64,000 nucleotides of DNA from a gamma proteobacterium symbiont of Ctena orbiculata (GTDB taxonomy: Bacteria; Pseudomonadota; Gammaproteobacteria; Chromatiales; Chromatiaceae). The notes below the pieces were generated by a model, which made no database searches, was not told the origin of the DNA, and was given only the letters and a program-made list of their open reading frames with translations. Both the position numbers and the translations under genes were made by a program. Where the stretch lies: positions 1-64,000 of the forward strand of contig QBVD01000035.1 in assembly GCA_003058525.1 (NCBI GenBank), in the 5' to 3' direction. Of the stretch, positions 1 through 64,000 are shown one piece after another; positions within the stretch are counted from its first letter, which is position 1, and each line of letters opens with the position of its first letter.

Positions 1-438
1 CCAGCGCAGGTGGCTGTTGGGGATGCCGAAGTGGACGTCGCCGGTGCGCGGATCGACGATCTCGCGGCCGAACTCATCAAAAGCCTCGATGGTGGGGTTG
101 ATGATCTCGATCTCGGTGAAGCGGCTGTCCTGCACATCCAGGCTGGCGCGGGTGATCGCCGACAGCGCTTTTTCGGCGCTGCCGTCACCACCGAACAGGG
201 GCGCCAGGCGCAGGCCCAGTTCCCGGCGCATGGCGTCGCTCTGGGCATGGTTGACCGCACCCTTGCGCGCCGCTTCGAATGTGGCGTAGTTAATAGTGGT
301 CTTGGCGTCGAAGAGCAGTGCGCTTTGCAGTCCACCCAGTCCCATCAGCAGCAGTGCCGGCAACGACACCAGCAGCTCCGTCATGGCGGCGCCACGTTGT
401 CCTTTGAACAAACGGCTTAACATCCCTTTGATCTGCAT
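1..438 (-). CDS. TadE-like pilus assembly pseudopilin (partial, C-terminus off the left edge)
   Basis: Translating the minus strand from the ATG at 438 gives 146 open codons up to base 1. The N-terminus is short and basic and is followed by GAAMTELLVSLPALLLMGLG, a prepilin-type signal in which a Gly precedes a hydrophobic stretch with Glu five residues after the likely cut. This is the TadE/TadG style of pseudopilin processed by a TadV-type peptidase. The start is supported by AGGAGA six bases upstream. It lies downstream of the other tad genes in the same direction, so it is probably the next operon member. The DNA is visibly much richer in G+C than the tad genes to its right. The end of the gene is not in the window. 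Confidence 0.8.
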   Translation of the reverse strand, partial: MQIKGMLSRLFKGQRGAAMTELLVSLPALLLMGLGGLQSALLFDAKTTINYATFEAARKGAVNHAQSDAMRRELGLRLAPLFGGDGSAEKALSAITRASLDVQDSRFTEIEIINPTIEAFDEFGREIVDPRTGDVHFGIPNSHLRW

Positions 439-482
439 CCTGCTCTCCTAATGAACTACTACAACTTTGTGTTGTTTTGTTA

Positions 483-968
483 TCAGTAACGGATCAACCC
501 TTTTGCCGGCGAAGGAATATCACTGATCGGTTTGTAGATGATTTCCCGCAGTTTTTTGAGCTTGGTTTCTATCGCCAGCCGTTCATAACTCGATTCCTCA
601 GCCAAGCTCTGCGCCCTCTGTAACGACTGATGCGCTTTCATCAAATAGGCTTCTGCCAGATTGTGATGTGGTTTCGGTTGCCTCGGGTCACGCTGTAGTG
701 ATGATTCATAGGCATGAATCGCGGCCTCGATATTGGCCTGATGGAGCCGAGAGTTTCCGAGCCTGAACCAGGCATAGAAATCATTGGGGGCAATCTCAGT
801 AATTGCATGATAGTGTTGCTCCGCTTCAACCCACCTGCCCTGTTCATAGGCACTGTCGGCAATCTCCAGATTTGTAAATGCCTTCCGCTTGGGAGCAGTT
901 CCGTTGCATGCTGCAAGTGTAATTACCACTAATGCACATAGAATATGAATCACTGCTTTGTTTAACAC
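483..968 (-). CDS. TadD-like TPR lipoprotein
   Basis: The protein has about 161 residues when started at the GTG at 968, which has GAGGG six bases upstream and avoids overlap with the preceding gene; an ATG at 1013 is the alternative. A hydrophobic signal ends in the lipobox LAAC, so the mature protein is a lipoprotein. The rest carries at least two tetratricopeptide repeats (around AYEQGRWVEAEQHYHAI and RLGNSRLHQANIEAAIHAYE). In Tad loci a TPR lipoprotein at this place is TadD, a pilotin or assembly factor for the outer-membrane secretin. The TadD assignment rests on position and architecture. Confidence 0.72.
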   Translation of the reverse strand: MLNKAVIHILCALVVITLAACNGTAPKRKAFTNLEIADSAYEQGRWVEAEQHYHAITEIAPNDFYAWFRLGNSRLHQANIEAAIHAYESSLQRDPRQPKPHHNLAEAYLMKAHQSLQRAQSLAEESSYERLAIETKLKKLREIIYKPISDIPSPAKGLIRY

Positions 969-993
969 AATGTCCCTCTTAAACTGTCGCTGA

Positions 994-1353
994 TTACCAA
1001 TAAAAATGATCACTCTCGGAAATACCCTGTTTACTGATCACTCCCTGGTTCAGTTCCAGTGTGTAATAGGCTCCACGTGCCGATGCAGTACGAAAGGGCT
1101 TGACACCCTCCTGACACTTCACAACCTTACCCTTCTTGTCCATAAACACCAGATCCAGTGGATAACGCATCCAAAATGTATGTACTGATGCGCAGCGCTC
1201 AAGTAATAATCCATCAGAATCGTCAAGCCGCTTTTTTCCTAATAGACCGCGCAGGCGAGTCAAATAGCTATCCGCCACCCATGCTTCGAGTGCAGGAGAC
1301 TCTTTGGCGGGATCGTCTTCAGTGGCATGTCTTTTGAGCCTGATACGTTTCAT
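994..1353 (-). CDS. DUF192 family protein
   Basis: The 119-residue product shows the DUF192 (COG1430) pattern: LTRLRGLLGKK near the N-terminus, then GLLLERCASVHTFWMRYPLD and VFMDKKGKVVKC, and a C-terminal YYTLELNQG segment. The biochemical function of the family is unknown. No signal peptide is visible here, although many relatives are exported. Members are often found inside or beside Tad pilus loci, as here between the TPR lipoprotein and tadC. It is separated from its upstream neighbour by only five bases, so co-translation in the operon is likely. Confidence 0.82.
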   Translation of the reverse strand: MKRIRLKRHATEDDPAKESPALEAWVADSYLTRLRGLLGKKRLDDSDGLLLERCASVHTFWMRYPLDLVFMDKKGKVVKCQEGVKPFRTASARGAYYTLELNQGVISKQGISESDHFYW

Positions 1354-1358
1354 GCACC

Positions 1359-1967
1359 CTACTCTTGCTCAGTCACCTGTTCGTCTTCACCATCTTCTTC
1401 GGTTTGAGTATTGATCTCCATAGCACCATAGCCATTCCCGGCGTAAGCATGCAGTGTTGCGCGGTAACCGCCACATGATGTATTCGTTCTTACGATGATT
1501 GCCTTGGTTCCATGATATTTCTCGGTTTCCGTTTCATAGAGTATTGGATCGCCGGAACCGCTCACCAGCTCTTCCGGGTGATCCACAACACCATTGCCAT
1601 TGAGGTCGTCATAGAGATAAAACACATGTTGGTTACTGAGTATTGGATTGGATGTGGAGTTGGAAGGTGAGAGATATAGCTCCAACTTCATCTCACCAAT
1701 CGGTCTATCATTTGGATCACTGACAGTAACCACCATGACATTGTCTTGATAATCGTCAGGATAGAAGATGCATTGACCTTGATTATCGAGCAATTCGGTT
1801 ACTGTCCAGGTAAAGGATGTAGGCGTGATTGAGACATTTGTACCTGGTGAGAATTGATCATTACTGTTGTTACATGCTGAGAATAAAAGACTCAACAAAA
1901 AAACCGATGGCCCACTGACCAATCGTTTAGTGTATGTAGTATCAATAATTTTTAATATAAACTTCAT
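1359..1967 (-). CDS. Putative lipoprotein with an EF-hand-like calcium loop
   Basis: This 202-residue protein is not recognised. It begins with a long basic and hydrophobic signal ending in the lipobox LFSAC, so export and lipidation are expected. The mature part is low in charge up to a segment DDLNGNGVVDHPEE whose spacing (D-x-N-x-N-G-x-x-D-x-x-E) matches a canonical EF-hand calcium-binding loop. The C-terminus is very acidic. It sits between tadC and the DUF192 gene, nine bases after the tadC stop, and is probably part of the pilus operon. A role as a surface or minor pilus component is a guess. Confidence 0.6.
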   Translation of the reverse strand: MKFILKIIDTTYTKRLVSGPSVFLLSLLFSACNNSNDQFSPGTNVSITPTSFTWTVTELLDNQGQCIFYPDDYQDNVMVVTVSDPNDRPIGEMKLELYLSPSNSTSNPILSNQHVFYLYDDLNGNGVVDHPEELVSGSGDPILYETETEKYHGTKAIIVRTNTSCGGYRATLHAYAGNGYGAMEINTQTEEDGEDEQVTEQE

Positions 1968-1976
1968 TTAAGCTTC

Positions 1977-2897
1977 CTAACCTGGCCAGTTAAAGGCCCA
2001 TACCAATGGCTTGAATACAGGCCATGTCAACACACCCTTTTGAATCGCACTGCTAAGGATGACAAAGATGATGATCAAAAAGGTGTTGGGAAAAATAAAC
2101 ATAACCAGCGGGCCGAGTAACTTGACCGGCGCCTCCATGGCCAGTTTTTCCGCTTTCTGGAATCGGGTCGACCTCAATTGATCGGCCTGCGCTTTGAGTA
2201 CAGGCCCGAGACTCGAACCTGTCTTTTCAGCCTGGATAGTACTACTGACGACATTTCTTATGCTTTCAGTGTCTACACGATCGCCTAAGTCGCGCAGTGA
2301 ATCCGCCCTGGGTTTTCCTGCTCGAATATCCCTGAGAACGCGACTGAATTCTTGCCTGAGAGGACCGTCCGATGCCTTATTGATGGCCTGTTGCAGTCCA
2401 CCGGTAAAATTGGTTCCCGATTCTACGGCCAGAATGATGATATCGAGATAGAACGGCAACTCTCTAAATATACTTTTACTACGTTCCTCTGTTGCTTCAC
2501 GTAACCATAATTCCGGATAGAAGAAACCACCGACCAGACCGAGCGCCATCATATACCATGCATTGGACCCGATCATACTCAGCAACACATAGACGAAAAG
2601 TGAAAACACTACAGCCGCAATAACTTTACCCGCAAAGAACTGGTCAGGACTCAACATATAGTCGATCCCTGCTTTCCTTAGCCTTAATAATGTGACAATG
2701 CGATAGTTTTGGGTAATCAACGGTCCGAAATAGTGTACGAATGCACTAACAAGCGGCCATGTCAGTCGAAATCCCAATGGTGGTCGGTCGAGATAGGATC
2801 TGTCCTGATCCGGAACCATGGCAAATACCCGATATGTGTTCCAGATTATCAGGCTAACCACCCCACCGAACATTACGCTGACGATTAGAAATTCCAT
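1977..2897 (-). CDS. tadC: Tad pilus inner-membrane platform protein TadC
   Basis: The 306-residue product carries one type II secretion system F (GspF/TadC) domain in its C-terminal half (LPFYLDIIILAVESGTNF...GPLRQEF...RADSLRDLGDRV), with hydrophobic segments at the N-terminus, around residues 90-130 and at the C-terminus. TadC pairs with TadB to form the inner-membrane platform on which the TadA ATPase drives Flp pilus assembly. The conserved pattern of basic and acidic residues in the cytoplasmic loop is intact. It starts two bases after the tadB stop, so the pair is probably translated together. Confidence 0.9.
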   Translation of the reverse strand: MEFLIVSVMFGGVVSLIIWNTYRVFAMVPDQDRSYLDRPPLGFRLTWPLVSAFVHYFGPLITQNYRIVTLLRLRKAGIDYMLSPDQFFAGKVIAAVVFSLFVYVLLSMIGSNAWYMMALGLVGGFFYPELWLREATEERSKSIFRELPFYLDIIILAVESGTNFTGGLQQAINKASDGPLRQEFSRVLRDIRAGKPRADSLRDLGDRVDTESIRNVVSSTIQAEKTGSSLGPVLKAQADQLRSTRFQKAEKLAMEAPVKLLGPLVMFIFPNTFLIIIFVILSSAIQKGVLTWPVFKPLVWAFNWPG

Positions 2898-2899
2898 TT

Positions 2900-3748
2900 T
2901 TAAATATCTATATTGACTATTTTTCGAATCATTAACCCACCAATAATCTCAAGGATTATGATGACGGCTAAAAAGATCCAACCAAGTAGATTGGTGAATA
3001 TTGGAGCGATATTTTCACGATCGACAAAATAGAGTGCGCCGATAATGAAAAATGGCAATAAACCAACCACCCAGCCTTGTAAGATTCCCTGAGATGTTAG
3101 CGCCTTGATTTTGCCCTCCATCTCCATCTTCCGCCTCAGGCTATCCGACAACCGGCGGAATATTTCCGATAGGTTACCACCCACATCGTTTGCAATTTGT
3201 GTTGCTGTGACAACCAAATCAAATTCTTCGGTCTGTACTCGCTCAGCAAGATTATCCATCGCTTCGGATAGGCTCATACCAAGCCTCTGCTCCCTTAGAA
3301 CCAGTGAAAATTCCTGGCTTATAGGTCCCTTGGTCTCATTCACCATGGTTTCCACAGCTGAAAGGAAGGTCTGGCCGGCACTCATACCACTGGCAATTTG
3401 TGTCAATGCATCAGGTAGTGCATGAATAAGTTTCTCCTTGCGCTTGGCCTCCATACGCATGAGCAATAATTTCGGCATTACCAGTAATACAAGTACCACC
3501 AGTGCGATATAGAAAAAAGATCCGGTAAAAAAGTAGATGACAACCGGTAGCGCCAGCAATGATGCTACGTTCAGCAAAAACATTTTTTTTGCATCTACAA
3601 ACAGAAACAGGTTCTCAAGTTTGCTCTCAGTTTGCTCTGTAAATACCGATTGATAACGCTCATAGCCATGCACACTGAATCCCAACAGTACCCAGATTAC
3701 GGCACTGATAGCTATAAATACGAGCGCAAGAATAAAATTGATATCCAT
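2900..3748 (-). CDS. tadB: Tad pilus inner-membrane platform protein TadB
   Basis: A GspF/TadC-type domain is visible (ALPDALTQIASGMSAGQTF, GPISQEFSLVLREQRLGM), with hydrophobic segments at the N-terminus, near residues 55-95 and two at the C-terminus. This is the standard TadB layout, and with TadC it makes the membrane platform of the Flp pilus machine. The ATG chosen overlaps the tadA stop codon as TGATG, a typical coupled start; a TTG one codon earlier is less likely. Length, about 282 residues, is normal for the family. Confidence 0.9.
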   Translation of the reverse strand: MDINFILALVFIAISAVIWVLLGFSVHGYERYQSVFTEQTESKLENLFLFVDAKKMFLLNVASLLALPVVIYFFTGSFFYIALVVLVLLVMPKLLLMRMEAKRKEKLIHALPDALTQIASGMSAGQTFLSAVETMVNETKGPISQEFSLVLREQRLGMSLSEAMDNLAERVQTEEFDLVVTATQIANDVGGNLSEIFRRLSDSLRRKMEMEGKIKALTSQGILQGWVVGLLPFFIIGALYFVDRENIAPIFTNLLGWIFLAVIIILEIIGGLMIRKIVNIDI

Positions 3749-5442
3749 CAATGGAACTCGTCTTTTTCGTTTCCGAAGATTGATAAATCAACCGGAACGC
3801 CAATTGATTTTAGTGACTCATAGAAGGAGGGTACGAAACCAGAGGCAACAAACTCTCCCCACACTTTTCCATGTTCGTTGAATCCACGCTGCCTGAATTC
3901 GAAGATATCCTGTAGCTGTATCGTATTACCCTCAATACCGGTAACCTCTGTAATTTTGGAAATTTTCCTGGAACCACAGGCATATCGTGTCTGCTGAACA
4001 ATAATGTTGACCGCAGAGGCTATCTGTTCACGAATCGCCGTGACCGGCAGATCCATACCTGCCATCAACACCATTACCTCAAGTCTTGAAAGTGCATCCC
4101 TTGGACTGTTGGCATGTGCCGTAGTGAGTGAACCATCATGACCGGTATTCATTGCCTGCAGCATGTCAAGGGCCTCGCCTCCCCGGCATTCACCTACGAT
4201 AATACGATCAGGACGCATACGTAGCGTGTTCTTCACCAATTCACGAATGGTAATAGCACCACGCCCCTCTATATTTGCCGGTTTTGCCTCCAGCGATACC
4301 AGATTAGGTTGGTAGAGTTTAAGCTCGGCAGCGTCTTCCACGGTGACTATGCGCTCACCATCCGGGATGAAGCTTGACAATACATTCAGCAAGGTGGTCT
4401 TACCCGAACCAGTACCGCCAGATACAATGACATTCTTGCGCTGCTCTACACAAACCCTGAGAAAATCGACCATTTCCTGATTGATCGATCCATAATCTAT
4501 GATGTCGTTGAATGTCAATCGATGTTTAGCGAATTTTCTGATTGTCAAGCTAGGTCCCTTAATGGCCAATGGCTGGATGATGGCGTTTACGCGAGAGCCA
4601 TCCTTTAAACGGGCATCGACCATTGGACTTCCTTCATCAATACGTCTGCCCAACGGAGTAATAATGCGTTCAATGACCGACATGACGGCTTGGTCACTAC
4701 TGAAGTTTTCACCGCTATTGATCAATTTGCCGGCACGTTCTACAAAAACTTCCTGGTGATTGTTGACCATGATCTCCGTAATTGAATCGTCTTCAAGAAA
4801 ACGCTCAAGCGGCCCAAGACCTACAGCCTCGTTAATCACACTACTACGAAGCTTTGTTATGTCGATATCAGCGGGGAGATCTGATGTGATGCGACCAATG
4901 ATTTGATCTATCAGTGTTTCTGCCTCGACCCTTAACTGTTCATCAGACATGCTGTGCACGTCTTTGCGACGGAGATCCATCTCTGATATCAGCTGTTCGT
5001 GGATTATTCTTGTCCAGTAGAGAATAACCTTTCCTTGTTCATCGATCAGGCTATTGACAGGATTAGTTTCCTGTACCGACTCTTTTGTTTCCCAACTTGC
5101 GTCTGGACTCTCTTCAACAGGGTGTTGCGATATTGCAGAACTTGCCTTGCTTGGGTCAAACTCTACTCTCAGGATGACATCACCGATTGTAATCTCGTCA
5201 TTGTCTGTCAAAGGACCATAATTGATAACACGCTCTCTATTGACCCAGGTTCCAGTGATACTTCCCAAGTCCTCAATATGTATCTGGTTGTTTTGCGAAA
5301 ATAGTGTTGCATGCCTTTTCGCAATATGTCGATGCTTGAATACCAGATCACTATGACGTGCGCTGCCGATTACACACCTGTCTCCCTTTACAGTGTAGCG
5401 AGTCCGGCGCTTGCGGCCTTGTTGGTAATGAATATCAAACAT
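3748..5442 (-). CDS. tadA: Tad pilus assembly ATPase TadA/CpaF with N-terminal FHA domain
   Basis: This 564-residue protein powers Flp pilus extension. The C-terminal part is a complete CpaF/TadA secretion ATPase: Walker [10 protein letters not shown] at about 342-350, an Asp-box region [11 protein letters not shown], Walker [19 protein letters not shown] and a following TTAHANS histidine motif. Residues 1 to about 95 form an extra forkhead-associated (FHA) domain, recognisable from the IGS...RH...DLGS.TGTWVN..R pattern. Three residues that usually contact phosphothreonine are changed (Ser27 for the GR arginine, Ala41 for the SRxH serine, Thr63 for the NGT asparagine). No separate TadZ gene is visible in the window. 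It lies between rcpA and tadB. Confidence 0.93.
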
Positions 5443-5447
5443 TTCGA

Positions 5448-6566
5448 CTAATCCAGGATGCTGAATTCAAGCTCTTTCTTTAGTTGATTAACGGTATTGT
5501 TTCTAACCCCCATCAGGTTTCTTGCCCTTTGATCATAGGTATCGTCAATTTCAATAACCTCTGGTGTGAGAAAGACCACCATTTCTGACATTTCATGCTG
5601 AATATCATTACTCTTGAAAAGGCTGCCAAGTACAGGTAAATCACCCAGTCCTGGAACCTTACTGGTGCCTCTTCCCTGTTTAGCTTTTAACAATCCCGAT
5701 ATAACGATTGTCTGACCGGAATGAACATTGACTATGGTCTCTGTTTCATTCTTTAAAATACCCGGCACATCCAACACAGTTGTAGACGTGTCGATCTCGC
5801 TGACTTCTGCTTTTATGGTTGTATATATCTGCTTTTCATTATTTACCCGCGGTGAAATATCCAGCTTTATTCCATACTGCTTGAATTCTACGCTGGTTCC
5901 ACCATTTGTACCGATCACGGGTATAGGATACTCGCCACCAGATATAAATTTGGCTGTACCACCATTGACGCAGCTGAGAACAGGCTCGGACAACACGACA
6001 GCATCACCGTCTGATGCCAATAGATTGATGCGTGATGTCAACGCTGTCGCTATACCGAAGTAGGACGCGAAGGGCTTCACATTGAAAGGCAGTGGTGTGC
6101 CATCAATTGCTGAGGTTGGCGACCTGAATAGGGAATTCGTTACAAAATCGCCGACTGTCGCAAAGGTTGGTCCATCTAAATCCGTCGACCAATCTATGCC
6201 AAGCTTGGAGAGTGCACTTTTTCTGAACTCAACCATCTTGACACTGATCCTTATCATACTATCCATCCGAACACGCTTTTCAGGATCTTGCTCTGTTACC
6301 CGAATATTGTACTGACTATAACTTCCATCCTTGTTCCACAGACGCAAGGAGGTACTTCCTGCATTCTCGCCAATGACCAGTAACTCATCCGTACTAAGAA
6401 TCTCTAATTTGATTATACCCGCCTGTCCAATCGCAACACGGTCAACAGATACTTTACCGAGTATCCTGACCTCACCAATAAACAGATCGACATTCTTTGC
6501 ATAAACACTGGTTGCCATCATCACCATATATAAGGTGATGACTGTTTTTAAGACTTTACTAATCAC
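5448..6566 (-). CDS. rcpA: Tad pilus outer-membrane secretin RcpA/CpaC
   Basis: This is the outer-membrane channel for the Flp pilus. A BON/N-terminal secretin region (LFIGEVRILGKVSVDRVAIG, SLRLWNKDG) is followed by the secretin core with ISVKMVEFRKSALSKLGIDW and the C-terminal signature VPGLGDLPVLGSLF, then MVVFLTPEVIE. I prefer the GTG at 6566, which has GAGGA about ten bases upstream and gives a clean signal peptide ending TSVYA; a longer reading to 6659 would overlap rcpC and bury the signal. The predicted length is 372 residues, somewhat short for the family but complete. It lies between rcpC and tadA. Confidence 0.9.
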   Translation of the reverse strand: MISKVLKTVITLYMVMMATSVYAKNVDLFIGEVRILGKVSVDRVAIGQAGIIKLEILSTDELLVIGENAGSTSLRLWNKDGSYSQYNIRVTEQDPEKRVRMDSMIRISVKMVEFRKSALSKLGIDWSTDLDGPTFATVGDFVTNSLFRSPTSAIDGTPLPFNVKPFASYFGIATALTSRINLLASDGDAVVLSEPVLSCVNGGTAKFISGGEYPIPVIGTNGGTSVEFKQYGIKLDISPRVNNEKQIYTTIKAEVSEIDTSTTVLDVPGILKNETETIVNVHSGQTIVISGLLKAKQGRGTSKVPGLGDLPVLGSLFKSNDIQHEMSEMVVFLTPEVIEIDDTYDQRARNLMGVRNNTVNQLKKELEFSILD

Positions 6567-6612
6567 TTGTTGATTGTCCTCAAAAAGGCCTTTTTCCGTA
6601 TAAGAATCAAGC

Positions 6613-7449
6613 TCATATACCACCAATAATGTACTCAATTCCTTTTTCTTTTCGGACAATCCGTTTCCTGATTTTAGGTTTTGGATTCGGCTTGTTTAAC
6701 AAGCGCGCAACTGTCATTGGATCATCGCTAATCAATTTATCGTCTTGCGGTGAACGCAACAGCGCTGTGATCCTTCCAATACTTTTAGCAAGCGTAATTT
6801 TTTCTGCCACTTCCGGCGTCACTTCAACTGTAATGATTCGAAATGAGTCATCTGACTGCCTTCCGGTTTTATCTATATGGGTATACGGACCAGTAGCAAT
6901 CACATGCAGATTTTGAATTATCGGAATGATCCTGTCCTTGTAGTCGAGTAACAGATCAATTTTGTCATTCGGCTGGAGAAAACCTGATATCGAATTGATT
7001 TTATCGACTGTGAAGGCAAGCGCCCTCTTACCGGGCTTTAGTTTACCTGAAAAGGTTGGTATCAATCCGCCTTCAAGATGAGCCCACAGAAGCGGCCGCC
7101 CCTTTGTGATATCAAAACTGACTCTTTGTCCAGTTGCTGTACTGAATGTTGACTCAGTAACTGCATTTTTATGCGCATACTTTGCGGGAATTTTACGTAC
7201 AGAAAAGTCACGCAATGTAACGACTGTTCCTCTTTGTATATTTCTGTTCGGCACTACAAGAGCAACCATCTCCTCGGTCTTTTCCAGCTGGCTTTTGTAG
7301 TAGTTGACCTTTTTTTCTATAAAATCCTTTGTCAGATATACCCCGCCCACACCAAGCGCCAATGATATTATCAACATAATTACATTCTTGTTGATAATAC
7401 TGACTTTCTTTCGTTGACCAGTGGAATCTTTGGTATGCATCATATCCAT
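6613..7449 (-). CDS. rcpC: Flp pilus assembly protein RcpC/CpaB
   Basis: The 278-residue protein has a single N-terminal membrane anchor (about residues 20-42) and then a SAF domain: VALVVPNRNIQRGTVV, ITKGRPLLW, followed by the RcpC/CpaB-specific GKRALAFTVDKINSISGFL and PNDKIDLLLDY motifs. Members of the family sit in the periplasm and support secretin and pilus function, probably by contact with peptidoglycan. The gene heads the standard block rcpC-rcpA-tadA-tadB-tadC. The basic C-terminal tail (PNPKPKIRKRIVRK) is unremarkable. Confidence 0.88.
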   Translation of the reverse strand: MDMMHTKDSTGQRKKVSIINKNVIMLIISLALGVGGVYLTKDFIEKKVNYYKSQLEKTEEMVALVVPNRNIQRGTVVTLRDFSVRKIPAKYAHKNAVTESTFSTATGQRVSFDITKGRPLLWAHLEGGLIPTFSGKLKPGKRALAFTVDKINSISGFLQPNDKIDLLLDYKDRIIPIIQNLHVIATGPYTHIDKTGRQSDDSFRIITVEVTPEVAEKITLAKSIGRITALLRSPQDDKLISDDPMTVARLLNKPNPKPKIRKRIVRKEKGIEYIIGGI

Positions 7450-7467
7450 AGTTGTCTACTCGATCAT

Positions 7468-7665
7468 TTAGGGTAATGAATAGATCAGAGACCTATTTCG
7501 GTCATAGTCTCTGATCGAATCCATAAACAGCCCCATCACTGACTGATTATCATCAGTGACTGGTGCAAATAAGAACATAACCAGTATGAATGTCACTAAG
7601 GCATACTCCAGGGCGATGTGGCCTGATTGTCTGCTTAGTGTGTTTTTTTGATCAGCTATTTTCAT
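7468..7665 (-). CDS. Small Flp-like (type IVb) prepilin
   Basis: The 65-residue protein has a basic leader followed by SGHIALEYALVTFILVMFLF. The Gly followed by four residues and then Glu-Tyr at +5/+6 and a hydrophobic helix is the class IVb prepilin signal recognised by TadV-type peptidases. The mature part is only about 47 residues and ends in a short polar tail, so it is probably a minor pilin or pseudopilin and not the major subunit. It overlaps the end of the upstream exported-protein gene by 14 bases. It is short, so the call depends on the motif and the location inside the tad operon. Confidence 0.65.
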   Translation of the reverse strand: MKIADQKNTLSRQSGHIALEYALVTFILVMFLFAPVTDDNQSVMGLFMDSIRDYDRNRSLIYSLP

Positions 7666-8371
7666 TCATCTCTACCAGATTCGCGATGATTATGGTCTTA
7701 CCATCATCTGCTTCAGTTACTGCAATATCACAATGCCATTTGTCTCTTCTGAAGTAGAGTATCGCTGTTTTTGTCTTTTCGCTTCCTCTAGCGTATTGCC
7801 AACCATCTGCATGCATGTTGTCACGATAATAGTCTCTATTTACATGCACGGAATAGTCATTGAAAAGCACCAGCGTATATGCAACTCTTCCCTTGTCAAT
7901 CGATTCCGTATTTGATAAAAGCTGGGTACCTTGGATGCGAGGAAATTCACTTGACCACCGGTTCGGCTTTGTTGCACGAGAAATATCACTGACTGATATA
8001 TAACCCTCAGTAGATCCCCGGTTTGATTTTCGCGCCTGCACGACAACGCTTTTATCTGTTTCCATCTTACTTAATACATGCCATTCTCCGACATGTTTTT
8101 CCAAATAGGCAGGCACGTTGTTCCGGTGTCTTGATATGTCTGACCAGCGTTGCTTGTAGAATGCCAACACTTCCGTTACCGAAGACTCTGTAGAAAACTG
8201 CTTCATCTGCAATGGCATTCCGTTTTGAACAACCTCACCCACGTATATCACTGATGCAACTGGCGGGTCTGCAACATCGTGAATGTCATAAGCAAAGCAA
8301 GTACTGCTAAACGCTATAGAACACATTGCATAACGCCAGATATCGATGAATTGTTTTACATTAAATGCCAC
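7652..8371 (-). CDS. Exported protein of unknown function in the tad locus
   Basis: I do not recognise a family. Started at the GTG at 8371 the protein has about 239 residues with a probable signal peptide ending near FSSTCFA. The GTG lies one base after the TAA of the upstream TadE-like gene and has GGAAG just before it; an ATG at 8386 is possible, and a longer reading to 8506 is unlikely because it would overlap that gene by 134 bases. Visible features are a region with VTEVLAFYKQRW and a C-terminal half rich in beta-like segments (ILYFRRDKWHCDIAVT). Position implies a pilus-related role, which is inference. Confidence 0.6.
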   Translation of the reverse strand: MAFNVKQFIDIWRYAMCSIAFSSTCFAYDIHDVADPPVASVIYVGEVVQNGMPLQMKQFSTESSVTEVLAFYKQRWSDISRHRNNVPAYLEKHVGEWHVLSKMETDKSVVVQARKSNRGSTEGYISVSDISRATKPNRWSSEFPRIQGTQLLSNTESIDKGRVAYTLVLFNDYSVHVNRDYYRDNMHADGWQYARGSEKTKTAILYFRRDKWHCDIAVTEADDGKTIIIANLVEMNENS

Positions 8372-8372
8372 T

Positions 8373-9212
8373 TTAGTCTTCCGCATAGCGATCCATCGGT
8401 AACACATGAGGGTTAATATAACCAAACCCCCCATTGCTATCAGAACGAAGACCTTGAATATCCGCAAAGAAGGGTACAATGGTTGCCACACCAGCCAGCG
8501 CATCACCTACCGATTCCAGAGCTCCGGCCGGGACGAATGACCGTGAACGTCTTGCAGCTTGCGCAGGGTCTCTGGCGTCCCAACTATCAGCATAGATTGT
8601 GTTTGAACGGGTAACACATGCTGCTATGGTTTCAGATTCCTGTCCATTACAGTCAACACCTGATGTCAAAATAGTATTACCTGCGACTTCAATCGATACC
8701 CGGCCAGTATATAAACCATTCTCCTCGATATCCCACTGACCACCTGTAATACTGGCAAGTGTATCGCCAATTTCATTGATCCCTGCTGAAAGCGTGCCCG
8801 CTATACTCTCGGGACGTTGGTTGCTGACTGCTGCATCAAAACCTCTACCAAGCACCACAAGACGATTTTCCTCATCATCTTCATCATAGCCAAATCCGCT
8901 CCAAAACGGGTTCTCAAACCCCTCATCGGTAAGTGCCTCACGGTCTGTTCGTATCTGTAGATCAGGACGAACAAAAAATCGATTATTGACTTCTGTCTCC
9001 AATTGCTCGATATCTTTGTAGTGCGGCCCTGCAATCGTTTGTTCCCAAGCCAGATAGCGACTTGACTGAGCAGTCGTATGATTAATATCTGCGATCTTGC
9101 CCATCAGTGGAATACCTGTCAGCAGAGGCACTGTCACTGTTGCGATTAAGATTGTTTCAACAGTGGCATTTCCCTTCTGTTTCAATAATCGGCACTGTTT
9201 GATGGCTATCAT
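8373..9212 (-). CDS. TadE-like pseudopilin
   Basis: Started at the ATG at 9212, which has AAAGGAAAC just upstream, the product has about 279 residues. Its N-terminus is short, basic and polar, then reads KGNATVETILIATVTVPLL: a Gly followed by a hydrophobic helix with Glu at +5, as in TadE/TadF pseudopilins. The long extracytoplasmic part contains two cysteines in a loop (GVDCNGQESETIAAC) that could form a disulfide. It follows the TadG-like gene and precedes the exported protein. Family assignment is by signal type and locus. Confidence 0.65.
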   Translation of the reverse strand: MIAIKQCRLLKQKGNATVETILIATVTVPLLTGIPLMGKIADINHTTAQSSRYLAWEQTIAGPHYKDIEQLETEVNNRFFVRPDLQIRTDREALTDEGFENPFWSGFGYDEDDEENRLVVLGRGFDAAVSNQRPESIAGTLSAGINEIGDTLASITGGQWDIEENGLYTGRVSIEVAGNTILTSGVDCNGQESETIAACVTRSNTIYADSWDARDPAQAARRSRSFVPAGALESVGDALAGVATIVPFFADIQGLRSDSNGGFGYINPHVLPMDRYAED

Positions 9213-9263
9213 TAGTGTTTCCTTTTGTTGATCAACTCGCATAAACCAAAGCCGAACTGATAA

Positions 9264-11207
9264 TCACAAGAATGATGTGATTGCACTTTCCGCTGCCTCT
9301 TCAACAGCGTCCTCCAGTACTTGCTGCAGTTGATCAGTCACCTGGTCGACAATCTCATCTTCAAACTGATCAACATACGCTTCCCCCTGTTGCTGAGCAT
9401 ACTGATCAAGCAGCTGTTCATACTGTCCGACCTGTGTTTGCGCCGCCGTACTGACACCTTGTGAAATACCTTGCTGCAGGTCGTTTGCCACCAAATCTGT
9501 ACTGTAATGCATGTTTTGCAGTTGTGTGAGCTGTGAATCCACATTAACCAGCTGGTTCTCTAGCTCTTGGCGTCGTTCCTCATCCGTTGTGCTGCTTAAT
9601 TGCGTTTGCAGTGACTCTTCAAGGTCAAGCAACCGCTGCAATTCTTCTTCTCTTTCTCCTATGTAATGCTGTACGCCCGCAGCAACACCGGATACACCAT
9701 CCGATAAGAGTGAAGGATCTCTCAATGCCCATGCCATGAATCGATTTGACGAAGGCGTTTCGGTCAATCTCACTTCCCAATATGGACTGAACAGACTGGC
9801 AATTTCATATCTACCCCTTCTTCTTGACGGTATGTAGTCATCAGGCGGATGAAAAAAAAGTTCGCCGCTGGAAATTGCCGCCAAACCCTCACCGGCCATC
9901 TGGTCTTGCGTTCCGAACATTCCCTCACCTATGCCATTTCTCAGTTCTTCATTTGGCACAGAATACGACCCTAGGCCGTCTATTTTCGATGCTGTTCGCA
10001 CATGATTTTGCGGCAGTTCAACCTCGATACGCAAAGCCAGCCGGGGATCGCGGTTTTCTCGACTTAAATCCTGCAAGTCATAATAGGCCCTGATACCTTC
10101 ATACTCTGCATCAAGTTCTTCCTTTTCCATATTGGCAAGCCTTTCTGCCCATCTGTTTTCTTGCATATAGCGGGGACAACCATCGTTAAAGAAATACCAT
10201 CCCCACCAACTGCTGCTCTGGTATTGGCTATCGTCACATTCAAAATCACCATTGACATAACGAGAGCCCCACCCCAATGGAATTTCATCATGATCCCAGC
10301 CACATCCACGATGATCACAATCCCATACCTCTATGTGAAAGGAGAGTGTGTCCTTACCTTTCCATTCCCATTCTAAATTACTTGCTGAACTGTTATTCTG
10401 AAATATATAACTGCTTGACGTTGACTCCTCGGATATAAAATTTGTACTTCCCTCTTTTTTAACCCAAACGCGTACAATACCAAGATCGAGTCTATTTGGT
10501 GCGCCAGGCAACATGTCACCAGTTCGAAGATTCCTAGAACTGGTAAATTCATCCTTCGAACGATTTACGACATTTGCCTTGCGTAAAAGTCCATCGTTAT
10601 CTTCATATCTCTCAGTAAAACTGCTCCAATTCACTCCATTCTGTCCCATACCGATAACCGCATAAGCCGTATCGGCGTTGTAACGATTATCATTTCTCTC
10701 GACAACCTCTCTCACAATACCGGGTGTTGCAGCGAAACTTGCCAAAAATATTGCATGTTGCGACTGACTCAAAACACCATTGACAGTATCAATAACAGGT
10801 ATGAATGCCTCAGCAATATTTACCATTACACCGTCAATCATCTCTGTTATCGATTCTGCCGCCTGGGTATATGGTCTGATGATAGGAAACCAGGTACCGA
10901 TGTAATCTATATTGCGGGCAACGATATATGCGTATTGAGTCCATGAAGTGAGACTTACCATCTGTCCGATTGATACCTGGTTGGCAACCATCGCCCTGTT
11001 TGTATAAGCCTGATAGTTGAGTGCGCGCGCCTGCCAAATAAGACCACTGTAAGCGGCGGCATCAGCTGTATTTACAAGGCGGGATTTTTCCGATGCGGTT
11101 TGGCCTGTGTTGAATAATACCAAACCAAGCAGAATGGTGGACATAAGAAAAGCAATTCCCAGCGGCAGTGCTTGACCGGTTTCCTTGGATCTAAATATGT
11201 GAGTCAT
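9264..11207 (-). CDS. TadG-like pilus assembly protein
   Basis: This 647-residue protein has the TadE/TadG-like N-terminus: a basic segment, GQALPLGIAFLMSTILLGLV as membrane anchor, then LVNTADAAAYSGLIWQARAL and NYQAYTNRAMVANQ, a block conserved in Tad-associated proteins. The large central part (about residues 150-500) is unrecognised and has several Trp and Cys residues. The C-terminal 130 residues are Gln- and Glu-rich and probably form coiled coil. It is the first gene after the major pilin and the spacing hairpin. TadG-type proteins are thought to be minor pilins or adhesion factors at the pilus base or tip. Confidence 0.72.
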   Translation of the reverse strand: MTHIFRSKETGQALPLGIAFLMSTILLGLVLFNTGQTASEKSRLVNTADAAAYSGLIWQARALNYQAYTNRAMVANQVSIGQMVSLTSWTQYAYIVARNIDYIGTWFPIIRPYTQAAESITEMIDGVMVNIAEAFIPVIDTVNGVLSQSQHAIFLASFAATPGIVREVVERNDNRYNADTAYAVIGMGQNGVNWSSFTERYEDNDGLLRKANVVNRSKDEFTSSRNLRTGDMLPGAPNRLDLGIVRVWVKKEGSTNFISEESTSSSYIFQNNSSASNLEWEWKGKDTLSFHIEVWDCDHRGCGWDHDEIPLGWGSRYVNGDFECDDSQYQSSSWWGWYFFNDGCPRYMQENRWAERLANMEKEELDAEYEGIRAYYDLQDLSRENRDPRLALRIEVELPQNHVRTASKIDGLGSYSVPNEELRNGIGEGMFGTQDQMAGEGLAAISSGELFFHPPDDYIPSRRRGRYEIASLFSPYWEVRLTETPSSNRFMAWALRDPSLLSDGVSGVAAGVQHYIGEREEELQRLLDLEESLQTQLSSTTDEERRQELENQLVNVDSQLTQLQNMHYSTDLVANDLQQGISQGVSTAAQTQVGQYEQLLDQYAQQQGEAYVDQFEDEIVDQVTDQLQQVLEDAVEEAAESAITSFL

Positions 11208-11224
11208 TGAACTACACCTAATTT

Positions 11225-11263
11225 CGTCCGATTTTTTCCATCAGAAATAGAAAAAATCGGACG
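11225..11263 (-). promoter_or_regulatory. Perfect 14-bp stem-loop between flp pilin and the tadG-like gene
   Basis: Arms at 11225-11238 and 11250-11263 are perfect complements (CGTCCGATTTTTTC and GAAAAAATCGGACG) with an 11-base loop. It lies in the gap between the pilin stop and the next gene. There is no run of T after the stem in the direction of transcription, so it is not a standard terminator. It is better explained as an mRNA-stabilising or processing hairpin, or a leaky attenuator, that lets the pilin be made in excess of the assembly proteins. Confidence 0.6.
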
Positions 11264-11306
11264 ACTTCTACGATATTATGATCAGCTTGCTGCAGCAATA
11301 GACCGA

Positions 11307-11606
11307 TTAACCTCCTCCTGGCGCAGCTTCAGAATCATTATCATGGTAGTTGGTCATACTATTGTTGGCCTCTGCCGCCATATCTTGCGATGCTTGACCC
11401 AGATCACCTGCAGCAGTTCGCGCATCCGCACCACTATTACCACCAAGTTCCTGGCCAACACCGGCAATCTGTGTCTCAACAATCTGCCCGAAATAACCGA
11501 ATGCGCCGATAGCGGCAATCGCTATAACGGCAACTATGATTATGTACTCGGTCATGCCTTGACCAAAGTGTGATTTCCTTGCTGACTTATTAAGTTTTGT
11601 AGACAT
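11307..11606 (-). CDS. flp: Flp family type IVb major pilin
   Basis: The 99-residue prepilin has a leader ending HFGQGMTEYIIIVAVIAIAA: Gly, then QGMTEY, with Glu at +5 and Tyr at +6 and a long hydrophobic helix, which is the Flp prepilin signature. The mature protein is about 84 residues, longer than many Flp pilins, with a Gly/Ala/Asn-rich polar tail ending in PGGG. AAAGGAG lies about eight bases before the ATG. It is the first pilus gene of the minus-strand locus, with about 165 bases of AT-rich leader upstream in which a promoter is likely. Confidence 0.88.
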   Translation of the reverse strand: MSTKLNKSARKSHFGQGMTEYIIIVAVIAIAAIGAFGYFGQIVETQIAGVGQELGGNSGADARTAAGDLGQASQDMAAEANNSMTNYHDNDSEAAPGGG

Positions 11607-11771
11607 ATCAGTAGCTCCTTTAACAGCTCCTTGAATGAATGGTTCGATTGAAAAAATATGTTTTCCTTCAAGATCTATTTATTTATCCCAAGCAAAAAAA
11701 GACACTTGATAAATTACACCCTCCTTCAACAGTTAATCCTCACCAGTTATCTGCCAATCCATATTCCAACC

Positions 11772-12446
11772 TCATTCGACAAAATCCGGTAATGTCACCC
11801 TTCCGGTAAACAATTCTTCAATTGAAATCTGCTGCATGTCACTGGAAGGTTGGAAATATTTTCCTGAATCATCGATAAATGCAATATCTTGCAGCTCGCT
11901 TATTCGCCCATCCTGAAATTCCTGACGAACAACTACACCAAGCAGCGTACTGAAGTGTTGCAGATGTTGCTTGCCATCACCATCCATGCAATGCCAGATA
12001 CTCAGTTCTGAATCTCCGACCGCTCGAACGGATTGCTTCTCGGCCCTCATTTCATAGCAAGGCTCGTTTGCCAGAACACCTAACAGCGGCCTTTTCTCTC
12101 CCTTTATCACCCGCTCCGTTTCTTTAGTTTTATCGTTTGGTAATTCAGTAAAGTTGTGTTGGACCGGGTTAATCAGCCACACCTGTTCAGTTTGGTGGTT
12201 CTTGATCACTATAAGCTCAGGTTCACCGTTCTGAACAGAAAGGCGTTCAGTACGCATCCCCATAGGACTTAAATAGATTCTGGATTTACTGTATATGTCC
12301 GCACTATCTCTTCTGTATTCGACCAATACCGCACTGAATGGCTTATTCGCGAATGGTTTCCAGCCCTTGGATGTCGATTCGATGAGATCAGCAGCATCGC
12401 ATGCGAATACACAGGCAGATAAGACACATCCTGCTATCAACTGCAT
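11772..12446 (-). CDS. Exported protein of unknown function upstream of the pilin gene
   Basis: This is a predicted exported protein of about 224 residues when started at the ATG at 12446 (AGGTGA close upstream); an ATG at 12464 would add six residues. The signal peptide ends near CVFACDA. The mature part contains repeated short beta-like stretches (SRIYLSPMGMRTERL, VWLINPVQHNFTELP) that recall periplasmic outer-membrane-lipoprotein-like or DUF4412-type folds; I cannot confirm this. Three cysteines could form disulfides. It is co-directional with flp and may belong to the same regulon. Confidence 0.55.
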   Translation of the reverse strand: MQLIAGCVLSACVFACDAADLIESTSKGWKPFANKPFSAVLVEYRRDSADIYSKSRIYLSPMGMRTERLSVQNGEPELIVIKNHQTEQVWLINPVQHNFTELPNDKTKETERVIKGEKRPLLGVLANEPCYEMRAEKQSVRAVGDSELSIWHCMDGDGKQHLQHFSTLLGVVVRQEFQDGRISELQDIAFIDDSGKYFQPSSDMQQISIEELFTGRVTLPDFVE

Positions 12447-12488
12447 ACGTTCACCTGCATACATCCTGTTATGGTCCTTAATCCTTGT

Positions 12489-13382
12489 TTACCAGGTGTA
12501 ACTATTCGCTGTTCCATTACTGGTTGCGACTACATACTCGGTACAACTGACAAATTCTATGTAGCCGAAGTTCTGGTCAGCACCGGTAAAATTCAAACGT
12601 CCCGAACCAGGTCGTCCGTTTTCGCAACCCGTTGTGAATGGGATTTCCGTGGTTACATCAATATACCCATGAATAGGATCATAGATCCTGCCTGCTGCCG
12701 TATAAACCGAGTTACCATCATCTGTAACATCAATCTCAGTGACACGGTAACTACGGCCGTCGAAACCTTGGAAATCGGAAGACATGTTGCATCTGAAATT
12801 GGCGTCACAAGCCACACGCCAGTTGATATCCGTTGATTGGCTACTGGCTGATGACACCGTACCTGTCATGACATAGTCAAAGGCATTCGATTGTTTGGAA
12901 TAGGTGTGCCGCACTCTCCCAGTGAAGGTGTAGATGTGCAATCCCTCGCCGTAACTGCAATTGTTCAAGGAAAATACGTTTACCCAGTGGTCAGCTTCTT
13001 CGGTGATTTCCTCGACTATCGCCTCTCCACCTTGAGTGCATACCTCTGCCGTGGTTTGCTGATGCATCTCTTCCGTTGGTTCATAGGATCTGGCTGCTGT
13101 GCCAGGAACAGAAAAGGGGGCAATGACACTCTCTTCCTCTACAGCTTGCGCGATACCTGATGCAGCGGCAATAGCCAGATCCTTGGCGTTGAATTCATCG
13201 ACAGTCGCTTGGGAATCCAATCCTGTGTAACCACTGTTCGAATTGTCAGCCGTTGAGTCGTTGTTGTTTGATTCACCTGTGTTGACTGGATCGTCTGAGG
13301 AGTCTCCGCCCCCGCCGCATCCTTGCATTGCCAGCATCAGGGAGATCGATACCAGCACTATAACCTTTGAACTTCCTTTCAT
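12489..13382 (-). CDS. Putative lipoprotein, unknown function
   Basis: The 297-residue protein starts with a signal ending in the lipobox AMQGC followed by a GGGGDSSDD spacer, so it is an exported lipoprotein. A 40-residue Ser/Asn/Thr/Asp-rich linker precedes a domain with six or more cysteines (for example EVCTQGG, NNCSYG, ACDANFRC, TGCENG) that may be disulfide-bonded. The family is not recognised. It is the most upstream gene of this minus-strand series, and a CRP-type palindrome lies about 140 bases before its start. Confidence 0.6.
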   Translation of the reverse strand: MKGSSKVIVLVSISLMLAMQGCGGGGDSSDDPVNTGESNNNDSTADNSNSGYTGLDSQATVDEFNAKDLAIAAASGIAQAVEEESVIAPFSVPGTAARSYEPTEEMHQQTTAEVCTQGGEAIVEEITEEADHWVNVFSLNNCSYGEGLHIYTFTGRVRHTYSKQSNAFDYVMTGTVSSASSQSTDINWRVACDANFRCNMSSDFQGFDGRSYRVTEIDVTDDGNSVYTAAGRIYDPIHGYIDVTTEIPFTTGCENGRPGSGRLNFTGADQNFGYIEFVSCTEYVVATSNGTANSYTW

Positions 13383-13685
13383 GTCCTTTTATACCTCTGA
13401 TACAACTTAATCATTCCATTAATGACCATCCAATGATCGGGGAAAAGATTAACGTTTAATACCCAATTATGGGAACGCCTGATCGACTGTTAGAGGTACA
13501 TTTCAGAAAATGACCACAAGATTATGTGAGCCAATTCACATAATTTGACGATATATAGGATCTCTGTTGTGTAAATTTTTATTAAAAGCGGACGCTAATA
13601 TCGGATTATTTTTTGGATGCTCTAGTGGTGGGACGTCTTTCCAGACTGTGCGTTTCTGTCTTCAACATAGAGGCTGCTGAGTTGT
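13383..13685. other. Intergenic region between the tad side and rarA
   Basis: No gene is visible in these 303 bases. The region is AT-rich, holds the CRP-type palindrome and, nearer the lipoprotein gene, a smaller palindrome CCCAATTATGGG (around 13461-13472). It must contain the promoter of the lipoprotein gene on the minus strand and the 3' end of the rarA transcript. I see no strong terminator hairpin. Confidence 0.5.
13521..13544. promoter_or_regulatory. CRP/Vfr-type binding site
   Basis: The palindrome ATTATGTGA-GCCAAT-TCACATAAT has two perfect 9-base half-sites. The core TGTGA-N6-TCACA is the consensus for CRP and its Pseudomonas relative Vfr. It lies in the intergenic region upstream of the lipoprotein gene that heads the tad-locus side, about 140 bases before its start. 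Control of the pilus locus by a cAMP receptor protein is plausible but unproven. Confidence 0.6.
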
Positions 13686-15014
13686 TCAATCGTCTGCAGA
13701 CTCTTCATCCAATCTACGCAGAAATTCCAGCTTTTCGGCTATCCTGATCTCCATGCCCCGATCAACCGGGTAGTAGTATCGATGGCCCGCTAAATGTTCC
13801 GGCATATAGTTTTCACCAGCAGTGTAGGCATTGGGTTCATCGTGGGCATAGCGGTAGGTCTTACCGTATTCGAGCTCTTTCATCAGTTCGGTGGGTGCAT
13901 TGCGTAGATGCAGAGGAACCTCTAGGGAGCCGGATGTCTTGGCTTCGGTTAGGGCGGCATTCCATGCTGTATAAACAGCATTGCTCTTGGGGGCGCACGC
14001 CATGTAGACCACGGCTTGCGCGATAGCCAGTTCCCCTTCCGGGCTGCCGAGCCGTTGCTGGGTATCCCAGGCATTCAGGGCCAGCTGCAGGGCACGCGGA
14101 TCCGCATTACCGATATCCTCCGAGGCCATGCGTACGACCCTGCGGGCGATGTAGAGGGGATCGCAACCGCCGTCGACCATCCTTGCCAGCCAGTAGAGGG
14201 CCGCATCCGGGGCAGAGCCCCTGACCGATTTGTGCAGGGCCGATATCTGATCGTAGAAGGCCTCACCGCCTTTATCGAAACGGCGCAGCGTACCGCTGGC
14301 CACCTCCGCCACGACCGTTTCATCGATCTCTCCCGACTCGGTCAAGTCGGCTGCTATCTCCAACAGGTTCAGTGCCCTTCTGGCATCACCATCCGCCGCT
14401 TCCGCTAGCAGGGTGCGGGCCTTGTCACTGATATCAAGCTCTCTTGCGCCAAGTCCATTGCCGGCATCTTTCAGCGCCAGGTCGATGATCTGTTTCAGTT
14501 CTTCATGTGTCAGCGCTTTCAGCACATAGGTGCGGGCACGGGAAAGCAGCGCATTGTTGAGCTCAAATGATGGATTTTCGGTGGTGGCGCCGATGAAGAC
14601 CACGGTGCCATCCTCCACATGGGGCAGGAAGGCATCCTGTTGGGATTTATTGAACCGGTGCACCTCATCGATGAAAAGAACGGTCTGTCGTTGCGTCTGT
14701 TGTTTATAGAGCTTCGCCTGCTCGACTGAGGCACGGATCTCCTTAACGCCGGACAACACTGCCGAGAGGCTGAGAAACTGTGCACCTGAGTGTTGTGCGA
14801 TCAACCGTGCCAAGGTGGTCTTCCCCGTACCCGGGGGACCCCAGAAGATCATTGAATGGAGGCGGTCCTCCTGGATGGCCCGCCGCAGCGGTTTGCCCTC
14901 TGAGACGATGTGGGACTGGCCGATGAACTGTTCCAGGGTACGCGGCCGCATCCGGTCTGCGAGTGGGCGGTTCTCTCCGCCCCCGTTCCGGGCAAAGAGA
15001 TCCTGATCGTTCAT
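13686..15014 (-). CDS. rarA: Replication-associated recombination protein A (RarA/MgsA)
   Basis: A 442-residue AAA+ ATPase of the clamp-loader-like family that acts at stalled replication forks. Visible motifs are [16 protein letters not shown], Walker [12 protein letters not shown], Walker [12 protein letters not shown] and the sensor [10 protein letters not shown]. The C-terminal MgsA/RarA domain follows ([50 protein letters not shown]). Length is normal. The start ATG overlaps the end of lolA by four bases, the common lolA-rarA arrangement in gammaproteobacteria. Confidence 0.95.
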
Positions 15015-15631
15015 AGGTCACCGATCAGATCGATCATGGACGGTGGCTTGAACGTGAACAAGGTGGCATCCAGTGTGAGGTTGCGTTGGAGATTGTCGAA
15101 CACGAAGCGGGTGGTCTGCCCGAAGTTGTCGATCATCTCCATACGCTGCAGATTATTCTCATTGAGGGCCAGTCTTAAACTGGAGAATTGGGACTCTTTC
15201 TCTCTCGGCAGCAGTTCGACCCAACTCAATCCATCGGCTTCGCCCAGGTCATTGACCTGGAAATGCTCACTGATGGGGGCTTGGTCACTCAGCACTTGAG
15301 CCGGTGTACCTACCAATGCCGCCTGTTGACTGCGATGGGAGACCTGTTCCAACTCGATGTCATAAAGCCAGATGCGATCGCCATCCGCCACGATCAACTG
15401 CTCACTCGGCGTCGTGTATTCCCAACGCAACAGGCCGGGGCGTTTCAGATAGAAGACACCACTGCTGGTATAGGCCTGGTCATCCTGCTGCAGTGTTTGC
15501 TCGAAGTCTGCCTGCAGGGTTGTAAGGTCCTTGAGGAAGGCCTCCAGCTGTTGCGGACCATTCAATGCCCACAAGGGTTGCACAACCCCCAAAAGAATCA
15601 GGGTACAAATGAGTTTCAGGCTTGTCTGCAT
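15011..15631 (-). CDS. lolA: Outer-membrane lipoprotein carrier protein LolA
   Basis: A 206-residue periplasmic chaperone that ferries lipoproteins from the LolCDE transporter to LolB. It has a signal peptide ending near QPLWA, then the LolA fold with QADFEQTLQ, GVFYLKRPGLLRWEY and DGDRIWLYDIELEQV segments. It lies 16 bases after ftsK and overlaps rarA by four bases, the usual ftsK-lolA-rarA order. Nothing is unusual in the sequence. Confidence 0.94.
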   Translation of the reverse strand: MQTSLKLICTLILLGVVQPLWALNGPQQLEAFLKDLTTLQADFEQTLQQDDQAYTSSGVFYLKRPGLLRWEYTTPSEQLIVADGDRIWLYDIELEQVSHRSQQAALVGTPAQVLSDQAPISEHFQVNDLGEADGLSWVELLPREKESQFSSLRLALNENNLQRMEMIDNFGQTTRFVFDNLQRNLTLDATLFTFKPPSMIDLIGDL

Positions 15632-15647
15632 ACAGTTATATTCTCAA

Positions 15648-17960
15648 TCAGTCTTTTGGCGGTGGTGGGGCCAGTACGGTTCGGCTGCCATTGCTCTCCG
15701 CCGCTCCCACGATACCGGTACGCTCCATCTCCTCTATCATCCGCGCGGCCCGGTTGTAGCCGATCTTGAGCCTGCGCTGGACACCCGAGATCGAGGCCCG
15801 TCGCGTCTCCGTAACGATGCGTACCGCTTCGTCATACAGCGGATCGCTATCTTCCACATCGCCGTTCTCTGCCGGAAAACCGGGTACCGACTCGGTCGCT
15901 TCCTGGAGGATCTCTTCCAGATAGTCCGGCTCTCCCGCCTGTTTCAGATGTTTCACCACCCGGTGCACTTCGTTGTCATCCACAAAGGCGCCGTGCATGC
16001 GCTGCGGGATATTGCTGCCGGTACCCATATAGAGCATGTCGCCATGACCCAGCAGGTGTTCCGCACCCATCTGATCGAGGATGGTGCGGGAGTCGACCCT
16101 GGAGGAGACCTGGAAGGCGATACGGGTGGGTATGTTCGCCTTGATCAGACCGGTGATCACATCCACCGATGGCCGCTGTGTGGCCAGAATCAGATGGATA
16201 CCGGAGGCACGCGCCTTCTGTGCCAGCCTGGCGATCAACTCCTCGACCTTCTTTCTCGCCATCATCATCATATCGGCAAGCTCGTCGATAATGACCACGA
16301 TATAGGGGAGAGGTTCCAGGGTGGGATGCTCCATCGCCTCGATGATCTCGGTTGGCTCGGGCTGAAACAACGGGTCCTTGATCGGTTCACCCTTCTTGAT
16401 CGCATCCTTGACCTTGCGGTTGTAACCGACGATGTTTCTCACACCCAGGCTGGCCATCAGTTTATAGCGCCGTTCCATCTCGCCGACACACCAGCGCAGA
16501 GCATTGGCCGCCTCCTGCATGTCGGTCACCACCGGGGTCAACAGATGGGGTATGCCTTCATAGACCGATAACTCCAACATCTTGGGATCGACCATGATCA
16601 TCCGTACCTGATCCGGCTTGGCCTTGTAGAGCAGACTGAGGATCATGGCATTGATCGCCACCGATTTACCGGAACCGGTGGTACCGGCGATCAGCGCATG
16701 AGGCATCTTGGCCAGATCGGCGCACATCGGATTGCCGGCGATGTCCTTGCCCAGGGCGAGGGTCAGCGGGGATTTCGCCGATTCGTAGGTCTCAGACTGG
16801 AGCACTTCGCTGAGAAAGACCATTTCACGATACTCATTGGGGATTTCGAGACCGATCACCGATTTACCGGGGATCACCTCCACCACGCGTACCGCAATGG
16901 TCGATAGCGCTCGCGCAAGGTCTTTAGACAAACTACTGATTTTGCTGACCTTGGTGCCCGCAGCGAGTTGCAGCTCAAACAGGGTGACCACCGGACCGGG
17001 GTGGACTGCAACCACCTGAACCTCGATATCGAAGTCGGAGAACTTCAACTCCACCTGACGCGACATTGCCTGCAGCGCTTCCGGTGAATAGGATTGCACC
17101 GTCTGCTTGGCCGGGTCCAACAACGCCAGCGGGGGAAGTTCACTGTTGGGATCGGCCTCGAACAAAGGCACCTGGCGCTCCTTCTCAACCCGCTCACTGG
17201 CTTTTGGCGCACTGATCACCGGCTCGATGCGTGGCTGCTTGCGTTTGACCGACTTCTTCTGCTCCTTCTTGATCATCTCAACCCTTTCCTGGCGTGCCCG
17301 CTTCGCCGCCAGGTTTTCTCGCCAGTGAGCGAAGAAGCGTTGGGTCTTACGCATCACACCCAGCACCATCCCACCCAAAAAGTCCATCACGGTAAACCAG
17401 GAGACACCGGTGAACAGGGTAAAACCACTGAGAAACAGCGCCAGCATCAGCAAAGAACTGCCGGAGCGGCTGAAAGAGGCCTCGAAGTGGCCGCCAAGAA
17501 AATTACCCAGGGCGCCGCCCGTACCTGTAGGCAGAGTAGCCGCCAAATGGTTGGTGTGGAGTGCGGCCAGGGCACAGCCGGATGCCAGGGTGATAAAGAA
17601 TCCCAGCCAACGCACCAGCACCAGATTCAGGTTGACGGAATCATCGGGATTGCGACGACGGAATACAAGTACTGCACTCCAGCTCAACATGATGGGGAAC
17701 AGGTAGGCAAAAATCCCGAACAGGTAGAGAAAGACATCGGCAAACCAGGCACCGGCAGGACCACCGGAATTCCGTACTGAGATGGTAGGCCCGGTGTAGG
17801 ACCAACCGGGATCCAGCGGCGAATAACTGAACAGAGAGAGCAATAGATAACCACTGAGGCAGAACAGGCTCCACATGATGCCTTCACGCATGGCATGGCT
17901 GACGTGGCTGTGAAATGCACTCTGGTCTGGTGCTTGTTGGCTTTTGGCCTGTGCTGGCAT
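15648..17960 (-). CDS. ftsK: DNA translocase FtsK
   Basis: This 770-residue protein coordinates chromosome segregation and cell division. Four or more membrane segments fill the first 180 residues, followed by a short basic linker, then the RecA-like motor with Walker [13 protein letters not shown] and Walker B-type [18 protein letters not shown], and [16 protein letters not shown]. The C-terminal winged-helix gamma domain ([37 protein letters not shown]) reads KOPS sites and contacts XerD. The linker is short, unlike the long one in E. coli, which is usual for this group. Confidence 0.96.
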
Positions 17961-18010
17961 ATCAATAATCTTTTTAAATTAAAATGTTACAGTTATTTAT
18001 TATTGTAGTT

Positions 18011-19072
18011 TCATAAATACTGGTCACGCAAGGCCGGATAGATCAGCTCCCCCATCGAGAGGTTGACCGCAGCCTTCAGGCACGGATCGTCCTGCCACCC
18101 TTCAAGCAGGCGTTTCAGATAGGGCATCATCGCCGCGGAGAGGGCTTGGCTGGCGCTCCTGGGCACCGCACCCGGCATATTCGTGACACAAAAGTGGGTC
18201 ACCCCATCCACCTGATAGCTCGGCTCCTCATAGGTCGTCGGGCGGGTAGTCTCGATGCACCCGCCCTGATCGACTGATATATCCACAACCACACTGCCCG
18301 CCTGCATCGTCGAAATCTGTTGGCGTGATATCAGATGCGGCGCTTTCGCTCCGGGAATCAATACCGCACCGATCAGCAGGTCGGCACTGGCAACCGCCTC
18401 ACTGATCGCATCCTGATAGGGATAGAGTGCAGTGACACTGTTGCCAAGTACCCGCATCGCGCCCATTTTATCCCTTAATCGATCAAACACCGTGACCCGG
18501 GCACCCACGGCAGCGGCAAGTTGGGCGGCATTGCCCCCCGCCTGACCGGCGCCCAATATCACCACATGACCCCGTTCCGCGGCTGGCAGGCCACCCAGCA
18601 ACAGCCCCCTGCCCCCATGCTGATGGTGTAACAGGGTAACGCCATTCTGTACCGCAATTCGACCGGCTATATCACTCATCGGGGCCAGAATCGGCAACCC
18701 TCCTCGGTCCGCCACCGTTTCAAAGGCGATGCCGGTGACGCCTGAATGTAAGAGACGCCGGGTCAATCCCTCATCCGCTGCCAGGTGGAGAAAGCAGAAC
18801 AGCAATTGCCCTTCCCGCAGCATCTCCGGCTCATTGTCATAGGGCTCCTTGACCTTCACTACCAGTTCGGCCTGCTGATAGATCGTCTCTGCATCGGACA
18901 CGATCTCCACCCCGGCCTTCTCATATGTCTGATCCGTGTAACCACTGGCGCTGCCCGCGCCCTGCTCCAGCAGCACCAGATGCCCTGCCTTGACCAACTC
19001 GCCGCAGGCCTCAGGGACCAAACCTACCCGTCCCTCAAGGGGCTTGATCTCTTTCGGTATGCCGATTTTCAT
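18011..19072 (-). CDS. ald: Alanine dehydrogenase
   Basis: About 353 residues; NAD-dependent conversion of L-alanine to pyruvate and ammonia. The key positions are visible: Arg in EGRVGLVPE, Lys in LVVKVKEP, His in LFCFLHLAAD, and Asp in VDISVDQGG; the nucleotide-binding loop is GAGQAGGNAAQLAAAVGA. The ATG at 19072 is preferred because GAGAGA lies eight bases before it; one at 19078 would be too close. It is divergent from trxB. The protein is slightly shorter than the 371 residues common in the family. Confidence 0.93.
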   Translation of the reverse strand: MKIGIPKEIKPLEGRVGLVPEACGELVKAGHLVLLEQGAGSASGYTDQTYEKAGVEIVSDAETIYQQAELVVKVKEPYDNEPEMLREGQLLFCFLHLAADEGLTRRLLHSGVTGIAFETVADRGGLPILAPMSDIAGRIAVQNGVTLLHHQHGGRGLLLGGLPAAERGHVVILGAGQAGGNAAQLAAAVGARVTVFDRLRDKMGAMRVLGNSVTALYPYQDAISEAVASADLLIGAVLIPGAKAPHLISRQQISTMQAGSVVVDISVDQGGCIETTRPTTYEEPSYQVDGVTHFCVTNMPGAVPRSASQALSAAMMPYLKRLLEGWQDDPCLKAAVNLSMGELIYPALRDQYL

Positions 19073-19237
19073 TACCATATTCTCTCGATTCTTTACCCCG
19101 GAGGGATGATTACGTAGTATTCCCGCAATCCTGATTTATGTCTTGGATGCGGGTCACCGATTAAGGACGCGCAAGGCCAAGTCTTATTTAATATCGCCTG
19201 CCACACAACAAGCCGGGGCAGGCCTGAGCTGGAGTAA

Positions 19238-20209
<972 letters not shown>

Positions 20210-20220
20210 TATTAATGTCC

Positions 20221-20246
20221 GCAAATGAACGCTGATCAACGCAAAC
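20221..20246 (+). repeat. Dispersed repeat copy (consensus near GCRAATGAACGCYRATCAMC)
   Basis: The run starting GCAAATGAACGCTGATCA closely matches sequences at about 45464-45489 and, in inverse orientation, 45624-45659. This is one member of a short dispersed family. It overlaps the annotated start of the lipocalin gene, which supplies its first codons. Confidence 0.5.
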
Positions 20247-20806
20247 GGTTTTGTGTTGCGGTATCAGATATCTCAAGGCGTATTGTTTATCTGTTGGCTG
20301 TTTGTCTCGTACTGGCAAGCTGTACTCAGCTACCTCGAGGCATCCAGCCCATCAGCGGATTTGAAATCGACCGATATCTCGGCACATGGTATGAAATCGC
20401 ACGCCTGGACCATCGCTTTGAAAAAGGCCTTAATAATGTCACCGCCAACTACACGCTACGGAATGATGGCGGCATCAATGTAATCAACAGAGGATACGCT
20501 CCCAAGGATCAGGCATGGAAAGAGGCACAAGGCAAAGCATACTTTGTCGATGACAATCAAAAAGGCCATTTGCAGGTCTCGTTTTTCGGTCCTTTCTACA
20601 GCTCATATGTAATCTTCGAACTGGACAAGGACGACTACCAATACGCCTTTGTCAGTGGATACAACCGTGATTATCTTTGGCTACTGGCAAGAAAGCCCGG
20701 CATCGACAGAAAGATCATTAAACGTTTTCTTGATCACTCTAGATCGTTAGGTTTCGACACTAACGAAATCATCTTTGTCGATCATAGCCACTCATTCAAC
20801 AAGTAA
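20225..20806 (+). CDS. blc: Lipocalin-family outer-membrane lipoprotein (Blc-like)
   Basis: The 193-residue protein is a bacterial lipocalin. A signal with lipobox VLASC is followed by the family motif DRYLGTWYEIARLDHRFEKG and the beta strands FFGPFYSSYVIFELDKD and YAFVSGYNRDYLWLLARKP. Blc proteins bind fatty acids or lysophospholipids at the outer membrane. The only ATG is at 20225, it has no good ribosome-binding site and it falls inside a short dispersed repeat (20221-20246), so the true start may be different. It follows trxB by 15 bases. Confidence 0.88.
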   Translation: MNADQRKRFCVAVSDISRRIVYLLAVCLVLASCTQLPRGIQPISGFEIDRYLGTWYEIARLDHRFEKGLNNVTANYTLRNDGGINVINRGYAPKDQAWKEAQGKAYFVDDNQKGHLQVSFFGPFYSSYVIFELDKDDYQYAFVSGYNRDYLWLLARKPGIDRKIIKRFLDHSRSLGFDTNEIIFVDHSHSFNK

Positions 20807-21160
20807 TGAGCCTGCCGCTATAATCACGCTTTAAATCGGTTATCTTGAATATCGATCTCTAAACAAAAATATAGCGCTTCCTTACAACATGCAGATCATG
20901 ATGGCTATCCCGACTTCAAGACACCCCCCTAGGGCCTAAGTACACTAATCCGGCTAAATAATTCGGTTTGCTTCCGGACTCATTAGGCAGCTTTATTGAC
21001 TACCATCATCGATAAAAACATTTCAGGTCAAACCTATCATTTAAACAATGTTTTGGTGATATGCCTCATTGCCAACCTAATAGTTAAAAAGTTATTGTCA
21101 GATTGTTGGTATCCAATGTGATATCAATATCATGTGATTACAACAGCCAGGAGGATAGCA
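20807..21160. other. Intergenic region before the HAF-repeat gene
   Basis: No gene is supported in these 354 bases. It is AT-rich and contains a CTAGGGCCTAAG run at about 20930 that resembles the short motif seen after several stop codons elsewhere in the window, and two copies of ATGTGAT about 20 bases apart near 21115-21136. A promoter for the HAF gene is expected here, but I cannot place it. Confidence 0.4.
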
Positions 21161-22552
21161 ATGAATAAGTCACTCTCTGCGTTGATGCTTGCAATATTCC
21201 TAGGCAATAGCTTTGTACAGGCTGAGATAGTTATAACCGATATACAAGCCGTAGATTTAGGCACATTGCCTGGTGGAACCTCCAGCATTGCACACGACAT
21301 AAATGAGTTTGGAAACATAGTCGGTCGCAGCGATACCCTATCAGGTGAAATCCATGCCTTCTATCTCCCTACAGGAGGCGTGATGCAAGACCTTGGTACA
21401 CTGACTGATGGTGATTCCAGTGTTGCGCTTGGCCTGAATGACGACGACCAGATTGTCGGTCGTTCGAATATCTTGAATCCAATAACGAGTGATTTAGTCA
21501 ATCACGGTTTTATTTGGGAAACTGGTGTGATGCGTGATCTGGGTGCCTTTCCACCCCAAGACGACATCAACTCCAGCAGCACCGCGACTGCAATCAATAA
21601 CAGTGGGTTGATCTCGGGCAGTGTGGATCTGGCCGGGGTGGTTTGGGACCTGAACGGCACACCTAATTATCCCCCCTTTCCGCCTTATGTAAGAGTCACG
21701 GATCCTGGTCCGTTCAGCCCCGCGAACACGGAAGATATCAATCATGCGGGACAAGCGGTAGGCACACTTGTTTCCTTTATAACGGGATTCCGTTGGCAGG
21801 CAGGCACATTAGAAACTCTCGTACATTTACAACCGGGGCTCGACACCGATGCCTATGGAATCAACGAACTGGGTGAGATCGCAGGACGCGCACTCGTTGG
21901 GCCGCCTATCTACTCTCATGCAGTCTATTGGCCTGAACCGATAACAGTGATCGATCTGGGAACGCTTGGGGGCGACAATAGTGAAGCGCGTGATATCAAT
22001 GATGACAGGGTAATCGTCGGCCACAGCGACACGGCCAGCGGAGAAACGGTAGCATTCATCTGGCATACCGATTTTGGCATGCAATCACTTGGTACACTAG
22101 GTGGCGCAAACAGTAAAGCCTACGCCATCAATTCCACAGGACAGATTGTCGGTGAAAGCGAGACCGCAACAGGAGAGATTCACGCCACACTATGGAATGT
22201 CAGCTATGCCACCAGCGTCCTGATTGATATCAAACCCCACAATATGAAGAACCCGGTCAATCCTCGCTCCAAAGGCAAACTCAAAGTCGCTATTCTGACA
22301 ACCGATGATTTTGACGCCAGCATGGTAAACATTGACTCCATTCGATTCGGTCCAGACGGCGCCGAAGCCGTGCAAAGCCGAGTTAAAGACTTCGACCATG
22401 ACGGCGACTGGGATTTGGTTTTCAAGGTAAAAACAGGTGAAACAGGCATTGCCTGCGATGACACGGAAGCAACTCTATCGGCCCAAACCCTGGATGGTGA
22501 TCCCGTAACAGGTACAGACTCCATCAAAACGGTCGGTTGTAATAAAAAATAA
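21161..22552 (+). CDS. Exported HAF-repeat protein with C-terminal calcium-loop domain
   Basis: About 463 residues from the ATG at 21161, which has AGGAGG six bases upstream; the signal peptide ends near SFVQA. The middle contains at least six HAF-type repeats of the form DLGTLGG-(N/T)S-A-DIN-x-x-x-x-IVG-S-(D/E)T-x-(T/S)GE-x-(H/V)AF. Such repeats probably form a beta-propeller-like extracellular fold. The last 115 residues are a separate domain with IDIKPHNMKNPVNPRSKGKL and a calcium-binding-like DFDHDGDWD. Function unknown. It stands alone and ends at a hairpin. Confidence 0.78.
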   Translation: MNKSLSALMLAIFLGNSFVQAEIVITDIQAVDLGTLPGGTSSIAHDINEFGNIVGRSDTLSGEIHAFYLPTGGVMQDLGTLTDGDSSVALGLNDDDQIVGRSNILNPITSDLVNHGFIWETGVMRDLGAFPPQDDINSSSTATAINNSGLISGSVDLAGVVWDLNGTPNYPPFPPYVRVTDPGPFSPANTEDINHAGQAVGTLVSFITGFRWQAGTLETLVHLQPGLDTDAYGINELGEIAGRALVGPPIYSHAVYWPEPITVIDLGTLGGDNSEARDINDDRVIVGHSDTASGETVAFIWHTDFGMQSLGTLGGANSKAYAINSTGQIVGESETATGEIHATLWNVSYATSVLIDIKPHNMKNPVNPRSKGKLKVAILTTDDFDASMVNIDSIRFGPDGAEAVQSRVKDFDHDGDWDLVFKVKTGETGIACDDTEATLSAQTLDGDPVTGTDSIKTVGCNKK

Positions 22553-22575
22553 CCACCCGTCCAGTGAATAGCATT

Positions 22576-22599
22576 ACAGGCGACCCTTAGGTCGCCTGT
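22576..22599 (+). terminator. Probable terminator hairpin after the HAF-repeat gene
   Basis: A perfect 10-bp stem ACAGGCGACC/GGTCGCCTGT with a CTTA loop begins 24 bases after the stop. The following sequence is only moderately T-rich (CATTTTATTA about ten bases on), so it is a likely but not textbook rho-independent terminator. The symmetric stem could also serve the convergent yjbQ transcript. Confidence 0.55.
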
Positions 22600-22860
22600 C
22601 CTATCCACGCATTTTATTATCCATAGAACAAAAAAGTCTAGTTACTTAGATAGTTGCCTTTACATGTGAATATGTAACATCGCAGCAGTTAAATCGGTCA
22701 CTGCCCAGTGCTTCAGCAAAACCAAAATTTATTACTACGCGGATGCCATAAACCCGAATTACCTGGCAGATCATGGAATCGAGTACCCACAGGTGTTACT
22801 AAAATCGGAGTCCTAGTTTATAAAACAGATATGTATCCTTTTAGCGCTAGGATGTGTTCA
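22600..22860. other. Intergenic region between two convergent genes
   Basis: No gene, RNA or clear repeat is visible in this stretch between the hairpin and the end of yjbQ. It is AT-rich. Confidence 0.4.
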
Positions 22861-23268
22861 TCATATTTCTGACACTATTGTACAGACAACCCTACGGTCA
22901 CTCCTTGGCCCATCGAACTCGCAGAAGAAGATATTCTGCCAGCGTGAAAGACCCAGTTTGCCATCGATAATCGGGATGGTCTCGGATGGTCCAACCAGGC
23001 CCGCTTTGAGGTGACTGTCCCCATTGCCGTCCTGGGCGTCGTGCAGCCAGACGCCCTGCGGGATCATCTTGCGCAGCAGGTTGACCACATCGGTCTGCAC
23101 ACTCTGGTCCCAGTTCTCCTGGATCATGATCGCCGCCGTTGCACCTTGCGCGTAGACATTCACCAATCCCTGTTCAATACCGCTGTGTGCCAGCACTCGT
23201 TCAACCTGGTCTGTGATATCGACTAAAGTCTCGCGTTTGTCGGTCTGTAAATGAATCGTCTCACCCAT
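22861..23268 (-). CDS. YjbQ/UPF0047 family protein
   Basis: The 135-residue product carries the UPF0047 signature: ITDQVERVLAHSGIEQGLVN, then GNGDSHLKAGLVGPSETIPI and WQNIFFCEFDGPR. YjbQ of E. coli has weak thiamine-phosphate synthase activity and the cellular role of the family is unclear. The gene is convergent with the HAF gene and divergent from the sigma-54 operon, with about 570 bases between it and the operon's first gene. Confidence 0.92.
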   Translation of the reverse strand: MGETIHLQTDKRETLVDITDQVERVLAHSGIEQGLVNVYAQGATAAIMIQENWDQSVQTDVVNLLRKMIPQGVWLHDAQDGNGDSHLKAGLVGPSETIPIIDGKLGLSRWQNIFFCEFDGPRSDRRVVCTIVSEI

Positions 23269-23655
23269 ACCCGTTTCTCACCCGCTGTTCGCTGAGATTA
23301 AATATCCCATCCAATGTTCCTGCTACCAATTTTGTCAGAAAAAAGTCCGATGCCCGATTTCTACCGCGTAATTGACTCTCCGTGAATAGAGGCTGTTTAC
23401 AAGCTGCTCAGGTGGTCTAATCATACAAGGCTTGGCGTCGATCTGTATTCTTGCACCAACAGTCGCCCGCTCATCACATTTTTCGGTACGCCAAATTGGC
23501 ATATTTTTTTTCTTTTGATAACAAACGGTTATCAACAAGCGCATCATTCAACCAGACAATTTGTCAGGTTCAGCCATTGGCCGGCACTTGTCGAAAATAA
23601 CTATCGATAATTTTTTATCAAAATAAACAATAGGATATCGAACCAACTCGCAGAA
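23269..23655. other. Long AT-rich regulatory region upstream of the respiratory operon
   Basis: I see no credible gene here; a 70-codon minus-strand open frame lacks a ribosome-binding site and family resemblance. The part from about 23560 to 23655 is strongly AT-rich with runs of A and T (for example ATAATTTTTTATCAAAATAA), as expected for DNA bending or activator binding upstream of a sigma-54 promoter. No specific enhancer-binding site is identified. Confidence 0.4.
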
Positions 23656-23671
23656 TGGCACAGGGATTGCT
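23656..23671 (+). promoter_or_regulatory. Sigma-54 (RpoN) promoter of the respiratory operon
   Basis: TGGCAC-AGGGA-TTGCT matches the -24/-12 consensus TGGCAC-N5-TTGC(A/T) at every position, with 11 bases from the second G of the -24 GG to the G of the -12 GC. It points toward the small Tat protein gene, whose start is about 170 bases downstream. Such promoters need an AAA+ enhancer-binding protein, so expression of the module is expected to be switched on by a specific signal. Confidence 0.78.
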
Positions 23672-23841
23672 CATACTGTTGAGATCGGCTTGCACATCCG
23701 ACACACAACCGCTGTAAAAAAAATTAACGCGATTGCAGTATTCCGCTTTTATTAAAGACAACACTTCACCGCCGCCGATTGCCGCTGATCGGTATAGCGG
23801 AATGTATTGACAGTTTTGAAACAGGCCAAGAGGTAATTCAG

Positions 23842-24177
23842 ATGTTTAAAAGATGGATCATACCGCTGCAAAGATGGCTGTTCGGAGTAACTGAAAATCA
23901 ACAGCACACCCGGTTGGACAGTTCAGATGAGCCGGATACTACCCGCAGACGTTTTTTCAAGCAGGCAGCCATCAGTACGGTGAGCATCGCCGGCACCGCA
24001 GGCCTGGCCAAGACTGCCGTTGATTCCATGCCTCAACCTGACTTGCGACAGCGATATAACAAAGACGCCGTTAAGGGTGAAGAAGAACTCCTGCAACGGG
24101 AATATGTGCTTATGACCGACCAGGAAAAGGACGCAATGGTGCAGTCATTCGTCGATACCTACAACAAAGAATCCTGA
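23842..24177 (+). CDS. Small Tat-exported protein related to the N-terminus of the next Fe-S subunit
   Basis: The 111-residue protein starts at the ATG at 23842 (GAGG nine bases upstream). A twin-arginine signal TTRRRFFKQAAISTVSIAG directs it through Tat. The short mature part ends REYVLMTDQEKDAMVQSFVD. That tail resembles YRLMTDEEKKEAIDRLE in the N-terminal part of the following ferredoxin subunit, which also has a Tat signal; the two look like paralogues, with the iron-sulfur domain absent here. No cysteine or cofactor motif is present. It is the first gene of the operon and may be an assembly or escort factor, which is inference. Confidence 0.72.
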   Translation: MFKRWIIPLQRWLFGVTENQQHTRLDSSDEPDTTRRRFFKQAAISTVSIAGTAGLAKTAVDSMPQPDLRQRYNKDAVKGEEELLQREYVLMTDQEKDAMVQSFVDTYNKES

Positions 24178-24230
24178 TCATCAAGAGATTGTTCCAGTCT
24201 ATCCGATAGCCACTCGATCTGAGGACAACC

Positions 24231-25259
24231 ATGCCCAAACAAGAAGAGAGCAAAGAAAACGATAGCAAACCCACCACCCGCCGTGATTTTCTGCGCAGTG
24301 CGGGCAACTACACGGTGGCATCACTATCCGGCGCGGCGATGCTGCTGTCCGATCCCAAACCGGCGAAAGCGAATGTCACATGGGCGGAACATTTCCAGAA
24401 AAACTATCGGCTAATGACAGATGAGGAAAAAAAGGAGGCTATCGACCGCCTCGAAACCCGTTATTCAGAGGAATACGGCAAAAAAGTCATCGTCGACGAT
24501 GCACCCTCAATGGAGGGTGTTTTGTTTGGATATGCGCTCAATATACAGAAATGCATCGGTTGCCGTCGGTGTGTCAAGGCCTGCGTGGCGGAGAACAACC
24601 AATCCCGTGGCGACGAACAGCAGATCGAGTGGATTCGCGTGTTACGCATGGAAAAGGGAAATTTTACCGAGGCAGGCAGGGATCAACACGGTTACCCGGA
24701 TGCATACGGCGTTCAGGTCGGCGGCAACGCCTACAAACCCGCGGGAGTGGTGCTGGAAGGCCAGCACTATTATGAACCGGAACAGGTGCCGGAAAAGGAC
24801 GCCTTCTACTTTCCCATGCAATGCATGCAGTGTGAGAAACCTCCCTGTGTCAAGGTCTGTCCGGTACGTACCACCTATCGTGATCCCGACGGCATCGTGG
24901 TTATCGATTACAACTGGTGTATCGGCTGTCGCATGTGCATCGGCGCCTGTCCCTATTGGGCCCGGCGCTTCAATTGGGGCGAACCCAATCTGCCGAAGGA
25001 AGAGATGAATCCCAATACCCACTATCTTGGCAATCGCCCGCGTATGAAAGGTGTTGTCGAGAAATGCAGCTTCTGTATCCAGCGTACCCGCAAAGGCCGC
25101 TGGACTGCTTGTGTCGAGGTATGTCCTGTCGGTGCCCGTAAGTTCGGCAATCTTTTGGATCCGAACAGTGAAATCCGCAAAGTCCTGGCAAACAAGAAAG
25201 TGTTCCGCCTGCGGGCCGACCTCAATACCTATCCCAAGTTTTTCTATTTCATGGATTAA
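24231..25259 (+). CDS. Tat-exported ferredoxin-like subunit with four [4Fe-4S] clusters (DsrO/NrfC-like)
   Basis: The 342-residue protein has a Tat signal (TTRRDFLRSAGNYTVASL) and four cysteine sets: CIGCRRCVKAC, CMQCEKPPCVKVCP, CIGCRMCIGACP, and CSFCIQRTRKGRWTACVEVCP. This is the electron-transfer subunit of CISM-type complexes (relatives DsrO, NrfC, PsrB, TtrB), placed on the periplasmic side by its Tat signal. It should pass electrons between the membrane NrfD-like partner encoded next and the multihaem cytochrome. An insert of about 60 residues (EAGRDQHGYPDAYG) separates cluster sets 1 and 2. The exact complex is not known. Confidence 0.88.
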   Translation: MPKQEESKENDSKPTTRRDFLRSAGNYTVASLSGAAMLLSDPKPAKANVTWAEHFQKNYRLMTDEEKKEAIDRLETRYSEEYGKKVIVDDAPSMEGVLFGYALNIQKCIGCRRCVKACVAENNQSRGDEQQIEWIRVLRMEKGNFTEAGRDQHGYPDAYGVQVGGNAYKPAGVVLEGQHYYEPEQVPEKDAFYFPMQCMQCEKPPCVKVCPVRTTYRDPDGIVVIDYNWCIGCRMCIGACPYWARRFNWGEPNLPKEEMNPNTHYLGNRPRMKGVVEKCSFCIQRTRKGRWTACVEVCPVGARKFGNLLDPNSEIRKVLANKKVFRLRADLNTYPKFFYFMD

Positions 25260-25270
25260 GGGGAGATCTC

Positions 25271-26527
25271 ATGATGCGCTTTTTTCAATTCGTGGTCGAT
25301 TTCCTGCGGGCAGGTTTCACCGGGGGCATCCTGTTCTGGTCCTGGATGCTTTTCCTGGCCTTTTTCATCATGCTCTGGGGATACGGGGAGTATGTCCAGA
25401 TCGCCAATGGCATGATCGTCACCAACCTCAACGATCAGGTCAGCTGGGGGTTCTACCTGGCCAATTTCGTGTTCATGGTCGGTGTGGCGGCAGCTGCGGT
25501 AACCGTAGTATTTCCGGCCTATGTCTATAAACACAAAGAGTTGCACCGCATTGTGATACTTGGCGAAATGCTCGCCATTGCTGCGGTGGTGATGTGTCTG
25601 CTTTTCGTCGTTGCGCATATGGGTAGACCGGACCGCCTGTGGCATATCTTCCCGGTGATTGGCATTTTCAACTGGCCCCATGCCATGCTGACATGGGATG
25701 TTATCGTGCTCAGCGGTTACCTGCTGCTCAATATCATCGGCGGTTTCTACTACCTGTACAAAAAATATGCCGGCACTGAGGTCAACAAGGCCTTCTATCT
25801 GCCGATCGTCTATATCGCCATTGTCTGGGCATTGAGTATCCATACGGTTACGGCATTCCTGATCAACACCATGCCGGCGCGTCCGATGTGGTTCCACTCG
25901 ATGATGCCGATCAAGTTCATCACCACGGCGTTTGCCGCGGGCCCTTCGCTGATCATCATCGTGTTCCTTCTGGTGCGCCGTTTCACACCCATGAAGATTG
26001 CCGATGAGGCCTTCCACCTCCTTTCCCAGATTGTCGTCTGGTGTCTCGGCATAGCACTGTTTCTGACAATGTCGGAGATAGTCACTGAACTCTATCCCGC
26101 CACCGAGCACTCCCTGGGTCTGCAATATCTGATGTTTGGGCACAATGGCCTGAACAGCCTGGTGCCCTATTTCTGGACTGCACTATCCCTGATGGTGGGC
26201 TCATTCGTGCTGTTGCTGATACCCAGGATCAGAAAAAACCTGACTCTCCTGCCCATCATCTGTTTCGCTGCCTTTATCGGCATCTGGATCGAAAAAGGTA
26301 TGGGCTTGATGCTGCCAGGCGTGATCCCGACACCCATTGGCGAGTTCGCAGAATATACACCGAGCCATATTGAACTCATGGTTGTCGGCGGTGTGTGGGC
26401 AATCGGTTTTTTCATGCTTACCTTCATGCTTAAAGGTGCGGTCGCGGTACTGCTGGGAGAAGTCCGCTACCAAACACCGGTAAGCGAGCAACCTATTACA
26501 GGCGAACAGACCGAAGCAACAACTTGA
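25271..26527 (+). CDS. NrfD/DsrP-like quinone-interacting membrane subunit
   Basis: A 418-residue integral membrane protein with about ten hydrophobic segments, in the larger DsrP/HmeB-like branch of the NrfD family. The segment VSWGFYLANFVFMVGVAAAA followed by VFPAYVYKHKELHR is typical of that branch, as is PHAMLTWDVIVLSGYLLLN. Such subunits exchange electrons with the quinone pool through an Fe-S partner, without haem. It starts 11 bases after the Fe-S gene (GGGGAGA upstream). It belongs with the preceding subunit, forming a DsrOP-like pair. Confidence 0.88.
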   Translation: MMRFFQFVVDFLRAGFTGGILFWSWMLFLAFFIMLWGYGEYVQIANGMIVTNLNDQVSWGFYLANFVFMVGVAAAAVTVVFPAYVYKHKELHRIVILGEMLAIAAVVMCLLFVVAHMGRPDRLWHIFPVIGIFNWPHAMLTWDVIVLSGYLLLNIIGGFYYLYKKYAGTEVNKAFYLPIVYIAIVWALSIHTVTAFLINTMPARPMWFHSMMPIKFITTAFAAGPSLIIIVFLLVRRFTPMKIADEAFHLLSQIVVWCLGIALFLTMSEIVTELYPATEHSLGLQYLMFGHNGLNSLVPYFWTALSLMVGSFVLLLIPRIRKNLTLLPIICFAAFIGIWIEKGMGLMLPGVIPTPIGEFAEYTPSHIELMVVGGVWAIGFFMLTFMLKGAVAVLLGEVRYQTPVSEQPITGEQTEATT

Positions 26528-26576
26528 CCTTGTGACTCATGGATTGTGCGGACCATATCGATTTGGAGAAAAAACG

Positions 26577-27386
26577 ATGACGAGCTATCGAAACCATCTG
26601 TCTATTTTGGGTCTCTGCTTGCTGGCGGTTATGTCGATCAAGTCCGCAATCGGCACTGAGGCTCAGGATGGCAACGAGTGCTTCGAAAGCCGGGACGGCA
26701 TGTCACAGGTCATTTCACATGAAACAGCACCTGGGATGATGAATGTGAAATGCTCCCCCGCTACAGGTGGCGTGTTGTGGTGGGGAGACCCTTTCGAAGG
26801 CACTATCCCTATGGGTCACATGGATATAGAAGCGGATTACTTTCATGAAGAGGCTGTGGTGAAACCCCGTGAACCGCAAATTGACAGGAACAAACTGCTG
26901 ACGATATGCAGTATGGCCTGCCACAACGGTGAATATGTTCCGATCCCGTACAACAAGGATCCCCGCCCGTTGAAGATGCATCTGGACATTATTCCTGACG
27001 CCATGAACCTCAAGCATGGCAAAGGAGGCGTCTGGTGTCTTGATTGTCACCACTTGGTCGACCGCACCAAGCTGATCGACAATTTTGGCTATTCGATCAG
27101 CTTCAATCAGCCGCAAAAACTCTGCGGCAAGTGTCACGGTCAGGTCTATCGTGCCTGGCGCGACGGAATCCACGGTAAGCGAATCGGCATGTGGGACAAG
27201 GGCGGCAAAAAACGCTGGTGGGTCTGTACTGAATGTCACAACCCGCATGATGTTGAACAGGCAGGGAGAAATTCCGGCTTTGCTCAATTGCGGCCGGAAC
27301 CGGCGCCAAACCTGCCAAAGGGGATGACGAATGCGGATCACGAAAGGATGCACCATGGCCCAATCCAAAGTGAAGAACCTCATTAA
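26577..27386 (+). CDS. Periplasmic multihaem cytochrome c (three CXXCH plus one CX3CH)
   Basis: About 269 residues from the ATG at 26577 (GGAG eight bases upstream), with a signal peptide ending near SAIGTEA. Canonical haem sites are CLDCH at 154-158, CGKCH at 183-187 and CTECH at 217-221. A fourth site, CSMACH at 111-116, has three residues between the cysteines. Additional histidines (for example at 135, 147, 159 and 199) could be distal ligands. It probably acts as the soluble or peripheral electron carrier for the NrfD-type complex encoded just upstream. It has two further cysteines (35 and 59) of unknown use. Family: multihaem cytochrome c of the NapC/NrfH-distant, DsrJ-unlike kind. Confidence 0.82.
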   Translation: MTSYRNHLSILGLCLLAVMSIKSAIGTEAQDGNECFESRDGMSQVISHETAPGMMNVKCSPATGGVLWWGDPFEGTIPMGHMDIEADYFHEEAVVKPREPQIDRNKLLTICSMACHNGEYVPIPYNKDPRPLKMHLDIIPDAMNLKHGKGGVWCLDCHHLVDRTKLIDNFGYSISFNQPQKLCGKCHGQVYRAWRDGIHGKRIGMWDKGGKKRWWVCTECHNPHDVEQAGRNSGFAQLRPEPAPNLPKGMTNADHERMHHGPIQSEEPH

Positions 27387-27498
27387 AAATGACTGCATCA
27401 CCAATATCCATATACAGCACAGGGCGTGATAAGGGATGTAAGAACTTATGCTCGTTCATTCACAGCGAGAGTAATGCTGATCAACGGAGAAGAGAACA

Positions 27499-28248
27499 GT
27501 GACAACCAGTTTCCAGAACAGAGAAAATGTCCGGCGACAGGCATTCGAATCGATCTGGGAAAGCCAGATCGATGCTGTGTTTTCAGATGTCGCAGCGGTC
27601 TATGACAAAGCCAACGACTTTGCCAGTCTCGGAACCCTGAATGGTCTGCGTCGCAGATTCATCGCCACCATTGACGTTTCACCTGGCCAACGGGTGCTCG
27701 ATGTGTGCGCCGGAACCAATGTGATCGGTATCGACCTGCTGAAAAAAGAGCCGAACCTTGATATCTACGCAGTCGATCGCAGTGATGCCATGCAGAAAGT
27801 CGGCAGCGATCGTGCCGCACGACAGGGTTTCGATATTAAAGGACATATCTGCGATGTGCATCGGTTGCCATTTCCCGACAACCATTTCGACGTGGTGACT
27901 TTACAATATGCAACACGTCATTTGCGTGTCATCGATGTTTTCTCAGAGATCAATCGGGTGCTTAAACCCGGGGGACACTTCTATCATTTCGACATGCTGA
28001 GGCCAGCCAACAAAATAATTGAAGAGGCTTATTGCCTCTATTTGCGGGGATGTCTAAAAACGATTTCCTGGGCCATCAGAGTCGGACCGGAAGCGAGAAA
28101 CTGCTGTGACTATTTTATTGATGCCATCCGTCTTTTCTACTCCACGGACGAGCTCTCTCGCCTGCTCTCTGAATTAGGTTTTTCAGACGTTATCGGCAAA
28201 CCCCTGCTGGGCGGTACTGTTGCGATACACAAAGCGTGCAAGCTTTAG
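27499..28248 (+). CDS. UbiE/MenG-like SAM-dependent methyltransferase
   Basis: The 249-residue protein starts at a GTG preceded by AACGGAGAAGAG. It has the class I methyltransferase motifs: VLDVCAGTNVIGIDLL for SAM binding, YAVDRSDAMQK for motif II, and DVVTLQYATRHLRVID with NRVLKPGGHFYHFDM. These, particularly the TRHLRVID and RVLKPGG segments, resemble UbiE/MenG quinone C-methyltransferases more than general enzymes. Its place between the multihaem cytochrome and a cytochrome c553 suggests that it modifies the quinone used by the complex, but this is inference. A housekeeping ubiE probably exists elsewhere. Confidence 0.75.
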   Translation: MTTSFQNRENVRRQAFESIWESQIDAVFSDVAAVYDKANDFASLGTLNGLRRRFIATIDVSPGQRVLDVCAGTNVIGIDLLKKEPNLDIYAVDRSDAMQKVGSDRAARQGFDIKGHICDVHRLPFPDNHFDVVTLQYATRHLRVIDVFSEINRVLKPGGHFYHFDMLRPANKIIEEAYCLYLRGCLKTISWAIRVGPEARNCCDYFIDAIRLFYSTDELSRLLSELGFSDVIGKPLLGGTVAIHKACKL

Positions 28249-28312
28249 CGGAGGGGTCTCATCCACAATCGGTCACTGACACATGCGCAGTTTCTTCTTG
28301 GGTAATGACATT

Positions 28313-28639
28313 ATGACAATTCATAACAGATTGATCACTTACATCGGCATCCTCGCCATCGCCCTGACGCCTTTTGCGGCACAGGCATTGGATGCGCCTG
28401 CTCTCTACCATGAACGTACTTGTATCGCATGCCACGGCGTAAACGGCAAAGAGCCGGTGATGGATGAATATCCTAAATTAGCCGGGCAACCACAACAGTA
28501 TCTTTTGACACAGATGAAAGATATAAAAAACGGATCGCGATCGAATGCCCACTCAATGGCCATGAAAAATGTAATGCACCTGATCAGTGATGAGGAGATG
28601 TCTGTACTGGCAGAATGGCTCGCGAAGATTCCCGAATAA
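28313..28639 (+). CDS. Cytochrome c553-like (single-haem, c4-type domain)
   Basis: About 108 residues from the ATG at 28313, with a signal ending near FAAQA. One haem site CIACHG lies near the N-terminus of the mature protein, followed by PKLAGQPQQYLLTQMKDIKN and a Met-rich segment (SMAMKNVMHLISDEEMSVL) that would supply the axial Met. This is the cytochrome c553/c4 type, a periplasmic electron carrier. A close paralogue lies at 29590-29922. An ATG 30 bases earlier has no ribosome-binding site. Confidence 0.85.
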   Translation: MTIHNRLITYIGILAIALTPFAAQALDAPALYHERTCIACHGVNGKEPVMDEYPKLAGQPQQYLLTQMKDIKNGSRSNAHSMAMKNVMHLISDEEMSVLAEWLAKIPE

Positions 28640-28677
28640 CCTTGTTTGCTGAATTCAAAGGGGGCAGATCGATGTGG

Positions 28678-29136
28678 TCAGCAACCCCAGGCCGCATCAA
28701 CCAGAGAGGCGATCTGTTTGTAATAGGCATCGCGATCCATACCAAGCACGGTGGCACCGAATATTTCTGCATCGTTTGCAGTGGCAAGATCGCCATAGTT
28801 AACCAGCACCAATTGATAGAGAATGAGCGCGGGTATATCGTCGTGTCGATTTTTGTAATAACTGTGCAACAAGATGGTGTAGCCATCCTCAGGATTATCA
28901 GAAATAGGCTCTGTTTTTGCGAACATGCCGGGTTCGATACCTTCCGATACAAACCTGATCTTAACGGGATAGCGAACCGATTTTCTATCTTCGAGCATGT
29001 TGAGCACCGTCCGATAATCGATTTCGTCACCGTAACGGGTTCGTATCTCTTTCGCCTTTTCAAGGGCATGCTGCGAAACCGCACTGTGAATAACCTTTCC
29101 CGCTCTTTTTTTAACCTTGGGTGTTTGTTGCGCCAT
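28678..29136 (-). CDS. Conserved-looking protein of unknown function
   Basis: The 152-residue product is not recognised. It has no signal peptide, a basic N-terminus (PKVKKRAGKVIHS), a mixed central part (RTRYGDEIDYRTVLNML) and a C-terminal alpha-rich half with ILYQLVLVNYGDLATANDAE. It is convergent with the cytochrome gene and divergent from the next gene, with about 40 bases between the two starts. It interrupts the plus-strand run and may be a regulatory or accessory insertion. Confidence 0.5.
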   Translation of the reverse strand: MAQQTPKVKKRAGKVIHSAVSQHALEKAKEIRTRYGDEIDYRTVLNMLEDRKSVRYPVKIRFVSEGIEPGMFAKTEPISDNPEDGYTILLHSYYKNRHDDIPALILYQLVLVNYGDLATANDAEIFGATVLGMDRDAYYKQIASLVDAAWGC

Positions 29137-29174
29137 GACAATAATATATTTGCTGTGATAACCAAGGATAGCCT

Positions 29175-29546
29175 ATGTCCGAATACTCACTGAAGTTTAG
29201 CGAAGATCCTATAGAGGAATCCAGACAACGCACCATCGATGAGATCCATCAATTTATCAGGTCGATGGATGGACGACCACTCGCAGTGGTAACCCTGGAC
29301 AATGAGCAGAGCGATCTTTGGGACTCGGAAGGAACGATCGACTACCAGGATATCTATGGAAGACAAATCATCAGTCAAATATCGGACGGCTCCACCGAAA
29401 CCCTGCTTATCCGTAATAATGAAGGGTTACCACTGGCGTTGGCGGCATTGAACAGTGTTGACGGCTGGCAGGGGATCGGCATCGAGAAGCGTTTGCGCTT
29501 TGAAGTGGCAAGGATGTTTCAGAATGATGAAACTGAATTCGAATGA
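29175..29546 (+). CDS. Protein of unknown function
   Basis: The 123-residue protein starts at an ATG with AAGGA six bases upstream. No signal peptide, cysteine cluster or known motif is visible. It is acidic and contains alternating predicted strands (RPLAVVTLDNE, ETLLIRNNEGLPLALAAL), as in a small alpha/beta fold. It precedes the second cytochrome c553 gene by 43 bases and is probably in the same transcript. Confidence 0.5.
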   Translation: MSEYSLKFSEDPIEESRQRTIDEIHQFIRSMDGRPLAVVTLDNEQSDLWDSEGTIDYQDIYGRQIISQISDGSTETLLIRNNEGLPLALAALNSVDGWQGIGIEKRLRFEVARMFQNDETEFE

Positions 29547-29589
29547 ACGAATACCTTCATACAATATTCCAGGCCGGGAGGTCATAAAG

Positions 29590-29922
29590 ATGAATAAATC
29601 GAGTTATACTGCGTTATATCTTTGCGGTCTCATTGCAACTATTCCGATATCCAGCGCATATGCCGAAACCGATGACATAGACAGTGCCAACCTCTACCTC
29701 GCCAAGGCATGTGCGGGATGCCACGGTGTTGATGGCCGCTCACCTGTGGACCCATACTATCCGAAGATCGCTGGACAGAATGAAGGTTACCTCTACAATC
29801 AATTGCGTGACATGAAGAACGGCAGCCGCAGCAACAGCCAATCGAATATTATGAAGGGTATCATGACAGCCGTCAGCGAAAAGGAGATGCGCGCAATCGC
29901 AGCATGGCTTGCGAAACAGTAG
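29590..29922 (+). CDS. Cytochrome c553-like (second paralogue)
   Basis: The 110-residue protein starts at the ATG at 29590, with GGGAGG eight bases upstream; a longer frame to 29455 has no such signal. It carries a signal peptide ending SSAYA, the haem site CAGCHG and the matching YYPKIAGQNEGYLYNQLRDM segment. It closely parallels the protein at 28313-28639: NGSRSN is identical, and both end with a W-LAK motif. It would serve as a periplasmic electron carrier, perhaps with a different partner or potential. Confidence 0.85.
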   Translation: MNKSSYTALYLCGLIATIPISSAYAETDDIDSANLYLAKACAGCHGVDGRSPVDPYYPKIAGQNEGYLYNQLRDMKNGSRSNSQSNIMKGIMTAVSEKEMRAIAAWLAKQ

Positions 29923-29983
29923 TCATGAGGGGTACTGCACCCCGCATACCAGAGCCGGGCAGCGGGAAGAGTGTTGATAGGCC

Positions 29984-30427
29984 TTAAGCGATTTCGCCGA
30001 AAAGATGTCGAATCGCTTTCCTATTGGTCCATGATGACGCCAAGCGAAGGGCTTGTGCATAGGAGACCCAGCGATATTCAGCATGTTCCTGCTGGTGAAG
30101 CCTGGGTTGCCGCCTGAAAGGCAACATCACCGCAAACCAGTGCTCGGTATTGGTGTGGGTGTTTGCCGCATAGCGTGAGCGCCAGGCGGGAAGGATGGGA
30201 AAGATCTCCTGACAGGCAAGATCGAACAAGGCCCCGCCAGCCATAATCCCGGTCTCCTCGAAGAGTTCCCGACGCGCAGCCTGGGCGGCGGATTCTCCCC
30301 ACTCCAGGCTACCGGTCACTGACTGCCAGAAATCCCCAGGGCGGGTTCGACGCAGCATCAATATATCACCCGCTGTGGTATAGACCACTACCAGGACCGA
30401 TTCGGGGCGTTTATTTGCTTTCTTCAC
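29984..30427 (-). CDS. nudB: Dihydroneopterin triphosphate diphosphatase (Nudix)
   Basis: A 147-residue Nudix hydrolase. The Nudix box [20 protein letters not shown] continues with TG, and the following segments ([27 protein letters not shown]) agree with NudB, which removes pyrophosphate from dihydroneopterin triphosphate in folate synthesis. It overlaps the end of aspS by 17 bases, the usual aspS-nudB pair. The NudB name rests mainly on that context and overall resemblance. Confidence 0.87.
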
Positions 30428-32198
30428 TAACCGGTTTTCTAACCCGGATCGAGAGTTCCCGCAACTGATCGGCGCCCACTTCCGAAGGTGCGGCGGTGAG
30501 CAGGCATGCCGCTGTCTGGGTCTTCGGGAAGGCCATCACTTCCCTGATCGAGGCGGAGTCGGTCAGCAACATGACCAGACGATCGAGACCGAAGGCCAGA
30601 CCACCGTGGGGTGGACAGCCGTATTGCAGGGCGGTCAACAGAAAGCCGAACTTCTCTTCGGCCTCATCTTCGCTGATCTCCAACAGCTCAAAGATCTTCT
30701 GCTGTACCTCCTGCTGGTGGATACGAATGGAACCACCACCCAGCTCAACACCGTTCATGACCATGTCGTAGGCCCGAGATTTACAGGCCCCGGGATTGCT
30801 CTCGAGCACATCGAGCTGATCCAGCTTGGGTGAGGTAAACGGGTGGTGCAAGGGTGTCCAGCGGTCGTGCTGCTCGTCCCATTCGAACATCGGGAAATCG
30901 ACCACCCAGAGTGGTTGCCACTCGCCCTGTAACAGTTCCAGGTCATGCCCCAACTTGACCCGCAGGGCTCCCAAGGATTCGTTCACCACATGGCGCTTGT
31001 CGGCACCAAAGAATATCAGGTCACCGTCTTCGGCAGCGGTACGTTGCAGTATCGCTTGGGCGACTTCATCCGGGAGGAACTTGAGAATTGGCGACTGCAA
31101 CCCCTCGACACCCTTGGCGATCTCATTGACCTTGATATAGGCCAGCCCCTTGGCGCCGTAGATCGCCACGAACTTAGTGTATTCATCGATCTGTTTACGG
31201 CTGAGGGAACTGCCCCCGGGCACCTTCAAGGCCGCCACACGGCCCTTGGGATCCTTCGCAGGACCGGAAAAGACCTTGAATTCGACCTCTTTCATCAGAT
31301 CCCGCAGATCCACCAACTCAAGGGGCACACGAAGGTCGGGACGATCCGATCCATAGCGCTCCATCGACTCGTCATAACTCATGCGCGGAAAGGGATTCGG
31401 CAGATCCACATCCAGTATCTCTTTATAGAGTTGACGAATCATCTCTTCATTGAGCTGGATGATTTCATCCTCATCGAGAAAAGAGGCCTCTATATCGAGC
31501 TGGGTAAACTCCGGCTGCCGGTCGGCACGCAAATCCTCATCGCGAAAACAGCGCACGATCTGATAGTAGCGATCCATTCCCGACATCATCAGCAGCTGCT
31601 TGAAGAGTTGTGGTGACTGAGGCAATGCAAAAAAGGAACCGGGGTGGGTACGGCTGGGGACCAGATAATCACGTGCGCCTTCGGGTGTCGCTTTGGTAAG
31701 CATCGGTGTTTCGATGTCCAGAAATCCGCTATCATCCAGGAAGCGACGCAACACCTGGGTAACCCGAGCCCTGGTGCGGATCTTCTCCAGCATCTCGGGA
31801 CGACGCAGATCGATGTAACGGTAGCGCAGACGTATCTCTTCCGAGGCGTTTTCATGTTCATCGAGCTGGAACGGCGGCGTTTCGGCACCATTCAGCACTT
31901 CCAGTTCCAACCCCAGGATCTCGATCTCGCCGGTGGGCAGATCGGGATTGACCGTACCTTCAGGCCTGGCTCTGACACGTCCTTTGATGCGCAGCACATA
32001 TTCATTGCGCACATGCTCGGCGACACTGAAAATATCCGGCAGGTCGGGATCGTAGACCACCTGAACAAGACCTTCCCGATCCCGCAGATCGATAAATATG
32101 ACCCCACCGTGATCCCGTCTTCGGTGTACCCAACCACAAAGTTCTACTTCCTGGTCGATATGAGAGCTGTTGATCTGTCCACAATAGTGACTGCGCAT
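30411..32198 (-). CDS. aspS: Aspartyl-tRNA synthetase, probably the non-discriminating type
   Basis: About 595 residues from the ATG at 32198, which has AGGA seven bases upstream (the extra 13 codons above it are unlikely). The bacterial layout is present: OB-fold anticodon domain, class II core with [20 protein letters not shown] and [23 protein letters not shown] insertion domain, and the C-terminal [20 protein letters not shown]. The anticodon domain reads [11 protein letters not shown] with His30, as in P. aeruginosa, where the enzyme charges both tRNA-Asp and tRNA-Asn. Downstream partner is nudB, upstream is DUF502. Confidence 0.95.
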
Positions 32199-32257
32199 GG
32201 AATATTCCTGTGAGAATCCGCGATATTGATCCGGCAACCGGCTAAAAGGCGGGAATG

Positions 32258-32884
32258 TTACGGCTTGACCTCAGACTCTGCAAGCCCATCACCCGGATTG
32301 ACTGCACCCATGGAGAGGAGCATCTTCAATCCCTCATCGACACTCATATCCAATTCCCGTATATCTTCTTTCGGTACCAGCACAAAATAGCCGCCTGTCG
32401 GGTTTGGCGTGGTGGGTACATAGACGTTGACCACATCCCGGCCGGTCGCCTGCTGTACCGCCCCACCCTCTTCGCTGGTCAAAAAAGCCAGAGTCCAGAG
32501 CCCACGCCGGGGAAACTCGACCAAAACCACTTTGCGAAACGATTTGCCTTTGTCGGCAAACATGGTCTCTACCATCTGTTTGACAGCGGAGTAGATCGAC
32601 CTGACCAATGGAATCCGGGCCAGCAGCCCCTCCCACATGCTTACCACTTTTCGCCCGAATAGATTGGCGGCCACCAATCCGGTAAGGAGCAGAATCAGCA
32701 GGGAGAGCAGAACCCCCAGTCCCGGAATATGGAAACCGAACAGATTATCGGGGCGATAGGCCTCAGGCAGCAGTAATAGACTGGTGTCCATCCAGCTGAC
32801 CAGTAAATTGATGACAAGAAAGGTGGCCCCAAGGGGCAACCACACCAACAGTCCGGCCACCAGATAGCGGCGAAGAAAGCTCAT
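32258..32884 (-). CDS. DUF502 family membrane protein
   Basis: The 208-residue protein has two hydrophobic segments in the first 90 residues, then [19 protein letters not shown] and [19 protein letters not shown], which are the DUF502 hallmarks. The function of the family is unknown. In gammaproteobacteria it is regularly placed between fmdB and aspS, as here. Confidence 0.9.
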
Positions 32885-32903
32885 TTAACTATCCACCGGG
32901 TGC

Positions 32904-33188
32904 TTAATGGCACCCGCAGGAACCGCCACTGCAACTGGCCGGCTTGGTTTCACTCTTGGCAGCTTTCTTCTCACTGCCTTCGCCATCATGGACGTTTTTC
33001 TTACTCCCGTTCTTGAAATCGGTTTCATACCAACCGCTTCCCTTGAGATGGAAAGCGGCTGCAGAGATAACCTTCTTGAGGCTATCAGACTTACATTCCG
33101 GACATTCGGAAAGCGCTTGGTCACTCATTTTCTGGATGACTTCCAGCTGATGATCACAAGCCTCACAACGATATTCATAGATGGGCAT
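32904..33188 (-). CDS. FmdB family zinc-ribbon protein
   Basis: This protein of about 94 residues opens with MPIYEYRCEACDHQLEV followed by ECPECKSDSLKKVIS; the two CxxC pairs make a zinc ribbon of the FmdB/CxxC_CxxC_SSSS family. The C-terminus is basic and Ser-rich and ends in CSGGSCGCH, a further cysteine-rich tail. I use the second Met (33188), which fits the family start. Function unknown, possibly regulatory. It precedes DUF502 and aspS. Confidence 0.88.
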   Translation of the reverse strand: MPIYEYRCEACDHQLEVIQKMSDQALSECPECKSDSLKKVISAAAFHLKGSGWYETDFKNGSKKNVHDGEGSEKKAAKSETKPASCSGGSCGCH

Positions 33189-33435
33189 CACAGGTTCCTC
33201 AATCGTTCGGTTGCGGCGGTATCGATGGTATCAGCGCCGCTGAATCGGGGAATCCTACCATATTGGGGGTGATAAACGACATTTCAAGACCAAATTCCAC
33301 CTGACAATACCGTCGGACCGGTCTCTGCTCGAGCTCACACACGAGTGATTGTTTTGCGGTTTTACGCCGGAGAGTGGATACGGGCGGCAGAAAAGCGCCC
33401 AAAGTCATGCTCAATACACAGCCAGCAACGGCGAA

Positions 33436-34053
33436 TCAGTCGTTCTGCTGATCCAACTGTTCTCTACGTTGACGCAGCATCTCACCCTGGCGCCTTGTGA
33501 TGTGGCGGATCAAGGCATCCTGATCACTATTGCGGATCAGGGTGAAATTTATCCTGGTGTGGAAGGGATAGGCCGCATCTCCACCGATTGCCTCTTCGAT
33601 GCCAACCACCTCGCCGTAGGCCACCACACCGGTAAATGAGGGCAACAGCAGCAGCTTTATCTCAACCAGGTCACCCACTTCCAACTTCTCGGTGATATCC
33701 ATGGCGATGCCACCGGCACTCAGGTTAACCGAATGGGAGGGTCGATTCAGCAACTCATTTTCCTGTGCGAGGAAACTTTGTCCCAGTAAATTGATCTTGT
33801 CATCCAACGCCTTGAGATAGTCGGCTATATCAGGATCCCGCTGCTCGATACGGTGCAGGGGTGCGGACAGGTGCTGGCTGATGGTCTGTAGCCGGGTCAT
33901 TACGGTGAATCTGTCTGTCCCCTGCAATTTGTCATCGATGCTTTCAGGTAACTCATTCAGGGTGATCACACGATAGCTGACCTGTATCGAATCATCGATG
34001 CGAAAGAACTCTCTGCGTTCATCCTGTGTCATTGCCTTCTCATTCTTCGTCAT
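33436..34053 (-). CDS. PilZ-domain protein
   Basis: The 205-residue protein has RREFFRID near the N-terminus, which resembles the RxxxR c-di-GMP binding motif, and SVNLSAGGIAMDI further on, matching (D/N)xSxxG. Between them lies a helical stretch of about 80 residues. It probably binds cyclic di-GMP. It sits 26 bases after pomB in the same direction, so a link to motility or stator control is plausible. A GAGAGGAG sequence precedes the ATG. Confidence 0.8.
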   Translation of the reverse strand: MTKNEKAMTQDERREFFRIDDSIQVSYRVITLNELPESIDDKLQGTDRFTVMTRLQTISQHLSAPLHRIEQRDPDIADYLKALDDKINLLGQSFLAQENELLNRPSHSVNLSAGGIAMDITEKLEVGDLVEIKLLLLPSFTGVVAYGEVVGIEEAIGGDAAYPFHTRINFTLIRNSDQDALIRHITRRQGEMLRQRREQLDQQND

Positions 34054-34079
34054 CTATCAGCACTCCTCTCCAGCTTACA

Positions 34080-34964
34080 CTATTGTTCACTGGCCTTGAT
34101 CACCTCACCGCTATCCTCATCCTCACCACGCTGAATCACAAGCTCGACACGTCTGTTTGTCGCCCTGTTTTCACTCGTATCATTGACTACCAGTGGTTGT
34201 GAATCGGCATACCCCTGGATCAGAAAGCGACCTTCATCAATGGCCGCATTACTCAGCATGGCGTGCACCACAGTCACCGCCCGGGCAGACGAGAGCTCCC
34301 AATTCGAGCGAAAGCGCCGGGTGGAAATCGGAATGTTGTCAGTATGACCGGCAACAATGATCTTACCAGGCGTGTTGGCGATAACATCGGTTATTTTTGA
34401 GATCACTTCGAAGAAATCGGGGTTGAGAGTCGCCCGACCCGATGGAAATGAACCCTTTTCCTGGATGCGAATGATAATTTTTGTATCCTCCGTCTCCACA
34501 TCCAGCAATCCTTCCGAAATTTCGCCGTCCAGCATCTCCTGCAGCTCTTCTGCCTGCTCCTTGACCTCTTCCTCAATCTGAGCCTGCATCGCGGCCTTTG
34601 CCACGTCGATATCGAGATCCTGTTGCTCCTCAGCCTCGCTACGTTGATCCTCACTCTGCAGAAAATCCTTTTCCACATCCGTAGTCTGCTGGCGGAGCTC
34701 TTCTATCGGCGTCGGTTCCGGCTTTCCCGGGCTGAATTCCTGCATGACCACGCTGGTACCCTTGACGACGTCCATTACCGGGATTTCACGCTGGACACCG
34801 AAGGCATCCTTCATCGATTCGGCCATTTTCTTGAAACGTGCGGCATCGATCTCCGCGAAGGAGAGCAGCAAAACGAAGAAACACATCAGCAATGACATCA
34901 GATCGGCGAAGGTCGCCAACCACGGAGGAAGTCCGTCAGGGCATTTCGGGCATTCGTCCGCCAT
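34080..34964 (-). CDS. pomB: Flagellar stator protein MotB/PomB
   Basis: The 294-residue protein has one N-terminal membrane helix with the essential Asp (WLATFADLMSLLMCFFVLLL), a long charged linker with Gln/Glu-rich coiled-coil character, and a C-terminal OmpA-like peptidoglycan-binding domain (VAGHTDNIPISTRRFRSNWE, GYADSQPLVVN, NRRVELVI). It anchors the stator to the wall. It is paired with the MotA gene five bases upstream. The sodium-driven PomB assignment is by resemblance. Confidence 0.9.
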   Translation of the reverse strand: MADECPKCPDGLPPWLATFADLMSLLMCFFVLLLSFAEIDAARFKKMAESMKDAFGVQREIPVMDVVKGTSVVMQEFSPGKPEPTPIEELRQQTTDVEKDFLQSEDQRSEAEEQQDLDIDVAKAAMQAQIEEEVKEQAEELQEMLDGEISEGLLDVETEDTKIIIRIQEKGSFPSGRATLNPDFFEVISKITDVIANTPGKIIVAGHTDNIPISTRRFRSNWELSSARAVTVVHAMLSNAAIDEGRFLIQGYADSQPLVVNDTSENRATNRRVELVIQRGEDEDSGEVIKASEQ

Positions 34965-34968
34965 TTGG

Positions 34969-35727
34969 TCAGGTTTCCTGAACCGGACGCTTACCGGTTG
35001 GGAGATAGGTGCTCAAAAGCTGTTCCAGGACCCGTGGATTCATACCTTCCTGGATGCCAGAGATTGTCTCCATTATCAGCGACTTGTTGGTCTTCTCCAT
35101 CGCACTGGCCCGGGCAAGTTTGTCAGAAATGGGTTGTGCGAAGGCATTCGCGATAACGGCACCATAGAGTGTTGTCAGCAAGGCGACTGCCATGGCGGGC
35201 CCGATACTGGCCGGATCCGACATGTTCGCCAGCATCTGCACCAAACCGACCAGGGTACCGATCATTCCCATGGCCGGCGCCATGGTTGCCATATTCTTGA
35301 ACATAGTCTGGCCGACCTCGTGGCGCTGAATCGTCAGATCGATATCCTTGGTCAACAACTTATTGACCAAAGCCGGATCATGTCCATCCACACAGAGACC
35401 GATACCTTGCTGGAGGAAAGGATTGCCGATCTCCTGCCCCTCCAAGGCCAGTAATCCGTTTTTCCGTGCAATGTCAGCCAGCTCAACCGCCTCTTCGATG
35501 AGTTTCTTAGGGTCGTCGGTCTTGTAGAAAAATGCCTTCATACCGATACTGAAGGAGCCGAGAAAGTCACCCAGGGAGACCTGCATCAATGTCACCATGA
35601 ACGTTCCCCCTCCAACAATCAATAGTGAGGGAATATTCACAAACAGCATCACATCGCCACCTGAAGCAATAGCCCCGATGATGATGCCGAAACCACCCAA
35701 TAGGCCGACCAGAGTAGCAATATCCAC
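34969..35727 (-). CDS. pomA: Flagellar stator protein MotA/PomA
   Basis: The 252-residue protein has four membrane segments and the PomA pattern: GGGTFMVTLMQVSLGDFLG, then APAMGMIGTLVGLVQML and TTLYGAVIANAFAQPISDKL. It forms the ion channel of the flagellar stator with PomB. The cytoplasmic loop has the conserved charged residues between segments 2 and 3. No other flagellar genes lie in the window. Confidence 0.9.
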   Translation of the reverse strand: MDIATLVGLLGGFGIIIGAIASGGDVMLFVNIPSLLIVGGGTFMVTLMQVSLGDFLGSFSIGMKAFFYKTDDPKKLIEEAVELADIARKNGLLALEGQEIGNPFLQQGIGLCVDGHDPALVNKLLTKDIDLTIQRHEVGQTMFKNMATMAPAMGMIGTLVGLVQMLANMSDPASIGPAMAVALLTTLYGAVIANAFAQPISDKLARASAMEKTNKSLIMETISGIQEGMNPRVLEQLLSTYLPTGKRPVQET

Positions 35728-35982
35728 TTATTAGTTCTCCGAATCCCCGTTGCTTATTTATGCATCTTTGAAAAGCTGGCTGAGAGCAACCCGTCCCGGG
35801 TCGATCACAGGCGTTGCGCTAAGATTCCAATCTGTTTGTTTTAGCGGTAGGAAATTGGCAAACTTTAATTCCTCAAGGCCCTTAGGCGTTCACTCCGTAA
35901 GTCGTTTGAATCAGCATTGGATTGCTGCAAACCACGCTATCATGAGCAGAATCGTTACAAAAAATTTTACAATACCGCCCAT

Positions 35983-36831
35983 ATGTCAAATGAAAAAAGT
36001 GTACTCATAACCGGCTGTTCCAGTGGTATCGGACATTGCGTCGCGGCTGGACTGAAAAACCGCGGTTATCGTGTCTTTGCCAGTGCCCGCAAAGAGCAGG
36101 ATGTGGCCGATTTGCAGCGACAGGGATTCGAATCACTCCAGCTCGATCTCGATGACAGCAGTTCCATCGATCAGGCCGTGGATCAGGTGTTAAAAAGAAC
36201 CGACGGACATCTCTATGGCCTCTTCAACAATGGCGCATACGGTCAGCCGGGAGCGGTTGAGGATCTGAGCCGCGAGGCGTTGCGGCGACAATTTGAAACC
36301 AATCTGTTCGGCTGGCATGAGCTGACCTGCCGGATCATACCCACAATGCGCAGACAGGGAGAGGGGCGAATCATTCAGAACAGTTCCATTCTGGGTTTTA
36401 TCACTCTGCCCTATCGTGGGGCCTACGTAGCCAGTAAATATGCCCTGGAGGGATTGAGCGACACGCTGCGCTTGGAGCTTGTGGGAAGCGGTATTCACGT
36501 CTCACTGATCGAACCGGGACCGATCGAAAGCAAATTTCGGGAAAATGCCCATAGGATGTTTCAAAAACATATCGACAGCCTCCATTCAGTCCATCGGCAG
36601 TACTACCAGTCCTTGATAAATCGTCTCGAAAAACAAGGACCTGCCGCTCCCTTTACCTTACCGGCGGAAGCGGTGCTGAAAAAGGTCATCCATGCCCTGG
36701 AAAGCAGCAGGCCCAAACCGCGCTATCACGTCACCTTTCCTACCCATCTGTTCGCACTACTACGGCGACTGCTCAGCAGTCGCGCCTTGGATCGCACCCT
36801 TCTCAGGGTCGGGGGGAGCGGCAGACGCTGA
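35983..36831 (+). CDS. Short-chain dehydrogenase/reductase
   Basis: A 282-residue SDR enzyme. The NAD(P)-binding TGCSSGIGHCVAAGL and the catalytic YVASKYALEG (Y-x3-K) are intact, with NSSILGFITLPYRGAYV upstream supplying Ser. The ATG at 35983 is chosen because the SDR fold begins there, but no clear ribosome-binding site precedes it. An ATG 66 bases upstream is less likely. The substrate is unknown; the C-terminal half resembles classical SDRs of the retinol/steroid-dehydrogenase-like group. It stands alone on the plus strand. Confidence 0.86.
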   Translation: MSNEKSVLITGCSSGIGHCVAAGLKNRGYRVFASARKEQDVADLQRQGFESLQLDLDDSSSIDQAVDQVLKRTDGHLYGLFNNGAYGQPGAVEDLSREALRRQFETNLFGWHELTCRIIPTMRRQGEGRIIQNSSILGFITLPYRGAYVASKYALEGLSDTLRLELVGSGIHVSLIEPGPIESKFRENAHRMFQKHIDSLHSVHRQYYQSLINRLEKQGPAAPFTLPAEAVLKKVIHALESSRPKPRYHVTFPTHLFALLRRLLSSRALDRTLLRVGGSGRR

Positions 36832-36921
36832 TAAGGCCATCAAAGATTCCAGGTTGAAGCGGGAAGCCTTTGTGTGACATCATCCTTGCCCCTTATCTAA
36901 CCTTGTTGGCCTGCATGAATT

Positions 36922-37560
36922 ATGTCGAGTGAGAGCCCAACCCCCATTGAGATCAATTTGCACCAAAAATCCCGCCTCCTGGTCCTGCGCTTTTCCGATG
37001 GAATGAGTTTTGAGCTGCCCTGCGAGTATCTGCGTGTCTTCTCCACAGCGGCGGAGGTCAAAGCAAGTGACGCACCCGTCATAGGAAAGGAGTCGGTCAA
37101 CATTACAAAAATCGAGCCTCAGGGCCAGTATGCGATTCGCCTTATCTTCGATGACGGACACGATACCGGGATCTACTCTTGGGAAACGCTCTATCAGTTG
37201 GGTGTCAAGCAAGAGAAAAACTGGAACAACTATCTCAAAACGTTAGAAACCATCGGCTACACACGCCAGGAAAACGGTCAGGGAGAACGCAAGATCAAGC
37301 TCTACTATTTCTCCTGGTTGGCTAATAAAACGGGTAGAGAGAGTGAAGAACTGGTATTGCCGCCTTCAGTGACAACCATTTCTGAGCTACTGAAATTACT
37401 CAGAAACCGTCGGCATCAGGTCGCTCAAGTCTTCGATGAATCGCTTTTGAGACCTACCATCAACAAGCAGTTTGCCGAGTTTTTCAGCCGCCTTGAAGAT
37501 GGCGACGAGGTTGCATTGATACCCAATCGTCCGACACCACCCGCAACACCCGATCTGTAG
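36922..37560 (+). CDS. DUF971 domain fused to a MoaD/ThiS-like beta-grasp domain
   Basis: Residues 1 to about 115 match DUF971 (IEINLHQKSRLLVLRFSDGM, FELPCEYLRVFS, YAIRLIFDDGHDTGIYSWE, LYQLG), the domain also found at the N-terminus of gamma-butyrobetaine hydroxylase. Residues 125 to about 200 look like MoaD/ThiS: KIKLYYFSWLANKTGRESEE, VTTISELLKLLR, RPTINKQFAEF, EDGDEVALIPN. The sulfur-carrier proteins end in GG; this one ends PNRPTPPATPDL with no diglycine, so adenylation and thiocarboxylation at the C-terminus appear impossible. Function unknown. It is a lone plus-strand gene. Confidence 0.8.
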   Translation: MSSESPTPIEINLHQKSRLLVLRFSDGMSFELPCEYLRVFSTAAEVKASDAPVIGKESVNITKIEPQGQYAIRLIFDDGHDTGIYSWETLYQLGVKQEKNWNNYLKTLETIGYTRQENGQGERKIKLYYFSWLANKTGRESEELVLPPSVTTISELLKLLRNRRHQVAQVFDESLLRPTINKQFAEFFSRLEDGDEVALIPNRPTPPATPDL

Positions 37561-37680
37561 GGCCTGTCAACACCAACCCGATCGGTGCTGTGGTAACTGA
37601 ACAGACGCCGATCAAGCTGCGAGAAGAGCGGTTTGGTGATTCAAAATGAGCGACGAGCAACACCGAGTGGCGCTTTTCAG

Positions 37681-37788
37681 GCGTACCCCAAGGGCACTTC
37701 CTTCGGGGCGCACCCCAAGGGCACTTCCTTCGGGGCGCACCCCAAGGGCACTTCCTTCGGGGCGCACCCCAAGGGCACTTCCTTCGGG
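37681..37788. repeat. Four tandem copies of a 27-bp repeat
   Basis: Units start at 37681, 37708, 37735 and 37762 and differ at one position (T for C in the first). Each carries CCCCAAGGGCACTTCCTTCG followed by GGG, which can fold into a small GC-rich stem-loop. The period is a multiple of three, so open frames run through it on the plus strand, but they have no ribosome-binding site or known relative. It lies between the convergent DUF971 and gspC genes. Confidence 0.85.
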
Positions 37789-37864
37789 GCGTATTCCGTG
37801 GGGGCTAGTGAAGCAATGGATTCCTGGCGCAATCCAGCCGGTGAAATACAGGTTTAAAGTGGAT

Positions 37865-38818
37865 TCAGTTTAGATCGAAATTGAGTGTTTGCGGCTTTCC
37901 GTTGCGCACGATTTCCACCTGAATGTTCTTCACACCCTTCAGTTTTTCAATCAGTTTCATCGCCTCCTTGTCATTTGACAAGGTAATGCCGTTCACCGAG
38001 GTCACCAGATCCGAGGGCCGCACTCCCAACTGGTTATAGAGTTCACGATTCTTTTGCGGCAAAATTCGATATCCCTTCATGCCTTCCCTGGACTTTACAG
38101 GCACGAAACGAACAAATTCAAAAATCTTCAACGGCTCATTGCGCAACAGATCACTATACTTCTTCAGATTTTTGCTTGTGCTGTTGGTTGCCGCTCCCGG
38201 CCCGAATCCCGTTTGTGATGAGCGGCTTTTGGCCCTAGTGCTACCCCGGGTACTTGTTGTGGTTCTTGGCTTCGATACCTTGGGAAATCGTAACACTTCC
38301 GACTGCCCATTCCTCAACAACACCACCCGATCTTCGAAGACTGCCTGTAATGTAACTCCCGACATGACTGCATTGCCGACTTTATAGTATTTTTGCACGT
38401 TGCCCGATGTTCCGATGATGGCCTCTCCCTTTTCAGCTTCATCAGCCACAAATACCCCATGCAGCGTCAAATTGAGTCGGGTTTCCGGTGCCTTGGTATC
38501 GATTTTCTTTACTGTTTTGGCAGCTCCTGCAACACCAAACAGGTGTAGTTTAGCCACACTGTCGAGCTGATTGGAGGTCGTCTTCCGCTGGGTGTTCGGC
38601 GTGGATTTAACGCCTTGTGGTTGCATCTTCTGTTGAATCTCGGGTGCAGGTATCAGGCTCCATGTGAGATCCGCGGCTCGCCAACTGATCAGTAAAACCA
38701 GTATCAGCGCCACAGCCACCGGCAGTTGCTTGGTGAGCAGCTTCTCCAGCCATTTGGGGGCTGTCTTTTCCGACATCCAGTCGTTGAAATAGCTTTGAGC
38801 CTGTGTTGCGATGTTCAT
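37865..38818 (-). CDS. gspC: Type II secretion protein GspC
   Basis: The 317-residue protein has a membrane anchor at about residues 33-50, an HR (homology region) domain (LHLFGVAGAAK, LNLTLHGVFV, GEAIIGTSGNVQKYYKVGNA), a basic Ser/Thr-rich linker, and a C-terminal PDZ-like domain (YRILPQKNRELYNQLGVRPS, DLVTSVNGITLSN). GspC normally connects the type II secretion inner-membrane platform to the secretin. No other gsp gene is adjacent, so it is a detached member. Confidence 0.88.
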   Translation of the reverse strand: MNIATQAQSYFNDWMSEKTAPKWLEKLLTKQLPVAVALILVLLISWRAADLTWSLIPAPEIQQKMQPQGVKSTPNTQRKTTSNQLDSVAKLHLFGVAGAAKTVKKIDTKAPETRLNLTLHGVFVADEAEKGEAIIGTSGNVQKYYKVGNAVMSGVTLQAVFEDRVVLLRNGQSEVLRFPKVSKPRTTTSTRGSTRAKSRSSQTGFGPGAATNSTSKNLKKYSDLLRNEPLKIFEFVRFVPVKSREGMKGYRILPQKNRELYNQLGVRPSDLVTSVNGITLSNDKEAMKLIEKLKGVKNIQVEIVRNGKPQTLNFDLN

Positions 38819-38838
38819 CGATCTCCCCGTATACCCGT

Positions 38839-39417
38839 TTATTCCTTACTTTCCGGATATCGCATCAGCTTTGGGTTAAGTTTGAATGCTGTTTTTATCT
38901 TAGCAAGCATTTTTTCAGCCAGTCTGTGATCCACCTCCGGCCCGACGCGAATACGGTAGTGGAGCTTACCGTTCAACCTGACCTTTTCCATCTGCGCCGG
39001 CAGATCTGCCTTACGTAGGCGTTTGACCAGATTTTCAGCATTTTTCTCATTCGTAAGACTGGCAACCTGGATCATCCATGCAGTCGGTGATGGTCTATTT
39101 GATGTATCCCCGGTTGCTTTGACCGGCTTCGATACAGACGGCTTAGCTTCCTTGGTGACAGTCGGCGCCGGTTTGGAAATCTTCTGTGGTTCGGGTTTCG
39201 TTATTGCAGGCACCGGCTGTGGTTCAGCCGCCTTTGGCTGCTGAATCCTCTTTTCCGGTTTGGATTTATTGAGCGCCGGTTTGACCGGAATGGTGTAATC
39301 TGAGTCGGTACGCCTTTCAACAGGCTCTTCAATAAGCATCGGCACGAATATCACGACCAATGCAACTAGCACCGCGCCTCCCAATAATCGCTGTTTGAGT
39401 CTCTCCTCCAATCCCAT
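38839..39417 (-). CDS. dedD: DedD-like SPOR-domain protein
   Basis: This protein of about 192 residues has one N-terminal membrane helix (LLGGAVLVALVVIFVPMLI), a Pro/Lys-rich linker and a C-terminal SPOR domain (TAWMIQVASLTNEKNAENLV, YRIRVGPEVDHRLAEKML). SPOR proteins bind denuded peptidoglycan at the septum. It follows folC in the usual order. An upstream GTG is possible but the ATG at 39417 gives the better fit. Confidence 0.88.
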   Translation of the reverse strand: MGLEERLKQRLLGGAVLVALVVIFVPMLIEEPVERRTDSDYTIPVKPALNKSKPEKRIQQPKAAEPQPVPAITKPEPQKISKPAPTVTKEAKPSVSKPVKATGDTSNRPSPTAWMIQVASLTNEKNAENLVKRLRKADLPAQMEKVRLNGKLHYRIRVGPEVDHRLAEKMLAKIKTAFKLNPKLMRYPESKE

Positions 39418-39519
39418 ATTCACTATTCCAGCTTACGATTCAGTGACAAGTCGAACATGCTCCAATAATTCAGTCCTTGCCTGTTCAGGCAAGTATATCA
39501 GCTCAACTCCGGATAACCC

Positions 39520-40788
39520 TCATGACAAATTCAAATTGTGCATAGCCTCTCCCACAATCAGGAAGGACCCGAAGATCAGAATCAAATCCTGCGGTTCCGC
39601 CCGATTTCCACAGGCCTGGTAAGCCTCGGAGAAGGTGTGATGACAGCTGATCGATTGTTTCACCCCCTCCTGCCTCAGGTTGTCGGCAAGCTGATCTGCC
39701 GTGCGACCGCGCCAGCCATTCAAGTCAAGCAGGTGCCAACTCGCCAGATGCGGCCCTATCAATTGGACTGCATCGGCCGCATTCTTGTCCTGCAACATCC
39801 CGAACAACGCATGGATACGCCCCTGCCAATTCAACTGATCCAAGGCATCGCGCAAGGCTTCCAATGATTGCCTGTTATGGGCGACATCCAATAGTAATGC
39901 GGGTGTAGCCGGTATGAAATGCAATCGCCCCGCCAGCCTGACATCACGCAATCCCTCGGCTATGAAATTCCCATGCAGAGGAAAACGGTCCTGCAGCAGA
40001 TGACACACCATCACAACCGCACTGGCATTCAGAAGCTGCTTGCTACCTGTCAAACCCGGTTCCGGGAGTTCCAACTCCGCACCGTTCGGACCCGACCAAA
40101 GCCACCCGCTACCGCATGTCTGATGCTTGAAATCCTTACCAAACTGGTAGATATCCGCTTCTAATTGATCTGCGTGATCGAGTACCGACCGCGGCATGAC
40201 CGGATCTGCCAAAACCACAGCCTTATGACCGCGTATTATACCCGCCTTCTCCCTGCCGATTGATTCAACATCATTACCGAGCCAATCGGTATGGTCCAGA
40301 TCGATGGTAGTGATCAGGGCAACATCGGCGTCGATGATATTCACCGCATCGAGACGACCGCCAAGCCCAACCTCCAGGATCACCAGATCCGGCTTCTCCG
40401 AAGCGAAACAGATCAGTGCCGCCAACGTAGCGAATTCGAAATAGCTCAGACTTATCTGCTCCCTTGCCTGATCAATCATCTCGAAGGCACGGCATAGCTG
40501 CTGATCGGAAACCGGCTTACCATTCAGGCGAATGCGTTCGTTGTAGCGGATGAGATGCGGCGAGGTGAAGCTGCCGATATGGATACCTGCCCGGAGGTAA
40601 ATCGATTCAAGCATGGCTACACAAGAGCCTTTGCCATTGGTACCGGCTACCGTTACCACCTGGGCCTGGAATGCAACCGGTTGCAGTCGCTGCCAAACGG
40701 TCTTAACCCGCTGCAAACCCAGGTCGATCTCTCTCGGATGCAGCTTTGCCTGCCAGTCAAGCCATTGATCCAAGGTTTCAAAACGCAC
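39520..40788 (-). CDS. folC: Bifunctional folylpolyglutamate/dihydrofolate synthase
   Basis: A 422-residue Mur-ligase-like enzyme that adds glutamate to folates. The ATP-binding VVTVAGTNGKGSCVAMLESI, the substrate-binding RIRLNGKPVSDQQL, and DVALITTIDLDHTDWLGNDV with the REKAGIIRG lysine are all visible. The C-terminal domain starts near LLLDVAHNRQSLEAL. Standard position between accD and the SPOR protein. Confidence 0.95.
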   Translation of the reverse strand: MRFETLDQWLDWQAKLHPREIDLGLQRVKTVWQRLQPVAFQAQVVTVAGTNGKGSCVAMLESIYLRAGIHIGSFTSPHLIRYNERIRLNGKPVSDQQLCRAFEMIDQAREQISLSYFEFATLAALICFASEKPDLVILEVGLGGRLDAVNIIDADVALITTIDLDHTDWLGNDVESIGREKAGIIRGHKAVVLADPVMPRSVLDHADQLEADIYQFGKDFKHQTCGSGWLWSGPNGAELELPEPGLTGSKQLLNASAVVMVCHLLQDRFPLHGNFIAEGLRDVRLAGRLHFIPATPALLLDVAHNRQSLEALRDALDQLNWQGRIHALFGMLQDKNAADAVQLIGPHLASWHLLDLNGWRGRTADQLADNLRQEGVKQSISCHHTFSEAYQACGNRAEPQDLILIFGSFLIVGEAMHNLNLS

Positions 40789-40942
40789 CGTTGAGACTCC
40801 AACGACCCATATCGCAAACCTTCGACCAGGCTACAATAAATCTATATTTATGATTTACAATCAATAACTTAAATCAGGAAAAAATCATAATTGGGGGAAA
40901 TCCCCTGACGCTCTGTTGCAATAACCCTCAGGCCAACAACCA

Positions 40943-41803
40943 TCAGGCCCTGGGCTTACTCAGCAAGATACTGAGCAAGTCAGCAATTCGGTCTCGCATA
41001 TCCCGGCGGTCGATGATCATATCGATGGCGCCATGATCGAGTAGAAATTCACTGCGCTGAAAACCTTCAGGGAGCTTTTCGCGCACTGTCTGTTCAATAA
41101 CCCGGGGGCCTGCGAAACCGATCAAGGCATTCGGCTCCGCCACATTGATGTCACCCAGCATCGCCAGGCTGGCCGATACACCACCCATGGTGGGATCGGT
41201 CATCACCGAGATAAAGGGCAGACCGCGCTTTTGCAGCCGCTCGAGTGCGGCGCTTGTCTTGGCCATCTGCATCAAAGAGAAGAGTGATTCCTGCATCCGC
41301 GCACCGCCACTGGCTGAAAAACAGACCAGAGGTGTGTGCCTCTCCAACGCCATGTTGACAGCACGCACGAAGCGTTCACCCACGACCGAACCCATCGAGC
41401 CCCCCATAAAGCTGAACTCGAAAGCGGCAACAACCAAGTCTATACCCTTCAATTGGCCACGCATGGCCACCAAGGCCTCTTTCTCACCCGAACCCTTTTG
41501 TGCCTGGCTGAGACGTTCTTTGTACTTTTTGCTGTCCTTGAATTTCAAGGGATCCACCGACTCCAGATTCGCGCCTATCTCCTCCTGGGGTTCCGGATCG
41601 AGAAAGGTCTCAAGACGACGCCTGGCGCCAATCCTGTTGTGATGGTTGCATTTAGGACAGACGTCGAGATTCCGTTCCATCTCAGCCCGGTAGAGAATAG
41701 CGCTGCACCCCGGACATTTGGCCCATAGTCCCTCCGGTACCGCACGTTTGTGTCCGGCATCCGTACGGATGCGGCTAGGCATCAGTTTTTCAAACCAACT
41801 CAT
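40943..41803 (-). CDS. accD: Acetyl-CoA carboxylase carboxyltransferase subunit beta
   Basis: The 286-residue subunit carries an N-terminal zinc finger ([20 protein letters not shown], then PKCNHH) and a crotonase-like carboxyltransferase fold with [19 protein letters not shown] and [15 protein letters not shown]. It transfers the carboxyl group from biotin to acetyl-CoA together with AccA. It sits between trpA and folC as in most gammaproteobacteria. Confidence 0.96.
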
Positions 41804-41876
41804 AAAATGTACGACCCTTGTTATCTCGTCATCGCCACTGGATCCATAGATCCAGTTGGTATATATCTCAGCGTAA

Positions 41877-42686
41877 TCAGTTTGCCTGGTCCATTGCCAA
41901 TCTCATGGATGAGAGGACTTCCCGCAAAGATGCACCGATCTTCTCCGGTTCGTCCGCCAGGGCTTCCACACGTGAAACCAGTGCACTGCCGACCACTACG
42001 GCATCAGCGAGCGCAGAAACGGCTGCAGCGGTTTGCGCATCCTTGATGCCGAATCCGACCCCCACCGGCAGATCGCTTGCGGCACGAATCTCAGCCAGTT
42101 TCTCATCCAGGGACTGCAGATCCAAATGACTGGCGCCTGTTACCCCTTTCACGGAGACATAGTAGACGAAGCCTCCAGCCAAGTCACAGATCCGTTGAAT
42201 ACGTTCAGGCGTACTGGTAGGCGCCACGAGATAGATCTGATCGATCGATTTTGCCTGCAATAGCTGCTGCAGATCCCCACCCTCCTCAGGCGGAATATCG
42301 ACCACCAGTATACCATCCACACCGGCCCCTGCCGCCTGTGTGGCGAATTGCTCATATCCCATTGTTTCAATGGGATTGAGATAGCCCATCAATATCACCG
42401 GTGTTTCAGCATCGAGCTGCCTGAACTGGGCAACCATCTCCAATACATCACGCAGACTGACATGGTATTCCAATGCGCGTTCACTGGCCCTCTGGATCAC
42501 CGGACCATCAGCCATCGGGTCGGAAAATGGTACCCCCAACTCGATCAGGTCCGCACCAGCGGATACCAGATCGTGCATCAGATCAACAGTTATCTCCGGG
42601 ATCGGATCACCGGCGGTGATGAAAGGAATCAGCGCTTTTCTGCCCTCCGTCTTGAGCTGCGCAAACTTCTTACCGATCTGGCTCAT
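41877..42686 (-). CDS. trpA: Tryptophan synthase alpha chain
   Basis: The 269-residue TIM barrel cleaves indole-glycerol phosphate. The catalytic Glu and Asp lie in [17 protein letters not shown], and the loops [13 protein letters not shown] and [14 protein letters not shown] match phosphate binding. The start ATG overlaps the trpB stop by four bases. Confidence 0.96.
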
Positions 42687-43897
42687 AACTGGATCCCCTC
42701 TAGCGCCGCTACAGTATGCATGTCCTTGTCACCCCTGCCCGAGAGGTTGACCAGGATAATCTGGTCCGGACTCATGGTAGTGGCAAGCTTTGCCGCATAG
42801 GCAAGGGCGTGGCTCGACTCGAGTGCAGGAATGATGCCTTCGATCCTGGTCAGATCATGAAATGCCGCAAGGGCCTGGTCGTCGGTCACAGCGACATAGT
42901 TGGCGCGGCCGCTATCCTTCAGCCACGCATGCTCCGGACCAACTCCCGGATAATCAAGGCCGGCGGATATGGAATGGGTTTCTATAATCTGTCCATCCTT
43001 GTCCTCCATCAGGTAGGTGCGATTGCCATGCAACACACCAGGTTGTCCGGCACAGAGCGGTGCAGCGTGCTGACCTGTTTCCAAACCGTTTCCGGCGGCC
43101 TCGACGCCATAGATGGCGATCTCTTTGTCATCCAGATAGGGGTAGAAAAGCCCGATCGCATTTGATCCTCCACCGACACAAGCGACCAGCGCATCCGGCT
43201 GCCGACCTGCCTGGCGTTCCATCTGGGTGCGTGCCTCTCTGCCGATAACCGCCTGGAAATCGCGTACCATCGCCGGATAGGGGTGTGGCCCGGCAACCGT
43301 ACCGATGATATAAAAGGTGTTATCCACATTGGTCACCCAATCTCGCATGGCCTCATTGAGCGCGTCCTTGAGGGTTCTGGAACCCGATTCAACCGCCCTC
43401 ACCTCTGCACCCAGCAGGCGCATGCGATAGACGTTCGCCTCCTGCCGCGCAATATCTACAGCCCCCATATAGACAACGCACTCCAAACCAAGCCTGGCAG
43501 CCACTGTGGCGCTGGCCACACCATGTTGACCCGCACCCGTCTCCGCGATGATCCGGGCCTTACCCATATGCCTGGCAAGCAGCGCCTGTCCCACCGTGTT
43601 ATTGACCTTGTGGGCACCGGTATGGTTAAGGTCTTCTCGCTTCAGGTAGATCTGAGCGCCACCCAACTTTTCACTCCAGCGCTTGGCATGATAGATGGGG
43701 GACGGACGGCCGACATAGTGAGCAAGATCCTGATCCAGCTCCTCGAGAAACTCCGGGTCATTCATAAAACGATGGTAGGCTTGACGTAACTCTTCAAGCG
43801 GCGCCATCAGGGTTTCCGAGACAAAGAGCCCACCATATGGACCAAAATGCCCCTTATGATCGGGTAGGGACCCAATGATTTTCTCAGTTGTCTCCAC
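42683..43897 (-). CDS. trpB: Tryptophan synthase beta chain
   Basis: About 404 residues when started at the GTG at 43897, with GGGAG six bases before it; this start lies inside the end of trpF (14-base overlap) and gives the usual length. PLP lysine is in [20 protein letters not shown] and the phosphate loop is [12 protein letters not shown]. It condenses indole with serine. A longer reading to 43966 would overlap trpF by 83 bases. Confidence 0.96.
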
Positions 43898-44507
43898 GCT
43901 TAACTCCCGCAATAAATGCCTCAATTTTCGCCGCGTCTTTAATACCCTTTGAGCGTTCGACACCACCGCTCACATCCACCGCATAGGGATGCACCTGCTT
44001 AATGGCCTGAGCCACATTTTGCGGATCGAGACCACCTGCAAGGATTATCCTCGAAGCCAGGGCTGCAGGTATTCGACCCCAATCGAAACACTCGCCGGTT
44101 CCTCCGGGAACACCCGCCTTGTAGCTGTCCAGCAACAGCCCTGCCGCTCTGCCGTAAGTCCGCGCAATCTCGGCTAGATCAATCCCCTCGCGCATACGGA
44201 TCGCTTTGATCCACGGCCTGGCATATCGACTGCACTCATGCGCCGACTCGTCACCATGAAATTGCAACAAATCGATTTGAACTTCATGTATATATCTTTC
44301 AATCGTATCCCGATCCTGATCGACAAACAGACCAACTACCGTGACGAAGGGTGGCAGGCTTTCCACAATGGTCTTGGCCTGCTGTAGTGAAACGGCACGC
44401 GGGCTGGCAGGGTAGAATACCAATCCTATGGCATCAGCGCCCAACCGAACAGCATCGGCAGCGTCTTCAACCCTGGTAATGCCGCAAATTTTGATACGTG
44501 TTCTCAT
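43884..44507 (-). CDS. trpF: Phosphoribosylanthranilate isomerase
   Basis: A 207-residue TIM barrel with [48 protein letters not shown] and [14 protein letters not shown]. Third step of tryptophan synthesis after anthranilate. Ends inside the first codons of trpB. Placement between truA and trpB is conserved. Confidence 0.95.
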
Positions 44508-44552
44508 AAACTGCTGAAAGATACATGATGCATCACCCTGAGGCTAGTGTAG

Positions 44553-44580
44553 TGTTGACAGGTTCTAGGGCCTGTTAACA
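44553..44580. repeat. Short hairpin motif containing CTAGGGCCTGTTAACA
   Basis: TGTTGACAGG (44553-44562) and CCTGTTAACA (44571-44580) form a 10-bp stem with one G-T wobble around an 8-base loop. Related runs of TAGGGCCT(G)(T/C)AAC lie at 37558 and 57334-57351, and in shorter form at the aroC stop and near 20930. It lies in the gap between truA and trpF and could also act as a terminator-like structure. Confidence 0.45.
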
Positions 44581-45363
44581 CTAATCCAGGCAAAAACCAG
44601 ATCCGGGCGGATCAGGGATCGCAAATGCCTGCGGATAGTCGACCTTCGTCAGATAGAGCCCTTGTGGCGGCGCTGTGACCCCACCCAGCGTACGATCACG
44701 CAACTCCAATACATCCTGAGTCCACGACACATCCTGCTCGCCTTTTCCGATAGCAATCAAAACACCGGCGATATTGCGCACCATATGATGTAAAAAGGCA
44801 TTGGCATAAACCTCGATTGAGATAAACTCGCCAAGCCGTTCGACCTGCAGTCGGTGAACTGTCCTGACCGGATGTTTGGCTTGACACCCCATCGCCCGGT
44901 ATGAAGAGAAGTCGTGGGTACCGACCAGTGCCTGTGCCGCCCGCTGCATGCGTGACTCATCCAGGGGTCGGTGAATCCAAACCGCCCGATCACGCCACTG
45001 GGCAGAACGAAAGCGCCGATTCAGGATCAGGTAACGGTAACGCCTGGCAACAGCGGAAAAGCGTGCGTGAAACGCTGCCGGGACCTGTTTGGCCCAACCG
45101 ATGCTGATATCCAACGGCAGATTGGCATTGCTTCCCAACACCCAGGAGCGATCGGATCTTTCGGCATCGGTCTCAAAATGGACCACTTGCCCCGTGGCAT
45201 GCACACCACTGTCTGTCCGGCCGGCACAGTGAACTGTCACCTCATGATCAGCCACCCTGGAGAGTGCCTGTTGTAACAACTCCTGTACACTCCGAACATC
45301 TCCCTGGTACTGCCAGCCGTGAAATGCACTGCCATCGTATTCCACACCCAGCGCTATCTTCAT
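44581..45363 (-). CDS. truA: tRNA pseudouridine(38-40) synthase TruA
   Basis: About 260 residues from the ATG at 45363; the track of 36 bases above it has no ribosome-binding site and adds a poor N-terminus. The catalytic Asp is in CAGRTDSGVHATGQV, and RRYRYLILNRR, FSSYRAMGCQAKHPVR and FLHHMVRNIAG are conserved. Converts uridines 38-40 in several tRNAs. The fimV-truA-trpF order is usual. Confidence 0.95.
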   Translation of the reverse strand: MKIALGVEYDGSAFHGWQYQGDVRSVQELLQQALSRVADHEVTVHCAGRTDSGVHATGQVVHFETDAERSDRSWVLGSNANLPLDISIGWAKQVPAAFHARFSAVARRYRYLILNRRFRSAQWRDRAVWIHRPLDESRMQRAAQALVGTHDFSSYRAMGCQAKHPVRTVHRLQVERLGEFISIEVYANAFLHHMVRNIAGVLIAIGKGEQDVSWTQDVLELRDRTLGGVTAPPQGLYLTKVDYPQAFAIPDPPGSGFCLD

Positions 45364-45463
45364 CACATACCCTGATTTAAATAAGGCTCTTCGCCACATA
45401 AAGTTGCTTTAGTGAGTAAACAACCAATCAAATTATTTTAATTAAAAAAACCTTGATCATGCT

Positions 45464-45660
45464 GCGAATGAACGCCAATCACCGCAAACTATCGCAAATA
45501 ACAGGACATTGTTAGTGGTGATCGCATAAATAATTCCATCTAATTTCCGCTGTAAGAAACCTTCATAGGATTTCAAAGTTCATAGCATTTGGATTACAAA
45601 TCACTGACTGATTTTAAACAATTCGCGTTTATTGGCGGTGACTAGCGTTCATTTGCGGCT
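45464..45660. repeat. Inverted pair of dispersed repeats between truA and fimV
   Basis: One arm runs from about 45464 (GCGAATGAACGCCAATCACC) to 45503; the other, at about 45620-45659, is its near reverse complement (ends GCGTTCATTTGCGG). The arms are about 120 bases apart. The sequence also resembles the copy at 20221-20246. The intervening DNA is AT-rich and has no gene. An element of the MITE or REP type is possible. Confidence 0.6.
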
Positions 45661-45707
45661 AATTCTTTACTCTTTAATTTAGCTTTTTTTAATCTAGGGT
45701 AAGAGCA

Positions 45708-45736
45708 ATAAAAAAGGGCGCACCAGAAGTGCGCCC
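45708..45736 (-). terminator. Rho-independent terminator of fimV
   Basis: On the minus strand GGGCGCAC-TTCTG-GTGCGCCC forms an 8-bp GC-rich perfect stem followed directly by TTTTTTATT. It lies 26 bases past the fimV stop, so it is a strong classical terminator. Confidence 0.9.
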
Positions 45737-45761
45737 CTTACGAGATTTGAAAGTCTCTGAC

Positions 45762-48485
45762 TTAAGCGCCGAGACCGTTGAGTAACTCCTGGGCCTCTTT
45801 CTGTTGTGCTTCACTGCCTTCGCTGGAAACCTCGTCAAGGATGCTCTTGGCGCCTTCAATATCACCCATGTCTATATAGGCCCGAGCCAAATCCAACTTG
45901 GTCGTAATCTCATCCGTGGAGTCGAGATCCAGGTTTTCACTATGACTTTGCAACAGACTCAACTCATCCACAGCTTCTGAGTCTTCGCTATCGAGATCCG
46001 ACGAGAGCCCTTCGAGTTCCTTTTCGATACTCTCCAGATCCAGGTTATCCAATGATTCGGAATCTTCGAGTTCTATGGCATCAGATGCATCCGATGCACC
46101 CAAATCAGCAGCAATCTCCGAATCTCCTTCAACGTCGGAAAGATCGAAGGGCTGAGGTTCTTCAGCGGCACTGCTCTGTTCAGAGTCCATATCCAGATCA
46201 CTGAGATCGATATCCAGCGCCTCTTCCTCTTCCACCGGACTCTCGCCGGACTCCATCTTGTTTAGAAATTCCGAGTCCAGCGACAGATTGCCTTCGAGAC
46301 TTTCGGAATCCATTTCATCAAGATTTTCAAGACCACTCAGATCCATTGAATCGATTTCTATGTCAGAAGAATCCTGAGCTTCGGGGGTCTCGGCCATCTC
46401 TTCGGCTTCGACGGCCGGCTCTGAGCCGAGATCCAAGCCAAGGTCATCCAATGCCTCATCAGCCGCAGCGACACCACCTGCGGCCATGCCGGCAGCCCCT
46501 GCGAAAAGTGCGTATGACGGATCCAGTTCTTTACCCATTGCAGCGATTTTTGACCAGGTTTCCGGCTCTTTATCCTCCAATCCCGCATCGTGGAGTTCTT
46601 GAGCAAGGGAGTTGAAATCCTGGTGCTTTTTCGCAGAAAAGTAGATTTCAGCAAGTTTGTGCTTGAGTTCCTCACGTTCCGGATTCTTCTCTATCGCCTG
46701 CTTGATCAGCTCTTCAGCCTGTTGATAACGGCCATAGGCGATATAGACATCTGCCTCGGAGAGAGGATCGACTTCACCAGTCTCATCCTGCAGCGCATCT
46801 ATATCACTGGGAGAGAAATCACTCATGAATGAGGTTTCATCAGTCGGTGCGGTAAGTGAACTGGAATCTTCTTTGCCCGTGGTCACGACACCACTGTCAG
46901 GTGACACCAGAATGCTCTCAGCGAATTCTGCTTCAGCCTCTTTCCGACGACGCATGATCATCCACAACAGGCCAATCAGCAATACCGCAACACCACCGAC
47001 TATCCCCAACAGGGTGCTGTTTTCTTTGATGCCATCGAAATAGCTCACCTTCTTCGGCGGCGGTATGGAAACTGGCGGTTTCGCCGGTTCCGGTTGAGCC
47101 ATAGGCGCTGGTGTTGGGGCCGGGGCCGGCTCCGGCTCTACAGCGGGCGGGGTTGTTTCCGCTACAGGTGCCTCCTGCTGCAGGGCTTCATCAATCCGCG
47201 CCTCGATATCGACCTCTTCGATCACGGTACCTGGAGGAACAGCTACAACAGGCTCCTCAGCCTTAGCGGTTGTCGGTTCCATTTCGGGTTCAGTTGCGGC
47301 AACATCCTCCGCCACCTCTGGCTCCATCTCTGGCTCGGGCACTTCTGCCGGAGCGGCCTCGACCGCCTCCATCTCCTCCATTTTCTCAGCAGCGATATCT
47401 TGTGCAGACTGTATCTCCGCCAACTGATCACTCTTCAGTGTGAGTAACCGCTGGATATCATTAATCTGCTTCTCCAGCTCCTGCACCCTGTCGCGCAGTG
47501 CATTGTTCTCTTGCACGACACCTTCATTGGATTCTCGAACAAGCATGATCTCGTCTTGCAAGCGATTGATCTCACTTTCGGATTCAGCCATACCTTCCCG
47601 TTGGGCAGCTTCGCCCTCACCAGGTTTGGCTGAAATCAGACGCAGACGATCCTCTTCCTTGGCCTCGGTTTTGACGGGCTTTTTGGAAACCGCGGGCCTG
47701 CGTGCGTCACCAGTACGCCCTGCCTGCCAGGTCCTGGTCTGTGCAAGGAACTCGTCACGCGCCTCCCGCTTGGATATTGAAGTCACGCCCGAGTCCTCGG
47801 GCAATCGCAGTATTTTGCCGACCTTGAGGTTATTGACGTTGTTATTGATGAATGCAGATGGATTATGGCGCTGCAGTGCCATCATCACCTGCTCCACGGA
47901 CTCATCGGACCGCTGCATGCCCTTGGCAATATTCCAGAGATTGTCATTGGGCTGTACAGGACCGTATTCCCTGGCACCAACCTCGCTGCTCGTCGAGGAG
48001 GTTACCATTGCCGGCCGAGACCTACTGACCTGGGTTGTAGGTGCCATTGTGGTTGTGGGAGATGTAACGGGCTGTGGAGCACGTTTCAGGGTAACCGGCG
48101 GATCAAGCAGCACCGTATACTCACGTACCAGTCTGCCTTTCGGCCAATTCACCTCAACCAGGAAATTCAGGAAGGGTTCTCGAATGGCATCAGAGCTCGA
48201 GATGGAGATCACCGGTTTGCCGGCGGGGGTCAGCATCGGAGCGAACTTCAGGCCAGTCAACAGATAGGGCCTCTCCATGCCTGCTTTCTCGAAGGCCTCG
48301 CGGGAGGCAAGCGAAACACGAACATCCTGCAACTCTTCCTGGGATACTGAAAGCAGATCGATATCGGCTTTGAAGGCTTGGTTGAGAGCAGACTGGGGAT
48401 GAATTTCACCCAATCCGAGAGCCAAAGCACCAACGGGTGATAGGGCTGTTGCGACAGCCACTGCCAGAGACAGCTTACGAATCAT
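45762..48485 (-). CDS. fimV: FimV-like pilus/polarity hub protein
   Basis: About 907 residues from the ATG at 48485, which has AAGGAGG seven bases upstream. Signal peptide ending near GALA, N-terminal FimV region (GLGEIHPQSALNQAFKADID), LysM domain around YGPVQPNDNLWNIAKGMQ to LKVGKILRLP, a long coiled coil (RDRVQELEKQINDIQRLL), a Pro/Glu-rich stretch, one membrane helix (LLGIVGGVAVLLIGLLWMIM), a very acidic cytoplasmic part, and the C-terminal FimV/TPR segment (TKLDLARAYIDMGDIEGAKS). In Pseudomonas FimV binds peptidoglycan and organises polar type IV pili and twitching. Confidence 0.93.
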   Translation of the reverse strand: MIRKLSLAVAVATALSPVGALALGLGEIHPQSALNQAFKADIDLLSVSQEELQDVRVSLASREAFEKAGMERPYLLTGLKFAPMLTPAGKPVISISSSDAIREPFLNFLVEVNWPKGRLVREYTVLLDPPVTLKRAPQPVTSPTTTMAPTTQVSRSRPAMVTSSTSSEVGAREYGPVQPNDNLWNIAKGMQRSDESVEQVMMALQRHNPSAFINNNVNNLKVGKILRLPEDSGVTSISKREARDEFLAQTRTWQAGRTGDARRPAVSKKPVKTEAKEEDRLRLISAKPGEGEAAQREGMAESESEINRLQDEIMLVRESNEGVVQENNALRDRVQELEKQINDIQRLLTLKSDQLAEIQSAQDIAAEKMEEMEAVEAAPAEVPEPEMEPEVAEDVAATEPEMEPTTAKAEEPVVAVPPGTVIEEVDIEARIDEALQQEAPVAETTPPAVEPEPAPAPTPAPMAQPEPAKPPVSIPPPKKVSYFDGIKENSTLLGIVGGVAVLLIGLLWMIMRRRKEAEAEFAESILVSPDSGVVTTGKEDSSSLTAPTDETSFMSDFSPSDIDALQDETGEVDPLSEADVYIAYGRYQQAEELIKQAIEKNPEREELKHKLAEIYFSAKKHQDFNSLAQELHDAGLEDKEPETWSKIAAMGKELDPSYALFAGAAGMAAGGVAAADEALDDLGLDLGSEPAVEAEEMAETPEAQDSSDIEIDSMDLSGLENLDEMDSESLEGNLSLDSEFLNKMESGESPVEEEEALDIDLSDLDMDSEQSSAAEEPQPFDLSDVEGDSEIAADLGASDASDAIELEDSESLDNLDLESIEKELEGLSSDLDSEDSEAVDELSLLQSHSENLDLDSTDEITTKLDLARAYIDMGDIEGAKSILDEVSSEGSEAQQKEAQELLNGLGA

Positions 48486-48515
48486 GCTTCCTCCTTGCCA
48501 GAAAACATAACCCAC

Positions 48516-48823
48516 CGGTCAAACTCATTCCGAAATATAGTGTTCAAAATGGTCCCCTGAACAGTCCCGATAGGTTTAGAATAAACTTAATAATTAGTCG
48601 CTAACTATAGCTGATAAATGATCTTTTTACCAAAACTTCGATGATCTTCACACTATTTTTTGCGATACTTTGCCAGTGCTAGCCGGCGACTACCCAAAGT
48701 GAGAAACAGGTCGAGTTTTTCACGCTGAATAAATACCCCTCTACTCCTGATGACCCTCTGTCATCTCCATCTGCTGCAAAACGACGCTGAATCAATATCT
48801 CCACTCCTTGGCCTGAAATAGAA
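48516..48823. other. Intergenic region upstream of fimV
   Basis: No gene is visible. The segment next to fimV is AT-rich (around 48590-48660) and is expected to hold its minus-strand promoter; the rest shows nothing. Confidence 0.4.
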
Positions 48824-48860
48824 AACCCCGTCGTCAGCCGGTTGACTCTACGACGGGGTT
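48824..48860 (-). terminator. Rho-independent terminator of asd
   Basis: An 11-bp perfect stem AACCCCGTCGT/ACGACGGGGTT (arms 48824-48834 and 48850-48860) with a 15-base loop lies 33 bases past the asd stop. On the minus strand it is followed by TTCTATTTC, a weak T tract. Confidence 0.78.
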
Positions 48861-48893
48861 ACACACCATCAGCGCAGTCATTCTGTCGGTGCT

Positions 48894-50009
48894 TCAAGCC
48901 TCCAGCAGAATTTTCAACATACGCCGCAACGGTTCAGCTGCACCCCAAAGCAGTTGGTCACCCACAGTAAAGGCATTCAGATACTGTTCGCCCAGATTCA
49001 TCTTTCTCAGCCGTCCCACCGGGACGGACAAGGTTCCTGTAACCTGGGCAGGATTCAATTCCTGTATCGTAATATCCCGCGCATTCGGGATAACCTTTAC
49101 CCAATCATTGGCACTGGCCAATATCGACTCCACTTCGTCTATCGGCACGTCACTACGTAACTTTATGGTCAATGCCTGACTATGACAGCGCATAGAGCCG
49201 ATTCTTACGCAGGTACCGTCGATGGGAACCGGTTTGTCGCTACGACCGAGTATCTTGTTGGTTTCAACGAATCCCTTCCACTCCTCCTTGCTCTGACCGT
49301 TTTCCAGGGCCACATCGATCCACGGAATGAGACTTCCCGCCAAGGCTGCTCCGAAATTCTCTGTCGGGAAACTCTCGCTACGGAGCGTCTCAGCCACCTG
49401 CCGATCGATATCGAGGATAGCAGAAGCGGGATCAGCCAGATAATCCCTTACCGACGCCTCGACTGCACCCATCTGACCGATCAACTCACGCATGTTGCGC
49501 GCACCCGCGCCCGAGGCAGCCTGATAGGTCATGGATGTCACCCACTCCACGAGATCCCGCTGAAACAGACCGCCCAGCGCCATCAACATCAAACTCACGG
49601 TACAGTTGCCGCCGATAAAATCCTTTGTACCGTTAGCCAGGCCGTCGCGAATAACCCCGTCATTCACCGGATCCAGGACGATCAGCGAGTGGTCCTTCAT
49701 GCGTAGGCTGGATGCTGCATCGATCCAATACCCTTGCCAACCCGCCGAGCGCAAGCTGTCATAGACCTTGTTTGTGTAGCTACCGCCCTGACAGGTGAGA
49801 ATGGCATCCATCTCCATCAAGGCATCGATATCAGTGGCATCTCTCAGCGGCGCCCGTTCTCTACCGATATCCGGGCCCAGCTGGCCGACTTGCGATGTCG
49901 TGAAGAATACCGGCTCTTCAATGGCGGCGAAGTCATTCTCTTCCCGCATGCGTCCCATTAATACGGAACCTACCATCCCGCGCCAACCAACAAATCCGAC
50001 TCGTTTCAT
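48894..50009 (-). CDS. asd: Aspartate-semialdehyde dehydrogenase
   Basis: About 371 residues from the ATG at 50009. [17 protein letters not shown] binds NADP, the active-site Cys lies in [18 protein letters not shown], and [16 protein letters not shown] carries the catalytic His. Makes the branch-point aldehyde for lysine, threonine and methionine. It sits downstream of leuB as in many gammaproteobacteria. Confidence 0.95.
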
Positions 50010-50072
50010 CTCTAATATAACCAAAAAAAAGTAATTCAGTAGCCCGCTGCGGCAAGCCGCAGAGCCTTCAGT

Positions 50073-51149
50073 TTAACTCAATGCCAATACCACGGCGTCG
50101 CCCATCGATTCACAGCTCACTTCAGTCATCCCTTCCGACATGATATCCGCTGTGCGCAGTCCCTCATCCAGAACCCTGTCCACTGCATGTTCAATCCGAT
50201 CGGCCATCACCGGCTCATCAAGACTGTAGCGCAACATCATAGCCACGGAGAGAATCGTTGCCAGGGGATTGGCCGTACCCTGACCCGCAATATCCGGCGC
50301 CGAACCGTGAATCGGTTCATACATCCCTTTACCCCGCTCATCCAGAGAAGCCGACGGCAGCATGCCAATGGAGCCGGTCAGCATCGCTGCACAATCCGAT
50401 AGAATATCCCCAAACATATTGGTCGTCACCATCACATCGAACTGTTTTGGCCATTTCACCAGTTGCATCGCAGCGTTATCGACATACATGTGACTCAGTT
50501 CCACATCCGCATACGCCTCGCCAACTCGCGTCACGACCTCCCGCCAGAGCTCAGTGGATTCGAGCACGTTGGCCTTATCGACTGAACAGAGCCTGCTGCC
50601 GCGCTTTCTGGCGATATCAAAGGCGACTCCAGCGATACGCTCAATCTCCGATTCGTTGTAGACAAGAGTGTTAAAGCCCTGGCGTTCACCACTGTCAAGT
50701 TCACGAACCCCTCTTGGCTGACCGAAGTAGATGCCACCGGTGAGCTCGCGCACTATCATGATGTTGAGACCGGCAACGATATCCGCCTTGAGGCTAGAAG
50801 CCTCGGCCAGCTGAGGATAGAGGATAGCGGGACGTAAATTGGCAAACAGATTCAGCTCCGATCGCAACCCCAATAACCCCTTCTCCGGACGAATTGAGAT
50901 ATCCAATGCCTCCCATTTAGGTCCACCAACCGCGCCCAGCAGAATGGCATCCACCTCTCGAGCCAAATCAAGCGTGGCATCAGGCAACGGCCCGCCTGTG
51001 GCGTCGATCGCAGCGCCGCCAACCAATGCCTCATCGAGATCGACGTCCAAACCGAAATCATCCCGCAGTACCGCCAATACCTTGACAGCCTCTGAAACAA
51101 TTTCAGGTCCAATGCCGTCACCCGGCAAAACCAATATATTTTTACTCAT
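50073..51149 (-). CDS. leuB: 3-Isopropylmalate dehydrogenase
   Basis: The protein of about 358 residues opens with [20 protein letters not shown] and has [29 protein letters not shown] and [20 protein letters not shown], all typical of LeuB. NAD-dependent oxidation and decarboxylation in leucine synthesis. Start chosen at the second Met of the frame. Confidence 0.96.
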
Positions 51150-51262
51150 CACTTTGTACCTTGCGACCGAGCAGAGTTCGGCAGCGATATTAATATAAAT
51201 TCAATAAGTTATCTGTTGCCTGTGATACCAATACGATCAGCGTACCAAGTACACGCCGGCGC

Positions 51263-51901
51263 TTAATCAGTAAACAACCAAGGGGCCTCTACCCGTCTAC
51301 GCTTTTCATAGGCCTTGATATCGTCAACATGCTGTAGCGTCAGACCAATATCATCCAAGCCATTCAGCAGACAGTGCTTGCGAAAAGCATCCACTTCGAA
51401 TGAGATTTGCCCATGGTCTGTCGTGAGCAGTTGATCCAACAGGTTCACTGTCATCTCCAGGGCCTCTTCATTGCTTGATTGCCGAAACAGGTCATCAATT
51501 GTTTTTTCTTTTAATACAATAGGAAGCAATCCATTCTTAAAGCTATTATTGAAGAAAATATCGGCAAAGCTCGGGGCCAATATCACCTTGAATCCGTAGT
51601 CCTCCAGGGCCCAGGGCGCATGTTCACGGGATGAGCCACAACCGAAATTTTCCCGTGCCAGAAGGATTTGTGCAGCTTGATAGCGAGGATCGTTTAATAC
51701 GAAATCGGGATTGACAGTTCGTTTACTGTTATCCATGCCCGGCTCGCCATGATCCAGATAACGCCACTCATCGAACAGATTGGGGCCAAAGCCGGAACGC
51801 TTGATCGACTTGAGAAACTGCTTCGGAATAATGGCGTCTGTATCCACATTGGATCTATCCAGAGGGCAGACGATACCTGTAAATGTATTGAATTTATCCA
51901 T
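51263..51901 (-). CDS. leuD: 3-Isopropylmalate dehydratase small subunit
   Basis: The 212-residue subunit has the swivelling-domain motifs [17 protein letters not shown] and [20 protein letters not shown]. Works with LeuC to isomerise 2-isopropylmalate. It lies 28 bases after leuC. Confidence 0.96.
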
Positions 51902-51929
51902 TACTGTCTCCGCTTAATCCAAACCCGTT

Positions 51930-53351
51930 TTATCTGATGTTAAGATCGTCAAGGTCAACGAAACGGCCCACTACCGCGGCGGCGGCGGCCATTGCGGGAC
52001 TCACCAGATGGGTGCGCCCCCCCTGCCCCTGCCTACCCTCGAAATTTCGATTCGAAGTGGAGGCGCAACGCTCTCCGGACAACAGACGGTCTGCATTCAT
52101 GGCAAGACACATGGAACAGCCGGGTTCACGCCACTCAAAACCGGCATCGAGAAAGATCTGATCAAGCCCCTCTTGCTCGGCCTGGGCCTTCACCAGGCCG
52201 GATCCAGGCACCACCAGCGCAAGCTTGACGTTGTCCGCCACCTTACGACCCTTTGCAATTGCCGCCGCTGCACGCAGATCCTCAATCCTTGAATTGGTGC
52301 ATGAGCCGATAAAGACCTTGTCCAAAGCGATCTTGGTGATCGGCGTACCCGCTTCCAGGCCCATGTAGTCAAGGGCGCGCTGCATTCCTTCCGCCTTGAC
52401 ACTGTCGGACTCATTGGCCGGGTCCGGTACCACCTGATCCACCGCCACCACCATCTCAGGAGATGTGCCCCAGGTAACCTGGGGTTTGATGACAGCCGCA
52501 TCCAGGGTTACCACACGATGGAATTCCGCACCCTCGTCACTGTGCAAGGTCCGCCAATAGGCAACTGCTTTTTCCCATGTCTCGCCGCTGGGGGCGTAGG
52601 GACGGCCTTTGACATAGTCGATGGTTTTATCGTCAACGGCCACAAAGCCGGCTCGCGCACCCGCCTCGATAGCCATGTTACAGAGAGTGAGACGGCCCTC
52701 GATGGAGAGATCTTCAATCGCCGAGCCGGCAAATTCGACTGCATAACCTGTACCCCCTGCGGTACCGATCCGGCCAATGATGGCAAGCACAATATCCTTT
52801 GCTGTCACGCCAGGTGCCGTTTTACCCTCAACCAGGATCCGCATGGCCTTCGATTTCTTCTGGATCAGGCATTGTGTGGCCAGTACATGCTCTACCTCAG
52901 AGGTCCCTATGCCATGCGCCAATGCGCCTATTGCGCCATGGGTGGAGGTATGGGAGTCGCCACACACTACAGTCATACCCGGCAGGGTTGCTCCCTGCTC
53001 AGGGCCGACTACATGAACAATACCCTGCCGTGTATCGAGCATCTTGAATTCAGTAATACCGAAATCTTCACAATTCGTGTCCAGGGTCTCGACCTGAGTC
53101 CGCGATATCGGATCCTGAATGGATTCAACGCCACCTTGTCGAGGCGTGGTTGGTACATTATGGTCAGGCGTCGCGAGATTGGCCTCGACCCGCCATGGCT
53201 TGCGTCCGGCCAGACGCAGACCTTCGAATGCCTGAGGCGATGTTACTTCATGCACCAGATGCCGATCGATATAGATCAATGATGTACCATCCTCTTCCGT
53301 ACGCACCACATGAGAATCCCACAATTTGTCGTATAGGGTCTTGGCGCTCAT
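51930..53351 (-). CDS. leuC: 3-Isopropylmalate dehydratase large subunit
   Basis: About 473 residues from the ATG at 53351, with GAGG nine bases upstream. Fe-S ligands are in [17 protein letters not shown] and [11 protein letters not shown], with [20 protein letters not shown] upstream. It is divergent from the LysR gene, which may control it. Confidence 0.96.
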
Positions 53352-53463
53352 CTCTCGTAACCTCATAGGGATCGTTCAAAAATGCTAGTGAAAAACATAG
53401 GGGAGTATGCTACATAATACAAATTCATAATTTTCATTTTTTCCATTCTTTAGAGGAATAGAT

Positions 53464-54339
53464 ATGGAATTAAATACCCTTCGCGCCTTTGTTCAGGTGG
53501 CTCATGACGGCTCATTCTCCCTGGCGGCGGAACATCTTTTTCTCACCCAACCCGCTATCAGTAAGCGCATAGCCACACTGGAGAGTGAACTCGATACCCG
53601 GTTGTTCGATCGCATGGGACGCCAGATCTTTCTTACCGAAGCCGGGCGGCATCTACTCCCGAGAGCGGAGCATATCATTGACCAGTTGAGCGATATGCGC
53701 CGGGAACTTGCCAACCTCACCGGCCGGGTTGCCGGAAGCCTGGCAATGGCCACGAGCCACCACATCGGCCTGCATCGACTGCCAGCCGTACTGCGCAGCT
53801 ACAGTGACACTAACCCACAAGTCGATCTGGATATCCGCTTCATGGAATCAGAAAAGGCGTGTCAATCGGTGGAACATGGGGAGTTGGAGCTCGCTGTCGT
53901 TACCCTCCCGTTGAATCCTGTTGACGCCCTGCAGAGCAGGACGATTTGGCATGACCCAATGGCTGTGGTGGTCGGACTGGACCATCCCCTGGCAAAACAG
54001 CGTGCAGTGAGTCTGCGCGAATTATTGGATTACCCTGCGGTTCTGCCATCCCGCGGCACTTATACCCGAAGCCTGATTGAGCAACGCATCGGCCAGCACC
54101 ACCTGCATGTCAATTGCACGCTTTCCACGGACTATCTCGAAACCCTGAAGATGATGGCCACCATAGGCCTGGGCTGGAGTCTCCTGCCTGAGATCCTGGT
54201 GGATGATCACCTGGTTCAGTTACAGGTACCCAAGCTGAAGTTAAGCCGTTCGCTTGGTATCGTCACCCATCATAAACGTACCCTATCCAATGCTGCACGT
54301 GCGATGCGGGAACTGTTACTGTTTTCCGGCAGTAAATAG
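53464..54339 (+). CDS. LysR-family transcriptional regulator
   Basis: The 291-residue protein has the LysR helix-turn-helix (MELNTLRAFVQVAHDGSFSL, LTQPAISKRIATLE) followed by an effector-binding domain. AGAGGAATAG precedes the ATG. It is divergent from leuC, with about 110 bases between starts that contain AT-rich sequence (ATACAAATTCATAATTTTC) suitable for a T-N11-A operator. Control of the leuCDB genes is likely by location; the effector is unknown. Confidence 0.85.
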   Translation: MELNTLRAFVQVAHDGSFSLAAEHLFLTQPAISKRIATLESELDTRLFDRMGRQIFLTEAGRHLLPRAEHIIDQLSDMRRELANLTGRVAGSLAMATSHHIGLHRLPAVLRSYSDTNPQVDLDIRFMESEKACQSVEHGELELAVVTLPLNPVDALQSRTIWHDPMAVVVGLDHPLAKQRAVSLRELLDYPAVLPSRGTYTRSLIEQRIGQHHLHVNCTLSTDYLETLKMMATIGLGWSLLPEILVDDHLVQLQVPKLKLSRSLGIVTHHKRTLSNAARAMRELLLFSGSK

Positions 54340-54341
54340 CC

Positions 54342-54374
54342 CCGGCAACCCCCGATTACTTCAGAGGTTGCCGG
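54342..54374. terminator. Hairpin between lysR and ndk
   Basis: CCGGCAACC/GGTTGCCGG (arms 54342-54350 and 54366-54374), a perfect 9-bp stem with a 15-base loop, begins three bases after the lysR stop. No T run follows, so it is a possible terminator shared by the two convergent genes or a mRNA-end stabiliser. Confidence 0.4.
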
Positions 54375-54466
54375 TAAGCATGTGTATACGATGTATCAAC
54401 GCTGAAAGGTAACTGGCGAACACCGCCCGGGTTTGCCGATTGGCGGCAGCCAAGCCACGAACAGGA

Positions 54467-54895
54467 TCAACGGGTTCTTGCACAGACGCCTTCGGGAAAA
54501 AAGAAGCTGATCTCAACCCTGGCCGTATCCGGGCCGTCGGATCCATGCACTGCGTTCTCATCCACCGTTTCTGCAAAATCGGCACGGATAGTACCTGCAG
54601 CCGCCTCTTGCGGATTGGTGGCGCCCATGATCTCACGGTTGCGGGAGATGGCGTTATCGCCTTCCAGCACCTGTACCATCACAGGGCCTGACGTCATGAA
54701 ATCGATCAGATCGTTGTAGAAGGGACGCGCTTTGTGTACCGCATAGAATTCCCCCGCCTGTTCCCGGCTCAACTGGAACATCCGTGAGGCCACGATCCTC
54801 AAACCGGCGGATTCGAATCGGCTATAGATCTTCCCGATCACGTTTTTTGCCACTGCATCCGGCTTGATAATGGATAGGGTCTGTTCGATGGCCAT
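54467..54895 (-). CDS. ndk: Nucleoside diphosphate kinase
   Basis: The 142-residue protein matches Ndk: [60 protein letters not shown] with the catalytic His in the last segment. Equilibrates nucleoside triphosphate pools. Standard length. Confidence 0.97.
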
Positions 54896-55069
54896 GATGG
54901 AGCTCCCGAGTCAGTCGTTAGTGAATGGATTCAAAGGTTAGATTTCAATGCTGCAGTGCAGCATGCGCGCAACTTACTGCCCATCACAATTGCTGTCAAG
55001 TCATTTTGAGGACAGGGTACGATTTGTTGAATGCCAGGCCTGTCGCAGGCGCGCCTCAGCAGCGCACGC

Positions 55070-56209
55070 CTAGTTGTCCCTATCGACCCAGCGCCAGGCT
55101 ATGACAACCGCCAATAGTGCATAAGCTGCTGCAATCCAAAAGGTAGCGGCGGGTCCAATGCCACTCCAAAGATAACCGCTGAGGAGACTGCCGAAGGCCC
55201 CGCCCGCACCAAAACTGATACTGCTGTAGAGCGCCTGGCCCCTACCCTGATGGCGACCGATGAAATAGTGATGTACCAAATGAATGGCTGCGGCATGAAA
55301 GGTTCCAAAAGTGGCCGCATGCATGACCTGGGCCAGCAGCACCAGGAAAAGATTATCAGGTGCTGATCCAACCAGGATCCAACGCACCACCGCAATCACA
55401 AGGCTGATGATCAGCACCTTGCGCGCACCCCATTGATGCAACAGCCGGTGCATCACCAGAAACAGTCCCACCTCGGCGATCACACCGAGGGCCCACAGCT
55501 GCCCGATGACGCTGCTGGAATAGCCTGCCTCTTCCATATAGATGGAGTAGAAGGCGTAGTAGGCGCTATGGCTGGCCTGCATAAGAAAACAGACCACAAG
55601 AAACGCGATCACATCACTCCGCCGCAATACATGTAAGATCGATCCCTGATCATGTTCCGGCATTACCGCCTCTTTCTCCGGAACCAGCAGGCTATCGATT
55701 AAGATGCCGAAAAAGAGAAGCAATACAAAATAGGGAATCACCTCAACGCCCCACTGGTCGAGCATGATCCCCAATGCGACAACGGTCAGGATAAAGCCGA
55801 TCGAACCCCATAAGCGGATCAGACTGTAGCGTTGAATACGCTCCCGCAGGTAACTCATGGTGACTGCCTCGAATTGCGGCAGCGACGCATTCCAGAAAAA
55901 ACTGAACAGCATCATCACCAAGGCGAACGGCCAGAAACCGTCTGCGATGAAGACCCCCAGAAAACAGCATAACGAGAGCAGCGATGCCAGGCGTACAATA
56001 GGCATGCGGTGGCCGGTATGGTCACCGATCCAGCCCCAGATATTGGGTGCGATCAGTTTAGTGACCATGATCACCGCCATCAGCTCGCCGATCTCTACCG
56101 GGGTAAAACTCCGTGCTTGCAGGTAGAGTCCCCAGAAAGGGATAAGGGCACCGAGGGATGCGAAGTAAAAAAAATAGAAGCTGGAAAGACGCCAGTAGGG
56201 CATCCGCAT
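55070..56209 (-). CDS. MFS transporter (HcaT/NupG-like group)
   Basis: The 379-residue integral membrane protein has about 12 hydrophobic segments and starts MPYWRLSSFYFFYFASLGAL, then FTPVEIGELMAVIMVTKLIA, with the MFS loop motif GWIGDHTGHR between segments. It closely resembles the 3-phenylpropionate permease-like (HcaT) MFS_1-like family, but the substrate is unknown. It lies 11 bases after aroC in the same direction. Confidence 0.85.
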   Translation of the reverse strand: MRMPYWRLSSFYFFYFASLGALIPFWGLYLQARSFTPVEIGELMAVIMVTKLIAPNIWGWIGDHTGHRMPIVRLASLLSLCCFLGVFIADGFWPFALVMMLFSFFWNASLPQFEAVTMSYLRERIQRYSLIRLWGSIGFILTVVALGIMLDQWGVEVIPYFVLLLFFGILIDSLLVPEKEAVMPEHDQGSILHVLRRSDVIAFLVVCFLMQASHSAYYAFYSIYMEEAGYSSSVIGQLWALGVIAEVGLFLVMHRLLHQWGARKVLIISLVIAVVRWILVGSAPDNLFLVLLAQVMHAATFGTFHAAAIHLVHHYFIGRHQGRGQALYSSISFGAGGAFGSLLSGYLWSGIGPAATFWIAAAYALLAVVIAWRWVDRDN

Positions 56210-56220
56210 CGGGTTAGGCC

Positions 56221-57318
56221 CTAGTCGTTTGAACCAAGATCCGTCAGACCGGAATCTACGTCCATATTCTGTCCACGATGGCGCAGCACATGATCCATTA
56301 CCACAATTGCCACCATTGCCTCGGCGATCGGTGTGGCCCGAATCCCGACACAGGGATCATGACGCCCTTCGGTGACAACCTCGACAGGATCACCGTCACG
56401 ATTGACCGTCTTACCAGGCAAACGCAGACTCGATGTCGGCTTCAAGGCTATCGAGGCCAAGAGATCCTGACCGCTGGATATGCCTCCCAATACACCCCCG
56501 GCGTGATTGGTAAGGAAACCGTCGGGGGTCATCTCATCCCGATGCTCGGTGCCCTTCTGCTCGACGCAGTGGAAGCCGGCCCCCAGTTCGACGCCTTTTA
56601 CCGCATTGATACTCATCAGTGCGTGGGCAAGCTCGGCATCCAGACGGTCGAAGATGGGCTCACCCAAGCCGGCGGGCATGCCGCTGGCTGCCACATTGAT
56701 GCGGGCACCGATGGAGTTTCCCTCTTTACGCAGGGCATCCATGAATGACTCCAGCTCCGCCACCTTGTCTGCATCGGGACAGAAAAAGGGGTTTTTCTCC
56801 ACCTGATCCCAATCGAGCTTTTCAGCCTTGATCGGACCCAGCTGAGCCAGGTAGCCGCGAATCTGAATGCCGTAGCGCTCGCGCAGATACTTTTTTGCGA
56901 TCCCGCCTGCGGCGACGCGCATCGCGGTTTCACGTGCCGAGGAGCGACCACCACCCCGGTAATCCCGAAATCCGTATTTCTGATTGTAGGTGTAGTCGGC
57001 ATGTCCCGGCCGAAAGCGGTCCATGATCTCGGAGTAGTCCTTTGAACGTTGATCGGTGTTGCGGATAATCAGGCCGATGGGGGTACCGGTGGTTTTACCC
57101 TCAAAGACGCCGGAAAGAATCTCCACTTCGTCCGCCTCCCGCCGCTGGGTGGTATGGCGCGAGGTGCCGGGTTTGCGGCGATCCAGATCGTGCTGCAGAT
57201 CTCCGGCGGCGAGTTCCAGCCCCGGAGGACAGCCATCTACGATACAACCGATGGCTGGACCGTGGGACTCGCCAAAGGAGGTCACACTGAAGAGTTTGCC
57301 GATGGTATTGCCTGACAT
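56221..57318 (-). CDS. aroC: Chorismate synthase
   Basis: About 365 residues from the ATG at 57318 (GGGGA four bases upstream). Signatures include [60 protein letters not shown] and [22 protein letters not shown]-dependent last step of the shikimate pathway. It ends with the TAG of a TAGGGCCTAACC run. Confidence 0.96.
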
Positions 57319-57333
57319 GTTATCCCCTGGGGA

Positions 57334-57351
57334 CCTGTTAACAGGCCCTAG
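57334..57351. repeat. Short palindromic motif CCTGTTAACAGG next to the tolC stop
   Basis: On the minus strand it reads CTAGGGCCTGTTAACAGG, in which the TAG is the tolC stop codon and CCTGTTAACAGG is a perfect palindrome. Closely related runs occur at 37558 and 44563-44580. Confidence 0.45.
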
Positions 57352-58670
57352 CGCTCCAACCAACCATTGACCCGCTCCAGGTCCGATTCGCTCAAGTTGC
57401 CGGCAGCGGATTTCAGGTTGAGCCCGTTGATGATGTAGCTGTAACGGGAATTGAGATAGTCGCGTTGCGAAGAGAAGAGGTTACGCTGCACATTGAGCAC
57501 ATCGACGATGGTCCGGGTTCCCACCTCATAACCCGCCTGGGTCGACTCCAGCGCGCTTTGGGCAGATACGGTCGCCGCTTTCAAGGCCTCGACCTGGCTG
57601 ATGGTGGAGAGTACGCCACGATAGGCATCCCTCACCTGTCGGTTTACCGCGCGGCGGGTCTGATCCAGACCCTGCTGACTGGCGCGAAAGTTCGCCTGGG
57701 CCTGGCGGGTTTGCGCACTGACCGCTCCACCCGTGTAGATCGGCACCTCCAGGGAGAGTCCGATGGTACCCGTATCGGATTCGGTGGCGGTATCTGAATC
57801 GCTGCGGTTCATCGCATAGCCACCTACCAGATCCAGGGTCGGATAGTGGCCTGACCGGCTGACGTCGATCTCCTGTTTGAGACTCTCGAGACCGGCGCGG
57901 GCTGCGATGATGCTGTAATTCTGCTGCTGGGCGGTATCCGACCACTCCTGAAGATCATTGGGTACAGGTGGATTGAGCGCCAGCCCCTGCCCCAGTTTCG
58001 CCAAGTCATGCTTCGGTTGCGAACCGATGATTTCAAACAGCGCCTCCCAGGCATTGTCGAGGCTGTTCTCAGCGGCAATCTCCGATGCCCTGGCCGCATC
58101 GAATGCCGCCTGGGCCTCGTGCACGTCGGTGATCGCGATCAGGCCGACGTCGAAACGCTGCTGTGCCTGTTCGAGCTGACGGCCAGTGGCCTCGCGTTCC
58201 GCCTTGGCGACCCGAAGATCGTCCTCGGCAGAGAGAATATTGAAATAGGTGGTGGTACTGCGCACCATCAGATCGATCTCCGCCGCCGCATACTCGGCCT
58301 CGGCCTGGGCGATGGTACTGTCCGCCTGCTCCAGCTGCAGTAACCGGTCCCGGCGATAGATCGGCTGGGTCAGATTCAAGCCAAGCGCCTTGTCATGACT
58401 GGTGCTTTGATCATCGAAGGGAGTTCCCTGCAGGGTTTTGAGATCTCTGCGCACCACATCGTAGGTAGCGCCCAATCCAATGGTTGGCAACAGCTGGGAA
58501 CGGGCGAGACTCTTGGATTCACGAGCTGCGCTCAACTGTTCCTTGGCAACCTGTAATTGAGGATCATTTTGCAACGCCTGTTGATAGACCGTTATCAAAT
58601 CCTCTGCCTGAACTGATAACGTGGGAATAAGTGTCACTAGAAGCAGGATCAATCGTTTTATCGATTTCAT
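57348..58670 (-). CDS. tolC: TolC family outer-membrane channel protein
   Basis: The 440-residue protein has a signal peptide ending SVQA and the typical TolC alternation of long helices: [80 protein letters not shown]. Forms the trimeric outer-membrane duct for type I secretion and efflux. Its partner pumps are not in the window. Confidence 0.94.
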
Positions 58671-58773
58671 TGTTATTCCATCGCCTGAACGGCAGTCAAA
58701 CTAAAAAAAATACCGGGTGACTTTACCATAGATCACCTGCCTGGCCTGTAACAATAATCAACCGGCCCCACGG

Positions 58774-59625
58774 CTATTCATCCGTCGGCATGGGGGGGAC
58801 CAGGAGCTGCGGATCGATGCGGGCCTGGCGAAGATTCATACGCCAGTCGAGATGCGCACCGGTTACCCGGCCGGTGGCGCCGATCTCGGCGATCGGATCA
58901 CCCTGTTTTACCCGATCACCCTCTTTTACCAGGATCTTGTGCAGATGCAGAAAGGAGGACGATAGCTGATGACCATGATCGACGATCAAGGTTCCTCCTG
59001 AATAGAACATATCGGGATAGGCCAGGGTCACCACACCATCCGCCGGTGCCACCACCAGCGTTCCCACTGGCGCAGCGATGTCAACGCCGAAGTGTGGCCG
59101 TTTGGGAGTACCATTGAGGATCCGTTGACTGCCGTAGACACCGGAGATAATCCCTTTCGCCGGCCAGATGAATCCATTGGTGAAGTCACTGCGGTCATCG
59201 TCCCGCTTGCGAGCCTGTTTCACCAGTGCCGCCTCCTTCCTGATCCGCGCCCAATCTCTTTTCGGGGGTGTGACCTTACTCGGGGGGAGACCGTCTATTT
59301 TCTGAATCCGATAGGCTCTTTCGGCAATTTCAATCTGCCGTTTTTCAACGCTCTTACCCGCCCTGTTCACTTCCAGGGTATGCCGCAGGCTGTCATCCCT
59401 GCCAAAACCAATTAAAAAAAACCCCTCAGGGGAGACACGAATCGGTTTATCGTTGAATCTGATCTGATTACCCGGCTCTGTTTTACCGATCAGCATCCCC
59501 CCCTGGACCCTCTCACCTTCCAGGGTCACCGAGAGGACCGTGGACGGCAATAGGAATATGGCCAGTAGAAAAAGAAGGTGTCTCTTGTTTAAAGCATCTA
59601 ATAGCATAAAAATCATGGTAACCAT
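58774..59625 (-). CDS. M23 family peptidase (peptidoglycan endopeptidase)
   Basis: The 283-residue protein has an N-terminal hydrophobic signal, a beta-rich N-domain and a C-terminal M23/LytM domain: GTPKRPHFGVDIAAPVGTLV (H-x3-D), VDHGHQLSSSFLHLHKILVK (HxH) and GDPIAEIGATGRVTGAHLDW. The zinc ligands are intact, so it is probably an active endopeptidase rather than an EnvC-type activator. It starts near two alternative ATGs, 9 and 18 bases inward. Confidence 0.88.
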   Translation of the reverse strand: MVTMIFMLLDALNKRHLLFLLAIFLLPSTVLSVTLEGERVQGGMLIGKTEPGNQIRFNDKPIRVSPEGFFLIGFGRDDSLRHTLEVNRAGKSVEKRQIEIAERAYRIQKIDGLPPSKVTPPKRDWARIRKEAALVKQARKRDDDRSDFTNGFIWPAKGIISGVYGSQRILNGTPKRPHFGVDIAAPVGTLVVAPADGVVTLAYPDMFYSGGTLIVDHGHQLSSSFLHLHKILVKEGDRVKQGDPIAEIGATGRVTGAHLDWRMNLRQARIDPQLLVPPMPTDE

Positions 59626-59678
59626 GCACTAGGGTCTGATATGAATGGCAGTTACTTGAGGACGAATTTCACTATTTT

Positions 59679-59757
59679 CGTCATTCCGGCGCAGGCCGGA
59701 ATCCAGGAATACCGTCACCATCAAGCATTCTGGATCCCGGCCTGTGCCGGGATGACG
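59679..59757. repeat. REP-like element: inverted pair of palindromes
   Basis: CATTCCGGC-GCAG-GCCGGAATCC (left unit from 59679) and GGATCCCGGCCTGTGCCGGGAT (right unit to 59757) are each small GC-rich palindromes and are inverted copies of each other. This layout is that of a BIME built from REP-type palindromes, which are often served by a REP-associated tyrosine transposase. It sits between the M23 gene and the tRNA. Confidence 0.7.
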
Positions 59758-59940
59758 GCGGCTCTTGGCTTAAGTAAGCGCCATTCGGATCCGATATCAC
59801 TTATCCGATGGCGCGCATCACAGCAAACTACCACAGTTGAGATTGGCCAGCCAACCAGATCGACCAAGAGGATTGACAGAAAAAGAAACTGGTTGTAGAG
59901 TGCGCGGTCTCTACGCCGGCCACCGGCAAACCACATCCTA
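59758..59940. other. Intergenic region before tRNA-Leu
   Basis: No gene is supported. It is expected to hold the tRNA promoter; the sequence TTGACAGAAAAAGAAACTGG with TTGTAGAGT about 20 bases on (59870-59900) resembles a sigma-70 -35/-10 pair, with the proposed -35 TTGACA clear and the -10 weaker. Confidence 0.45.
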
Positions 59941-60027
59941 GCCGAGGTGGTGAAATTGGTAGACACGCTAGCTTCAGGTGCTAGTGGGGGCAACCCCGTG
60001 GAGGTTCAAGTCCTCTCCTCGGCACCA
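59941..60027 (+). tRNA. tRNA-Leu (anticodon CAG)
   Basis: An 87-base tRNA with the class II long variable arm. Acceptor arm GCCGAGG/CCTCGGC, D-loop TTGGTAGACAC, anticodon stem CTAGC-loop TTCAGGT-GCTAG giving anticodon CAG (reads CUG), long arm GGGGGCAACCCC, T-loop GTTCAAGTC, and an encoded ACCA 3' end. Confidence 0.95.
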
Positions 60028-60341
60028 TTTTCCCAGACCATCCCAGACAACGAAAAACAACGGAAGGCACTGTATTTACAGTGATTTTTTTGCGTATGCA
60101 ATTTCACTTGGTTGTCTCTCATTGTCTCAGATAGTCGTAAAAATGGAACGCCAGTGGAACGTGGGTGGAACGCAGATTCCCTATTTTTAGCCAAGTACAC
60201 GCTTGCTCGCTGTCCTTCATTCGTGAGCAACCACACCCAAATTATTCGATGAAAAATGCATGCGGAGACGCCCAGGCTAAGACTGCCGAACGGACCAAAC
60301 TTAACGACTCAGTGTTACTGTAAATAGCTCTCAACAGGGCT
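60028..60341. other. Region 3' of tRNA-Leu with repeats typical of an island attachment junction
   Basis: No gene is supported; a 76-codon minus-strand frame has no relatives. Two direct repeats CCCAGAC (60032 and 60042 region) lie directly after the tRNA end, with GTTGTCTC and TTGTCTCAG further on in inverse orientation. Three copies of TGGAACG occur at 60144, 60155 and 60166, with an 11-bp period. These resemble arm-type sites near the attachment end of tRNA-integrated elements. No integrase is seen beside it. Confidence 0.45.
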
Positions 60342-61700
60342 TTAGGCATTTTCAAGTACGATACTGAAATGTTCGCTGCGTTTACCCGGTAGGCCATCCT
60401 TGCGAAACCGTCTTCCCCATACAGTGAACATTACACGATTTTCATGGGTGTTAACGTTCATCCCTTCCACCTCGAACCGCACCAGACTTTTCCCAGCCTC
60501 GACCAGCACGATATCCCCCACTTCGATACCCAAAACATCCTGACACAGGACCACAGATTCACTTTCGAGCTCCTGCTCCCATATCTCGAGGTCTGCCTCC
60601 AGCTGCCACCAGGCCTGTCGGGCGCCGACAAACGGCCCCGCCTCTCCCCGAGAAAACCACAGCCTATCGAATAGCGCGAGTCGTTCGTTCGGCACGGCCC
60701 GATCCATGTCATAGGTCGCCTCCACTAACGCCTCATAGACCGCTTGCGCCTCCTGTAGTGCTTGAAGACGTTCTGCATAGGGTTTGATCCCTGCCCGTTG
60801 AATCCTCCCGGGTAACCGCTTTTCGTTCGCGGGCATCAGGTCAATCGGACAAACTTCTCGCAGTGGAATCCGAGCCGTCTCGAACCGGTCGCGTGACCAG
60901 GTATCGTCCACGTCCGCCCGGATCCAGACGTCATGGGATGACACACACAACTCAGTCTTGGCTCTTGAGTAAGCACTGGGTGAATAAATCTGCTTCACTG
61001 ACCAGGCATGATCCAAGGCCGACATGTCGGCTGCGGCATAAGCCAGACCATTGTCACGCGCCAGTCGTGAAAGATGCGCAATACGCCCAAGAAAATCCGG
61101 TGTCACCCTGATGGAGATTGTGGGACTATCTGCACGAGAGTAACGACCATCTGTCTTGCGACGAAATATCAGCAGCTGCTCCTTAGCATGTGGCAACAAT
61201 TTGCCGACCAGATTACTCAGACTGCTAAACGCGCCATTCATGCTTGACGCAGTTGTCCTGTCGGCCAACCACTTCTCATATCGGGTCTGTAGAACGATCA
61301 GGATCTGCGCCGCCAGCTCCGGGGGAATGGAACGGATCCCATCGTAAGCCAACTCGCAAGCCTTGGTATCGACTCCGCTGCCCGCCAACTCATCCAGTGC
61401 ATATCTGAGAAATTCCAACTGCAGCTTGGATAGTGGAACCTGGTTTTTGGACTTCACCTGTTTCCGCAGGCGTCCTTCAACTTCCGTGCGGTACGCCGGT
61501 AGCGGCGGCTTCCTTGGCGTCTTACCCGATGCTACCCTGGCCCAATATCCTCTCGGTGGCTTCGGCACCTGAAGTCGCCGGCAAAGCTTGCCCAGCGCCA
61601 CATCAGAAATTCCCAACTCACGAGCCACCACTGTGGCAGGGCGTTCCCAAACCAGAGCGAACAATTCTTCACGAGACGGATCAGTATTCCTCAATGGCAC
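60342..61700 (-). CDS. Protein of unknown function with N-terminal HTH-like domain
   Basis: The 452-residue protein starts SREELFALVWERPATVVARE followed by LGISDVALGKLCRRLQVPKP and PRGYWARVASGK. This N-terminus looks like a DNA-binding helix-turn-helix of a kind that recurs in accessory-region proteins; the rest is not recognised. No catalytic motif is obvious. Residues 110-200 are alpha-helical and the C-terminus is beta-rich (VVLCQDVLGIEVGDIVLVEA). It is the first gene of the block next to the tRNA and may be part of a genomic island. Confidence 0.5.
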   Translation of the reverse strand: MPLRNTDPSREELFALVWERPATVVARELGISDVALGKLCRRLQVPKPPRGYWARVASGKTPRKPPLPAYRTEVEGRLRKQVKSKNQVPLSKLQLEFLRYALDELAGSGVDTKACELAYDGIRSIPPELAAQILIVLQTRYEKWLADRTTASSMNGAFSSLSNLVGKLLPHAKEQLLIFRRKTDGRYSRADSPTISIRVTPDFLGRIAHLSRLARDNGLAYAAADMSALDHAWSVKQIYSPSAYSRAKTELCVSSHDVWIRADVDDTWSRDRFETARIPLREVCPIDLMPANEKRLPGRIQRAGIKPYAERLQALQEAQAVYEALVEATYDMDRAVPNERLALFDRLWFSRGEAGPFVGARQAWWQLEADLEIWEQELESESVVLCQDVLGIEVGDIVLVEAGKSLVRFEVEGMNVNTHENRVMFTVWGRRFRKDGLPGKRSEHFSIVLENA

Positions 61701-61828
61701 CGGACCTTCATGTTCGAATCATCACGCGTTGATTTCTTCCTGAAGCGCCTTAGGCACCGCTAGAATCTGATCGAAATCAGGCATCTCGCAGAGGATCATG
61801 TTTTCCATGCAGGTCCAGATCACTAGGT

Positions 61829-62581
61829 TCAGCTTGAGGGCAATGCATCTTGAAAAAAAGCATCCATGGGCACCCATATCCAGCCCTCACTGGGGGAAAC
61901 GTCAGCCTCAGGCGGAATAAGAGCACCCCGCTTTTCCGCAAATAGACTGGCGACTAATGCACAGGTCAGAGCATCCTCGCAGTCTGCATGACTGAGCACG
62001 GGGTAAGGCCGGTGCAGAGCCTGAATGGTTTCTGAGCGTTTGCAGGCCGAAGGATAGGCTTCGATGGCAGTGAGATTGCTGCCGTCACTCCAGACGCCGC
62101 ACTCCACTATCTTCGGCGCAAAACGCGCAAGGACGTGCATCCCCTTCGTGGCCTGGGAGCCGATCATGTCTTTAATGGCCGAAAGCGGACTGAGGCCTTG
62201 CTCAAACAGGTAATGCTCAGTGCGGCGAAACAGATAGGGATTGGTGTTGGATGCCTCGATGGAGGCAGCAGCCTTACTTTGGGTTACCAGCTGGATAAAG
62301 GCTTCGGAGAAACCCAAACGGGTGTCAATGGCGAGAGTCACTGGACCCGCTTCTGGAGGTACCCCACTCCCACACAAATCGAACAGAGCAGCTATCCACT
62401 CGATGCTCGTCGAACAGCTATTGATGCACTCGCGCAGGTTGCCGCGCCAGGGAGTACCGACGATCTCATGGTTAGCGTCGAGAATCGCAATGGCATCGCG
62501 ACTGTTCTTATTCTTGTCGCAGTTCCAGCCACCAACATCCCAGCCGATAAACCACTCCCTTCTTTGGTCAGCGCCGGTCAT
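61829..62581 (-). CDS. DUF429-like protein (predicted RNase H-fold nuclease)
   Basis: The 250-residue protein shows acidic motifs compatible with an RNase H-like fold as seen in DUF429: GWDVGGWN, VTLAIDTRLGFSE, AIEAYPSACKR and HADCEDALTCALVASLFAEK. The DCEDALTC segment is the most typical part. Function is unknown. It lies 29 bases after the ATPase gene in the same direction, so they may be co-transcribed. Confidence 0.6.
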   Translation of the reverse strand: MTGADQRREWFIGWDVGGWNCDKNKNSRDAIAILDANHEIVGTPWRGNLRECINSCSTSIEWIAALFDLCGSGVPPEAGPVTLAIDTRLGFSEAFIQLVTQSKAAASIEASNTNPYLFRRTEHYLFEQGLSPLSAIKDMIGSQATKGMHVLARFAPKIVECGVWSDGSNLTAIEAYPSACKRSETIQALHRPYPVLSHADCEDALTCALVASLFAEKRGALIPPEADVSPSEGWIWVPMDAFFQDALPSS

Positions 62582-62610
62582 TTTTGACAGCTATTCCACG
62601 CAGCAACGGC

Positions 62611-64000
62611 TCATGCAGTTGCCCCTAACTCATGTACCTGCACCGACCCTTGCAGCTGTTTGGACTGCTCGACCACCTGCGAATGGTGGGTAAACAGGAT
62701 AACTTGTGTCTTTTCGGCTAATTCAGCCAAGGCATTCAATGCAGCTTGTGAGCGCGCATCATCAAAGTCCACCAATACGTCGTCCACAATGAAAGGCATG
62801 GGCTCTGCACTTTCCATGTATTTTTCGAGAGAAGCCAGACGCAACGCCAGGTAGAGCTGATCCCGCGTTCCGGAACTCATACCTTCGACAGTCACACGGT
62901 CTCCTCCCACGCGAATACCGGCGAGGACAGGCTCATCCTTTTCATTAAAGTCAGTAATGAGCCCTTCGAACGATCCAAGTGTTAGTGCACAAAAGTGTTC
63001 GCTAGCGCGCTTGACCAGCGGACCCTGGTTCTCTCTGCGATAACGCTCAATCTGGTCACGCAAGATCTTGCCAGCCAGTTTGGCCTGCACGTAACGCTCC
63101 GCATCTGAACGAATTCTGGCGAGTATGGCGTGAGCCTGGTCAGCGAGCAGTGCTGCATGATCGCTGCCATCCATGAGCTCCTGTTCTTTTTCTTCGCGCC
63201 CTTTTGTTTCAGCCAATTCTGTCCGCCGGGGTTCGAGCTCATCATCGATCTTATTGTTCAACTCTGTGATTCGCCCGGGCAGACTATCTGGATCGACACC
63301 CTCCGCCTGCATCTCCAGCTCCGCAATGGTGACGCCTTCACCGGCTTCCAGGATCTCTTTCTCAATCGAAGCGATTGACTCTTTGGTTCGAAGATAATCA
63401 GCCGAGCGGCGTTCCGCTGCTTCAAATTGATCATGGGCGTCACATTTTGCTTCTACACATAACGCGTCAAGCCGATCCGTCATGGTCTGGATAGATGCGT
63501 TCGAATCCTGTATTTCCTGCATCGCCTGTTCGATCTGTTCTTCAATCTGTTGTCGTTTTGTCTGTCTTGATCGGTTTTCCGATAACAGTGAGTTGAGACG
63601 TACGACGGCATCATCCGCAGGCAAATCCACCAGTTCCGGAGCAATCGTGGCGACCAAGGCCCCTACCTGGCCGCAGAACGCCATTGCGTCTTCGTCAATG
63701 GCATTGAGCCGTATTCGCAGTTTTTCTGCCTCACCCTGTTTCGAGAACAAAGCTCTGAGACGTTCAATGAAATCATCAACCTCCGATGGTGAGCTCTCGG
63801 CCCGCAGACCAAGGCTCTGCATCAAATCACCCCACTGCATCTTCCATGCTTCGAGCGCCTCGGTTGCCAATCGATGCTCGTCGCTCAACGATTCAACATC
63901 GGCTTCCCGGTCATTGACCTCCTTACTCAGCAAATCGTGTTTGCGTTTAGATTCATCAAGCTGACTGGCTAACGCTTCGCATTCCAGGAGTACAGTTTCA
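62611..64000 (-). CDS. YhaN-like AAA ATPase (partial, N-terminus off the right edge)
   Basis: The frame is open to the window edge and no start codon can be trusted; the visible C-terminal part is 462 codons. It holds long coiled coil (KLRIRLNAIDEDAM, QIEEQIEQAMQEIQ), then MSSGTRDQLYLALRLASLEK as the ABC-type signature, PFIVDDVLVDFDDARSQAAL as Walker B and D-loop, and a VILFTHHSQVVEQ H-loop. This is the SMC/Rad50-like YhaN family, usually paired with a YhaO/SbcD-like nuclease that is not in view. Confidence 0.8.
   Translation of the reverse strand, partial: ETVLLECEALASQLDESKRKHDLLSKEVNDREADVESLSDEHRLATEALEAWKMQWGDLMQSLGLRAESSPSEVDDFIERLRALFSKQGEAEKLRIRLNAIDEDAMAFCGQVGALVATIAPELVDLPADDAVVRLNSLLSENRSRQTKRQQIEEQIEQAMQEIQDSNASIQTMTDRLDALCVEAKCDAHDQFEAAERRSADYLRTKESIASIEKEILEAGEGVTIAELEMQAEGVDPDSLPGRITELNNKIDDELEPRRTELAETKGREEKEQELMDGSDHAALLADQAHAILARIRSDAERYVQAKLAGKILRDQIERYRRENQGPLVKRASEHFCALTLGSFEGLITDFNEKDEPVLAGIRVGGDRVTVEGMSSGTRDQLYLALRLASLEKYMESAEPMPFIVDDVLVDFDDARSQAALNALAELAEKTQVILFTHHSQVVEQSKQLQGSVQVHELGATA

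Follow-up and report, generated by a model that had tools for sequence, protein, structure and literature searches.

The window (the whole 64,000-nucleotide stretch analyzed) contains a gene cluster in which three core genes, feS, nrfD and cyt, probably code for a membrane quinol dehydrogenase that serves as the quinol-oxidizing arm of a periplasmic DmsAB-like S- or N-oxide reductase and is switched on together with it. The host is a Candidatus Thiodiazotropha-like genome, that of a sulfur-oxidizing bacterium related to clam gill symbionts. This reading is drawn from gene content, core synteny, a separate NrfD clade, a common promoter architecture and contiguity in relatives, all at the level of sequence. 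The NrfD protein would oxidize quinol close to the periplasmic face, and electrons would pass through the four Fe-S clusters of FeS to the multihaem cytochrome and from there, probably by way of the c553 cytochromes, to the DmsAB-like molybdoenzyme. A sensor kinase and an NtrC-type regulator coded beside the enzyme most likely activate both operons through matching dyad/sigma-54 promoters, to which the regulator would bind.

Gene organization and the NrfD subunit

Features of the cluster are listed in Table 1. The genes named in a preliminary description are all real, including the UbiE-like methyltransferase and the two small cytochromes c, but that description overlooked the first gene, tatS, as well as orfm, orfp and the CX3CH haem motif of the cytochrome. 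FeS is the Tat-exported subunit with four clusters that it had proposed, with 16 cysteines in four 4Fe-4S motifs. Neither DsrMK nor molybdopterin genes are seen among the open reading frames of positions 19000 to 36000 (read by eye, with ten proteins of the region also profile-scanned), as had been stated for the cluster.

Table 1. Promoter elements and genes of the cluster, in window coordinates
Feature	Position	Strand	Description
Inverted repeat CCAGACAATTTGTCAGG	23552-23568		Probable NtrC-type enhancer site; conserved block in alignment
Sigma-54 -24/-12 box TGGCACAGGGATTGCT	23656-23671	+	One base off the consensus used
tatS	23842-24177	+	111-aa Tat-signal protein, first gene; has an MTDxEK motif in common with FeS
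feS	24231-25259	+	Tat Fe-S subunit, 342 aa, DsrO/ActB-like; twin-arginine motif
nrfD	25271-26527	+	NrfD-type quinone subunit, own clade
cyt	26577-27386	+	Exported multihaem cytochrome; three CXXCH and one CX3CH
UbiE-like methyltransferase	27499-28248	+	Accessory; TIGR01934
c1	28283-28639	+	Monohaem cytochrome c553-like
orfm	28678-29136	-	Conserved protein, family without assignment; opposite strand, between the two small cytochromes
orfp	29175-29546	+	Conserved protein, family without assignment; between the two small cytochromes
c2	29590-29922	+	Monohaem cytochrome c553-like

Of 80 loci compared, 70 have the feS-nrfD-cyt trio in direct succession, four of them with a fusion of nrfD to cyt. 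Gamma-, beta- and deltaproteobacteria are named in the record titles of the 80; genes in these loci were called with our own script rather than a gene finder, and high-GC loci may contain false open reading frames. The flanking genes are more variable, with the tatS family found in 32 of the 80 loci and the methyltransferase family in 14. The methyltransferase scores 135.2 bits against TIGR01934, under the cut-off of 158.35, and is rejected as a core gene, being missing from 8 of 16 congeneric clusters (the window and L034 to L048). Neither Orfm nor Orfp matches a Pfam or NCBIfam family at E 0.001, and the structure model of Orfm (pLDDT 88.8) has no fold match in the PDB at E 0.001 or better; the Cyt model (pLDDT 38.9) was left unused.

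The NrfD domain is clear (PF03916, 114.7 bits against a cut-off of 25.8, E 8.8e-33), although the subunit is not of the DsrP type to which it had also been likened. In a tree of 79 rows, in which 39 of 77 module sequences were sampled, the module NrfD proteins form a clade of their own with 100/100 support, separate from 26 DsrP1 and 8 DsrP2-like sequences, and the window protein has His116 where all of the sampled DsrP1 and DsrP2 sequences have Asp. It nevertheless scores above the NCBIfam DsrP cut-off (355.5 against 350) and may thus be mistaken for a part of sulfate reduction. One residue would count against a quinol dehydrogenase: a serine near the quinone pocket is strictly conserved in quinone-binding NrfD members, as stated in an excerpt of PMC8076601, and the window protein has Ala138 at this position. 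The clade is mixed here, with Ser in 60 and Ala in 17 of its 77 members (Ala in 10 of the 39 in the tree, window included).

Promoter architecture and the partner reductase operon

Control by RpoN had been proposed from the -24/-12 box, and the box by itself is no better than chance: when the window is shuffled, 53 of 100 versions contain at least one match of equal quality (one base off). The proposal is instead supported by conservation and by the combination of dyad and box: a -24/-12 box, an upstream dyad and, in the genome, a predicted sigma-54 activator are all present. Of 70 loci tested, 14 have a site scoring 9 to 11 of 12 upstream of the corresponding gene, and all 14 belong to close relatives. 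The dyad is a conserved block in an alignment of the 9 of 15 offered sequences that passed the filter, window included. Box scores of 9 also occur in four loci of other lineages (L153, L154, L155 and L161), with shuffle p values of 0.07 to 0.23.

At no more than one mismatch, the sole other match to the dyad in 4.74 Mb adjoins HK-RR genes on contig C39. The window promoter is one of two in its genome that combine dyad and box, and the spacing between them is 87 bases at both. In the genus (22 genomes, counting the window's own), 14 genomes carry the combined pattern, at a total of 27 places: 13 at tatS-feS, 14 at the p94/Met-rich start of a reductase operon and none elsewhere, against only one match of a reversed control pattern. 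At 7 of the 14 reductase-start sites the contig continues into dmsA, and at 6 it ends first; the remaining site is that of G506. The pattern misses the module promoter in four genomes with TGGA in the box (G001, G003, G011 and G017) and finds nothing in five genomes lacking the module. Dyad patterns alone are at background genome-wide, both for the short pattern (13 places against 15 for its reverse) and for the long one at two mismatches (13 against 9); leaving aside the window and C39, most of the 13 short-dyad places (short loci read) have no nearby box scoring at least 10.

The second promoter, on a different contig (C39) from the window, heads an operon with genes for a five-haem cytochrome, a molybdoenzyme of DmsAB-like type and a secreted protein in which 95 of the 348 residues (27%) are methionine. 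The closest solved relatives of the molybdoenzyme are DMSO/TMAO reductases, and it has a serine aligned opposite the Mo-ligand serine of DorA; S- or N-oxides would be its predicted substrates. Its DmsA-like subunit (631.2, cut-off 777.7) and its DmsB-like subunit (190.1, cut-off 214.1) fall short of the NCBIfam thresholds, and no DmsC- or NrfD-type membrane anchor is seen by eye in the region around dmsA (L200, positions 3000 to 19000). Adjacent genes code for a sensor kinase with a CXXCH motif, which may bind haem, and for the NtrC-type regulator; the genome encodes an RR with 86% identity to that adjoining the module in L088. The Met-rich gene precedes cyt5-dmsA in the gammaproteobacterial loci compared, and no Met-rich protein is seen in L270 to L274, among which the gene calls of L271 to L273 look poor.

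The earlier supposition that the module lacks a catalytic partner is not supported. Besides the shared promoter architecture, three congeners (L267, L276 and L277) have the module, the regulator genes and the dmsA operon in one contiguous stretch, and a Propionivibrio metagenome-assembled genome (L270) has cyt5-dmsA-dmsB-torD-feS-nrfD-cyt-HK-RR all on one strand, placing a molybdopterin gene in the same run as the module, an arrangement that the preliminary description had itself named as refuting its reading. The neighborhood comparison shows a recurring trio but not an orphan set, and the earlier suggestion that the cluster carries electrons from quinone to the periplasm and might supply a separate reductase is supported as a reading.

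The content of the partner operon raises the tentative possibility that the module powers respiratory repair of methionine sulfoxide, in which the DmsAB-like enzyme, with methionine sulfoxide as its candidate substrate, would regenerate the secreted Met-rich protein as a sacrificial antioxidant, switched on by the putative haem-bearing sensor in an animal symbiont that meets oxidants of its host. Linked with the module, the Met-rich protein and the putative haem-sensor/NtrC switch give a testable proposal for the way in which a chemosynthetic symbiont of clams copes with oxidants or alternative electron acceptors.

Distribution and direction of electron flow

Within the genus, each of the 16 genomes that carry the module, the window's own among them, also encodes dmsA, at no less than 92% identity. 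As dmsA is present in 20 of 21 congeners, co-occurrence within the genus is weak evidence, and four congeners (G004, G006, G013 and G018) have dmsA but no module, so that in these the enzyme can do without it. Among 47 wider module genomes, a selection from the 80 trio loci, dmsA is present at 76% identity or more in 6, with only 33 to 34% matches in 4 others, and the trio must therefore also serve other partners. An exclusive pairing of module and reductase is opposed on both counts.

The 41 of 47 genomes that lack a close dmsA are an argument for a broader role, in which the trio would be a general quinol:cytochrome c oxidoreductase, a small Alternative complex III supplying the pool of cytochromes c in the periplasm; the sulfoxide reductase would then be one user among several or be linked by regulation only. 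Monohaem cytochromes c also recur next to the trio (some read by eye), in the L126 genome a cytochrome b gene follows nrfD on its strand at a distance of about 3 kb, and Alternative complex III (6btm) provides the best solved relative of NrfD by sequence (subunit C) and the fifth-ranking one of FeS (subunit B). We consider this role rather unlikely, however, in view of the specific regulatory tie to a single reductase operon across the genus. Simple replacement of bc1 is ruled out, as a bc1-type cytochrome b is encoded in 37 of the 47 genomes.

Flow from periplasmic cytochromes c to the quinone pool is improbable; Qrc and Nhc combine NrfD, Fe-S and multihaem subunits in that direction (PMC8076601, in excerpt), but common control and contiguity with a reductase operon favor outward flow. 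More doubtful still is a stand-alone conduit to an extracellular acceptor, which would suit a cluster with no visible catalytic gene but not one whose partner operon has the same promoter architecture, and no gene for a porin-cytochrome system stood out in the loci that were read.

Comparison with known systems

The earlier likening to DsrOP holds as a relationship, with the Tat Fe-S protein, NrfD-type protein and small multihaem cytochrome matching the DsrO/DsrP part of DsrMKJOP, but not as an identity. The window cluster lacks DsrM and DsrK, its NrfD falls outside DsrP1 and DsrP2, and a separate operon with dsrMKJOP is present on contig C102 (L052; genes named by eye). Module cytochromes have three CXXCH and one CX3CH in 66 of 76 cases and four CXXCH in 10, rather than the triple CXXCH of DsrJ, although 54 columns of the window cytochrome align with the DsrJ of the same genome (probability 81%). 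The NrfD tree, the haem motifs and the separate operon together rule out DsrOP.

The module and Alternative complex III likely share the same flow from quinol to cytochrome c. The latter, as described in part of PMC8076601, has a large ActB fusing molybdoenzyme-like and Fe-S parts, two NrfD proteins and five haems in the multihaem subunit, whereas the module has a 342-aa FeS in place of a fused ActB, one NrfD and four haem motifs. Nhc and Qrc of sulfate reducers are similar in having NrfD, Fe-S and multihaem subunits but, with nine and six haems, respectively (same source, in excerpt), differ from the four haem motifs of Cyt, and the expected electron direction is opposite. The QrcD model scores 42.4 bits on the window NrfD, far under its cut-off of 570; Nhc is distinguished here by haem count, not sequence.

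The MrpX/YedYZ cycle of perchlorate reducers pairs a Met-rich peptide with a periplasmic methionine sulfoxide reductase (PMC4623255, in excerpt), recalling the Met-rich protein beside a candidate methionine sulfoxide reductase in the periplasm here, but the enzyme family and electron feed differ and control is by sigma-54/NtrC rather than SigF/NrsF. DmsABC and DorA/TorA are closest to the partner enzyme, with its DmsA-like molybdoenzyme and DmsB-like Fe-S subunit; both subunits score below the DmsA and DmsB models, a five-haem cytochrome and a Met-rich protein are part of the operon, and no DmsC is seen by eye in the stretch covered around dmsA. If the proposed feeding of this enzyme is correct, a DmsAB-type reductase that draws its electrons from a detached NrfD/Fe-S/multihaem unit rather than from DmsC would represent a new wiring for S- and N-oxide reduction.

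Gene content of the module and its host

The window comes from a genome of 4.74 Mb that is closely related to Candidatus Thiodiazotropha, whose members live in the gills of lucinid clams as symbionts. The nearest named locus (L084) is that of Ca. T. endolucinida, with a cytochrome 98% identical to cyt. Among the 80 loci kept out of 197 confirmed, 70 have the feS, nrfD, and cyt genes (the trio) in direct succession on a single strand, four of them with an nrfD-cyt fusion, and eight of the ten others start near a contig end, judging by coordinates. The haem pattern of cyt is shared by 66 of 76 family cytochromes in these loci, the other 10 having four CXXCH motifs. The orfm and orfp products form two conserved families that travel with c553 genes and match nothing in Pfam or NCBIfam; orfm has a confident structure model, yet no match in the PDB.

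Coordinates and order of the module genes, with features of other loci
Feature	Location	Strand	Description
tatS	window, 23842-24177		first gene of the module
feS			twin-arginine motif, 16 cysteines in four motifs
nrfD	window, 25271-26527		NrfD-type quinone subunit
cyt			three CXXCH, one CX3CH
methyltransferase			
c1			monohaem, c553-like
orfm	window, 28678-29136	minus	
orfp	window, 29175-29546		
c2			monohaem, c553-like
Inverted repeat	C39:42099		second copy in the genome
Sensor kinase gene	L200:12180-14039		
Second Met-rich protein gene and MsrAB-like gene	L279:6625-8673		

L050, L079, L080, L082, and L083 contain a sister type of the module, whose cytochrome has four CXXCH motifs. One cluster cysteine of its feS is replaced by tyrosine in four aligned rows (L050, L079, L080, and L082), and Psr-like molybdoenzyme genes, recognized by eye, adjoin it in L050, L080, and L083.

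A promoter architecture shared with a reductase operon

The RpoN box before the module, which the preliminary description took as a sign of sigma-54 control, is no more than chance gives when taken alone. Of the 70 loci tested, 14, all of them in close relatives, have a box scoring 9 to 11 of 12 before tatS. When nine upstream regions, including that of the window, are aligned, another conserved block emerges: an inverted repeat close to CCTGACA-N3-TGTCAGG (the dyad). With at most one mismatch, it occurs at two places in the whole genome, before the module and on C39, another contig, where it adjoins genes for a histidine kinase and a sigma-54 response regulator, the latter 86% identical to the regulator beside the module in L088. 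Looser matches carry no meaning alone, because their counts are close to those of reversed controls (13 places versus 9 for the repeat at two mismatches, and 13 versus 15 for a short dyad at one). The sensor kinase in locus L200 contains CXXCH within its sensor region and has a weak match, below the Pfam cut-off, to the chemoreceptor sensor domain PF21563.

C39 also carries a reductase operon, with genes for a 94-aa exported protein (p94), a Met-rich repeat protein (95 Met in 348 residues, counted from the likely start), a five-haem cytochrome, a DmsA-like molybdoenzyme, a DmsB-like protein, a TorD-like chaperone, a cytochrome c, and a ferredoxin-like protein; the stretch inspected around the reductase genes showed neither a DmsC nor an NrfD gene. 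Ahead of this operon lie a box scoring 10 of 12 and a two-mismatch dyad, with the same 87-base spacing as in the window. The combined dyad-plus-box pattern, run on 22 genomes of the genus, the window's genome among them, gives 27 matches in 14 genomes, and its reversed form gives one. Thirteen matches lead into tatS-feS and 14 into the p94/Met-rich genes opening the reductase operon (one, where the contig ends early, was read by hand), with dmsA downstream on the same contig in 7 of the 14. Loci L267, L276, and L277 carry module, regulators, and reductase as a contiguous block. Locus L270, from a Propionivibrio MAG, has the reductase and the module on one strand together with the kinase and the regulator.

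Within the genus genomes of the relatives set, dmsA is present in 20 of 21 and the module in 16, with four having dmsA only and one neither. In two dmsA-only genomes (L263 and L266) the reductase operon retains a box and a two-mismatch dyad, 86 or 87 bases apart, so the switch has outlived the module there. Among 47 wider module genomes, six have a DmsA-like enzyme at ≥76% identity, four have matches of just 33 to 34%, and 37 have none at an E value of 1e-60; one of nine further genomes in the same search carries one. Given this rarity, the trio must serve other partners elsewhere. Genes resembling those for Rieske proteins, cytochrome b, and cytochrome c lie close to it in deltaproteobacterial loci L126, L132, and L134 (by eye), with cytochrome b confirmed in the genome of L126. 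L163 (Candidatus Nitricoxidireducens bremensis) combines the trio with genes identified by eye as p135 and hemerythrin-like, and the same genome (G447) has a DmsA-like enzyme at 78% identity.

Candidate substrate of the DmsA-like enzyme

The closest solved relatives of the DmsA-like enzyme are DMSO and TMAO reductases. Published accounts describe reduction of methionine sulfoxide by Escherichia coli DmsABC, whose gene is hypochlorite induced (PMC12096835), reduction of protein-bound methionine sulfoxide by a DorA enzyme (PMC7402097), and, in perchlorate reducers, the use of a Met-rich peptide together with a methionine sulfoxide reductase (PMC4623255). The window's genome encodes a second Met-rich protein (54 Met in 202 residues), and in L279 the gene of this GMSGM-type protein faces one for an MsrAB-like lipoprotein, an MsrA-MsrB fusion by sequence (named by eye); the short dyad lies upstream of this second locus, accompanied by a box that scores weakly (9 of 12). 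Because of this kinship, the precedents, and the second locus, methionine sulfoxide is a real candidate substrate, beside DMSO respiration. The latter is a role proposed for dmsAB genes in lucinid symbionts, which may not be the C39 genes (PMC11237559). Paper searches showed no account of the module or the reductase link in the entries listed, which is no proof of absence.

Relation of the trio to DsrP

Judged by its sequences, the module trio forms a distinct family. Across 79 NrfD proteins placed in one tree, the module clade (39 sampled) has support of 100/100 and is separate from 26 DsrP1 and 8 DsrP2-like proteins. Residue 116, which we aligned with the residue that PMC8076601 describes as quinone-protonating, is His in all 39 module-clade proteins and Asp in 26/26 DsrP1, 6/6 four-haem relatives, and 8/8 DsrP2-like proteins. 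Although it differs from DsrP in both clade and residue, the window's NrfD scores 355.5 with the NCBIfam DsrP model NF045798, above the cut-off of 350, and the DsrP of the same genome, adjoining dsrO in its own dsr operon, scores 63.6 bits; the NF045798 score of the window's NrfD is thus an annotation trap.
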